Positions 1-37,665 of a DNA stretch of 37,665 nucleotides are shown one piece after another. This DNA is from a virus, in the IMG/VR virus record IMGVR_UViG_3300032665_000097, positions 1 to 37,665 of that record; one strand, 5' to 3'. Numbering within the stretch: position 1 is the stretch's first letter; the number at the start of each line of letters is the position of its first letter. Both the position numbers and the translations under genes were made by a program. Under the pieces are notes generated by a model. That model saw only the letters and a list, made by a program, of their open reading frames with translations. It did no database searches and was not told the DNA's origin.

Positions 1-1
1 C

Positions 2-67
2 TCGCTCGGGTATGCCGCTAACCGACAATATCAAGTTCCGCAGGGCTATCAACTGGTGCCCGCGTAA
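2..67 (+). CDS. C-terminal end of an upstream gene (partial)
   Basis: An open frame enters from the left edge and stops with TAA at 65-67, directly before the ATG at 68. Only 21 residues remain, ending in YQVPQGYQLVPA, so no family can be assigned. Its abutting position and shared strand suggest it belongs to the same structural operon as the next gene. Confidence 0.6.
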   Translation, partial: SLGYAANRQYQVPQGYQLVPA

Positions 68-1765
68 ATGGCCGGCGAAATCTTCGGCTGGGGCGGCGGG
101 CAGCGGCTCGCTGATTCTGACAATCAGCAGGCATTGCTGGCTGCTCTGGCGTCGCAGGAAGCGGCTGGCAAGATTGCCATGCAACCGGCTCAACTGCGGA
201 CGGCGAACGCGCAGGCGGGGCTTACGGAGGCGCAGGCGGCGGCGGCGAAACTGACCCTCGACCAGTCCATGCGGGCGCGAGAAATCGCACGGCAGGCGGC
301 ACAGCAACCGCAGACGGCCGGCGCATTGGCTGCGGGCGGCGCGGCACCCACTGGCGGCGGCATGATACCGGCGGCGGGCGCGATGGCGGCGGATCCGACA
401 GCGCCGATGATGAATATCGCGCAGCAGCACTGGGATTTGGGGCAGCGGTATCGCGCCGAGGGGCTGACCACGCAGGCGGACGCGGAATACAAGGCGGGGA
501 ATGAAGCGGCGGAGAAGGCGTCGGTGGTGGGGAAAAACGCCGCTGAAGCTGCCGGACACGAAGCGGACAACATCAATAAAAAAGCCGACATCATGGAGCG
601 TCTGACTCGCGACATTAAACCAGGCGACGTTGCTGGATTGAAAGCGGCGAACGATATTTTCGAGAAAATGTATGGTCCGACCGGATGGACGCCGGAAGTG
701 GGCGCGTCTGCGGAGGTTTTGCAGAAAATAAAGGACCGCGCTGAATCCATGAAAGATCGGGCCGACCGGATTCGGAAAGATTTTGCCGAAAAGAGCCTTG
801 ATGCAGCACACACGGCGCAGGAAACCAGAGATTACGCGACGGCACGAAAAGAAGACGAGCAGATTCTTACCGAAAAAGTCCGTCGCCAAGCAATCGAAAA
901 AGCATCCGGCAAACCAAACAAAGGCGACATCAAAATGGCTGATGCGCTGGTCGCTGACAAGTTCCCCGACATGGCGAAAGAAACGCGGTATATACACGCC
1001 AACGAAATCGCCGAACGCGCGAACGCCATCATTGCGGCGAACAAGGCGAACGGTACGGAAACGCCGAACGGTGCGTCGATCGCGATGAACAAGGCGTTTG
1101 AAGAACTGAACGCGGCGGGGAATTTCAAGGATTATCGGAAAGACCCGAAAGCGACCGGTCAGATGACGGGGCGCGAATCGCAGATGATTAACCGTGTCGT
1201 TCTGTCCGGCAATGAAGCCGTGGCGGATCTGGAGAACATTTCAAAACTGCCGTTGACTGCGAGCACTGGTGTATTCGGCGGTCGTGGTCAGGCGCCCGGA
1301 ATTATGAATGCGGCCAAGGAAGTGTTGGCGAACAAACTGACTTCGCAAGAAGTTCAGTCGTATAACGTCATGTCCGCTGGTTTCACGCGTTCACTAGCTG
1401 CGATTGAAGCCGCCGGACTGGTTCCGAGTGGTCAGTTGACGCACCAGATGGACGCTATCGTGTTCAAGGAAGGCGACACGAACCTGACGAAGATGCAGCG
1501 CATGGCGCAGACGCGGCAGATTGTCGAAAAAGGTTTGGAAACGATTGCCACAAATCCGCGTGTTCCTGAAGAAACGAAAAAGCACATCAACGAGATTATT
1601 GACAAGGCAAAATCCGCCGTGCCGTTTACGCAGCAGGATTTGATGGAATTGCAAAAGCGTCAAGAAACAAACCCGAAAGCCACGCTGAAAGACGTTGTGA
1701 AATCTAAACCCTCCGAAACCCCCGCAACCGGATTGCCCGAAGGCTGGTCAGTGAAGGAACACTGA
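68..1765 (+). CDS. Probable virion/internal protein, 565 aa
   Basis: This long hydrophilic protein has an Ala/Gln-rich N-terminal third with long helical stretches (about residues 20-80 and 150-290) and no membrane segment or catalytic motif that I recognise. The ATG immediately follows the upstream stop, and its own stop shares one base with the next start (TGATG), so the three genes form a translationally coupled run. Size, helical low-complexity composition and position just before the tail-fibre region fit an internal virion or DNA-ejection protein. That role is inferred from context, not from a recognised domain. Confidence 0.7.
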   Translation: MAGEIFGWGGGQRLADSDNQQALLAALASQEAAGKIAMQPAQLRTANAQAGLTEAQAAAAKLTLDQSMRAREIARQAAQQPQTAGALAAGGAAPTGGGMIPAAGAMAADPTAPMMNIAQQHWDLGQRYRAEGLTTQADAEYKAGNEAAEKASVVGKNAAEAAGHEADNINKKADIMERLTRDIKPGDVAGLKAANDIFEKMYGPTGWTPEVGASAEVLQKIKDRAESMKDRADRIRKDFAEKSLDAAHTAQETRDYATARKEDEQILTEKVRRQAIEKASGKPNKGDIKMADALVADKFPDMAKETRYIHANEIAERANAIIAANKANGTETPNGASIAMNKAFEELNAAGNFKDYRKDPKATGQMTGRESQMINRVVLSGNEAVADLENISKLPLTASTGVFGGRGQAPGIMNAAKEVLANKLTSQEVQSYNVMSAGFTRSLAAIEAAGLVPSGQLTHQMDAIVFKEGDTNLTKMQRMAQTRQIVEKGLETIATNPRVPEETKKHINEIIDKAKSAVPFTQQDLMELQKRQETNPKATLKDVVKSKPSETPATGLPEGWSVKEH

Positions 1766-3336
1766 TGCCGACGTTCACTTTTACATCGCCGGAAGGTAAG
1801 TCATACGACATTACTGGGCCTGAAGGTTCCACGAAGGAACAGGCTTTTCAGATTTTGCAACAAAAAATCGGTGGCGCTAAACCGGCGTCAACTGAACAAC
1901 CCCCCGCCGAAAAACCAAGCATGAACCTCGGTCAAGCCAACCCGATTGCGGAACCGCTGATGGCAATGGGAACGGGCATGATCGCGAAACCGGTTTCCGA
2001 CGTAGCCGGACTTGCAGCCCTTGCTGCTGCACCTTTTTCCGGTGGTCGCATCGACCCGACTGCGGTTAAACGGCGCGTGCAGGAGGCGATGACGTATGAA
2101 CCGAAAACGGAAATCGGGAAGGCGCTGACTGAATACAATCCGTTGGCGTTGGCGGGGAAGGCGGTTGACTGGGCAGCACACGGCGTAGGAAATGTCGTGC
2201 GCGGAACGGCCGGCAGCGATACGTTGCGTGGCGCTGCTGGAAACGCGATTGAAGAAGCGATCAAGCAGGCGCCGAATTTCCTCGGAGCCAAAGCCGCAGA
2301 GAATCCGGCTGCGATATCTCAGTTCGCTAAAGACACGGCAGCATCCGCCGCTAAAGTCGCTGAACGCGCAGGCAAGGCTGTGACGCCGACACTGGACGCG
2401 CAGACGTTGGCGGTTGCGAAAAAAGCATCCGACATTGGAATCAAGATCACGCCTGACATGCTGACCGACAATAAATTCATGCGCCTTATCGGTCAAGCAT
2501 CGCGTGACGTTCCGCTGTCCGGCGCCGTTACCCATGAAAACCGCGTTGCGTTCAATCGCGCTGTGATTGATTCATTCGGTGGTGATGTGACGCAACCGAA
2601 AATTACGCCGCAGGTATTTTCGTCTGCCATGTCGAAACACGGAAAAACGATTGGCGATTTGTCGGAAAAATATCCGATTGACATCAATCAGGGTCTGAAG
2701 GGCGGACTTGACCAATACCTGATGGACATGCGCCGCGAAACGCCGGATGTGAGAAACATCGTTGAAGGCTACGTGTTCGATATCAATCAGGCGGCAGCAA
2801 AAGACGGCGTGATTGACGGCGCAGCGTTCAGAAAAATTCGCAGCAAATTGACCGGTCAGATGCGCCGAACGAATAACGGCGATCTGAAATACGCTTTGTC
2901 GAAACTGGACGATGTGATGCTGGATACGATTCAGTCGAAACTTGGCGAGGCAGAGCGTCCGGTATTTGACCAAGCGCGCGCGTACTACGCCAACGGTAAA
3001 ACGGTCGAACCGCTGATTGCCAAAGCCGCCGCAAAAGGCGCGGGCGACATGAGTCCAGCAGCACTGGCAAACCGTATTACCGCTACTGGCGCAGGGAAAA
3101 CCAATGTGGCAATGGGGCGCGGCGGTCAACTGGCGGACATCGCCGCGGCTGGATCACGGTTTATCACGGAACCGAAATCCTCGATGACGGCTGAACGAGG
3201 ACTGACCTATGGATTGCTTGGCGGCGGAACGATGGTCAATCCGTTGGCTGCGGCCGCACTGTATGGCGGCGCGAACCTGTACAACCGGCTGGGTCCGCGG
3301 ATTGCTAAACGAATCATCAAGGCGCAACAACCTTGA
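1765..3336 (+). CDS. Probable DNA-ejection/structural protein, 523 aa
   Basis: The N-terminus (about residues 1-35, with TFTSPEGKSYDITGPEGSTKEQAF) resembles a short N-terminal module I know from many phage internal or ejection proteins. The rest is Ala/Gly-rich and helical. A Gly/Ala-rich hydrophobic segment near residues 480-515 (GLLGGGTMVNPLAAAALYGG) could insert in or contact a membrane. The start overlaps the previous stop by one base and the stop overlaps the TTG start of the next gene by four. I see no lytic transglycosylase active site. The role in genome ejection is inferred from the N-terminal module and location. Confidence 0.7.
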   Translation: MPTFTFTSPEGKSYDITGPEGSTKEQAFQILQQKIGGAKPASTEQPPAEKPSMNLGQANPIAEPLMAMGTGMIAKPVSDVAGLAALAAAPFSGGRIDPTAVKRRVQEAMTYEPKTEIGKALTEYNPLALAGKAVDWAAHGVGNVVRGTAGSDTLRGAAGNAIEEAIKQAPNFLGAKAAENPAAISQFAKDTAASAAKVAERAGKAVTPTLDAQTLAVAKKASDIGIKITPDMLTDNKFMRLIGQASRDVPLSGAVTHENRVAFNRAVIDSFGGDVTQPKITPQVFSSAMSKHGKTIGDLSEKYPIDINQGLKGGLDQYLMDMRRETPDVRNIVEGYVFDINQAAAKDGVIDGAAFRKIRSKLTGQMRRTNNGDLKYALSKLDDVMLDTIQSKLGEAERPVFDQARAYYANGKTVEPLIAKAAAKGAGDMSPAALANRITATGAGKTNVAMGRGGQLADIAAAGSRFITEPKSSMTAERGLTYGLLGGGTMVNPLAAAALYGGANLYNRLGPRIAKRIIKAQQP

Positions 3337-4646
3337 AGATATTGTTGATGGACTCCAACCTCTACGGCCTAGACTTCGCCCTGCGCTGCAAGGACGACGG
3401 TCACGATGTCCGTTTGTGGTTGCCGCCGAAAAAAGGTGGTGATCTGCATACGATTGGCGACGGCATGGTGGACAAACCGGTTGAGTGGAAACCCAGCATG
3501 AACTGGGCGGATCTGATTGTCCTGACCGACAACAGCGTTTACCGCGGCGAACTGAAACCGTATTTCGACAAGGGCTATCCGATATTCGGAACCCCGGACG
3601 AGGGCGCGCAACTGGAACTCGACCGAGAAAAAGGTCAGCAGGCGTTCGAGGACTGCGGAATCGACACGCTGCCGTTTGAGACGTTTACCGATTACGACAA
3701 GGCGATCAAGCACGTTATCAAAACCAAGAAAGCCTATGCCTGCAAACCGTGGGGCGGGGCGTCGGACAAGGCGCTGTCGTACGTCGCGTCAACGCCGGAA
3801 GACATGGTGTTCCAGCTTGAAAAGTGGAAAAAAGACGGACTCAAAGGCCAGTTCATGCTACAGGAAAAAATCGACGGCATCGAAATGGGCGTGTCCGGCT
3901 GGTTCGGTCCGAGTGGATTCCTGTCCGCCATCGAAGAAGACTGGGAAGAAAAGAAACTGATGAACGAAGGGCTGGGCGTGAATACCGGCGAGCAGGGTAC
4001 GATCCTCCGGTACGTCAAGGAATCAAAACTGTTCGACGAACTCTTGTCTCCACTGGAAGACTACCTCCATTCGATTGATTACGTCGGCAACATCAACGTG
4101 AACGCGGCGATCGACAAGGACGGCAAACCGTGGCCGTTTGAGTTCACGACCCGTTTAGGCTGGCCGGCTACGCATTTGGAAGTTTCGCTGCACCAGGGAG
4201 ATCCCGCAGAATGGATGCTGGATTGCATCGAGGGGCGCGACACGCTTGAAGTGTCCGACGATATCTGCGTTGGCGTAGTGCTCACCCACGGCGACTATCC
4301 GAACGGTGACAAAACGGGGCGGCATTTCGAGGATTACCCTGTGCGCGGGATCACGACTGAAAACCGTGAAAACCTGCATTTCTGCGAGATGAAAGAAGGC
4401 AAGGCGCCGGCTGAAATCGGCGGCACGATCAAAGATGTCACCATGCCTGTGACCGCAGGCGATTACGTGCTGGTCACGACCGGATGCGCGGGAACGGTCA
4501 AGACGGCTGCAGACATTGCCTACGACACGATCTGGGAAATCAACGGGCTGTGTAATCGGCAATTCAGAACGGACATCGGAAAGCGGCTGAAAAAGGAATT
4601 GCCGAAATTGCAGGCGATGGGGTATGCGATGGGGATGGAATACTGA
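3333..4646 (+). CDS. PurD-like ATP-grasp enzyme, 437 aa
   Basis: The N-terminus MKILLMDSNLYGLDFAL matches the first strand and loop of phosphoribosylamine-glycine ligase (PurD). It is followed by GYPIFGTP-x-E-x-A-x-LE near 85-100, an ATP-grasp lysine region around KPWGGASDK (residues 138-146), and NINVNAAI then FEFTTRLGW near 253-277, the counterpart of the PurD metal-binding EFN-x-R-x-G-x-PE block. Length is close to bacterial PurD (about 430 aa). The start is TTG at 3333 (TTGA overlap with the preceding stop, AAGGCG upstream), because starting later would remove the first strand. An ATP-dependent carboxylate-amine ligase is likely; the substrate is unknown. A purine-biosynthesis role is doubtful because the gene sits alone among virion genes. 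Confidence 0.8.
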   Translation: MKILLMDSNLYGLDFALRCKDDGHDVRLWLPPKKGGDLHTIGDGMVDKPVEWKPSMNWADLIVLTDNSVYRGELKPYFDKGYPIFGTPDEGAQLELDREKGQQAFEDCGIDTLPFETFTDYDKAIKHVIKTKKAYACKPWGGASDKALSYVASTPEDMVFQLEKWKKDGLKGQFMLQEKIDGIEMGVSGWFGPSGFLSAIEEDWEEKKLMNEGLGVNTGEQGTILRYVKESKLFDELLSPLEDYLHSIDYVGNINVNAAIDKDGKPWPFEFTTRLGWPATHLEVSLHQGDPAEWMLDCIEGRDTLEVSDDICVGVVLTHGDYPNGDKTGRHFEDYPVRGITTENRENLHFCEMKEGKAPAEIGGTIKDVTMPVTAGDYVLVTTGCAGTVKTAADIAYDTIWEINGLCNRQFRTDIGKRLKKELPKLQAMGYAMGMEY

Positions 4647-4972
4647 TGGGGCAGGCAGATTATCAAGATCCCGGTAATTGGAACGCAATATGTTCCATGT
4701 GCGGGGCAAAAAGAAAAGCGTCTGAACTGGTCAAGAACTGGCAGGGTCAGTGGCGCTGCGTATCCCATAACGAACCTCGCCAAGACCAGGATTTCGTCCG
4801 CGCCATCGCTGACGTTCAAACGCCGCCGTGGGTGCAGCGTCCGATTGATAGTTTCGTTGCCGTGTGCTCGCCGAACGATCAGACGGCGATTCCGCGTCGT
4901 GCAATACCGTCATGCGTCAAACCGGGATACATCGCACCCGGATATGATTCGACTGCGCCACTTTTAGACTGA
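4646..4972 (+). CDS. Conserved phage zinc-finger-like protein, 108 aa
   Basis: The N-terminal half has ICSMCGAKRKASEL followed by WRCVSH, a CxxC plus C-x2-H arrangement typical of a small zinc ribbon. The middle (QDFVRAIADVQTPPWVQRP) and the C-terminal AIPRRAIP/KPGYIAPGY segments resemble a short protein found beside tail genes in many phages. Its start shares a base with the stop of the ATP-grasp gene. It is probably a virion-assembly or minor structural protein; the exact function is unknown. Confidence 0.75.
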   Translation: MGQADYQDPGNWNAICSMCGAKRKASELVKNWQGQWRCVSHNEPRQDQDFVRAIADVQTPPWVQRPIDSFVAVCSPNDQTAIPRRAIPSCVKPGYIAPGYDSTAPLLD

Positions 4973-4979
4973 GGTTGAC

Positions 4980-6419
4980 ATGGCATTTTCACTGCAAGGA
5001 TTCATAGACAATAGCTTGCCGACCATCAAAGCGGCGTGGCTAAATGCGGTCGATAAAATGTACGCCCTCGGTCAGCGCACGAACGCCGGAACGCCAATCA
5101 CGCTGGCGAACTCGCAGTGGCAGGTTACGGACTCGACGAACAATTACTCGTCGATGGACATCAATAACCAGAGCAACGGAATTTTGGCGTCCAGCGATTT
5201 CGTAATGACGGCGGACACAGGCACTGACACGACCAATTACGTGAACATCGGGATTAACTGTTCCGGTTATTCTCAGGCAGGATGGACGGTAAATGGCGCG
5301 CTGGACGGCTATGTGTACGCCAGCAACGGAAATCTGGCGATCGGAACGGCATCGGCGAAACGGGTTGATTTTTTCGTAGGCGGAACGCTGTCGGCGAACG
5401 TGGCGATGACCATCAGTTCGGCGGGCACGGTTTCCCTGACCACATCGCCGTCGTCGTCTGACAATACGACGAAAGTTGCGACTACTGCGATGGTGCAGGC
5501 GGCGATTGCGGCCGGCGGTTCTGCGGGGCGACTTCTTAATACCATCAATTTTACCGCGCAGACCCAAGCCCTAACCTCGATCAGCAACGCGGCGCCAGCG
5601 GTATTCACAAATACAAGCGCCTTGCATTTGCCGGAAACAGGATCGCCCGTTCAGTTTACGACCTCCGGCACGTTGCCCACGGGCTTGGCTCTGGCAACCA
5701 CCTACTACGTCACAAACCCGTCAGGCTCAACCTACAACGTCTGCAACACGCTTGCCGATGCCATAGCAGGCACGAACAAGGTAGCGACCTCCGGCGCTGG
5801 TTCGGGCACTCACACGCAAAACAGCATCTACGTAAAAAATGCGTCCAGTTCATTCATCATTGTTGAGGTTCAGGGGGCCGGTGGTGGTGGTGGTGGCACG
5901 ACTGCCGCAACAAACGGCGGCGGCGGCGGCGCTGCGGGTAATTTCTCGTCAAAGAAAATAGCTGCTGCTTCTCTTAGCAGCACGACCACCATAACCATCG
6001 GCGCGGGTGGAACTGGCGGCACTAACGCCCCCACTGACGGGGGCACAGGTGGTACTACCTCCTTTGGCGCGTTTTGCTCGTCTACTGGCGGCGCGGGTGG
6101 TAAGCAAGGCGCATCGGCTGGAACGACTGCGGTTGCCGGTGGTTCGACCGGAACGCCAGGCACAAGCGGCGACTTCAATTTCGGCGGTGCCGCTGGATCT
6201 TCGGCATCTGGAACAGGAACTACTGCAGGCCAGACTTCGGGTGCCGGCGGGATTTCTCGTTACGGCGGCAATGGTCAAGCGTTGAGCGGCGCAGCAGGAA
6301 CTGCTGGCAACAATGCGCTTAACAACTCTGGCTCCGGCGGATCAGGTGCGCCTGTCAATGGAAACACTGCTGGCGGTGTTGCTGGTTCAGGTCGTTGCGT
6401 TGTTTACGAATACAGTTAA
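4980..6419 (+). CDS. Glycine-rich tail fibre / receptor-binding protein, 479 aa
   Basis: Residues 1-180 resemble a virion-attachment fibre shaft, ending in a TTVATTAMVQAAI-like motif common in phage fibres. Residues about 200-285 contain a small beta module often seen in fibres (TSGTLPTGLALATTYYVTNP). From about 300 to the end the protein is dominated by runs of Gly, Ser, Thr and Ala, for example GAGGGGGG and GAGGTGGT. Such poly-glycine segments form polyglycine-II helices in known adhesin tips of T-even-like phages. This suggests host recognition at the distal tail, though the receptor cannot be predicted. Confidence 0.8.
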   Translation: MAFSLQGFIDNSLPTIKAAWLNAVDKMYALGQRTNAGTPITLANSQWQVTDSTNNYSSMDINNQSNGILASSDFVMTADTGTDTTNYVNIGINCSGYSQAGWTVNGALDGYVYASNGNLAIGTASAKRVDFFVGGTLSANVAMTISSAGTVSLTTSPSSSDNTTKVATTAMVQAAIAAGGSAGRLLNTINFTAQTQALTSISNAAPAVFTNTSALHLPETGSPVQFTTSGTLPTGLALATTYYVTNPSGSTYNVCNTLADAIAGTNKVATSGAGSGTHTQNSIYVKNASSSFIIVEVQGAGGGGGGTTAATNGGGGGAAGNFSSKKIAAASLSSTTTITIGAGGTGGTNAPTDGGTGGTTSFGAFCSSTGGAGGKQGASAGTTAVAGGSTGTPGTSGDFNFGGAAGSSASGTGTTAGQTSGAGGISRYGGNGQALSGAAGTAGNNALNNSGSGGSGAPVNGNTAGGVAGSGRCVVYEYS

Positions 6420-6428
6420 GGGATCGTC

Positions 6429-6749
6429 ATGCGAAAAGTTCGTATTGATGCGGGCGCCGTAAGGGAAGTTCTGGATTCCGGTGATCGAGAGTTTCCGCCG
6501 TTTGCGCCGGAAATCGTTTGGGTCGAGTGTGCCGATACAAACGTGGTCGAAGGCTGGACTTATGACGGCGCACAGTTTACCGCGCCCCCTCCGCCTGTCA
6601 TTCCAATCCCAATTCCTGACCCGATTTCAATCCTGACGCAACAAGTCGCAGACCTGACCGCTGCCCTGGTCGCGGCGAATGTCGTCACGCCTGAGAACAT
6701 CAGTGCCGCCGCCGTGCAAATCGGAGCGGATCAACAGGTGAAATCGTGA
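6429..6749 (+). CDS. Small tail-fibre-associated protein, 106 aa
   Basis: The ATG has AAGGGA upstream and lies nine bases after the fibre gene. The protein has WVECADTNVVEGWTYDGAQF followed by a proline-rich hinge (APPPPVIPIPIPDP) and a short amphipathic helix. The W-x-YDG-x-F-PPPP layout is common in small proteins encoded next to phage tail fibres, some of which assist fibre assembly. A chaperone or fibre-accessory role is inferred from this context. Confidence 0.65.
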   Translation: MRKVRIDAGAVREVLDSGDREFPPFAPEIVWVECADTNVVEGWTYDGAQFTAPPPPVIPIPIPDPISILTQQVADLTAALVAANVVTPENISAAAVQIGADQQVKS

Positions 6750-7117
6750 CCTTCCCCGCGTGGCTCACAGCCATTCAATCGGCGCTCACCCTGCCCACCA
6801 GTTGGATTCTGCCGATCATCAGCGTCCAGTGGGGCTACGGCACGCGCTACTGGCCTAATCCGCTGCATCTGCGCGTGCAGTTATTTCACGAACCGCCGTC
6901 GCTGTATATGAACGGGCTTGTATTCGCCAGCATCAAATTTCCTTTTTTTGTCAACTTAGGATTGAGATGGGGCGACGAATTCAGAAACCCGTCAACGCTG
7001 CAAACGCATATTGGCTGGCGTCCGGTCGATGGTGCGCCGGTCATCGTGTTTCGTTTGCAAAGCGATGCAACGCGGCAGGGTGGGTTGGCGATCGGATTTG
7101 AGGACGGCCCCTTGTGA
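6746..7117 (+). CDS. Hypothetical protein, 123 aa
   Basis: It starts with GTG at 6746 in a GTGA overlap with the preceding stop. The sequence is rich in aromatic residues and prolines (ISVQWGYGTRYWPNPLHLRVQLF) with a compact beta-like pattern and no clear membrane helix. I do not recognise the family. Its place between the fibre and lysis genes leaves tail accessory or lysis accessory roles open. Confidence 0.65.
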   Translation: MTFPAWLTAIQSALTLPTSWILPIISVQWGYGTRYWPNPLHLRVQLFHEPPSLYMNGLVFASIKFPFFVNLGLRWGDEFRNPSTLQTHIGWRPVDGAPVIVFRLQSDATRQGGLAIGFEDGPL

Positions 7118-7404
7118 TGTTCACCGAAATACAACTCCCCGACTGGCTTCCCTTTGCCTGTCTTGTCACCGGGAAACTGCAAAGGAAGCCTATGTTCACG
7201 CGATTGGCCGAGTCGATCATCTTGGGAATCATCACTTCTGCCCTGTCATTTGCCTTTGCCGAAAAAATGCTAGAGCAGAAGGTTGACGATTTCAAATCGC
7301 AGTTTATTGCTTATGTTGAGCAGGATCGGGAAGCGCACAAGGAAACGAAGGAAGCCATAGCAGAGATTAACCGATGCCTGCGCGAAAGAACCTGCACCAA
7401 GTAG
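7117..7404 (+). CDS. Small membrane protein, holin candidate, 95 aa
   Basis: A hydrophobic segment (LAESIILGIITSALSFAFA) is followed by a charged, helical C-terminal tail rich in Glu and Lys. The start is uncertain. ATG 7117 couples to the previous stop (TGATG), but ATG 7192 has a better ribosome-binding site (AAAGGAAG) and would place the hydrophobic segment at the very N-terminus, giving a 70-aa protein. One transmembrane helix, a charged tail and position just before the endolysin fit a holin or lysis regulator; no family is recognised. Confidence 0.6.
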   Translation: MFTEIQLPDWLPFACLVTGKLQRKPMFTRLAESIILGIITSALSFAFAEKMLEQKVDDFKSQFIAYVEQDREAHKETKEAIAEINRCLRERTCTK

Positions 7405-7673
7405 AACAGCGACGGCACGGAATCATCCGTGACCTGAACGACCTAGTTCGTGACCCGTCCACGGAGAAAGTATCGCAAGGACTCGTCTGGATGAACGTAG
7501 GCAAGGGCTGCTGCGTCTACCTGCTGCTGTATCACACGAAAGAACTGATCGACCATTGGGATACCCTGTCGATTCTGCTGACGTTCCTGATACTGCCGCA
7601 CATTGCGACGCGGATTATTGAGGCGAAGTACGGGATTACGCCACGTTCGGAGAATGGAAATGCAAACAAGTGA
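7374..7673 (+). CDS. Small membrane protein, second holin candidate, 99 aa
   Basis: It overlaps the previous gene by 31 bases and the endolysin start by 14. Two hydrophobic stretches, roughly VGKGCCVYLLLYHTKELI and TLSILLTFLILPHIATRII, would give a helical hairpin with a soluble N-terminal 40 residues. Because the endolysin next to it lacks a signal sequence, a pore former must act in this cluster. Either this protein or its neighbour is the best candidate; the assignment is inferred. Confidence 0.65.
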   Translation: MPARKNLHQVEQRRHGIIRDLNDLVRDPSTEKVSQGLVWMNVGKGCCVYLLLYHTKELIDHWDTLSILLTFLILPHIATRIIEAKYGITPRSENGNANK

Positions 7674-8085
7674 ATCCGGTAAAGCCATAATCCGCAAGCA
7701 CGAAGGATTGAGGCTTACCGCGTATCAGGATATTGGCGGCGTCTGGACGATTGGCTACGGGCATACGCTAGGCGTTCGCGCCGGCCAGGTCATCAACGGT
7801 GACGAAGCCGAATCCATGCTGGAACAGGATTTGGTCGCGGTCGATAAATGCCTGTCGAACAGTGTTCGGGTATCGGTCACGCAGAACCAGTGGGATGCTT
7901 TGGCTGATTTCGTGTTTAACCTTGGATGCCATGCACTCGGCGGGTCAACCCTCCTGAAGCTTCTGAACGACGGGAACGACGAAGCGGCATCCGCAGAATT
8001 CCCGAAGTGGGATCACGACAACGGGAAGGTAGTCGAAGGACTGCTTGAGCGCAGGATTGAAGAACAGACGCTGTTTAATACTTAG
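7660..8085 (+). CDS. Endolysin, T4-type lysozyme (GH24), 141 aa
   Basis: This muramidase cleaves the beta-1,4 bond between MurNAc and GlcNAc in host peptidoglycan at lysis. The catalytic triad spacing is exact: Glu15 in KHEGLRL, Asp24 in YQDIGG and Thr30 in WTIGYGHT (E-x8-D-x5-T). The lysozyme core continues with QWDALADFVFNLG. ATG 7660 is preferred because GGAG lies seven bases upstream; longer starts add arginine-rich sequence unlike the family. There is no signal peptide or signal-anchor helix, so release depends on a holin. The stop is followed by a strong ribosome-binding site for the next gene. Confidence 0.93.
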   Translation: MQTSESGKAIIRKHEGLRLTAYQDIGGVWTIGYGHTLGVRAGQVINGDEAESMLEQDLVAVDKCLSNSVRVSVTQNQWDALADFVFNLGCHALGGSTLLKLLNDGNDEAASAEFPKWDHDNGKVVEGLLERRIEEQTLFNT

Positions 8086-8094
8086 GAGAACACC

Positions 8095-8304
8095 ATGACT
8101 GTCATTGAGCAATTGCAAGCCGACCTCGCCGCCGCCAAAGCGGAAGTTAGCAAGATTGAATCCGAAATCGCCGCCCTCCCGTCCAAGTTCCATACCTACC
8201 TGTCCGAAGAATGGGCGGAACTGAAAAGTTATTTTTCTTCCAATCCGCCGCCCGCAGCCACTCCTGCGCCTACCGTTGCGCCGGTTGTGCCGCCTGCTGA
8301 GTAG
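8095..8304 (+). CDS. Short coiled-coil protein, 69 aa
   Basis: An ideal ribosome-binding site (AGGAGAACACC before ATG) resembles that of the capsid gene at 35576. Residues 1-30 form a heptad-like coiled coil (VIEQLQADLAAAKAEVSKIE) and the C-terminus is a Pro/Ala-rich tail. It is the last gene of the plus-strand lysis block; its stop lies one base before the CCA of the tRNA-like sequence on the other strand. Function unknown. Confidence 0.75.
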   Translation: MTVIEQLQADLAAAKAEVSKIESEIAALPSKFHTYLSEEWAELKSYFSSNPPPAATPAPTVAPVVPPAE

Positions 8305-8305
8305 A

Positions 8306-8388
8306 TGGTGTCGGCGGCAGGATTCGAACCTGCAATTTGTGCGTCCAGTCAAACGGCATGGCTATCGCACATTCGCCATGTCGCCGCC
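8306..8388 (-). tRNA. tRNA-like sequence with encoded CCA, atypical anticodon arm
   Basis: Read on the minus strand, the 3' end has CCA, discriminator A, a seven-base acceptor strand CGCCGAC and a perfect T arm (GCAGG-TTCGAAT-CCTGC). The 5' acceptor strand GGCGGCG pairs except at position 2:71. A five-base D-type stem ATGGC/GCCAT is present, but the D loop lacks GG and positions 8-9 are AC rather than TA. The anticodon stem forms only with a bulge and an eight-base loop, so no anticodon can be assigned. It may be an unusual phage tRNA, a decayed tRNA or a tRNA 3' end retained as an attachment site. Confidence 0.5.
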
Positions 8389-8452
8389 CGGTTCATGAAA
8401 TCGGGCTTTCCGGGGATGTCTTCCATTTCCACCACGCCGACAATTCATTTTA

Positions 8453-8932
8453 CTATTTCGGCCAAGATTCTATCAACGATTCTGCGTCGATATTGGCAGC
8501 GTCGCCTTCGACAACGATTGCCCTAGCGTCTGATATGAACTGGTCAAGGTCTGCACCGAACTGTCGAAACGCTGCGTCAAACTGCTTCGAGTCGTAACAG
8601 ACTTTACTACTTCCGGCGGGGGCGGCGGGATTTTCGGTGCTGGCACGGCGACCGGAATAGGTTGACTGGCGCAGCTTGCTAAGAGCAGCGTCGCGAGCAT
8701 CGTCAGCATCAGCAATTCTTTTCGCATTGTCCAACTCCTTTTGTTTGTTGTCTGCAATGGCCTGCAATCCGGCAATCTTCGTATCGCTCAGAAACTTCGC
8801 GTAGACCGCAATATCTTCCGTGTCCTTGTTCTTCCAATGCTCGATTTGGAGATATTGAAAGCCCATGAACAGGAGGGCGCCGAGGACGAGCCAGCGGGTT
8901 ATGCCGCCTGTTAAAAACGCTAAAAATGGCAT
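8453..8932 (-). CDS. Rz: Rz-like inner-membrane spanin, 159 aa
   Basis: An N-terminal membrane anchor (residues 9-27, GGITRWLVLGALLFMGFQY) is followed by a long charged periplasmic coiled-coil region (KQKELDNAKRIADADDARDA) and a Cys near residue 112. This is the Rz layout: an inner-membrane spanin reaching across the periplasm to its lipoprotein partner. AAGGA lies upstream of the ATG. A second gene, the outer-membrane spanin, is nested inside in another frame. Unlike the classical arrangement, this gene lies on the opposite strand to the endolysin, separated by the tRNA-like element. Confidence 0.85.
   Translation of the reverse strand: MPFLAFLTGGITRWLVLGALLFMGFQYLQIEHWKNKDTEDIAVYAKFLSDTKIAGLQAIADNKQKELDNAKRIADADDARDAALSKLRQSTYSGRRASTENPAAPAGSSKVCYDSKQFDAAFRQFGADLDQFISDARAIVVEGDAANIDAESLIESWPK
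8473..8727 (-). CDS. Rz1: Rz1-like outer-membrane spanin lipoprotein, 84 aa
   Basis: Nested wholly within the Rz-like gene in another frame. It starts MRKELLMLTMLATLLLASC, a lipoprotein signal with lipobox LASC and lipidation Cys19. A proline-rich segment (APKIPPPPPEVV) follows, typical of Rz1 proteins. The ATG at 8727 has AAGGAG seven bases upstream; a longer in-frame start would bury the signal. It would be anchored in the outer membrane and join Rz to fuse the membranes at lysis. Confidence 0.88.
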   Translation of the reverse strand: MRKELLMLTMLATLLLASCASQPIPVAVPAPKIPPPPPEVVKSVTTRSSLTQRFDSSVQTLTSSYQTLGQSLSKATLPISTQNR

Positions 8933-9000
8933 GTCATTCCTTTCAGTTCTTCGCTAGTCAGCAGCATTAGGAAACCGCAGCACCTTTTGATGGTCGGTCA

Positions 9001-9180
9001 TCATTTGGCCCAATGTTTAATTTCAAGCTGGTAAATATCAGTCCAGCCTAGTTTTAGTTGGATGCGTTCCCACAATGTCAGCCAATGAATTCCGCCGTAA
9101 CGCAAGCAAAGCAACGGGCCATCAATGTGTTTCCAGTTAATGTGCGGTTGCGCACCCTCTTGGTATCCAACCTTCATCAT
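9001..9180 (-). CDS. Small hypothetical protein, 59 aa
   Basis: A 60-codon frame begins at ATG 9180, sharing ATGA with the stop of the upstream gene, and ends at TGA 9001-9003. The product (KVGYQEGAQPHINWKHIDG... LTLWERIQLKLGWTDIY) is rich in Trp and His and has no membrane helix. The coupled start and sensible composition support a real gene. It lies just upstream of the spanin genes; function unknown. Confidence 0.65.
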   Translation of the reverse strand: MMKVGYQEGAQPHINWKHIDGPLLCLRYGGIHWLTLWERIQLKLGWTDIYQLEIKHWAK

Positions 9181-9470
9181 TCCCCCTCAGCCTTCATCGC
9201 GCGGATGGCGGCGGCACATTTGTTGGAAATAAAGAGGATGCCCAAACCGTTTAATTCTTCGTCCGTTATTTTCATTCCTTCGCACACCTTCGCCGCATCC
9301 TCCAGCCATTCATTTCTCCGGCTCAGTCGCTTGTCGGCTAGGGCGGCGAGGATGGCGATAGCGCAGTCGTTAATTATTTCGTCTGTGCAAGCGTAACCAG
9401 CAAGCCAGCCGATCTTTTGGCCCGCAATCTCCCGCACCACGGCCATCTGCTCATCGGTTAGGGCGGTCAT
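9177..9470 (-). CDS. Hypothetical phage protein, 97 aa
   Basis: A helical soluble protein starting TALTDEQMAVVREIAGQ and containing DEIINDCAIAILAALADKR. It is coupled on both sides by ATGA overlaps (start 9470 with the upstream stop, stop with the 9180 start). The pattern resembles small accessory proteins of unknown function in many phage early operons. No catalytic motif is visible. Confidence 0.75.
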   Translation of the reverse strand: MTALTDEQMAVVREIAGQKIGWLAGYACTDEIINDCAIAILAALADKRLSRRNEWLEDAAKVCEGMKITDEELNGLGILFISNKCAAAIRAMKAEGE

Positions 9471-9742
9471 GGTTTCTCACTCCACTGTGTGCAGTGTTTT
9501 GAATATGTGGTTACTGGAACGCCGACCTTACCGCTGTTGACGTAAACGGTTTCCGCCCTTTCAACGGATGCGCTGCATACCCATTCGTCTTTTTTGAGTG
9601 AAAACCTTTCTGCTTTACTGTCCGCGTAAATCGCGAACGGTGCTGCGGCAATAAAAATAACGAGAAACACAATTGCGCCGCCGACAAGCCACGGCATAAT
9701 GTGGTCAAAAGTCCAATCCATAAATCTTTCACCGGTGGTCAC
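9467..9742 (-). CDS. Single-pass membrane protein, 91 aa
   Basis: A long hydrophobic segment (residues about 18-38, PWLVGGAIVFLVIFIAAAPF) is followed by a polar domain with two cysteines (WVCSASVERAETVYVNSG and YSKHCTQW). The start is GTG 9742, with AAGGAT seven bases upstream inside the preceding 23-codon frame. An internal ATG at 9721 is possible but lacks such a site. Topology suggests a small domain in the periplasm that could form a disulphide. Function unknown; an exclusion or envelope role would be speculative. Confidence 0.75.
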   Translation of the reverse strand: MTTGERFMDWTFDHIMPWLVGGAIVFLVIFIAAAPFAIYADSKAERFSLKKDEWVCSASVERAETVYVNSGKVGVPVTTYSKHCTQWSEKP

Positions 9743-9746
9743 GGCG

Positions 9747-9818
9747 TTATCCTTTCAGTGCTTCGTCAAATTTCATGGCGGCTTTATAAACGCGCTCCTT
9801 CGCGGATTGGGTGGTCAT
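9747..9818 (-). CDS. Candidate 23-aa microprotein between coupled genes
   Basis: ATG 9818 shares ATGA with the stop of the alanine-rich gene. The frame reads MTTQSAKERVYKAAMKFDEA then LKG and stops at 9747-9749. It contains the ribosome-binding site (AAGGAT) of the next gene. It could be a true small protein or a translational relay linking its neighbours. The overlap pattern matches the rest of the operon. Confidence 0.45.
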   Translation of the reverse strand: MTTQSAKERVYKAAMKFDEALKG

Positions 9819-10387
9819 AGAAATTGCCAAAAGCAGTCGCGGACAAGTTCGTTAAAATCTTGTCTAGCAGCACCCCAAGCAGCGTGCAAAGCAGCGGCCC
9901 TAGCAGCGTCCATAGCAGCGTCCATAGCAGCGGCCTTAGCAGCGGCCCTAGCAGCGTCCATAGCAGCGGCCCAAGCAGCGGCCCTAGCAGCGGCCCTAGA
10001 AGCGGCCTTAGCAGCGTCCCAAATTTTTTCGTCGCCGGTCATCAGGTAATCCAGCACAACATCCGGCGCATCGTCGTATAAATGGATGACCGAAAGGGCT
10101 TGCATACGAGCGAAATAACGCAACATTTCGGTTGCATCCATTCGCGCCACAATGCGCCGACGAGTGCAGACCAATTTGTCTGATTGCTCGGTCACGATGC
10201 CGTCAACATCAACCAAGCAAAGCGTTGATCCGGGCGCGAACTGAAGCGCGTCAAACGGGTCATAACTGGCGTGTAATCCGGTCTGGCAGATTTGAACCGG
10301 TACCTTATGCTCAAGCCACGCACCGTTGCGCGGAATGTCCCGACCGCCGCGCAGCTTGTCGCCAACAAAATGCCATGCTCGTTTCAT
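9815..10387 (-). CDS. Conserved phage protein with alanine-rich repeats, 190 aa
   Basis: Residues 1-125 form a conserved domain (MKRAWHFVGDKLRGGRDIP, GLHASYDPFDALQFAPG, DKLVCTRRRIVARMDATEML) that I recognise as a widespread phage or bacterial protein of unknown function. After DYLMTGDEKIWDAA comes an Ala-rich tail of short repeats (AAxxAARAAA, AAMDAA) over residues about 125-172, then a short polar end. The tail is encoded by GCAGCG-rich DNA and probably forms a long helix. It starts in an ATGA overlap. No enzymatic motif is seen. Confidence 0.8.
   Translation of the reverse strand: MKRAWHFVGDKLRGGRDIPRNGAWLEHKVPVQICQTGLHASYDPFDALQFAPGSTLCLVDVDGIVTEQSDKLVCTRRRIVARMDATEMLRYFARMQALSVIHLYDDAPDVVLDYLMTGDEKIWDAAKAASRAAARAAAWAAAMDAARAAAKAAAMDAAMDAARAAALHAAWGAARQDFNELVRDCFWQFL
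9867..10020 (-). repeat. GCAGCG-rich tandem repeats encoding the Ala-rich tail
   Basis: Plus-strand units such as GCAGCGTCCATA and GCAGCGGCCCTA recur about fifteen times in 9- to 12-base steps within the coding sequence. They translate on the minus strand to AAMDAA and AARAAA units. Such repeats are prone to copy-number change by slippage or recombination. Confidence 0.8.
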
Positions 10388-10698
10388 TTCTCATCCTCCA
10401 GCGCGGCGAGGGATTGGCGCAACTGCTGCACACACCACAAGGCATCCCCTGCCGGCGGATTCTTGTCGCACCACGCAATCACAGCATTACCAGCCTCGAC
10501 CAGCGCAGCAATCTCCCGCGCTTTGTTGCAACGATAAAGCGGTTCTTCGCTGTATCCTCTGGATGACCAATAACCGCCGTAATCTTTTGCAGCCCATTGT
10601 TCTGGCGAGCATGGAGGATGATTAAACGCATTGACCATCACCCCGTTTTGCATCCATGCCGTCGCTACCGGCTCAAGCATCTTTTCTGACCAGTTCAT
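10384..10698 (-). CDS. Hypothetical protein, 104 aa
   Basis: A soluble protein (EKMLEPVATAWMQNGVMVNAF, NKAREIAALVEAGNAVIAWCDK) with Trp- and Cys-containing segments and no recognised motif. The ATG at 10698 lies nine bases after the recT stop and follows a GGGGGC stretch. Its stop overlaps the next start by ATGA. Function unknown. Confidence 0.7.
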   Translation of the reverse strand: MNWSEKMLEPVATAWMQNGVMVNAFNHPPCSPEQWAAKDYGGYWSSRGYSEEPLYRCNKAREIAALVEAGNAVIAWCDKNPPAGDALWCVQQLRQSLAALEDEK

Positions 10699-10707
10699 AC
10701 ATGCCCC

Positions 10708-11535
10708 CTAGATAATATCTTCGTGCCCCGACGTAGCGCCGTCAAACGGATCTGCGGCAGGCGCCGGTTCAACCACTTTTTCCAAGTTCCGCGGCCGGCG
10801 CGTTTTACCGGTCGGCGCAGGGTCCGGTTCCGATACCACCGTTTTTTCTACCACGGGCGCCGGCTGCTCTGGCGGCATGAACATGGGGTCATCAGCCTGC
10901 ATGACGGATTCCAGATCCGTGCTCATCGGCAGACGCTTGGCAAGCCGGCGCAGCACCGTTTTGCGGCGCATCTCGTCAGCGAACGGACCATTCCACGGGC
11001 CGGAGTCTTTTGCGCGGCTCACGTTTCGCACCGCCTGAATCTGCGCCTCTGTCATCACTTCCCGGTAGATGCCGCCGCCCTTGATGTGCGCGATTGCGTA
11101 GGCGCCAATGGGCTTGCCGCGTTCGACGCCCAGTGCCGGCCATTTGTGCGTGATCCCCTCGTTGTCGCCAAGCTGGAAATCGAACACGTCGTTTTCGTAG
11201 ACCACCTGCGCGCTCACCGATTCCAGTTCGCCGGAATTGCGGATTTTCTTGAGGATACCGGCGATCATGGGCATGTATTGCACTGTCGAACCGAACGTGA
11301 CCAGCGCCGCTTCCCGCCCGTCGCAGAGCAGTCCATCGGCCGCGGATTTCATCGCCGCCTGGTATAGCGACTGGCGATCGGCTTCGAGCAATTTCGGCGT
11401 CGCCTGCACCGCCGTCATCAGCACGCGCACGAATTTCTCCGGCGGAACGTGGGGGGGGAGGGCGAGTTTGAATTGCGGCTGCATTTTCGTCAGGTTGCCG
11501 CGAACTTCGTCGATTACTGCTAGTTGGGTGGTCAT
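10708..11535 (-). CDS. recT: RecT-family single-strand annealing protein, 275 aa
   Basis: RecT-type recombinases coat single-stranded DNA and anneal complementary strands. The body shows family hallmarks: PPEKFVRVLMTAVQATPKLLEADRQSL (residues about 31-57), SAADGLLCDGREAALVTFG, YMPMIAGILKKIRNSG, and WNGPFADEMRRKTVLRRLAKRLP. The last 60 residues are a Pro-rich acidic tail. It is coupled by ATGA to a 55-aa gene. Together with the exonuclease just upstream in the operon it forms a two-component recombination system. Confidence 0.92.
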   Translation of the reverse strand: MTTQLAVIDEVRGNLTKMQPQFKLALPPHVPPEKFVRVLMTAVQATPKLLEADRQSLYQAAMKSAADGLLCDGREAALVTFGSTVQYMPMIAGILKKIRNSGELESVSAQVVYENDVFDFQLGDNEGITHKWPALGVERGKPIGAYAIAHIKGGGIYREVMTEAQIQAVRNVSRAKDSGPWNGPFADEMRRKTVLRRLAKRLPMSTDLESVMQADDPMFMPPEQPAPVVEKTVVSEPDPAPTGKTRRPRNLEKVVEPAPAADPFDGATSGHEDII

Positions 11536-11699
11536 TTGGTTTCCTTTTTCACCCGCGGTTTGCGCGGTTTTGCATTGACTGCGGCCATGACTTTTTGGAG
11601 GTCAAGAACGTCAACTGTTTGGCGGTAGCGTTCGATGCGCGTATCTGCCTCGTCATCAATGACAGCCGGTTTAATTTCTGTGACTACTATCTCGAACAT
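11532..11699 (-). CDS. Small protein between exonuclease and recT, 55 aa
   Basis: The frame runs from ATG 11699 (AAGGAGAAGTA upstream) to TGA in an ATGA overlap with recT. The product has a short N-terminal strand (MFEIVVTEIKPAVIDDEADT), a helix (RIERYRQTVDVLDLQKVMAAV) and a basic tail (KPRKPRVKKETK). Its place between exonuclease and annealing protein suggests a recombination accessory; this is context only. Confidence 0.7.
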   Translation of the reverse strand: MFEIVVTEIKPAVIDDEADTRIERYRQTVDVLDLQKVMAAVNAKPRKPRVKKETK

Positions 11700-12617
11700 T
11701 TACTTCTCCTTTTTCTGAGTAACACGAAAATTTCGGAAACCTTCCCTGTGAAACGATATGTCCGCCGGCCCAACCAATCCAGCCGAAACAGTAAACCCGT
11801 CCGCCAGCACGCGCTCGGCGTCGCCAATCATCTGCAGAACCTTAGCGCGCGCAACCTGCTTGTCCTCTTTCGCGAGTTTTTCACGGTCGGCGGCGGCTTT
11901 ATACTGGGCCAACAGTCCAGCCAATTCCGTGTTTCCCTGACCGTTAAATACCTTGCCGACTTCAGCATAATTGTGCAATTTCGCGACGAACTCCGCATCT
12001 TCGGGAAATACGGGCGGCGGTTCAATTCCCTGTTCAATCTGCTGCCAGAACTGCCGTATCGCTATCTCAATCGACGAACCGACATCCTGCAGCCGGTCCC
12101 GTATCAGCACCCGTGCATCGTTGCCGCCGATCAGCACGCCGATTGCGCCCCAGTCGTATTCCGCCAAGTGTAACTGATGCTGCAACTGGACCTCGATGTG
12201 CGGCGGCGCTTCCATGCCTTCCTCGTCGTCAATCCATTTGTCGCGGAATACCAGAAAATCGACGTTCTTGATTTCAAGGATTCCTTTACCGCGCACGGGG
12301 CATACGACTTCGTAATCGAACGATGCGCCCATTCTGGCATCAACCAGACGGATGTATTCGGTCATCGCTCGGCACGTCCAGCCTTGATCCTGGCTGATGC
12401 CCTGCGCGATGGCGTCCTGCACCCTGCGCCCCCATGCCATGCGCGGATTGTCCGGTATCGTGGTCACGGCGCCCTGTTTTTTCCGGTGCCACAACTCGAA
12501 TTTGGTCGCATACGGCGATTGGCCGAACAGGGCGGACGATTCTGTGCTCGTAACGTCCTGTGCGCGTAGGGCGTGCCAAACTTGTTCGGATTCGGGGTGG
12601 ATTATCAGTTTACCCAC
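11700..12617 (-). CDS. YqaJ-type phage exonuclease, 305 aa
   Basis: This PD-(D/E)xK-fold nuclease would resect double-stranded ends to make substrate for RecT. Visible motifs are DVTSTESSALFGQSPYATKF (residues 21-40), WGRRVQDAIA (62-71), Asp101 in SFDYEV, Glu115-x-Lys117 in GILEIKN and Gln144 in IEVQLQHQLHLAEYDW. The last third is helical (KAAADREKLAKEDKQVARAK). The start is GTG 12617 with GGAGGA upstream. It is followed by the 55-aa gene and recT, the usual order of phage recombination cassettes. Confidence 0.9.
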   Translation of the reverse strand: MGKLIIHPESEQVWHALRAQDVTSTESSALFGQSPYATKFELWHRKKQGAVTTIPDNPRMAWGRRVQDAIAQGISQDQGWTCRAMTEYIRLVDARMGASFDYEVVCPVRGKGILEIKNVDFLVFRDKWIDDEEGMEAPPHIEVQLQHQLHLAEYDWGAIGVLIGGNDARVLIRDRLQDVGSSIEIAIRQFWQQIEQGIEPPPVFPEDAEFVAKLHNYAEVGKVFNGQGNTELAGLLAQYKAAADREKLAKEDKQVARAKVLQMIGDAERVLADGFTVSAGLVGPADISFHREGFRNFRVTQKKEK

Positions 12618-12720
12618 GCCGCGTCCTCCGTTCAGTCACGATAAACGCCGCAGCCAGCGCCGCGAATATCATCCACGGTTTGAAACGGCGGCGGGTGGGG
12701 ATGAATGAAAAGCGGTTCAT
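12610..12720 (-). CDS. Basic small membrane protein, 36 aa
   Basis: The frame runs from ATG 12720 (ATGA overlap with the upstream stop) to TAA 12610-12612, overlapping the exonuclease start by eight bases. It reads MNRFSFIPTRRRFKPW, then a hydrophobic helix MIFAALAAAFIV, then TERRTRRG. It is probably one short membrane helix flanked by arginines. It also carries the exonuclease ribosome-binding site. Function unknown. Confidence 0.55.
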   Translation of the reverse strand: MNRFSFIPTRRRFKPWMIFAALAAAFIVTERRTRRG

Positions 12721-12965
12721 TTTGCAAGTTCCGCGAGCAGCGCGTCGGCGTAATTCACGGCGCATTTCACATCGGTTTCCACGTCAGCGGCCTTGAACTC
12801 AATCAGGCCGGCCAGAACATGCGTCGCAATATACGCCCGCAACGACATCCCCTCATGCACAAACTTCGTTCCGGCCGCGACTTCCATTCCGCCGAAACTG
12901 ATGGGTTCCTTCGTCGGATTGTCAAACTCGCACGGAAACGCCGGACCGCCTTCGTTGCTTTTCAT
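12717..12965 (-). CDS. Conserved small phage protein, 82 aa
   Basis: Starts MKSNEGGPAFPCEFDNPTK and contains HEGMSLRAYIATHVLAGL, a pattern I know from small phage proteins of unknown function. ATG 12965 is chosen because AGGAG lies upstream and the longer in-frame extension would overlie the better-supported upstream gene. The stop is in an ATGA overlap with the 36-aa gene. Confidence 0.75.
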   Translation of the reverse strand: MKSNEGGPAFPCEFDNPTKEPISFGGMEVAAGTKFVHEGMSLRAYIATHVLAGLIEFKAADVETDVKCAVNYADALLAELAK

Positions 12966-12967
12966 TC

Positions 12968-13141
12968 CTATCTCCTGTTGATTTGACGAACTTTGATAAT
13001 TTTTTCCGCCGCTTCTTCCTGCAACCGTTTTTCCGCCTCCGCCTGTTCCTTCCTGATGGCAGCAAACCGTTTGGCGAGATATCCGGGCTTCTTGGTTTCC
13101 TCGGCGTTGTGATACTTGAATTTCGGGTCGCGCCAACTCAT
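12968..13141 (-). CDS. Small charged helical protein, 57 aa
   Basis: The frame begins at ATG 13141 in an ATGA overlap and ends TAG two bases before the next ATG. It reads MSWRDPKFKYHNAEETKKPG, then YLAKRFAAIRKEQAEAEKR and a Glu/Lys-rich helix. The YLAKRFAAIRKEQ helix is typical of small basic phage proteins, possibly nucleic-acid binding. It contains the ribosome-binding site for the next gene. Confidence 0.75.
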   Translation of the reverse strand: MSWRDPKFKYHNAEETKKPGYLAKRFAAIRKEQAEAEKRLQEEAAEKIIKVRQINRR

Positions 13142-13398
13142 AACACCTCCGCAGATTTCAGCTTGCCGGTTTCGCCGTCGAAGGTGAGGCGCAGGTTGTC
13201 ACAAACTTGGTCAAATCTACTGTTAAAAAGTGCTACGCCGTTAATTTCAACGACCCCATACATCACCACATCCGGCTTCGGTTCGGGTTTATTTTTCAGC
13301 GCATCGGAAAACACATGGGTTTCGATCATAGAAATGCGCGCTTGCATGTCGGCAAGCATTTTTTGGTAATACCACTTCGATGCGGCGTCTTGGCTCAT
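13138..13398 (-). CDS. Hypothetical protein, 86 aa
   Basis: ATG 13398 is selected because GGAGG lies just upstream and the upstream stop forms an ATGA overlap there. The sequence starts MSQDAASKWYYQKMLADMQ and has a beta-like C-terminal half (DVVMYGVVEINGVALFNSR, LRLTFDGETGKL). The mix suggests a small alpha/beta fold. Function unknown. Confidence 0.7.
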   Translation of the reverse strand: MSQDAASKWYYQKMLADMQARISMIETHVFSDALKNKPEPKPDVVMYGVVEINGVALFNSRFDQVCDNLRLTFDGETGKLKSAEVL

Positions 13399-13598
13399 TT
13401 CGTTTCCCTCCATCTCTCTCGATAATCCGTTTCCCGATCGTCTGTTTGATCGTCGTCCATTACGTGCCGCGATTCGTCGTCTTGGCGGCGGTATTCTTCG
13501 GGCGTTTCGTGGTCGTCAGCGGGCGTCGGCTCGCTCGAACTCTCGGATGTAGTCGATGCAGGCTTCACTCCATCCGTCGATGTGCGTCCATTGCCCAT
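13395..13598 (-). CDS. Candidate highly charged small protein, 67 aa
   Basis: This frame overlaps the 3' end of the Ro60 gene by 83 bases and ends in an ATGA overlap with the next gene. ATG 13598 has GGAG six bases upstream. The C-terminal half is dense in Asp, Glu and Arg (DDHETPEEYRRQDDES, DDDQTDDRETDYRERW). The tidy stop/start coupling supports it; the Ser/Thr-rich N-terminal half could be an out-of-frame artefact, with a shorter start possible. Confidence 0.45.
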   Translation of the reverse strand: MGNGRTSTDGVKPASTTSESSSEPTPADDHETPEEYRRQDDESRHVMDDDQTDDRETDYRERWRETK

Positions 13599-14913
13599 AG
13601 CCGACTCCGTTCTGGTTCGATGCCACGTTGATGACGTAACCTTTGCCATGCGGCGGCGCGATGCCGTCTGCGGTCTGTTCGTCCGTGATGACGATGATGC
13701 GGTCGTATTTCATGTTGACCGCCTGCATGTCGATCTGCGTCTGAAATGTCTGCGAAAATCCGTAGTAGGCGGACTGGTAGCGATGCAAACCAGTGGCCGC
13801 TTTGCCATGCAGCGCCTCGATTGACGCTGCCAGATGTGTGCCGGAATGAGGTTGACTGTTGTTCATCGCATCACGCAGCGCGAAGCCACGGCGCGGCGCA
13901 CACTGAATCAGTTTGTCGCTGAACGTGAACACCGCAACGGACTCACAGATTTCTCGCAACAGCACGCCAAGCCCGAATCCCGCGTCCATTCGCGATGCCT
14001 GCGACTTGCCCGATACCTTGTCAGCCATCGAACCGGATACATCGACCAGCAGAACGGTATGGCCTGCCAGCTTGTCCTGCGTGCCGAGGCACTTGAACAT
14101 CAGCGGCTCAAGAATGTCCTCCCATTGCGGAACGAAACGCGCAGCGGTGATGAAGCGAAACGGCAACGCGCGCTCGACGTTCAATTCAGCGGCATAGGCG
14201 GCGACCAGCGATTTATCGACGCCGGACTCTGCCATGTTTCGCAGGTTGCGAATGAACGCGAGTGCAAACAATTTTTTCTCGGCCATCAGGCGCTCGAAGG
14301 TGGCTTTCTTGTCGGCGCCACCGGACAGCGCGACCTCCCACGTATCGGGCGTCACCAGCGATTTATCGACCAAGCGTTTCCAGATTGCCGCCTGCGCGTC
14401 GTCCTTCGGCTTGGCGTGGCTGATGAACAGCACGTCGCGCAATTTCACCGCACCATCGCGGTTGTATTTCGCAAGGTTGTATTCGTCGAATTTGCCGAAC
14501 GCGCGGGCAAGTCCTTTTTTGACTTGTGCCGAAACTTTCTGGCGACCGTCTTTCCAGTAGATCGCCAAAAACTCCGTCAATTCGTCGGCGCGTTGAATGA
14601 CTTGCGCGAGCGTGGAAGCGACTAGCGCCTTGTGTTTCGGCAATCGCGCCATCTCGCGCACAATCAGCAGCGGCGCATGACGGAGTTTCATTTTGCCCCG
14701 CGCTTCGATTGCGATTGCGGCAACTTTGGCCGGCTCGACTTCGGCGATCAGGCTGGCGATACGCTTGGAAATTTCCTCGCCGGACTCGTAGAACGTGTCC
14801 TCCCACAACATGCACGCCATGACGCTGCGGCGCAGTTGCAGTTCAGGATTGATGTGTTGGGCGGTTGCGCCTTCGTGGGTGAATATCGGCGCACGGACGG
14901 TATTGATTTTCAT
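13516..14913 (-). CDS. rsr: Ro60/Rsr-like TROVE-domain RNA-binding protein, 465 aa
   Basis: Ro60 orthologues are ring-shaped RNA-binding proteins that hold Y RNAs on the outer surface and misfolded or single-stranded RNA ends in the central hole. Residues 1-275 form the TROVE HEAT-like repeats (RRSVMACMLWEDTFYESG, LLIVREMARLPKH, ELTEFLAIYWKDG, VLFISHAKPK). Residues 285-460 form a von Willebrand A domain with an intact MIDAS site: Asp291-x-Ser293-x-Ser295 (DVSGS), Thr359 (SGTHL) and Asp411 (ITDEQT). GGAGG lies upstream of the ATG. Length is slightly below human Ro60 (538 aa). It follows three Y-RNA-like elements in its leader. Confidence 0.9.
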   Translation of the reverse strand: MKINTVRAPIFTHEGATAQHINPELQLRRSVMACMLWEDTFYESGEEISKRIASLIAEVEPAKVAAIAIEARGKMKLRHAPLLIVREMARLPKHKALVASTLAQVIQRADELTEFLAIYWKDGRQKVSAQVKKGLARAFGKFDEYNLAKYNRDGAVKLRDVLFISHAKPKDDAQAAIWKRLVDKSLVTPDTWEVALSGGADKKATFERLMAEKKLFALAFIRNLRNMAESGVDKSLVAAYAAELNVERALPFRFITAARFVPQWEDILEPLMFKCLGTQDKLAGHTVLLVDVSGSMADKVSGKSQASRMDAGFGLGVLLREICESVAVFTFSDKLIQCAPRRGFALRDAMNNSQPHSGTHLAASIEALHGKAATGLHRYQSAYYGFSQTFQTQIDMQAVNMKYDRIIVITDEQTADGIAPPHGKGYVINVASNQNGVGYGQWTHIDGWSEACIDYIREFERADAR

Positions 14914-14917
14914 ACTA

Positions 14918-14930
14918 CCTCCATCTTCGG
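14918..14930 (-). promoter_or_regulatory. Ribosome-binding region of the Ro60 gene with complementary tract
   Basis: On the minus strand CCGAAGATG (14930-14922) runs into the GGAGG ribosome-binding site (14922-14918), four bases before the ATG. CCGAAGATG is the exact complement of CATCTTCGG (14981-14973) in the loop of the third Y-like element. One G-U and one A-U pair could extend the duplex into GGA of the site. The pairing is visible; the control function is inferred. Confidence 0.5.
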
Positions 14931-14940
14931 TTAAAGGTGA

Positions 14941-15003
14941 TCGGGGAACAGACGGTTATGGGGATTTATCTCCCGAAGATGAACCCATACCCTTCGCCAC
15001 CGA
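14941..15003 (-). ncRNA. Y-RNA-like element C (third copy)
   Basis: The 5' strand TCGG-T-GG-CGAAG faces the 3' strand TTCC-CCGA. TCGG/CCGA pairs perfectly and GG/CC continues the helix next to the conserved CGAAG. An inner helix GGT-ATGGG pairs with CCCAT-A-ACC and carries a loop with CATCTTCGG. The GGCGAAGG sequence matches the conserved GNCGAA-G type Ro-binding side of Y RNAs as I recall it. It is 63 nt long and ends 27 bases before the Ro60 ATG. Confidence 0.7.
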
Positions 15004-15030
15004 ATTTAAAACTAACTCAAACAAAACTAC

Positions 15031-15089
15031 TGCGGGAATAAACGACTACGGAGTATTTTTCAAGAAGTATCCGCAATCTTCGCCACGCA
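15031..15089 (-). ncRNA. Y-RNA-like element B (second copy)
   Basis: TGCG-T-GG-CGAAG at the 5' side faces ATT-CC-CGCA at the 3' side, with the closing pair TGCG/CGCA different from the other two copies yet fully complementary. The interior forms a hairpin from TGCGGA and TCCGTA. At 59 nt it is the shortest and most divergent copy, sharing the helix core but not the CATCTTC loop. Confidence 0.65.
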
Positions 15090-15101
15090 TTTCAAACCAA
15101 A

Positions 15102-15162
15102 GGTGGGAACAAGCAGGATTGGCTTTTCATTTAGAAGATGAAACCAAGCCCTTCGCCACACC
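15102..15162 (-). ncRNA. Y-RNA-like element A (first copy)
   Basis: GGTG-T-GG-CGAAG pairs with TT-CC-CACC: GGTG/CACC and GG/CC, with GAAG opposite CTTG, and a further GG/CC before the inner hairpin GGCT-TGG-TTTCAT / ATGAAA-AGCC. The 3' strand (CCTGCTTGTTCCCACC) resembles the CTGCACTTGAC side of human Y1 RNA, and GGCGAAGG its CCGAAGG side. The predicted transcription start lies about two bases upstream. There is no obvious tRNA-like module, so it is a minimal Y form. Confidence 0.7.
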
Positions 15163-15170
15163 ATGAGCGA

Positions 15171-15200
15171 ATCTTAGCGCCACGTTAAAACGCTTGTCAA
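15171..15200 (-). promoter_or_regulatory. Sigma70-type promoter for the Y-like RNAs and Ro60 operon
   Basis: On the minus strand a perfect -35 TTGACA (15200-15195) is followed after 18 bases by TAAGAT (15176-15171) as -10. Initiation about seven bases later falls at 15164, just before element A. It would drive the whole minus-strand operon down to the spanins. Confidence 0.75.
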
Positions 15201-15228
15201 CAACTTTTTTTTGTGCCAACATGCCGCC

Positions 15229-15390
15229 ATGCTAACACCATCACAACGCAAGGCATTATCTGCCATCGGGCGCATGGGCGGCATAGCCCGCGCTAAGTCC
15301 TTGACTAAAAAGAGGCGGCGCGAAATCGCCCGCAAAGCTGGCTCGGCGCCGAAGAAAAAACGCAATGGAGTCCGGCGTGATCCAGCTTAG
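15229..15390 (+). CDS. Small basic phage protein, 53 aa
   Basis: The frame reads MLTPSQRKALSAIGRMGGIA then RAKSLTKKRRREIARKAGS and ends after a lysine-rich stretch. The ARAKSLT-x-x-RRREIARKA motif is common in small basic phage proteins that probably bind nucleic acid. It overlaps the helicase start by 26 bases. No strong ribosome-binding site precedes the ATG. It is the first gene of the rightward replication operon and lies divergent to the Ro60 promoter. Confidence 0.7.
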   Translation: MLTPSQRKALSAIGRMGGIARAKSLTKKRRREIARKAGSAPKKKRNGVRRDPA

Positions 15391-16768
15391 GGATTATCAA
15401 ATCGACATGATCGACCGCACCCGCGCCGCACTCAAGCGAGTTAGGGCGGTCGCAATGGTCGCAGCTACGGGTTCAGGTAAAACGAGCATCGCCAGCCGGA
15501 TGCTGAAAACGTGTTCAGACAAGGGGCATGGCGCATGGTTCCTCTGTCATCGCAGGGAACTCATCACGCAATCCGCCATCACGTTCGCCAAGGCCGGCGT
15601 TGATCACGGCATCGTTGCAGCAGGATTCGACGGCGACCGGAAAAAACTGGTGCAGATTTGTTCGGTGCAGACATTGGCGCGCAGATGGCATCTGCTGGAA
15701 CGCCCGAAACTGATTATCTGGGACGAGGCTCATCACTGCGCCGCGACGACCTACGACACGATTTACAAACAGTTTCCCGATGCAGTGCATATCGGTTTGA
15801 CCGCATCGCCTGTGCGCTTGGACGGAACCGGACTCGGCGCATGGTTTCAGGAAATTGTTGAAGGTCCGCCCGTGCGCGAGTTGATTGACGCGGGCTACCT
15901 GTCCGATTACCGCCTGTTCGCGCCGAAAACGATGGACACTGCGGGCGTGCATACGCGGTATGGGGATTTCGTGAAATCGGAATTGTCAAAAATTGCCGAC
16001 AAGCCGAAAATCACGGGCGATGCGATTTCGCATTATCGGAAGTATTGCAGTGGCAAGCGTGCGTTGATATTCGCGGTTTCGATTGAACACTCGCTGCATA
16101 TCGTTCAGCAATTTAACGATGCGGGCATTCGCGCCGAACACGTCGATGGCACGACGCAATCAGGCGAACGCGATGCGATATTCCGGCGATTTACAAAAGG
16201 AGAAACCCTTGCGCTATCCAATGTTGAAATTGCGTCCGAAGGCGTCGATATACCTGCCGTCGAAGCCGCAATCCTTTTACGCCCGACGCAATCGCTGGGG
16301 ATGTATCTGCAGCAGGTCGGACGAGCGTTACGGCCGGCGCCAGGAAAATCTCACGCGATCATCCTCGATCACGCTGGGAACGCTTTCCGTCATGGACTAC
16401 CTGACGACGTTCGAGAATGGTCATTACTCGGAACACAAACAAAAAAATCGGCTGCCGACCCCGATGACATCAAAGTAAAACAGTGCCCCGTCTGCTATGC
16501 CACCGTCGCGGCGTATAAATCGGAGTGCCGTCACTGCGGGCATAAATTCGTTCCGGTCGGCCGCGAGATTGAAACCGTCGAAGGCGAACTGTCGGAAGTG
16601 GACATCGAAATGCAGCGCCAAGCTGCGCGAATTGAGCAGGCGAGCGCGCAGTCGTTGGATGAACTGATCCGCATCGGAACATTGCGCGGGTATCGAAACC
16701 CTGCTGCTTGGGCAACCCATGTTTGGACTGCGCGGGCGGCGAAGATTAAACAGAGGGCGACAGCATGA
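15365..16768 (+). CDS. SF2 DEAH-type helicase with zinc ribbon, 467 aa
   Basis: An ATP-driven DNA helicase or translocase. Motif I ATGSGKT is at residues 34-40, motif II DEAH at 120-123, motif III TASP at 146-149 and motif VI QQVGRALRP near 317-325. A zinc-ribbon (CPVC...CRHCGH) follows near 377-397, then a helical tail. The start could be ATG 15365 or GTG 15377; the latter has GGAG six bases upstream. It heads the operon that includes nuclease, methylase and VapE-like genes, consistent with replication or recombination. Confidence 0.9.
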   Translation: MESGVIQLRDYQIDMIDRTRAALKRVRAVAMVAATGSGKTSIASRMLKTCSDKGHGAWFLCHRRELITQSAITFAKAGVDHGIVAAGFDGDRKKLVQICSVQTLARRWHLLERPKLIIWDEAHHCAATTYDTIYKQFPDAVHIGLTASPVRLDGTGLGAWFQEIVEGPPVRELIDAGYLSDYRLFAPKTMDTAGVHTRYGDFVKSELSKIADKPKITGDAISHYRKYCSGKRALIFAVSIEHSLHIVQQFNDAGIRAEHVDGTTQSGERDAIFRRFTKGETLALSNVEIASEGVDIPAVEAAILLRPTQSLGMYLQQVGRALRPAPGKSHAIILDHAGNAFRHGLPDDVREWSLLGTQTKKSAADPDDIKVKQCPVCYATVAAYKSECRHCGHKFVPVGREIETVEGELSEVDIEMQRQAARIEQASAQSLDELIRIGTLRGYRNPAAWATHVWTARAAKIKQRATA

Positions 16769-16968
16769 GTTCACAACCGGGTTATTTATTTTTGGTCACG
16801 GTCATGGTGCGATACTCCGTTACTCCGTGTCCGTTTTTACCAAATGCCCCCTATACGATTACGGAACGAGCACTAAGTGCCGTAGATGCCGCATTTCAAG
16901 TGAATCTGCGTTACAGAAAATCGCACGGTTATGAAGATATAGTAACTAACGTGGAGTTAGCAGCATGA
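16765..16968 (+). CDS. Hypothetical protein, 67 aa
   Basis: Starts MSSQPGYLFLVTVMVRYS in an ATGA overlap with the helicase stop, and ends in an ATGA overlap with the next start. Contains a short hydrophobic N-terminal strand and a polar C-terminal helix (ITERALSAVDAAFQVNLRYR). Function unknown; double coupling supports its reality. Confidence 0.65.
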   Translation: MSSQPGYLFLVTVMVRYSVTPCPFLPNAPYTITERALSAVDAAFQVNLRYRKSHGYEDIVTNVELAA

Positions 16969-17396
16969 ACGATTGCACCACCACCCAAGCTATGAGTGGG
17001 GCGCGTCCGGCCACGGACGGTAATAACCATAGCAGCGGCAGCACGGAATCCTCCCTAACGAAAACTCCGTGTGATGCCGCACCCATATTCGGATTGCTGT
17101 CACAGCCGACAGTGATCCCGCGCAACGCCAGAACGATAAAATTTGACGACACCGGAAAACAGGTTAATCTAGGCGGTCGTCCGATTCGTTCTGTGCATGA
17201 AATCGCGGAGAAGCATCGCATCCGAAAAGAATTCCTTGAAAACAGGAAAAAGAACCGGATAAAACATATCAGCGTGCAGTTGAATAAATCAAAGCGGCGC
17301 ATGAAATTGATCGCGCAGAATTGCGCCAGATGGCAGCGTGAATTGGATGAATTGACGGGGGTGAAAAATGAACATGGAAGTAAGCCCAGCGTATAA
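16965..17396 (+). CDS. Basic hypothetical protein, 143 aa
   Basis: The N-terminal 50 residues are Ser/Thr-rich and disordered. The C-terminal half is basic and helical (GGRPIRSVHEIAEKHRIRKE, LNKSKRRMKLIAQNCARWQR), suggesting nucleic-acid binding. It is coupled by ATGA to the previous gene and overlaps the next by 29 bases. No specific family is recognised. Confidence 0.65.
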   Translation: MNDCTTTQAMSGARPATDGNNHSSGSTESSLTKTPCDAAPIFGLLSQPTVIPRNARTIKFDDTGKQVNLGGRPIRSVHEIAEKHRIRKEFLENRKKNRIKHISVQLNKSKRRMKLIAQNCARWQRELDELTGVKNEHGSKPSV

Positions 17397-17544
17397 GAAG
17401 AAAAATAATCAAGGAAAGTGGAAATTTTATTGCCTGATTCACGGATACCACACTGGAAAAAAGTGCATTCATTGCGAAAATTATAGTTTGAAAATGAAAC
17501 GCGAGTCGGCAAATCTTGGCGACTATTTACCATTACCGGAGTGA
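17368..17544 (+). CDS. Small zinc-binding-like protein, 58 aa
   Basis: The frame reads MNMEVSPAYKKKNNQGKWKF, then YCLIHGYHTGKKCIHCENY, and a polar tail ending LPLPE. Cys, two His and a CxxC give a plausible zinc site. It is lysine-rich and A/T-rich compared with neighbours. The stop codon lies four bases before the next ATG, and GGAGTG near its end serves as the next ribosome-binding site. Confidence 0.7.
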   Translation: MNMEVSPAYKKKNNQGKWKFYCLIHGYHTGKKCIHCENYSLKMKRESANLGDYLPLPE

Positions 17545-17548
17545 AAAA

Positions 17549-17860
17549 ATGCTGGAAAATGATGCGAAGTCGAAGTGGTGCCCGATGGTGAAATCGGTTA
17601 ATTTTTCATTCGCTCAAGACGGTTCTATTGATGGCGACCCAAAAGAAATGGTCGCGGTATCTGGAATGCCGCACAACAGATTGGTGATAGGGAAACCAAG
17701 AGAATCCCATCTTTTAGACGGATTGAATTGCATCGGCTCCGCGTGCATGATGTTCCGCGAAATCAAACAACCCGGCCACACGCACGGTCACGGCGATACG
17801 GTCACGAAAACCGAGGAAACGGTGATCGCTGTTTACTGCGGGCTGGCGGGGAAACCGTGA
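17549..17860 (+). CDS. Conserved phage protein with KWCP/CIGSACM motifs, 103 aa
   Basis: KSKWCPMVKSVNF, then NCIGSACMMFREI and YCGLAGKP are the landmarks of a family seen in many phage early regions. The cysteines suggest a metal site. ATG 17549 has GGAGTG upstream and fits the family start; the longer frame overlaps the preceding gene. Its stop shares GTGA with the next start. Function not established. Confidence 0.8.
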   Translation: MLENDAKSKWCPMVKSVNFSFAQDGSIDGDPKEMVAVSGMPHNRLVIGKPRESHLLDGLNCIGSACMMFREIKQPGHTHGHGDTVTKTEETVIAVYCGLAGKP

Positions 17861-18039
17861 CCGATACGAGTTCGGAAGAATTCCGCCACCTGTGCGAAAC
17901 GTACTACGTCGCCAGAATGGAACCGAACCGGCGCACGGAATACATGAACGGAGTCGAGAAAAAACGCGGGCTAGCGGCGGCGAATCGGTTGCGGAATGAT
18001 GTGGCGGATATCATTTCAGAACGCGCAGACGTGATATGA
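17857..18039 (+). CDS. Conserved small phage protein, 60 aa
   Basis: Starts with GTG 17857 (GTGA overlap). The sequence DTSSEEFRHLCETYYVARM, YMNGVEKKRGLAAANRLRND is typical of a short helical family common in phages of proteobacteria. It ends in an ATGA overlap with the nuclease gene. Function unknown. Confidence 0.78.
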   Translation: MTDTSSEEFRHLCETYYVARMEPNRRTEYMNGVEKKRGLAAANRLRNDVADIISERADVI

Positions 18040-18470
18040 AAGAAACCCCCCTCCTGCACCGAATCTCGCTCGCAGTCAGCGACCACGGCGCGCGTCTGTT
18101 TCGGAATAATACCGGACAAGGATGGACTGGCGACGCGTACGTTCATCGTGGTCCGCCGCGTCGAATCGAAATCGGCAATGGCGACGTTCTGATTCGCAGG
18201 GCGCGACCGCTGCACGCAGGTTTATGTGTCGGCTCGCCCGATCTGGCCGGTTGGCAGCAAATCACGGTAACGCCGGAAATGGTCGGCAAACGAATAGCGA
18301 TATTCGCAGGCGTCGAGGCGAAAACGGGCAAACTGAAACTCACGGTCGAGCAGCAGGCGTTTCAATCTGCGGTGAATCATGCCGGCGGCGTTGCCATTAC
18401 CGCGCGCGAGGATACTGACGCCGCGGCTGAGATTAAAATTCAATTCCTGCGGAATCTCGCGGGGCAGTAA
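18036..18470 (+). CDS. VRR-NUC domain nuclease, 144 aa
   Basis: A small stand-alone VRR-NUC endonuclease of the PD-(D/E)xK superfamily. Seen in order: LFRNNTGQGW (residues 21-30), GSPDLAGW with the metal-binding Asp, IAIFAGVEAKTG with the E-x-K pair, and EQQAFQSAVNHAGGVA. This order and the 144-aa length match phage VRR-NUC proteins, which act on branched or structured DNA. It precedes a DNA methylase and a VapE-like gene, fitting a replication or recombination role. Confidence 0.87.
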   Translation: MKETPLLHRISLAVSDHGARLFRNNTGQGWTGDAYVHRGPPRRIEIGNGDVLIRRARPLHAGLCVGSPDLAGWQQITVTPEMVGKRIAIFAGVEAKTGKLKLTVEQQAFQSAVNHAGGVAITAREDTDAAAEIKIQFLRNLAGQ

Positions 18471-18490
18471 TTAACGGGGGGATGTATAGA

Positions 18491-19528
18491 ATGCCGACGA
18501 TCATTGGCAATTGCCTTGATGTTTTGCCGACGCTGGAATCGGGTAGCGTGAATTGCTGCGTGACTTCGCCGCCGTATTGGGGTCTGCGCGACTATGGAAA
18601 CGCGGCGCAGTTAGGGCTTGAGAAAACGCCGGAAGAATACGTTGCCAAGATGGTGGCCGTGTTCCGCGAGGTTAAGCGCGTTCTGCGGGATGATGGGACG
18701 CTGTGGCTGAATCTTGGGGATAGTTATTTCAGCGACACAAAAGGCAGCGGCGGACCAAGCGAAAAACAGGACAGCAACGCCGGTTCACGTTATGAGCCAA
18801 AGCGGTTTGAGCATAGCGTTTTGAAGTCGAAAGACCTGTGCGGCATCCCGTGGCGCGTCGCCTTCGCCCTTCAAGCCGATGGCTGGTATCTGCGGCAGGA
18901 CATCATCTGGCACAAGCCGAACCCGATGCCGGAGTCCGTAACCGACCGTTGCACCAAGAGTCACGAATACATTTTCCTTCTGTCGAAGTCGGAGCGGTAT
19001 TACTTCGATGCGGCAGCGATTGCCGAGCCGCTGGCCGAAGGCAGTATTGATCGTTTATCGCAGCCAGGCCTTGACGAGCAGGCCGGCAGTGATCGCGTGC
19101 CGGGGAAAACGAACGGCAACATGAAGGCGGTCGGCAAGCGTCCGCACGGCATCGTTCGCAATCGGGAACTTGGTTACGACAGTAAAGAAAACGCGCTGCG
19201 CGGCAAAACCGGCCTGAATCCTGACGGCATCAGCGAGGGCATGCTGGAATTGCCGCCGGCCACGCGCAACAAGCGCAGCGTCTGGACCGTCACCACCAAG
19301 CCGTTCAGCGGCGCGCACTTCGCCACGTTCCCGCCCGACTTGATACAGCCGTGCATTCTTGCGGGCTGTCCTGTCGGCGGCATGGTGCTCGACCCCTTCG
19401 GCGGTTCAGGAACGACCGGCCAAGTCGCTGAATCTCTCGGCAGGCAATGGACTCTGATCGAACTCAATCCAGAATACGGGAAATTGATCGTTCAGCGCAC
19501 TTCTCAAATCGGACTGGAACTGGTGTGA
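18491..19528 (+). CDS. Site-specific DNA methyltransferase, 345 aa
   Basis: It transfers a methyl group from S-adenosylmethionine to an amino group of a DNA base. Catalytic motif IV TSPPYW is at residues 25-30 and the AdoMet-binding motif DPFGGSGTT at 301-309, so the order is that of the beta group. SPPYW suits either N4-cytosine or N6-adenine methylation. No restriction partner is adjacent, so it looks like an orphan phage methylase that may mask sites from host restriction. ATG 18491 is favoured since G-rich GGGGGG then sits at proper distance. Confidence 0.9.
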   Translation: MPTIIGNCLDVLPTLESGSVNCCVTSPPYWGLRDYGNAAQLGLEKTPEEYVAKMVAVFREVKRVLRDDGTLWLNLGDSYFSDTKGSGGPSEKQDSNAGSRYEPKRFEHSVLKSKDLCGIPWRVAFALQADGWYLRQDIIWHKPNPMPESVTDRCTKSHEYIFLLSKSERYYFDAAAIAEPLAEGSIDRLSQPGLDEQAGSDRVPGKTNGNMKAVGKRPHGIVRNRELGYDSKENALRGKTGLNPDGISEGMLELPPATRNKRSVWTVTTKPFSGAHFATFPPDLIQPCILAGCPVGGMVLDPFGGSGTTGQVAESLGRQWTLIELNPEYGKLIVQRTSQIGLELV

Positions 19529-21354
19529 TTTACCGACAACAGCAAGTCGAGGCGCACTTATCCTCCGGGCGCGCTGTATTCGTCTGCGCGACCACTGAGG
19601 ACGCCGACGCACTGATCGCCAAGGGGTGTGTGGCAACGGTCCCGAACGGCGAGTGGCCCCGTATTTTCGACGGGCGGAAAATCATCGCGGTCGGCAAACC
19701 GGATTTTTCGGCCAGTATCCAAGTCATTCTGTCGGAAATGGGCGCCGACGTGGTGCGGCTGGACCCGAAAATCGCCGCCGAATCCGATCGGGCTGGTATC
19801 TTGGCTGAGGTACAGCGGCTTTTTAGCGCGCCGCGGGAACCTGCATCACCGCCAGCGCCGGCAACCCCAGAACCATCGCCAGAACCCGAATCAATCAATC
19901 CTGACACGCTTTCCGATCGGGATTTCGACGACTGGTGGACCAATATCAGCGACGATGCGCGCGCGGCACTGCCCGCCAAGGACAGAAAACGCTATATCGC
20001 CCGGAAAAAGAAACTCGCCCCGTGGGTCATGGATACGCCGCCCAAGGAGCCCCGTAAACGCGGCCGGCCGGCGCAATCCGCCCCACAATCCTCCCCCAAT
20101 GAACCGGAACACATGCCGGCCGAGTCAGAAACCCCGTCAGACGCCCCGATAGCGCGCGCATACGGCTCGCTGGCAGCACGCTGGGCGGAATTGGGGCTAT
20201 CCTGCGCCAGTAACGGCACGCCGCACGCCAACGCCAGCAACGCGCTGTACGTCCTGCAGCGCGACCCTTCCCTGCTTGGACAGGTCTGGTATGACACGTT
20301 TCTGCAGCGTATCCAGACCGATACCGCCGCCCCGCGCGAGTGGAACGACGGCGACGACATCCGGTTGATGATTTACATGCAGCGGGATCTCGCGATTCAC
20401 CGCATGTCCGTCGAAACGGTGCGATCGGCGGTCATTCACATGGCGCAGAACGATAAACGGAACTGCCTGCAGGAAACGCTTGCCCAGCTTCCGCTCTGGG
20501 ATAACACGCAGCGGCTGGCGACATTCTTCCACGACGCATTCGGCGCCAAAAACAACGCCTATACGCAAGCGGTCGGGCAGAATTTCTGGAAAATGCTCGT
20601 AGCCCGCGCCATGCGTCCGGGATGCAAGGTCGATAATATGGTCGTGCTCGAAGGCGCCCAAGGGTTAGGCAAATCGCAAGCCTGTTTTGCCATCGTCGGC
20701 AAGGATTTCTTCAGCGAGGCACACGAACAGATCGACAACAAGGACTTCTTTATTGCACTGCAAGGTAAATGGCTGGTTGAAGTCACTGAAATGGACGCGT
20801 TTTCCAAGGCCGGCATCACGAAAGTCAAGCAAGTCGTCACCTGTAAAGTCGATCGCTACCGCACGCCCTACGGTAAACACGCCGAGGACCATCCGCGGCA
20901 GTCCGTATTCATCGGCACCACGAATAAAGACGATTGGAACCGCGACGACACGGGAGCGCGTCGATTCTGGCCGATCCGCTGCACAGACATCAACCTGGAT
21001 TACATCCGGCAGAACCGGAACCAGTTATTCGCCGAGGCGATCTACCGGCTGAAACAGGGCGAGGATTGGCACTCGATGCCGAGTCTGGAAACGAAAGCCG
21101 AGCAGCGCGAACGCTACACCGATGACCCGTGGGCGGCGTCGACAATGGAATACCTGGTCGGCAAGAACGACGTGACGACGCAGGAAATTCTGGACGACGC
21201 GGTTAAATTGCCCACCAACCGGCAGCAGCGACCGGACGTGTCCCGAATCGTGGCGATTCTCCGCATGGCTGGCTGGGTCAAGGGCGCACAGCAGCGTCGA
21301 AATGGGGTCGTGCGGAATATCTGGGTGCGCCCCGTGGATAAACCCGAATCCTGA
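19525..21354 (+). CDS. VapE-like primase/helicase protein, 609 aa
   Basis: GTG 19525 lies in a GTGA overlap with the methylase stop. Residues 1-110 are a small N-terminal alpha/beta domain (VFVCATTEDADALIAKG), then a proline-rich linker. The C-terminal half is a virulence-associated E-type ATPase with Walker A GAQGLGKS at 377-384, WLVEVTEMDAFSKAGITKVK, KVDRYRTPYGK, FIGTTNKDDW and TGARRFWPI. This fold is found in phage replication proteins that unwind DNA at the fork, often with primase. A primase active site is not evident in the N-terminal half. Confidence 0.87.
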   Translation: MIYRQQQVEAHLSSGRAVFVCATTEDADALIAKGCVATVPNGEWPRIFDGRKIIAVGKPDFSASIQVILSEMGADVVRLDPKIAAESDRAGILAEVQRLFSAPREPASPPAPATPEPSPEPESINPDTLSDRDFDDWWTNISDDARAALPAKDRKRYIARKKKLAPWVMDTPPKEPRKRGRPAQSAPQSSPNEPEHMPAESETPSDAPIARAYGSLAARWAELGLSCASNGTPHANASNALYVLQRDPSLLGQVWYDTFLQRIQTDTAAPREWNDGDDIRLMIYMQRDLAIHRMSVETVRSAVIHMAQNDKRNCLQETLAQLPLWDNTQRLATFFHDAFGAKNNAYTQAVGQNFWKMLVARAMRPGCKVDNMVVLEGAQGLGKSQACFAIVGKDFFSEAHEQIDNKDFFIALQGKWLVEVTEMDAFSKAGITKVKQVVTCKVDRYRTPYGKHAEDHPRQSVFIGTTNKDDWNRDDTGARRFWPIRCTDINLDYIRQNRNQLFAEAIYRLKQGEDWHSMPSLETKAEQRERYTDDPWAASTMEYLVGKNDVTTQEILDDAVKLPTNRQQRPDVSRIVAILRMAGWVKGAQQRRNGVVRNIWVRPVDKPES

Positions 21355-21520
21355 CAGAGTTCCCGTGATGGGCCCGTTGAAAATCTTGGGGTGAAAAACG
21401 GGATTCTCCGAAATTCCGCGATACTCCGAAACGCCGTTTATGGGTAAAAATTCCGTGATGGGACGAAAATCCACCGGATAATTTGCCCCCGAAAATTGCC
21501 GAATCTTTTAAAAAGTTCCG
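21355..21520. other. Convergent intergenic segment with TTCCGTGAT-type repeats
   Basis: The VapE-like gene ends at 21354 and minus-strand genes end near 21438-21521. Four related sites are seen: TTCCCGTGATGGG (21360-21372), TTCCGCGAT (21414-21422), TTCCGTGATGGG (21451-21462) and TTCCGTCATG (21516-21525). They are irregularly spaced. Possible roles are protein-binding iterons near a replication gene or decayed repeats. No clear terminator hairpin with a T-tract was found. Confidence 0.45.
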
Positions 21521-21524
21521 TCAT
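21438..21524 (-). CDS. Candidate 28-aa microprotein
   Basis: ATG 21524 lies in an ATGA overlap with the upstream stop and the frame reads MTELFKRFGNFRGQIIRWIF then VPSRNFYP. It lies over the repeat segment, so the apparent frame may be chance. Support is limited to the coupled start and a plausible amphipathic composition. Confidence 0.25.
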   Translation of the reverse strand: MTELFKRFGNFRGQIIRWIFVPSRNFYP

Positions 21525-21751
21525 GTGAGGGCGCGCGGATCTGGGGTGGAAAATCGAGTCGGCGCCGGGTCACTGAATAACCCTCCCTGCCGCCAGTAAT
21601 CCGGGCGCATCATCGACACCGGGCGCCGATCGCGCAGCGCGTCAACGTAGGCCAGCATCCAAGCCGAACATCGGCGAGCGTGCGCCCAGTCTACCGGCGG
21701 AATGTGAACCGGGCGCACTGCAGCGCGCAGAGGCGGACCGCGGCCGCGCAC
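21521..21751 (-). CDS. Small hypothetical protein, 76 aa
   Basis: GTG 21751 starts one base after the upstream stop, with GGAG nine bases before it. The protein is Arg/Pro-rich (RPVHIPPVDWAHARRCSAWM) and then YVDALRDRRPVSMMRPDYWR, ending in a polar tail. The central Trp/His/Arg pattern looks like a real small phage protein, but no family is identified. Confidence 0.6.
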   Translation of the reverse strand: MRGRGPPLRAAVRPVHIPPVDWAHARRCSAWMLAYVDALRDRRPVSMMRPDYWRQGGLFSDPAPTRFSTPDPRALT

Positions 21752-21752
21752 G

Positions 21753-21923
21753 TCAGGACTCCATCAGTGAGCGGTAAACGCGCCCAGTCTTGCGCCAGAT
21801 ACAGGCGTAACCCCGTGGGGCATACCATAGGAACCGTTCATAGACGCGGCGCAGGCTGTCAGAGTGGAACATCATGCGGCCGGCATCGTCGCAAATCATG
21901 TAGTGCGGTCTGGGCGTCACCAT
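21753..21923 (-). CDS. Small hypothetical protein, 56 aa
   Basis: The frame begins at ATG 21923 or GTG 21920 (GTGA overlap with the beta-helix gene stop) and stops at 21753. It reads HYMICDDAGRMMFHSDSLRR, VYERFLWYAPRGYACIWRK and ends RVYRSLMES. The strongly aromatic and basic content suggests a compact small fold. Function unknown. Confidence 0.65.
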   Translation of the reverse strand: MVTPRPHYMICDDAGRMMFHSDSLRRVYERFLWYAPRGYACIWRKTGRVYRSLMES

Positions 21924-22711
21924 ACGATTTTTGCCGGTTTAACAACCATCAAAGCTAGATCAATTGCAGCCCTGTATTGCTTGGCGTAATCGTTATCACC
22001 ATGAGTTTCTGATACCGCACGCAAAAACTTTTCGACCGAATCCGAAAAACACCCTGTCGTTACGCGGATTACTATTTTTGCGTCCGCATGAATGGTGAGC
22101 GTTGCGCGACGGGAACCAAGCGGGCCGACAAGCATCAAATCCGCATTGCCGGAGACCCGCGCATTGCCGGAGACCTGCGCATCGCCGGAGACCCACGCAT
22201 TGCCGGAGACCCACGCATCGCCGTAGACCCACGCATTGCCGGAGACCCGCGCATTGCCGGAGACCTGCGCATTGCCGGAGACCCGCGCATTGCCGTAGAC
22301 CCACGCATCGCCGGAGACCCGCGCATTGCCGGAGACCTGCGCATTGCCGGAGACCTGCGCATTGCCGGAGACCCACGCATTGCCGGAGACCCGCGCATTG
22401 CCGGAGACCCACGCATCGCCGGAGACCCGCGCATTGCCGGAGACCTGCGCATTGCCGGAGACCTGCGCATTGCCGGAGACCCACGCATCGCCGTAGACCC
22501 GCGCATTGCCGGAGACCTGCGCATTGCCGGAGACCCACGCATCGCCGTAGACCCACGCATCGCCGGAGACCGAAATATTTTCTTCTTTCTCAATCCATCC
22601 GCCGATTTCGCCCTTGACCACAGAGCCAAACGAAGCAACTGCGCGGATACGATTAAGGGTAACGTCACAAACATTTTTTGTTTCGCCGGTAAATTCAAAT
22701 TTAGAGTTCAT
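21917..22711 (-). CDS. Hexapeptide-repeat left-handed beta-helix protein, 264 aa
   Basis: The N-terminus (FEFTGETKNVCDVTLNRIRA, VKGEIGGWIEKEENIS) matches the capping domain of a phage/bacterial family with a GGWIEKE motif. From about residue 45 to 190 follow about 24 six-residue repeats of the type V-S-G-N-A-x or V-Y-G-D-A-W. A small aliphatic residue every sixth position is the signature of left-handed parallel beta-helices. A non-repeat domain of about 70 residues ends the protein. ATG 22711 matches the family start. Known relatives lack a firm function; binding or scaffolding is possible. Confidence 0.85.
   Translation of the reverse strand: MNSKFEFTGETKNVCDVTLNRIRAVASFGSVVKGEIGGWIEKEENISVSGDAWVYGDAWVSGNAQVSGNARVYGDAWVSGNAQVSGNAQVSGNARVSGDAWVSGNARVSGNAWVSGNAQVSGNAQVSGNARVSGDAWVYGNARVSGNAQVSGNARVSGNAWVYGDAWVSGNAWVSGDAQVSGNARVSGNADLMLVGPLGSRRATLTIHADAKIVIRVTTGCFSDSVEKFLRAVSETHGDNDYAKQYRAAIDLALMVVKPAKIVW
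22141..22575 (-). repeat. About 24 tandem 18-bp coding repeats
   Basis: On the plus strand the unit GCATTGCCGGAGACCCGC recurs with changes at a few fixed sites (CATTGCC/CATCGCC, GGAGAC/GTAGAC, CCGC/CCAC/CTGC). Because 18 is a multiple of three, several other frames stay open across the array, giving long false reading frames on both strands. Confidence 0.93.
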
Positions 22712-22734
22712 CTCGTAGCCCCTTTGTTCGATGG

Positions 22735-22884
22735 TTAGCTGCACAAAATTACGACAACCAGCACGCACAGGTAAAAAACGGTAATCCAGCCGATTGTGCG
22801 TGCTTCCTGTCGATCTGCTGCCCGTTCGTTAATGTGTTTCATGTCCTGCATGTGCAGGCGGTGGATGGTTTCGTAATCTGTCAT
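22735..22884 (-). CDS. Small single-pass membrane protein, 49 aa
   Basis: The frame from ATG 22884 to TAA 22735 reads TDYETIHRLHMQDMKHINER, AADRQEARTIGW, then a hydrophobic helix ITVFYLCVLVVVILC. A charged N-terminal half and C-terminal membrane helix give a tail-anchored topology. It directly abuts the stop of the upstream 38-aa gene. Function unknown. Confidence 0.65.
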   Translation of the reverse strand: MTDYETIHRLHMQDMKHINERAADRQEARTIGWITVFYLCVLVVVILCS

Positions 22885-23001
22885 TTAAGCCCCATCGAAA
22901 TAGTCTATGATGGCGCGCTCGTCGTCAGTCAGGCCATAATATCCGACCTCAAGAAAAGCGCGCATAACGGCATCAATCTGTTCCTGTGTGTATTTCATCA
23001 T
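22885..23001 (-). CDS. Small acidic protein, 38 aa
   Basis: ATG 23001 lies in an ATGA overlap with the upstream stop and the frame ends TAA immediately before the next ATG. It reads MMKYTQEQIDAVMRAFLEVG then YYGLTDDERAIIDYFDGA, a helical acidic peptide. Perfect packing between two genes supports it. Confidence 0.6.
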   Translation of the reverse strand: MMKYTQEQIDAVMRAFLEVGYYGLTDDERAIIDYFDGA

Positions 23002-23303
23002 TCACCCCTAGCTTTGGCGATGGCGGCGCGCAATATTTTCTGCGCTTCATACGGATCAATAGGCGCATAAAATCCCGTTCGGGCATCGTGAACTTGCGCC
23101 ATTTTTAGAACCTCAACGCACGCCGCCAGCAATTCAGGAGCTGCGGCGATCAAGCGGGCGTTACCTGCGGTTTCCGAATCCGGCAACAATTCGGCGGTCA
23201 AATCTGCGACCTGCTCACCTTTCGGCCCGTAAATCATCGGCCCCGGTTGCATCCCGATATGCCACGGCCCCGGCGTATGCTTCACTGCGTTTTCAGTTTT
23301 CAT
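22998..23303 (-). CDS. Conserved phage protein (HTPGPW / NARLIAAAPELL), 101 aa
   Basis: The landmarks KHTPGPWHIG near the N-terminus and AGNARLIAAAPELLAACVEV in the centre define a very widespread phage protein family. Despite its frequency the biochemical function is not known to me. It ends in an ATGA overlap with the 38-aa gene. The C-terminal PIDPYEAQKILRAAIAKARG helix is also typical. Confidence 0.85.
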   Translation of the reverse strand: MKTENAVKHTPGPWHIGMQPGPMIYGPKGEQVADLTAELLPDSETAGNARLIAAAPELLAACVEVLKMAQVHDARTGFYAPIDPYEAQKILRAAIAKARGE

Positions 23304-23330
23304 AATTCCTCCGTGAGGTTCGATTAAATA

Positions 23331-23720
23331 TCAGGCTGCGACAGTTTCCGCGCCCATAAAATACGTGGTCGCCTTGTGATTCAGGCGCGAGCAAAAAGAT
23401 TGAACGTAACGCTCGATTGTGTCGCGCACATCAACAAACTGCGGAAAATCGCCCTTTTGCCGGCCGTCATGCCGTAATTCTGCCGCGCGTGCGGAGTCCA
23501 TTTTTCTGATTGCCTTGTCGATCTCAACAGGATTGAGTTCGCGGACTTCGGCCCCTTCGCGCCACACGGTCAACGGTTCCTGAAAAACCTTTTCCGTTTT
23601 CGGTTTCGGTTGACGCGCGGCCGTCAGTTTAAATGCGCCGACAAGCGAAAGCGCCGCTTCAATGTCTGCAATGTTTACCGCTTGCGTAAACGTGACTTGA
23701 TAGGTTTGCATGTTCATCAC
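23331..23720 (-). CDS. Hypothetical protein, 129 aa
   Basis: Begins MMNMQTYQVTFTQAVNIADI and continues with a basic linker (ARQPKPKTEKVFQEP) and a helical region (NPVEIDKAIRKMDSARAAEL). AGGGAGTGATGAAC precedes or overlaps the start codons, so the second Met (23714) is an alternative start. No family recognised. Confidence 0.65.
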   Translation of the reverse strand: MMNMQTYQVTFTQAVNIADIEAALSLVGAFKLTAARQPKPKTEKVFQEPLTVWREGAEVRELNPVEIDKAIRKMDSARAAELRHDGRQKGDFPQFVDVRDTIERYVQSFCSRLNHKATTYFMGAETVAA

Positions 23721-23740
23721 TCCCTGTTAGGTTAGGCGGA

Positions 23741-23968
23741 CTACTCGCCAAAATAAAATACGTTTGCGAATTCGATCAGCGTGTCCTGTTCAATGTCAAA
23801 AAACTGCGTCCAGCCGGTGCCCCAGTCCTGATACTCAATCCATGCGCGCAACGGTTCGGCGTGCGGGCCGAGTTCGCCCATGATCCGCAATGCAGGGCCT
23901 CCCGTGGTAAGCGTAATCTTGAATTCCTCGGAGGGTTGTTGCATCCAAATGGTTGCCGGTCGGCTCAT
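23741..23968 (-). CDS. C-terminal half of an apparently frameshifted conserved gene, 75 aa
   Basis: The protein EEFKITLTTGGPALRIMGEL, then LRAWIEYQDWGTGWTQFF and FANVFYFGE matches the C-terminal half of a conserved phage protein whose N-terminal half is encoded in the neighbouring frame just upstream. It has an ATG at 23968, so independent initiation is possible, but only a weak ribosome-binding site precedes it. Confidence 0.6.
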   Translation of the reverse strand: MSRPATIWMQQPSEEFKITLTTGGPALRIMGELGPHAEPLRAWIEYQDWGTGWTQFFDIEQDTLIEFANVFYFGE

Positions 23969-24254
23969 ACCATCCGCTACGGACTTCGACAGACAGAATC
24001 GAATTCTGTATCCATTCGCGGGCCTCGTCGGCGTCTTTCATCACTTCGCCGTCAATCCGGCAATCCGCTTCAAGCTGGCGCAGTTCGTCGGCCTCGTCCT
24101 GATCCATGATCGTATCGCCGTCGGCCTTCATATCCCGCAATTCCTCCAGCCGGTCATAATCGCAATTCAGCGCAGCGACCATTGCAACGATTGATTGCGC
24201 CCAGCCACGGGCATTGTCCAGAGCGTGATTCTTTTCAACGGTATTCGTATTCAT
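23835..24254 (-). CDS. N-terminal half of the same conserved gene, 139-aa frame
   Basis: ATG 24254 has GGGAG upstream. The sequence NTVEKNHALDNARGWAQSIV, CDYDRLEELRDM, and SILSVEVRSGWYEP is the N-terminal two-thirds of a conserved phage family. Past about residue 105 the frame leaves the family and continues as arginine-rich sequence (HGRPCIADHGRTRPARRTV) typical of a wrong frame. The family sequence resumes in the +1 frame as SEEFKITLTTGG. The shift lies near CCC at 23933-23935. Confidence 0.6.
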   Translation of the reverse strand: MNTNTVEKNHALDNARGWAQSIVAMVAALNCDYDRLEELRDMKADGDTIMDQDEADELRQLEADCRIDGEVMKDADEAREWIQNSILSVEVRSGWYEPTGNHLDATTLRGIQDYAYHGRPCIADHGRTRPARRTVARMD

Positions 24255-24309
24255 TTTTAAACTCCCAGTTTTACAGCGATTGAATGGCCGGCGAGACTGC
24301 CGTTTAAGA

Positions 24310-24486
24310 TTAGTGTGCCGCTGCCGATTGTTCGATTGAATCGAATTTGCGATCATCTGCGTCCCGAAAGTAAATCCGCGATCCGTCGTAACTCTTAAAT
24401 TGGCGCAACGTGTATTCATTGCCAGACTGACCGCGAATAATCCCGACTTGGCTAAACGTCGGCTTTACTATAATTTGGTAATTCAT
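24310..24486 (-). CDS. Small hypothetical protein, 58 aa
   Basis: The frame from ATG 24486 reads MNYQIIVKPTFSQVGIIRGQ, SGNEYTLRQFKSYDGSRIYF and RDADDRKFDSIEQSAAAH, stopping with TAA at 24310. A beta-rich N-terminal half and polar tail give a credible small domain. GGGAG lies upstream of the ATG at the end of the previous frame. Function unknown. Confidence 0.65.
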   Translation of the reverse strand: MNYQIIVKPTFSQVGIIRGQSGNEYTLRQFKSYDGSRIYFRDADDRKFDSIEQSAAAH

Positions 24487-24489
24487 GTT

Positions 24490-24567
24490 TTAAACTCCCA
24501 ATTTACGCGCAATGCCGTGGCCAGCTATCGCGCCGGTTATGATGCAAACCATTAACAGGGCGAGCAT
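24490..24567 (-). CDS. Candidate 25-aa membrane microprotein
   Basis: ATG 24567 follows the upstream stop by one base. The frame is MLALLMVCIITGAIAGHGIA then RKLGV, a single hydrophobic helix with a short basic end. Its last 14 codons resemble a second copy at 24255-24304 (GSLAGHSIAVKLGV) that lacks a normal start codon. Confidence 0.45.
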   Translation of the reverse strand: MLALLMVCIITGAIAGHGIARKLGV

Positions 24568-24568
24568 G

Positions 24569-24766
24569 TCAAATCCAGAGATAATGCTCGCCTTGATCCA
24601 AGCAAGCATCTTCGACTAGCTGCTCGAATCCCAAGCTGACCGGCAGATCAACCGGCGGATCACCTGCATCTAAATTGTCCAAGTCAATGACCTGATAATT
24701 CACATCCGGCGATGCATACACAGATGCTACGCCGCCTTTAATTACCACCAGCGCGATACGTTCCAT
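24569..24766 (-). CDS. Conserved phage protein (ASPDVNYQVIDLDN), 65 aa
   Basis: ATG 24766 with GGAGG five bases upstream is preferred to a longer in-frame start. The sequence ERIALVVIKGGVASVYASPD, NYQVIDLDNLDAGDPP, LGFEQLVEDACL matches a short conserved family of phages and mobile elements; function unknown. It is the first gene of the left-running accessory block, next to the large non-coding gap. Confidence 0.75.
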   Translation of the reverse strand: MERIALVVIKGGVASVYASPDVNYQVIDLDNLDAGDPPVDLPVSLGFEQLVEDACLDQGEHYLWI

Positions 24767-25127
24767 CTCAACCTCCGTCAATTCCGGCCCCGTGCCGGTT
24801 AACCCTATACTTGCAACCCTCATGCCAACCGCACCAAATCCCCGAAAAATTTACAAGTTGACGAACTTTCGTACAGTTTTGCCTATTTTTTAATCATCGA
24901 CAGCGAAAAACACCAAAAACGCCGAATTATCGACATGGGAAACTGCCGCAAAACGTCAGATCGGTAAAATTTTCGGCTGACCATTTGCGGCACATCGGCC
25001 GGCGATCTACCAATAATCGGCCCATTATCCGCCACCCAGCGCGCCGAATCCGGACCTGCAGCGATCAAATTCCCCGAATTAATCCGCCATTCCGCCCCAG
25101 TCTACCCCGTGCAGATATGACATTACA

Positions 25128-25369
25128 CCCCATAAAATGCCAAAAAACCGTTTAAATACATCTTGTCACATTATCTATTGTTACTATTATATATATATAT
25201 ATATATATAAAGGAAGAGTGGCAGATGTTGCGCGCCGGGGATTTACACGGGTTGCACGGTCTCTCGGGAATTTTCTTCGAAAGTGGGGTTACAGATGTTA
25301 CGGTATTACAAAACGATACGAAACCCCATAAAATCAACTTGACAAGGCGTCAATATCCCGTCACATTAG
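25128..25369 (+). repeat. Duplicated CCCCATAAAAT...GTCACATTA block
   Basis: CCCCATAAAAT at 25128-25138 is followed after 26 bases by GTCACATTA at 25165-25173. The same pair occurs at 25325-25335 and 25361-25369 with 25 bases between. The second lies just upstream of the RHH gene and encloses TTGACA; the first lies just upstream of the (TA)11 tract. A repeated operator or phage promoter is the likely reading. Confidence 0.6.
25188..25209. repeat. (TA)11 dinucleotide tract
   Basis: An uninterrupted 22-base TA repeat inside an AT-rich stretch of an otherwise GC-rich genome. It would melt easily and may mark a promoter, an origin-like unwinding element or a slippage-prone sequence. It lies between the two copies of the duplicated block. 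Confidence 0.9.
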
Positions 25370-25410
25370 GCTGGTAATATCAGATCAACCTTTGATTAAA
25401 AAGGGATTTT

Positions 25411-25677
25411 ATGAAGCAAATTAATATTAAGATTTCAGACGAAACCGCGATGATGCTACACAAGATGTGCTCGTGGTCAGGGCGGTCTGTCGAGCGTATC
25501 GTCAGCGAATCCCTGCGCGACCTATACCGCGGCATCCCAGAGGCGCGCTACAAGCTGCAAAAGCGCGTAAACGATCAATTCATAAAACATGGCATATCCG
25601 ATTTCGATCCGAACCGCGGCCACATCCCCGGCACAGATCAAGGCGACAAACCCATCACGTCTGAATCCGATACTTGA
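25411..25677 (+). CDS. Ribbon-helix-helix-like DNA-binding protein, 88 aa
   Basis: Residues 1-40 (MKQINIKISDETAMMLHKMC, GRSVERIVSESLRDLY) follow the strand-helix-turn-helix pattern of RHH regulators. The C-terminal 45 residues are polar and disordered-looking. AAGGGA lies upstream of the ATG. It stands first in the rightward operon, next to the duplicated CCCCATAAAAT/GTCACATTA block, so autoregulation by binding there is plausible. The fold call rests on pattern only. Confidence 0.6.
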   Translation: MKQINIKISDETAMMLHKMCSWSGRSVERIVSESLRDLYRGIPEARYKLQKRVNDQFIKHGISDFDPNRGHIPGTDQGDKPITSESDT

Positions 25678-25712
25678 CACAACGCCGGAATTGGCTTTCA
25701 ATCACGCGCATG

Positions 25713-26216
25713 GATTCACAGCACACCATGACACGCGCTCCCGGTTCGCAATACAGCGACGAAGACCGGCGCAATGCCATCGGTCATTACCTTGTGTTAG
25801 GTAGCCTGCGACGAGTAGAAGACGCCACAGGCATCCCGAATCAAACCCTATCCGGCTGGACTAAAACGGACTGGTGGAATCAAGCAATAGGGAAGATTAG
25901 GGCGGAACGAAACGACGAACTCGACAACCGCCTATCTGCTGCCGTTGACAAGGCGCTAGACGGCATAATGGACCGGCTCGAGCACGGCGACGCGCAAGTG
26001 ATTGATGGCGAGATTCGCCGCGTCCCGATTAAGGCGCGCGACCTGGCCGTCGTCACCGGCGTGACGTTCGACAAGCGCCAGCTACTACGCTCCATGCCCA
26101 CATCAATAAACCAATCCGCCGGCGGAATGGATGCGCTCGCCGGCCGCATGGTGAAACTGTTAGAGCGTGCCGCAGAAGTAGACGTTACGCCTAACGCATT
26201 GAACAATAACGAATAA
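25713..26216 (+). CDS. Probable terminase small subunit, 167 aa
   Basis: A helix-turn-helix-like region (YSDEDRRNAIGHYLVLGSLR, RVEDATGIPNQTLSGWTKTDWW) is followed by a long helical part (ERNDELDNRLSAAVDKALDG), the arrangement of small terminase subunits that recognise phage DNA for packaging. The start is unsure: ATG 25713 or 25728 are better than the upstream TTG 25674, and none has a clear ribosome-binding site. It lies some 3 kb before TerL, with tiny genes between. A transposase-like HTH regulator is the alternative. Confidence 0.6.
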   Translation, partial: DSQHTMTRAPGSQYSDEDRRNAIGHYLVLGSLRRVEDATGIPNQTLSGWTKTDWWNQAIGKIRAERNDELDNRLSAAVDKALDGIMDRLEHGDAQVIDGEIRRVPIKARDLAVVTGVTFDKRQLLRSMPTSINQSAGGMDALAGRMVKLLERAAEVDVTPNALNNNE

Positions 26217-26282
26217 CCGCGTAATTGCGTATAATATGTATTATGACAAATTCCGAAGCGTAACCATACGTAAGGGCATGAT

Positions 26283-26588
26283 ATGAAAACGAAAAGCATT
26301 AAAATGAATCACGGAGGCACGCGGTCGCCATCAATGGCTGGCAGGACTGCAGCGATACACTCGCCGACTAAAACGCCGCAGCGCGCCGTCGCCAAGTCCG
26401 CGCGCACGTCAACGGCCGCAGTGAATCCGGGCGCCTGTTTCCCGTGCGCGTATGCTGGGCCGTCTGTCCCTCTAGAATTACACACGCATGATCTGCCGGC
26501 GATGTCGCCATATGCTGCGGCAGAGGCATACGCGCCTTCGGATGCTCACCCTGTGCGCCTGCGGCATCGCATGGGCGGTGAGGGCTGA
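26283..26588 (+). CDS. Doubtful small protein, up to 101 aa
   Basis: AAGGGC lies before ATG 26283 and a TATAAT hexamer occurs at 26230-26235 without a good -35. The product is rich in Ala, Pro, Ser and Thr (MAGRTAAIHSPTKTPQRAV) with no recognised fold, and its 3' part overlaps another coupled frame. It may be a real disordered protein or partly spurious. Confidence 0.4.
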   Translation: MKTKSIKMNHGGTRSPSMAGRTAAIHSPTKTPQRAVAKSARTSTAAVNPGACFPCAYAGPSVPLELHTHDLPAMSPYAAAEAYAPSDAHPVRLRHRMGGEG

Positions 26589-26598
26589 CCCAGCATGA
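26488..26598 (+). CDS. Candidate 36-aa Cys-containing microprotein
   Basis: ATG 26488 opens MICRRCRHMLRQRHTRLRML then TLCACGIAWAVRADPA, and the stop shares ATGA with the next start. CxxC followed by CxC could bind zinc. No ribosome-binding site is obvious, and it overlaps the 101-codon frame, so only one of the two may be real. Confidence 0.4.
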   Translation: MICRRCRHMLRQRHTRLRMLTLCACGIAWAVRADPA

Positions 26599-26804
26599 AA
26601 TCTTCCCAGAATTCGGGCCAGGGGGGCAAATTCCGCGGCAGTGAAAGTTTACGTAATCCCCTTTCCCGCGGTCGCGAAAAAACAAAGGGTTTGGATTTGC
26701 CGAAATCTCGTCACCAGACAGATTCTGTGCCAGCGAGGATATCCCGCGTTTGTTTGCTGCCGATGCCTGAGTATCTGGCGTGGGTTGCGAGGCACGGGTT
26801 ATGA
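26595..26804 (+). CDS. Candidate small protein, 69 aa
   Basis: The frame is bounded on both sides by ATGA overlaps. The product begins MKSSQNSGQGGKFRGSESLR and ends PMPEYLAWVARHGL; its middle is basic and Ser-rich. A competing frame from GTG 26641 to 26844 encodes a cysteine-rich sequence (RVWICRNLVTRQILCQRGYP) and looks equally protein-like, so the choice is uncertain. Confidence 0.4.
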   Translation: MKSSQNSGQGGKFRGSESLRNPLSRGREKTKGLDLPKSRHQTDSVPARISRVCLLPMPEYLAWVARHGL

Positions 26805-27109
26805 GTTTAGACGCGGCGATATCCGTTCTGCAGTCCGAGGTTGACGCGTTGATGGCGGTGAATCGGCCGTCGTCTGCGGGACCGGACGTGAATACGGGGA
26901 GTGCGGACTGGTTTTTGCTGCGGGCGAAATCGCTGGGATTGAGTAGTCTGAGGCGCATGGCGCAGTTGAAGTTGCACGACAATCCGGCTGCGGCAGAGCG
27001 GTATCACCGTGCGGCGGAGTCGCACCATGTTCGACTGGATGTTCCGCCGCCGTTGGATCCGAAACCGGGGTTGAGTGTGGTGCCGGATGTGAAGGTAGCG
27101 GTTGCGTGA
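26801..27109 (+). CDS. Hypothetical protein, 102 aa
   Basis: ATG 26801 is in an ATGA overlap. The sequence MSLDAAISVLQSEVDALMAV, ADWFLLRAKSLGLSSLRRMA, AAAERYHRAAESHHVRLDVP has helical segments and a proline-rich tail. The stop shares GTGA with the next start. No family identified. Confidence 0.65.
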   Translation: MSLDAAISVLQSEVDALMAVNRPSSAGPDVNTGSADWFLLRAKSLGLSSLRRMAQLKLHDNPAAAERYHRAAESHHVRLDVPPPLDPKPGLSVVPDVKVAVA

Positions 27110-27258
27110 TCGCGTGCCGCCGGCATGGAGTTGAGTTTGCGATGCCGGATGGGGATGTGGCGTATTACGAGTTTGATCCGAACGATGACGAGGATATCCC
27201 GTGGGATTGTGATTTGGGGCTGCCGCTGGGGAATGCGGAGCCGGATGATGATGAGTAG
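27106..27258 (+). CDS. Acidic small protein, 50 aa
   Basis: GTG 27106 is in a GTGA overlap and the frame ends TAG at 27256-27258. It reads MIACRRHGVEFAMPDGDVAY, YEFDPNDDEDIPWDCDLGLP and LGNAEPDDDE. The strong acidity could mimic DNA, but no function is known. AGGAGG directly after its stop serves the next gene. Confidence 0.65.
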   Translation: MIACRRHGVEFAMPDGDVAYYEFDPNDDEDIPWDCDLGLPLGNAEPDDDE

Positions 27259-27267
27259 GAGGTAGGT

Positions 27268-27657
27268 GTGACGCCGGATATTGAGAAGGTGCTGGCTGAC
27301 CTGCAGGCGCCTGGTGTATGGGCGCAGATAGGTGATTTGCAGGTTGATGCGGTGGTTGCGCTGAAATGGGCGCAGAGTAAATTAGCGGCGGCGGGCGACA
27401 TGGCGGACGAGGTACGCCGGATGTCGGAGGGGATACGGAGCGGGGCGTTGATACCGGGGATGCTGGCGCGTGCTGAGAAGGCGCGCGCGGCGTTTGAGGC
27501 GGTGGTTATAGAGGAACGGAAGGCGGCGCCGGTGGTTAAGGACGCGGTTGCCGGACCGGAGGTAAAGGAAGTGCCGGCCACGGTGGTGTATCAGTCGGAG
27601 CCAGTAGTTAAACCAGTCAGGAAGAAAGGACGTAAACATGAATCAGAAAAAGTGTAA
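27268..27657 (+). CDS. Helical hypothetical protein, 129 aa
   Basis: GTG 27268 with AGGAGG upstream. The first 85 residues are helical and hydrophobic-patterned (MTPDIEKVLADLQAPGVWAQ, GDLQVDAVVALKWAQSKLAA, MLARAEKARAAFEAVVIEER); the end is a charged tail with KPVRKKGRK. Function unknown. Confidence 0.7.
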   Translation: MTPDIEKVLADLQAPGVWAQIGDLQVDAVVALKWAQSKLAAAGDMADEVRRMSEGIRSGALIPGMLARAEKARAAFEAVVIEERKAAPVVKDAVAGPEVKEVPATVVYQSEPVVKPVRKKGRKHESEKV

Positions 27658-27817
27658 GGCGCTGCGTAGGCTGGCGCGTGAGAACACCAAGGAGATGCCG
27701 GCGCGGGTGACGTATCGGCACAGCAGGAAGGGGATGGTGCTGAATCTGCCGCAGAGCACGCGTGGGCTGTATCGGGCGATGAAGCGGGGTGTGCGGGCTG
27801 AGAGGGTGGCGGGATGA
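27638..27817 (+). CDS. Small basic conserved phage protein, 59 aa
   Basis: ATG 27638 overlaps the previous gene by 20 bases. The product (MNQKKCKALRRLARENTKEM, ARVTYRHSRKGMVLNLPQST, RGLYRAMKRGVRAERVAG) has the RRLAR...STRGLYRAMK pattern of a small protein found near packaging genes in phages. It is strongly basic and may bind nucleic acid. ATGA overlap with the next gene. Confidence 0.72.
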   Translation: MNQKKCKALRRLARENTKEMPARVTYRHSRKGMVLNLPQSTRGLYRAMKRGVRAERVAG

Positions 27818-27981
27818 AATCAGAACCCGTTTACACCGAGAAAACGTATCCGTTGGCGAAATTTCATGTGGCTGACGGTTGGTACACGATTGCCGAGCTT
27901 GAGAAGTTTTTGGAGACGGCGAAGAAAACAAAAGAGTGGCAGGCTAGGATGCTCGCGCGGTCGATGGAGGTCGTGAAATGA
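27814..27981 (+). CDS. Small hypothetical protein, 55 aa
   Basis: The frame runs from an ATGA start to an ATGA stop. It reads MKSEPVYTEKTYPLAKFHVA, DGWYTIAELEKFLETAKKTK and EWQARMLARSMEVVK, with a helical second half. Function unknown; double coupling supports it. Confidence 0.68.
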   Translation: MKSEPVYTEKTYPLAKFHVADGWYTIAELEKFLETAKKTKEWQARMLARSMEVVK

Positions 27982-28226
27982 TTATCCAGATCACAGACCC
28001 CGAAACGAAGGGCACAGTCGGCGTTGACGCGAGTTCGATATTTTTCGTGATGCGCGCGGCGGACAATCCGCTGGTGACGCTGATCTCGACGAAGGTGATG
28101 ACGCAGAAGGGGCCGATGCAGTTTGCCGCGATGGAGTCGCCGGAGGAAATCATTGCGATGGCGAACGGCGCGATGGCGGATGTGCCGCTCGCGGTCAGGC
28201 CGGCCGGTATGGTTCTGGCGAGCTGA
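27978..28226 (+). CDS. Hypothetical protein, 82 aa
   Basis: A compact alpha/beta-looking sequence (MIIQITDPETKGTVGVDASS, FVMRAADNPLVTLISTKVMT, ESPEEIIAMANGAMADVPLA). It resembles small sequence-conserved phage proteins with a pilus- or Rof-like beta core, but I cannot place it. Starts in an ATGA overlap. Confidence 0.68.
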   Translation: MIIQITDPETKGTVGVDASSIFFVMRAADNPLVTLISTKVMTQKGPMQFAAMESPEEIIAMANGAMADVPLAVRPAGMVLAS

Positions 28227-28227
28227 C

Positions 28228-28479
28228 ATGGCCCTGACGCTGACATACAGAACCGTCTGCGACGTGTGCCTGAAACTGATTGGAGAAGAATCGTATGCGG
28301 TGATGGACGGGCAGGCGATTCCGCACCCGAAGAAGTATAAGGTGATGGGTGCCGATTGCTGCGACGAATGCTGGGAGCCGTTGTCGTCGGCGTTGAATTC
28401 GGCGGTGGAGTCGGTGCGGTTGCGGCGGAAGTTCAGGCCGTTGAAAACCCGTTTGGATAAACAGGAGCGCGCTGGATGA
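28228..28479 (+). CDS. Zinc-ribbon-like small protein, 83 aa
   Basis: ATG 28228 follows the previous stop by one base. TVCDVCLKLIGEE and DCCDECWEPLSSAL give two CxxC pairs spaced like a zinc ribbon. The C-terminal part is a basic helix (SVRLRRKFRPLKTRLDKQER). Probably DNA- or RNA-binding; exact role unknown. Stop overlaps the next start (ATGA). Confidence 0.72.
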   Translation: MALTLTYRTVCDVCLKLIGEESYAVMDGQAIPHPKKYKVMGADCCDECWEPLSSALNSAVESVRLRRKFRPLKTRLDKQERAG

Positions 28480-28802
28480 GCCGCATCGTAATCCCCCCCA
28501 TACTGAAAAACGTCAAGCAGAATCTGTCACAGTTTGATTTTTCATCGCTGCTGGCGATCGGAGAGACGATATCGACGCAGACGGTCACGGCGTCTGTTTA
28601 TTCTGGAACGGATGCGTCGCCGTCGAATATTATCTCGGGGGCTGCGACGGTCAGCGGCGGGATTGTCACGCAGTTGATTGATACGACGGGCACGAATGGC
28701 GTTGCCGGCGTGACGTATGAATTGCTGGCGGCGGTGACGACCTCGGCGGGGCAGACGTTGCATCTGTCGGGGTATCTGACGATTACGCTGGATTTGCCGT
28801 GA
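28476..28802 (+). CDS. Conserved phage protein with beta-sandwich pattern, 108 aa
   Basis: The sequence SLLAIGETISTQTVTASVYS, SNIISGAATVSGGIVTQLID and TSAGQTLHLSGYLTITLDLP is a beta-rich pattern I recognise from conserved proteins encoded near phage packaging genes. It may be an Ig-like virion accessory or head component. It ends in a GTGA overlap with the next gene. Function is inferred from pattern and place. Confidence 0.72.
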   Translation: MSRIVIPPILKNVKQNLSQFDFSSLLAIGETISTQTVTASVYSGTDASPSNIISGAATVSGGIVTQLIDTTGTNGVAGVTYELLAAVTTSAGQTLHLSGYLTITLDLP

Positions 28803-29071
28803 GAGCGGTTGCTCGAAAATACTGCTCGAAAGGATTTCATCCGAAAGGATGGAAATTCTGGCGTTGCCATTACGATATGTCTACATGGCGCTGGCACATG
28901 ATCGGAAATTTCTGCATTGAGTGCGGCGAGCAGTTGGATTTGAAGGAAGTAGTTACGGTGGCAACGCCGCCACGATTCATTCCACCAAGCAGATACGCTG
29001 ATCGAATTTCTGATTTGAAAATGCGCCAGAAAAGAAAATTTTTCAGGCGCACCGAGGCGGTTACGCCGTGA
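28799..29071 (+). CDS. Basic Cys-containing protein, 90 aa
   Basis: GTG 28799 lies in a GTGA overlap. The product has CSKGFHPKGWKFWRCHYD and NFCIECGEQLDL, suggestive of a zinc site, then a basic tail (DLKMRQKRKFFRR). Codons are more A/T-rich than neighbours. The stop overlaps the GTG start of terL. Function unknown. Confidence 0.65.
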   Translation: MRAVARKYCSKGFHPKGWKFWRCHYDMSTWRWHMIGNFCIECGEQLDLKEVVTVATPPRFIPPSRYADRISDLKMRQKRKFFRRTEAVTP

Positions 29072-30579
29072 CCGCCGCCGTCGAACAGGTCGCCCCGTTC
29101 ACCGCCGCAGACTACGCCGAGCGGGGGGAAAAACTGATCGAGGCGTTCAGCGGGATGTTCCTGAGTCCGCGGTATGACCAGACAAAACCGACGCCGAATT
29201 TTGCCCGCCAAGTGTGGAATCTCTACGCATCAGACGAGAAACAGTGCGCGATTGCGGCGCCGCGGAACCACAGTAAATCTACATCGTTTACGCACGCATA
29301 CATTTTGACGGAATGTTTATTTCGGTATCAGAGTTATGTGATGCTGCTGGGCGCGTCTGAAGAAATGGCAATCGAGCACTTAGGCGACATTGCTATTGAG
29401 TTGCGAGACAACGAAGAATTGACGGCGGCATTTGGCATTAAAAAACTGGATACCGACGCCAAGACCGACATCATTTGTCGAATGAAAGACGGTCACGCAT
29501 TCCGTATCGTTGCCAGAGGCGCAGAACAAAAGATTCGCGGTAGAAAATGGAATGGTATGCGGCCAGGGCTGATTGTCTGTGATGATTTGGAGGATGATGA
29601 GCAGGTCGAATCAAAGGAACGGCGAGAGAAATTTCGCAAGTGGTTCTTTCGTGCCGCAAAACCTGCGTTGGCGGACGGCGGAAAAATTCGTATTCATGGC
29701 ACCATACTTCACGAAGATTCGTTACTCGCATGTTTGATGAAAGACGACGAATGGAAACATTTGCGTTACAGAGCGCACGAATCTTTCGATGATTTCTCAA
29801 ACATTTTGTGGCCTGAAAAATTCAGCGAAAAAGAACTACGAAAAATTCGCCAGGGGTTTATTAACCAAGGCGACGCATCAGGATATTCGCAGGAATATTT
29901 GAACGACCCGTTAGATAATTCTGACGCGTTTTTGAGAAAACAAGATTTTTTACCGATGGACGAAATGGATCACCGTGTTGCGAAAATCATGGGCTGCGGG
30001 GTCGATTTTGCGTTTTCCAAGGAACGCCGGTCGGATAACACCGCGTTTGTTGTGGGCGGTAAATGTGCGCGGAATCTGCTGCATGTGGTGGATGTGCGGA
30101 AGAAAAAATTCGACACACTGGAAACGGTGGAGACTTTTTTCGAGATTGAAAACCGGTATCACCCGCAGGGATTTTTTGTGCGGTCCGGTAAAGACTGGGA
30201 AGCGATACGGCCGGTGCTGCAGCGTGAGATGGAACGGCGCGACACGCCGATGTCGTTTTTCGTATTGCCCGACGCGCAGGACAAGAAGGTGAAGGGCACG
30301 CCGTTGCAGAAACGGATGCGCAGTGGGATGGTGCGCGTAGACAAGGAAGCCGAGTGGTATCCGGGGTTTGAGGATGAACTGCTGCGGTTCACGGGGAATT
30401 CGGCAGCGTCGAAGGACGACCAGTTCGATGCGGCAGCGAATCTGGCGGCTGGGTTCGAGAATCAGTCCGCCGTTGACGAAGAAGATTTCATGGAGGACGA
30501 CGAGGCGGCTGAGTATTACCGGCGCCGTCATGGACGACCGAAACATAACGACGGCCGATCGGTCGTGACGGGGTATTAA
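29068..30579 (+). CDS. terL: Terminase large subunit, 503 aa
   Basis: The packaging motor ATPase and nuclease. A Walker A-like loop APRNHSKST is at residues 64-72 and Walker B LIVCDDLEDDE at 168-178, followed by the coupling motif HGT near 210. The RNase-H-like nuclease domain has Asp313 in CGVDFAFS and a second acidic site DDQFDAAANLAAG near 450. GTG 29068 is used in a GTGA overlap. It is directly followed by the portal gene, as usual. Length is typical. Confidence 0.93.
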   Translation: MTAAVEQVAPFTAADYAERGEKLIEAFSGMFLSPRYDQTKPTPNFARQVWNLYASDEKQCAIAAPRNHSKSTSFTHAYILTECLFRYQSYVMLLGASEEMAIEHLGDIAIELRDNEELTAAFGIKKLDTDAKTDIICRMKDGHAFRIVARGAEQKIRGRKWNGMRPGLIVCDDLEDDEQVESKERREKFRKWFFRAAKPALADGGKIRIHGTILHEDSLLACLMKDDEWKHLRYRAHESFDDFSNILWPEKFSEKELRKIRQGFINQGDASGYSQEYLNDPLDNSDAFLRKQDFLPMDEMDHRVAKIMGCGVDFAFSKERRSDNTAFVVGGKCARNLLHVVDVRKKKFDTLETVETFFEIENRYHPQGFFVRSGKDWEAIRPVLQREMERRDTPMSFFVLPDAQDKKVKGTPLQKRMRSGMVRVDKEAEWYPGFEDELLRFTGNSAASKDDQFDAAANLAAGFENQSAVDEEDFMEDDEAAEYYRRRHGRPKHNDGRSVVTGY

Positions 30580-30581
30580 CG

Positions 30582-32678
30582 ATGCTGAACCTACAGAAAA
30601 AACTCACGCTGAACGAAAAAACGATCAAGTCGCCAAATCTGTGCGATGAGTTTGACGCCGGCGATTTACACACGATTGGTCAGCACGTCTGGGATGGATA
30701 CGACCGCGATAAATCCTCGCGCGCGCGGTGGGAACGTCGCACGGCTGCGGCGATGGATCTGGCGATGCAAGTCGTGAAATCCAAGAATTTCCCGTGGCCG
30801 AACTGCTCGAATCTGGCGTTCCCGCTGGTGACAATTGCGACACTGCAGTTTCACAGCAAGGCGTATTCCGCGCTGGTAGACGGGCGCGATATCGTGAAAG
30901 CGCGCGTGCTGGGCGAAGACCCTGACGGAAAAAAATCGCAGCGTGCGATGCGGGTTTCGACGCACATGAGTTATCAGGTATTGGAACAGGATCAGCCGTG
31001 GGAAGAACAGCACGACAAACTGCTTATAAACCTGCCGATCGTCGGTTGCGCGTTCAAGAAATCGTATTACAGTTCGAGCAAGGGGCACAACGTATCGGAA
31101 CTGGTGCTCGCGTATGACTTGGTACTGGATTACTACGCGAAATCGGTTGAAGATGCTGCGCGTAAGACACACCGGATTCCGTTGGATCGGAATGAAATTT
31201 ACGAACGGGTAAAACGCGGCGTGTTCCGTGATGTTCTGAACGAAGCGTGGTTCAAGGCCGCGGCGAATGTGCCGATTCAGGCGGACACCGGTAAAACGGC
31301 GCGCGATAACCGGCAGGGCACGAACGAGCCGGCGCAGACGGACAGCACGACGCCGTTTATGAGTCTGGAGCAACACGTTTTGATGGATCTGGATGACGAC
31401 GGGTATGAAGAACCGTACATCATCACGATTGATGAAGTATCGAAACAGGTGTTCAGAATCGTCACCGCGTTTGACGAACAGGATGTCGAGCGCGCGAAGA
31501 ACGGTGAGATTATCCAGATCAGACGGCAGCAGTATTTCACGAAGTATGCGTTCATCCCGGCGCCCGATGGCGGCGTGTACGATGTCGGTTTCGGAATGCT
31601 GCTGGGTCCGCTGAACGAATCGGTGAACACGGCGATAAACCAGTTGTTTGACGCGGGCACCATGAGCACGCTGGGCGGCGGATTCCTCGGGCGCGGCGTG
31701 AAAATTCGCGGCGGGCAGTACACGCTGGCGCCGTATGAGTGGAAACGCGTCGATTCGACCGGCGATGATTTAAACAAGAACATCGTGCCGAATCCGGTGC
31801 GCGAGCCGTCGAAGATTCTGCTCGATCTGGCGATGTATCTGATTCAGTACACCGAGCGGATATCAAACACGACAGACAACCAGGTGGGGATCGGACCGGG
31901 GCAGAACACGCCGGCCGAGACGACGCGCCGCATGGAAGCGAACGGCCAGAAGATTTACAACGCGATTTACAAGCGAATCTGGCGCGCGATGAAGGACGAG
32001 TTCAAGAAACTGTATCTGCTGAACGGGATGTATATGCCGAGCCAGCAGAAACTCGGCGTGAACGGTTCCGTCGTTGCGCTGCGCGAGGATTATCTGGGCG
32101 ACCCGAACGATATCGTGCCGGCCGCGGACCCGAACATCACGTCGGAGATCGACAAGCAGAATCAGGCTGGAATGCTCGCGCAGCGCGCGCCGATGGGCGG
32201 GTATGACCGCGATGCGGTTGAAGTGAATCTGCTCAGAGCGTATCGAATCGACGGTTGGCAGCAGTTTTACAAGGGCATTCAGGCGATTCCGCCGATGCCG
32301 AACCCGAAAATTGCGATCGAACAGATCCGGCAGCAGGCGAAAGAAGCGGACCGTAAACTGAAAATGGCCGAAATCGCCGGTCAGATGGAACAGGACGCCG
32401 AACTGAACAAGGCGAAGATTTTGCAGTTGGAGGCGCAGGCGAATTTGCTGATGGAACAGGCGGGCGGTATCCGCACAGGACACGAAATCGCTGCGTTGGA
32501 CGCGCACATCGGGCTGCTGAAGGAGCAAGATGCGGCGCGGCGCGAGTATATCGGCATGATTATGAAGTTCATCGACGACTCACACGACCGAGAAATGGAC
32601 CGTCAGAATTTGAATGTGCAGCACCGGCAGTTGGATATTCAGGAGAAAACGGCGAAAACCGCCACTAAACAGGAGTAA
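30582..32678 (+). CDS. Portal protein, 698 aa
   Basis: The head-tail connector ring through which DNA enters. Length, the position after terL, the N-terminal WPNCSNLAFPLVTIATLQFH region, the central VGFGMLLGPLNESVNTAINQ and GGGFLGRGVKIRGG segments, and a helical Gln/Glu-rich C-terminus (KILQLEAQANLLMEQAGG) fit large podovirus-type portals. The helical C-terminal region could form the barrel that extends into the capsid. The ATG lies two bases after the terL stop. Confidence 0.88.
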   Translation: MLNLQKKLTLNEKTIKSPNLCDEFDAGDLHTIGQHVWDGYDRDKSSRARWERRTAAAMDLAMQVVKSKNFPWPNCSNLAFPLVTIATLQFHSKAYSALVDGRDIVKARVLGEDPDGKKSQRAMRVSTHMSYQVLEQDQPWEEQHDKLLINLPIVGCAFKKSYYSSSKGHNVSELVLAYDLVLDYYAKSVEDAARKTHRIPLDRNEIYERVKRGVFRDVLNEAWFKAAANVPIQADTGKTARDNRQGTNEPAQTDSTTPFMSLEQHVLMDLDDDGYEEPYIITIDEVSKQVFRIVTAFDEQDVERAKNGEIIQIRRQQYFTKYAFIPAPDGGVYDVGFGMLLGPLNESVNTAINQLFDAGTMSTLGGGFLGRGVKIRGGQYTLAPYEWKRVDSTGDDLNKNIVPNPVREPSKILLDLAMYLIQYTERISNTTDNQVGIGPGQNTPAETTRRMEANGQKIYNAIYKRIWRAMKDEFKKLYLLNGMYMPSQQKLGVNGSVVALREDYLGDPNDIVPAADPNITSEIDKQNQAGMLAQRAPMGGYDRDAVEVNLLRAYRIDGWQQFYKGIQAIPPMPNPKIAIEQIRQQAKEADRKLKMAEIAGQMEQDAELNKAKILQLEAQANLLMEQAGGIRTGHEIAALDAHIGLLKEQDAARREYIGMIMKFIDDSHDREMDRQNLNVQHRQLDIQEKTAKTATKQE

Positions 32679-32680
32679 AA

Positions 32681-32944
32681 ATGCTGTCCAGAGAAGATTT
32701 TGACGCGTGGAAGGGCGACCGCAGCACTAAACAGATTTTGCAGTGGTTTCACAGGCAGATTGAGGACATGAAGGATCAGTTTGCGTCCGGCGATATCAAG
32801 CCGGAGAACGTGAACGCCGCGGTGCAGTTCATCCAGGCGCGCGCCGAGGTGATTGCGATGACGTATGACGAATACGCATCGCTGATGCGCGAAGAAGATG
32901 TCGAGTCATTGAATCCAACCAGAGATGAAGGAGAAAACGATTGA
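32681..32944 (+). CDS. Small protein downstream of portal, 87 aa
   Basis: A helical acidic protein (MLSREDFDAWKGDRSTKQIL, VNAAVQFIQARAEVIAMTYD) located two bases after the portal stop. Its stop forms a TTGA overlap with the co-chaperonin start and its 3' end supplies the GGAG site for it. Possibly a head-assembly accessory; no family known. Confidence 0.72.
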   Translation: MLSREDFDAWKGDRSTKQILQWFHRQIEDMKDQFASGDIKPENVNAAVQFIQARAEVIAMTYDEYASLMREEDVESLNPTRDEGEND

Positions 32945-33318
32945 AGAACACGTCGGGATTGAAACCGTTGGGCGCGTCGGTGTTGCTGAAGCCGTACGAG
33001 GTCGAGACGGTGACGAAAGGCGGCATCGTTTTGCCGGGGCAAGTGAGGGAACGAGACCAGCTTGCGGAACAGCGCGCCGTGGTGGTCGAAATCGGGCCGG
33101 TTGCGTGGGATGACGAACCTGCGCGCGCGAAAATAGGCGACAAAATCCTGTTCAGTAAACACGCGGGGTATGTGGCGGTCGGCACGGCTGACGGTCAGAA
33201 GTACCGAATCGTGAACGCGCGGGATATTTTCTGCCAGATTACCGAGGAAAAGGATGATGCTGATGCCGGAGGTAAAGGCGATTTCAAAGAGGAATACAAA
33301 CTGAGGGAGTCATTCTAA
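32941..33318 (+). CDS. groES-like: Phage GroES-like co-chaperonin, 125 aa
   Basis: Cpn10 proteins cap GroEL during protein folding. Seen are LGASVLLKPYEVETVTKGGI with the mobile-loop GGIVLP (the I-V-L residues bind GroEL), then AVVVEIGPVAWDDEP, IGDKILFSKHAGYVAV and YRIVNARDIFCQI as the closing strand. TTG 32941 is the start, with GGAG seven bases upstream and a TTGA overlap. About 25 acidic residues extend the C-terminus beyond bacterial GroES (97 aa). Between portal and scaffold genes it probably assists capsid folding, like gp31 of T4. Confidence 0.88.
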   Translation: MKNTSGLKPLGASVLLKPYEVETVTKGGIVLPGQVRERDQLAEQRAVVVEIGPVAWDDEPARAKIGDKILFSKHAGYVAVGTADGQKYRIVNARDIFCQITEEKDDADAGGKGDFKEEYKLRESF

Positions 33319-34184
33319 TGGCTGAACAACAAATCGAAGCCCGCGCCCGCGAAATGGGCTGGGTGCCCAAGGAAGAATTCAAGGGCAAGGAAGACCGCTG
33401 GGTTGATGCCGAACAGTATGTGGAGCGCGGCGAGCACATTTTGCCGATCGCCCAAGCGAATAATCGCCGGTTGATCGGTGAAGTCGGTCAATTGAAGGGT
33501 GAATTGGGGAAGACGCAACAGATTCTTGCCGGTGCCCTCGAATCGCTTGAAGAATTCAAAAAATACGCCGAGGACGACAAGAAAAAAGCGGTTGAGCGGG
33601 CGATTGCAAAACTGCGGTCGGACAAATCGGCGGCAATCAAGGCGGGCGACGGCGATGCGGTGGTCGAAATCGACGCGGCGATCGACGAAATCAAGGATCA
33701 GCAGACGCGCGCGCCGGTCACAAGGGCTGCGAAGGTCGAAGCTGCCGGCGCCGCCGCGCAGGACGCCAATCTGACGTTTCAAAACGAGCAGTGGTGGAAG
33801 GACTGGTCCGCCGAAAACGGCTGGTATGGTCACGATTTCGACCGTACCGTGGATTTGAATTCGGCGTCGGTAAAACTGGCGCGTCGGATTGCCGAGGGTA
33901 AGGAAACTGCGGTTCGTGGTCGAGAATTTCTTGACAGAGCGGTACAACTTATGGCAGAGTCCGCGTCAGGTAGTGGTCGGCGCGCGCAGGTGGACAAGGT
34001 TGAAGGGTCACGCGGCGGCGGCGGTCAGAGATCAAGTTCAGGGAAGTCGTATTCGGATTTGCCGGCAGACGCGAAAGCGGCCTGCGACAAATACGGGGAA
34101 AAGTTGATCGGCGAAGGGAAGATGTACAAAACCCCGGCTGATTGGCGAGCGAAATACGCGGCGGATTATTTCGCCGACGAGTAG
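33318..34184 (+). CDS. Probable capsid scaffolding protein, 288 aa
   Basis: Starts MAEQQIEARAREMGWVPKEE and is hydrophilic and helical, with coiled-coil sequence at about 55-130 (GEVGQLKGELGKTQQILAGA, DDKKKAVERAIAKLRSDKSA) and a Gly/Ser-rich stretch before a charged C-terminus. The MGW-PKEEFKGKEDRWVDAEQ-Y motif is common in phage scaffolds. It lies upstream of the capsid gene as expected and overlaps the GroES stop by one base (TAATG). Confidence 0.83.
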   Translation: MAEQQIEARAREMGWVPKEEFKGKEDRWVDAEQYVERGEHILPIAQANNRRLIGEVGQLKGELGKTQQILAGALESLEEFKKYAEDDKKKAVERAIAKLRSDKSAAIKAGDGDAVVEIDAAIDEIKDQQTRAPVTRAAKVEAAGAAAQDANLTFQNEQWWKDWSAENGWYGHDFDRTVDLNSASVKLARRIAEGKETAVRGREFLDRAVQLMAESASGSGRRAQVDKVEGSRGGGGQRSSSGKSYSDLPADAKAACDKYGEKLIGEGKMYKTPADWRAKYAADYFADE

Positions 34185-34202
34185 CGCCAGATAGTCACGC
34201 CT

Positions 34203-34272
34203 CAAGGTAGTTGTGCCAGTTAAGGTTCACCGGATGCACGGCATTGGCCGGCATCGACTGACAACTACTTTG
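34203..34272 (+). promoter_or_regulatory. Long imperfect stem-loop in the head operon leader
   Basis: CAAGGTAGTTGT (34203-34214) pairs with ACAACTACTTTG (34261-34272), 11 of 12 Watson-Crick plus one G-U. CAGT (34217-34220) pairs with ACTG (34257-34260), and GATGC (34233-34237) with GCATC (34251-34255). The structure ends about ten bases before the ATG at 34283. It could be an RNase III processing site, an attenuator or a translational control element. Confidence 0.65.
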
Positions 34273-34282
34273 AAGGCGGAAA

Positions 34283-34852
34283 ATGGCGAACGCTGCCCGC
34301 ACGACTGAGCAAGTCCAAAATCCCGCGAACACCCGCGCGCAATCGAAAGAAGAACAGCGCGCCGCGCGTAAGCGCATCCCGATGTCCATCCCACGGCTGA
34401 AGCTGCATGTGCCCGAAGGCATTTGCCCCGGCTATCACCTTCACTGGTTCCGCGACGAACCCGGACGCATCGCCCAAGCAGTGCAGGGCGGTTACGAATT
34501 CGTTGACGCCGTTGCTGACGGCGTTGACATCCTGAACAATTCACTGGCGAACACCGACAACGATTCGGGTAATACCGATCTGGGCACGCGTGTTTCGATT
34601 TACGGCGGCGCTGACGAAAAGGGCAATGCCCAGCGCCTCTACCTGATGAAGATCCGCCAAGAGTGGTTCGAAGAAGATCAGGAATCCATCCAGAATCAGA
34701 ACGACCAGACTGAGCGGACCATTCGCCAGGGTCGCGTCCGTGCGGGCGAGGGCGGCGAAAGTCAGGCCGATGTCGCCGCGCGCTATGCCCGCGCAGAAAT
34801 GAAAACCAATCGAGCCGCGGTCCGCGCTGCTGCGCCGGCTGTCAGCATTTAA
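34283..34852 (+). CDS. Conserved phage head protein, 189 aa
   Basis: Residues 30-80 (RKRIPMSIPRLKLHVPEGIC, GYHLHWFRDEPGRIAQAVQG, GYEFVDAVADGV) match a conserved protein found between scaffold and capsid genes in many podophages. The remainder is charged and helical with an Ala-rich end. AAGGCGG precedes the ATG. Likely a minor head or assembly protein. Confidence 0.78.
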   Translation: MANAARTTEQVQNPANTRAQSKEEQRAARKRIPMSIPRLKLHVPEGICPGYHLHWFRDEPGRIAQAVQGGYEFVDAVADGVDILNNSLANTDNDSGNTDLGTRVSIYGGADEKGNAQRLYLMKIRQEWFEEDQESIQNQNDQTERTIRQGRVRAGEGGESQADVAARYARAEMKTNRAAVRAAAPAVSI

Positions 34853-34870
34853 CGCAAGGAGAATTCAAAC

Positions 34871-35524
34871 ATGGCAAACCTGAACGCACCGTCCGGCCTA
34901 TCGCCAGTCCAATACCGCAACGGCAACCCGTGGAATGGCGGCGCGCGGATGTATGTCATCCTTGCGGCTGACACGAACGCTTACTGGATCGGCGATCCGG
35001 TGACGACCATCGGCACAGCCAACGGCGACTCCAACGGTATCCCGGCAGTGACGCTGGCATCAGCCGGTAACTCGGTTCGCGGCGTCATTCTGGGTATCGG
35101 CACGGCAGACGCGGGCGGTAGCGCAACGCCCGCGACGCTTCCCGGCGGTCCGTATGCCACGATGACGAATCTGGCACAAATGTATCGTCCGGCCGGCGCG
35201 CAGCCGACCAACTATTACGTTCTTGTCTGCGACGACCCCGATGTTCTTTTTGAAATTCAGGAAGGCGGCGTCGGTTCGGTCTTGACCGCGACTTCGATCA
35301 ACCGCAACGTGAACTTCAACTTGGGCACGCGGACCGGCACCGTAACCAGTTTCCCTGTGTCTCCGGTTTATCTGGACAACAACACGGTGAACACGACCAA
35401 TACGTTGAACCTGAAAATCCTATCGGCCAAACAGACGCCGGACAACGTGCCGTTCACGGCGAACCAAAAATGGATAGTGGTCATCAACAATCACGAATTC
35501 TCTGGCGGGACGACCAGCCCGTAA
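34871..35524 (+). CDS. Probable capsid decoration/structural protein, 217 aa
   Basis: A beta-rich sequence (MANLNAPSGLSPVQYRNGNP, GVILGIGTADAGGSATPATL, YYVLVCDDPDVLFEIQEGGV) resembling small virion proteins encoded just before the capsid gene. AAGGAG lies upstream. Its size and location suggest a head decoration or stabilising protein, though I cannot link it to a characterised one. Confidence 0.75.
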   Translation: MANLNAPSGLSPVQYRNGNPWNGGARMYVILAADTNAYWIGDPVTTIGTANGDSNGIPAVTLASAGNSVRGVILGIGTADAGGSATPATLPGGPYATMTNLAQMYRPAGAQPTNYYVLVCDDPDVLFEIQEGGVGSVLTATSINRNVNFNLGTRTGTVTSFPVSPVYLDNNTVNTTNTLNLKILSAKQTPDNVPFTANQKWIVVINNHEFSGGTTSP

Positions 35525-35575
35525 TCGGACACTGGCGACCATTCAGACACTTTTTGACGGCACAAGGAGAACACC

Positions 35576-36493
35576 ATGCCCGCTGGCGTAATCAATACCG
35601 CATCCCACCCAAAAACACTATGGCCGGGGCTACACGCTCTCTGGGGTCAGATTTTCACCGAACATCCGGTCGAGTACACGCAACTCTACGAAGTCGAGAC
35701 TTCCGACAAAGCGTATGAGGAAGACGTGCAGATCACCGGTTTCGGTCTGGCGCCGGTCAAGGCTGAAGGTGCCGCGATGTCGTTTGACTCGGAAGTTCAG
35801 GGTCCGGTTTCGCGCTACAACCACATCGCCTACGCGCTGGGTTACATCGTCACCTACGAGGAAATGAAAGACAACCTCTATGAAGTGGTGAGCCAGCGTC
35901 GGATCAAAGCGAATGCGTTTTCGATCAATCAGACCATCGAAATCACCGCGGCGCTGCCTTACAACCGCGCGTTCAACGCGTCATACACCTACGCGGATAG
36001 CGTCAACCTGATTTCGACCGCGCACCCGTTCACGACCGGCGGCACGTTCAGCAACCGCCTCTCGCCGGACGCCGACCTGTCGGAAGCTGCACTCGAAGAC
36101 ATCGCCGTGCAGATCATGGGTTTCACCAGCGACCGCGGCCTGTTCGTCAACGTGATGCCGCGCAGCCTGATTGTTCCGCGTCAGGAATGGTACAACGCGC
36201 ACCGCATTCTGAAATCGGTTCTGCAGTCAGGCACCGCGAACAACGACATCAATGCGCTGAAGGCGACCAACGCGTTCCCCGACGGCATCCACCTGAACCA
36301 CTACCTCACCGCCGCGCACGCGTGGTTTGTGCGGACCAACGTGATGAACGGTATGCAGTTCTTCTGGCGCGACAAGCCGGAGTTCACGCAGGACAACGAC
36401 TACGATACCAAGAACCTGAAAGCCTCGACTTACATGCGGTTTTCGTGCGGAAACACCGATCCGCGCGGTATCGCGGGCAGCAACGGACCGTAA
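35576..36493 (+). CDS. Major capsid protein, 305 aa
   Basis: The sequence has typical capsid segments: PAGVINTASHPKTLWPGLHA, YEVETSDKAYEEDVQITGFG, FDSEVQGPVSRYNHIAYALG and YIVTYEEMKDNLYEVVSQRR, followed by GLFVNVMPRSLIVPRQEWYN. The pattern suits an HK97-fold capsid subunit of the shorter podovirus type. The ribosome-binding site AAGGAGAACACC is ideal for strong expression, and tandem TAA stops end the gene. Location after scaffold supports the call. Confidence 0.87.
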   Translation: MPAGVINTASHPKTLWPGLHALWGQIFTEHPVEYTQLYEVETSDKAYEEDVQITGFGLAPVKAEGAAMSFDSEVQGPVSRYNHIAYALGYIVTYEEMKDNLYEVVSQRRIKANAFSINQTIEITAALPYNRAFNASYTYADSVNLISTAHPFTTGGTFSNRLSPDADLSEAALEDIAVQIMGFTSDRGLFVNVMPRSLIVPRQEWYNAHRILKSVLQSGTANNDINALKATNAFPDGIHLNHYLTAAHAWFVRTNVMNGMQFFWRDKPEFTQDNDYDTKNLKASTYMRFSCGNTDPRGIAGSNGP

Positions 36494-36531
36494 TAACTGG
36501 AGCGCCTAGCGCGCTAATGCGATGACGCTTT

Positions 36532-36552
36532 GCGGGGGAGCGATGCCCCCGC
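36532..36552 (+). terminator. Strong GC hairpin after the capsid gene
   Basis: GCGGGGG (36532-36538) pairs perfectly with CCCCCGC (36546-36552) around a seven-base loop AGCGATG. The following CCTTTG is a weak T-run, so it may be a partial terminator or an mRNA-stabilising hairpin that lowers expression of the next gene. A small AGCGC/GCGCT hairpin lies just upstream at 36501-36515. Confidence 0.55.
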
Positions 36553-36571
36553 CCTTTGAAGGAGCAACACG

Positions 36572-37665
36572 ATGCCTGCAATTCCTGGTCTGACCAATTT
36601 CCCCGGTGGATTTGCCGCCGGCCTGACCGTTCGTGGGGTTCCGATCCTGCAGACGAATCCGGGCAATTTCTTCTGGGTGTACAGTGGCACCATCACCGAG
36701 CGCGCGACCGGCGAAGTGGCGGGCAGCGATTCCAACCGCGGCACGTTCCAGCGCCCGTTTGCGACACTGGCAGGCGCGTTGGCGCAATGCACTCCGGGCA
36801 AAGGCGATGTGGTCATTATCAAGCCGGGTCATCAGGAAACGATTACGTCGGCGACGCAGTTGTATCTGTCGTGCTCGGACGTGGCAATCGTGGGCCTTGG
36901 CGCCGGTCTTGACCGTCCGCAGTTCACGTTAAGCACGGCGGCGACCTCGACCATCAACGTCACCGGTTCCAACATCAGCATCCAGAACTGCCAGTTCGTC
37001 GCCAATTTCGCGAACATCACGTCTTTGTTCACGTTCCAAGCGGCGGTGTTTACCGCGTCGATCACCGGCAATACGATGACGGTGACTGCGGTTTCGAGCG
37101 GCACGATTTACCCCGGCGATTTGCTGACCAGTTCGTTGACCGGTTTCACGCAGAATACCGCGGTCATCAACCAGTTGAGCGGCACGACCGGCGGCGTCGG
37201 CGTCTACACCGTGAGCGGTCCGAACACGCAGTCGGTGGCGTCCGGCACGATCAATGATCCGGCAAACTTCTTCGCGATGGACAACTGCGAAGTCCGCGAT
37301 ACGTCATCGGTGCTGAATTTCCTGTCGATGGCGACGTTCGGCACGACCAACAACCTCGCTGACGGTTTTACGCTGACCAACAACCGCATTCTGTTGCAGG
37401 CGACTTCCGGCGCGGTCAACCTGTTCACGCCGACCCTGACGATGGACCGTGTGCGTATCGAGGGCAATTACTACACCTCGCCGACCACGAACGCGGGCGC
37501 GATGATTCCGTTGTCGAGCGGCAAGGTTTTGACCAACATCAGCATCCAGAACAACGTATTCAACCTGGCAAACGCTTCCGGCACGGCAACGGGCCTGATT
37601 ATCACGACCAACAGTTCCACCAACTCCGGTATCTACAACGGGAACACCAGTTTTGCGCTGGCATC
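36572..37665 (+). CDS. Beta-helix virion protein (runs off the window)
   Basis: The ATG has AAGGAG seven bases upstream. The frame stays open to the window end (about 364 codons). It has repeated strand patterns (SNISIQNCQFVAN, DGFTLTNNRILL, RVRIEGNYYTS, NISIQNNVFNLA) typical of a right-handed parallel beta-helix. An inserted small beta module (ASITGNTMTVTAVSSGTIYP to VGVYTVSG) is of a type often seen in phage fibre proteins. Probably a virion surface protein. The C-terminus is missing. Confidence 0.82.
   Translation, partial: MPAIPGLTNFPGGFAAGLTVRGVPILQTNPGNFFWVYSGTITERATGEVAGSDSNRGTFQRPFATLAGALAQCTPGKGDVVIIKPGHQETITSATQLYLSCSDVAIVGLGAGLDRPQFTLSTAATSTINVTGSNISIQNCQFVANFANITSLFTFQAAVFTASITGNTMTVTAVSSGTIYPGDLLTSSLTGFTQNTAVINQLSGTTGGVGVYTVSGPNTQSVASGTINDPANFFAMDNCEVRDTSSVLNFLSMATFGTTNNLADGFTLTNNRILLQATSGAVNLFTPTLTMDRVRIEGNYYTSPTTNAGAMIPLSSGKVLTNISIQNNVFNLANASGTATGLIITTNSSTNSGIYNGNTSFALA

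Follow-up and report, generated by a model that had tools for sequence, protein, structure and literature searches.

A phage-specific ATP-grasp family of modified PurD type encoded behind the ejection-protein genes of short-tailed phages

Introduction

Phosphoribosylamine–glycine ligase (PurD; profile TIGR00877) is the closest described counterpart of the protein analysed here, and the substrate contacts of the Aquifex enzyme (structure 2YW2) provide the reference residues for comparison (PMC8880213). Viral surveys list purD, or phosphoribosylamine–glycine ligase, as a viral metabolic gene (PMC11097641, PMC11360552). LUZ24-like and OM43 phages carry systems that combine amidoligase, ATP-grasp and GATase genes (Iyer et al. 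2009), and other phage amidoligases have been suggested to modify the envelope (PMC10580990). Polyvalent proteins are effectors that are packaged in the virion and injected to act early; the ATP-grasp passage of the account that describes them concerns RNA ligases, not PurD-like ligases (PMC5512222). In the literature searched, the terms 'PurD-like' and 'ATP-grasp' occur together only in an unrelated context.

The locus described here lies in a 37,665-nucleotide stretch of viral DNA (IMG/VR record IMGVR_UViG_3300032665_000097), the whole of which is called the window. Its product resembles PurD in a full-length three-part fold (TM about 0.76), in most ATP and Mg residues, in the arginine for the substrate carboxylate and in the GARS_C domain. 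The family to which it belongs differs in that identity to PurD is about 20%; GDPE has become GWP followed by a variable residue, the Mg-binding asparagine is threonine and NTGGMG is replaced by xTGExGT. The GGREHA and GPExPL motifs are lost, and the family is found only in phages, within the late virion operon. Carboxylate–amine ligase chemistry is expected to be common to this locus and the amidoligase systems, but the ATP-grasp protein of the LUZ24-like phage UFV-P2 has 291 aa, is encoded on the other strand from the virion genes and adjoins amidoligase and GATase genes, whereas the GATase partner is absent beside the window family. With polyvalent and other ejected effectors the locus shares a late virion neighbourhood and, in the slot directly upstream (−1), proteins with ART, LPD23, PcfJ and sigma-70 domains. 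Polyvalent effectors are multidomain, whereas the phage ATP-grasp protein is a stand-alone single enzyme.

The ATP-grasp gene and its product

Translation of the gene is taken to begin at a TTG codon (table 1), a start supported by the fact that relatives begin at the same residue with the same stop–start overlap. The protein matches the NCBIfam purD profile (TIGR00877) with 65.3 bits (E=4.5e-18) against a cut-off of 288. Pfam domains GARS_A and GARS_C are found in it, both below cut-off, and are present in all 34 relatives tested. PurD ranks first in a phmmer search of the PDB. An AlphaFold model built from 33 homologues (pLDDT 92, pTM 0.90) returns PurD as each of its 15 best PDB matches (TM, on the query, 0.66–0.76), with PurK, biotin carboxylase and others ranking behind. 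The ATP-grasp domain with its catalytic lysine, glutamate and Mg ligands is present, one Mg ligand being threonine and not asparagine. A full-length ATP-grasp protein of PurD-like layout, as the original prediction had it, is thus borne out by profile, domains, model and structure matches alike. The same model found no full-length counterpart among the viral structure models searched (top TM 0.47). PHROGs and PADLOC gave no match for the protein. Rfam, searched with five source sequences, the window among them, returned nothing.

Table 1. Positions of the ATP-grasp gene, its active-site motifs and neighbouring genes in the window.
Feature	Position	Strand	Basis or observation
Second internal virion protein candidate, 565 aa	68..1765	+	Position (−2 slot), length
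Internal virion (DNA ejection) protein, 523 aa	1765..3336	+	phrog_26400 'DNA ejection protein', E=1.6e-30
TTGA, 4-nt overlap of ejection-protein stop with ATP-grasp start	3333..3336	+	Read from sequence
PurD-fold ATP-grasp protein, 437 aa, TTG start	3333..4646	+	ORF, domain, model and structure matches
E95-L-D-R98, counterpart of PurD LEGSK (Aquifex E100/K103)	3615..3626	+	E, R invariant
K138, counterpart of PurD ATP-binding K143	3744..3746	+	Invariant
E184, counterpart of PurD E192	3882..3884	+	Invariant
E205-x-K207, counterparts of PurD D212 (glycine) and K214 (ATP)	3945..3953	+	D to E in all members
NTGEQGT (217–223), counterpart of PurD NTGGMGA	3981..4001	+	Family signature xTGExGT
EFTTRLGWP (270–278), counterpart of PurD EFNxRxGDP	4140..4166	+	Mg ligand N to T, D to W
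Cys-rich protein, 108 aa (CxxC...CxxH, DFVR), overlaps ATP-grasp stop by 1 nt	4646..4972	+	
Tail-fibre-like glycine-rich protein, 479 aa	4980..6419	+	phrog_863, E=1.3e-21
Phage lysozyme (endolysin), end of late region	7603..8085	+	
Head module: TerL, portal, GroES-like, head proteins, MCP	29068..36493	+	

Active-site residues compared with PurD

The contacts of PurD were mapped by HMM alignment to Aquifex 2YW2 and a Salmonella PurD, and conservation was counted over 127 distinct family members, all of them stand-alone proteins of 409–464 aa with no fusion. In window numbering, E95, R98, K138, E184, K207, E270 and R274 are invariant; the counterparts of PurD E100, K143, E192, K214, E283 and R287 are unchanged throughout. 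Other positions are replaced with the same uniformity. All 127 members have R for PurD K103, Q for E185, E for the glycine-binding D212, T for the Mg ligand N285 and E for the second G of NTGG, while D290 is W in 126. The glycine-binding E292 is represented by L, D, I or A, with the glycine-binding R287 kept. Read from the family side, the specific residues Q177, E205, E220 and T272 are invariant and W277 occurs in 126 of the 127, so that E(F/W)TxRxGWP stands where PurD has EFNxRxGDPE, and xTGExGT stands in place of NTGGMG. The GGREHA motif of PurD serves the ribosyl substrate; alignment with the Salmonella enzyme finds it absent from the N-terminus of the family.

The median dN/dS of the family is 0.081 (732 pairs), and selection on the gene is strongly purifying. 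Across the alignments the ATP and Mg core shows either no change or conservative change only, and the PurD substrate residues are replaced. Together, a conserved ATP site, replaced substrate residues and low dN/dS are what would be expected of an enzyme that is kept by selection but acts on other substrates. With threonine in place of the Mg ligand N285 in every member, catalysis with two metals in the usual way is not certain. By profile score and by these residues, the window protein is very probably not PurD.

Genomic setting

The gene had been described as lying between ejection-type and fibre-like genes, and it does: a phrog_26400 protein is encoded upstream, and the Cys-rich 108-aa protein and a phrog_863 protein downstream. 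The gene for the Cys-rich protein occurs also in phages that lack the ATP-grasp gene. Translational coupling on both sides, claimed at the outset, is seen in the window as a 4-nt overlap upstream and a 1-nt overlap downstream (TGATG at 4644–4648), but it is not universal. The 4-nt overlap with the ejection gene is found at 58 of 81 loci and at 63 of 120 distinct loci, and a 1-nt overlap at nine of the 120. About 31 of these distinct loci, around a quarter, have a gap of 108–1400 nt ahead of the ATP-grasp gene, so strict co-translation is not the rule everywhere. The gap in loci of this sub-lineage appears to be non-coding, for example at 5543–6000 in L255, where consensus matching picks out promoter-like sites.

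Clustering of neighbours gives a common gene order. It starts with a P22 gp10-like stabilisation protein, followed by a GNAT or short-fibre-like gene, a 217-aa ejection-like protein, two large internal virion proteins and the ATP-grasp protein; a fibre or Cys-rich 108-aa protein and often a lysozyme come after. A GNAT acetyltransferase occupies the −4 position in many relatives (L050, 2838–3290; L298, 668–1129). Tail or ejection markers lie upstream on the same strand at 91 of the 98 loci having enough upstream DNA. Four of the remaining seven were inspected, and all four have internal-virion-like ORFs directly upstream. The predicted link to virion genes recurs in hundreds of contigs, which excludes a chance arrangement.

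Proteins of the −1 slot carry ART-PolyVal, LPD23, PcfJ-like and sigma-70 domains (Pfam), in phages with or without the ATP-grasp gene. They fall into several largely unrelated groups, and the +1 proteins vary. The idea that the −1 protein is a universal substrate, recognised by a common C-terminal tail, was rejected because the tails differ; being largely unrelated and lacking such a tail, the ejection proteins are not an obvious common substrate. The gene directly before the ATP-grasp gene in L245 (2099–6535, minus strand) encodes an internal virion protein in which an ART-PolyVal ADP-ribosyltransferase domain is present. In two related phages without the ATP-grasp gene, internal virion proteins of 1868 aa (L241, 10151–15757) and 2064 aa (L237, 5323–11517) embed sigma-70 region 2 and/or 4 together with PcfJ-like domains, and may possibly be ejected sigma factors.

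Further features of the window lie outside this cassette. A GroES-like co-chaperonin gene (32941–33318) is located between the portal and capsid genes and is kept in relatives including MW202796. A 465-aa ORF on the minus strand (13516–14913) matches TROVE/Ro60 and vWA domains, and its product resembles the RNA-binding protein Ro60. An array of 18-nt tandem repeats (22052–22661) falls within a minus-strand ORF (21917–22768) of YdcK beta-solenoid/bactofilin-like type, and 12-nt tandem repeats with 11 register copies (9841–10032) fall within another (9815–10387, minus strand).

Size and distribution of the family

Annotated phage records yielded only one close relative, in a part of MW202796 that bears no annotation (43%). 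A first alignment search of viral contigs gave 199 relatives. The second search used only the patterns NTGE[MQ]GT[VI] and E[WF]TxR[FPL]GWP; at least 596 viral contigs encode relatives, from 599 matches listed. When 84,980 cellular species genomes were searched likewise, a single contig matched, in a Nevskia MAG that also holds a separate PurD-type match. Among 369 genomes of the class to which this MAG belongs, the best matches outside that contig reach at most 139 bits, and the 19 best of these have EFNxRxGDPE and/or NTGGMG. Cellular matches with a legible motif carry these PurD-type motifs. The phage records checked score 460–755 bits, against at most 139 for cellular PurD-type proteins.

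This gap in bit scores, with the near absence from cellular genomes, marks the family on sequence grounds as phage-specific and clearly set off from PurD, from which it is descended. It is carried by many short-tailed phages, directly behind the genes for ejected proteins. Human-gut 'phage' matches of 22–26% identity were rejected as members, the records checked (L005–L008) having PurD motifs. These four (MT838306, MT835525, MT839088 and MT838152) are unverified human-faecal 'Bacteriophage sp.' scaffolds and are probably bacterial or host DNA.

Inheritance, presence and absence

In a second lineage (L001, L089, L091–L093) the ATP-grasp gene occupies the same slot. No homologues of the window MCP or portal were detectable in these five (the MCP control was positive), and their connector protein differs. 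Replication genes of the window comprise RecT/YqaJ and a VapE-type primase; many relatives have in common a large protein which we take to be UDG/DNA-polymerase-like. The same slot under two head types, with differing replication genes, implies that the ATP-grasp gene travels with the tail/ejection cassette. Three phages of the second lineage (G410–G412, the same as L091–L093) have a thymidylate-synthase-family gene, possibly for a base-modification enzyme.

Seven of the 28 MCP-related records searched carry the ATP-grasp gene. Informative negatives were confined to six long records that include the slot (G383, G385, G388, G391, G392 and G393); G394 and G390 were left out, as their contigs end inside or before it. 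In five of the six, an internal virion protein gene is followed by the Cys-rich 108-aa gene, directly or after one small ORF. The MCP tree places all six in one clade, along with one positive, and MCP distances correlate with ATP-grasp distances (Mantel 0.45, 2 of 2000 permutations). These data agree with vertical descent in which the gene was seldom lost or gained, but not with its being a mobile moron. Because one clade lacks the gene with flanks intact, it is dispensable to that virion type. The −1 proteins are longer in phages without the gene (1670–2064 aa in six complete cases, against a median of 816 in those with it), a comparison that ignores kinship and is suggestive only.

Proposed function

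The reading preferred here, held with moderate confidence, is an active ATP-grasp carboxylate–amine ligase of PurD descent that uses substrates other than those of PurD and is tied to the tail/ejection cassette. As in PurD, ATP would phosphorylate a carboxylate held by R274 to give an acyl-phosphate. An amine would then attack this intermediate, yielding an amide. Neither glycine nor phosphoribosylamine is likely to be a substrate, since their contacts are gone. The role would be tied to DNA or protein delivery, either by co-ejection with the ejection apparatus or by modification of it. Co-ejection is slightly favoured because no single neighbour is a consistent substrate candidate, and we lean slightly towards an enzyme that is delivered into the host, or used there early, and acts on a host-derived molecule. 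One specific form of this proposal is offered tentatively: a co-packaged, injected amide ligase that, as the genome enters, attaches a tag to the ejection channel itself or to a protein or metabolite of the host.

A possible though doubtful alternative is that a virion protein (ejection, tail or fibre) has an amino acid or amine ligated to it ahead of packaging. Coupled translation with the final ejection-protein gene at most loci and the conserved place between ejection and fibre genes are consistent with it, but the same neighbours occur in phages without the gene, and the unrelated −1 groups and variable +1 proteins argue against a shared target. An enzyme made late that modifies a host metabolite or the envelope, for instance in superinfection exclusion or as a lysis aid, is rather unlikely. 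The gene does lie in the late region ahead of the lysis genes, in a sub-lineage the independent gap ahead of the gene points to separate control of its expression, and envelope modification is the proposal for other phage amidoligases (PMC10580990); yet linkage is to ejection genes and not to lysis genes, and a search of 15 phages for GATase_6, the partner in those systems, found it in none (controls 14/14). Amidoligase_2 likewise matched none of the 15, but no control matched either. It is improbable that the protein binds ATP without catalysis and serves the tail/ejection cassette in a structural or regulatory way: the Mg-ligand asparagine and PurD substrate residues are invariably lost, as such a protein would allow, but the other ATP-site residues are invariant in all 127 members and so are the replacements themselves, which changed chemistry fits better than decay.

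It is most improbable that the gene is a genuine phage purD serving as an auxiliary metabolic gene to boost purine synthesis, as its fold, its automatic similarity and the viral purD listings (PMC11097641, PMC11360552) might suggest. The profile score is far below cut-off, D212/E292, N285, D290 and GGREHA are not kept, and the context is late and structural. The original observation that no other purine gene lies nearby was confirmed: none was found in the ORFs scanned, and adenylosuccinate synthetase was not found while controls were positive. DNA bases bearing amino acids or amines are known from some phages, and three second-lineage phages have the thymidylate-synthase-family gene, but DNA-base hypermodification, one of the roles first suggested, is scarcely credible, since the ATP-grasp gene keeps with the tail/ejection module across differing replication modules, and 12 of 15 phages, namely the window and 11 others, lack that gene family. 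What stands of the role first envisaged is a ligase that is an unlikely purine maker and is tied to virion genes.

Significance

The modified-PurD family is a new version of a known fold. It forms a large phage-only ligase family, present in at least 596 contigs; two motifs define it precisely, and neither PHROGs nor PADLOC, the family libraries tested, recognises it. A phage gene labelled 'purD' and taken for an auxiliary metabolic gene of purine synthesis can be something else, and viral 'purD' annotations of this kind may in part be members of this family. If the enzyme is injected as proposed, an injected amide ligase would be an activity undescribed for ejection cassettes in the literature searched. 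Related phages with and without the ATP-grasp gene, their flanks intact, provide a clean genetic test of whether ejection cassettes encode enzymes that modify small molecules or proteins.
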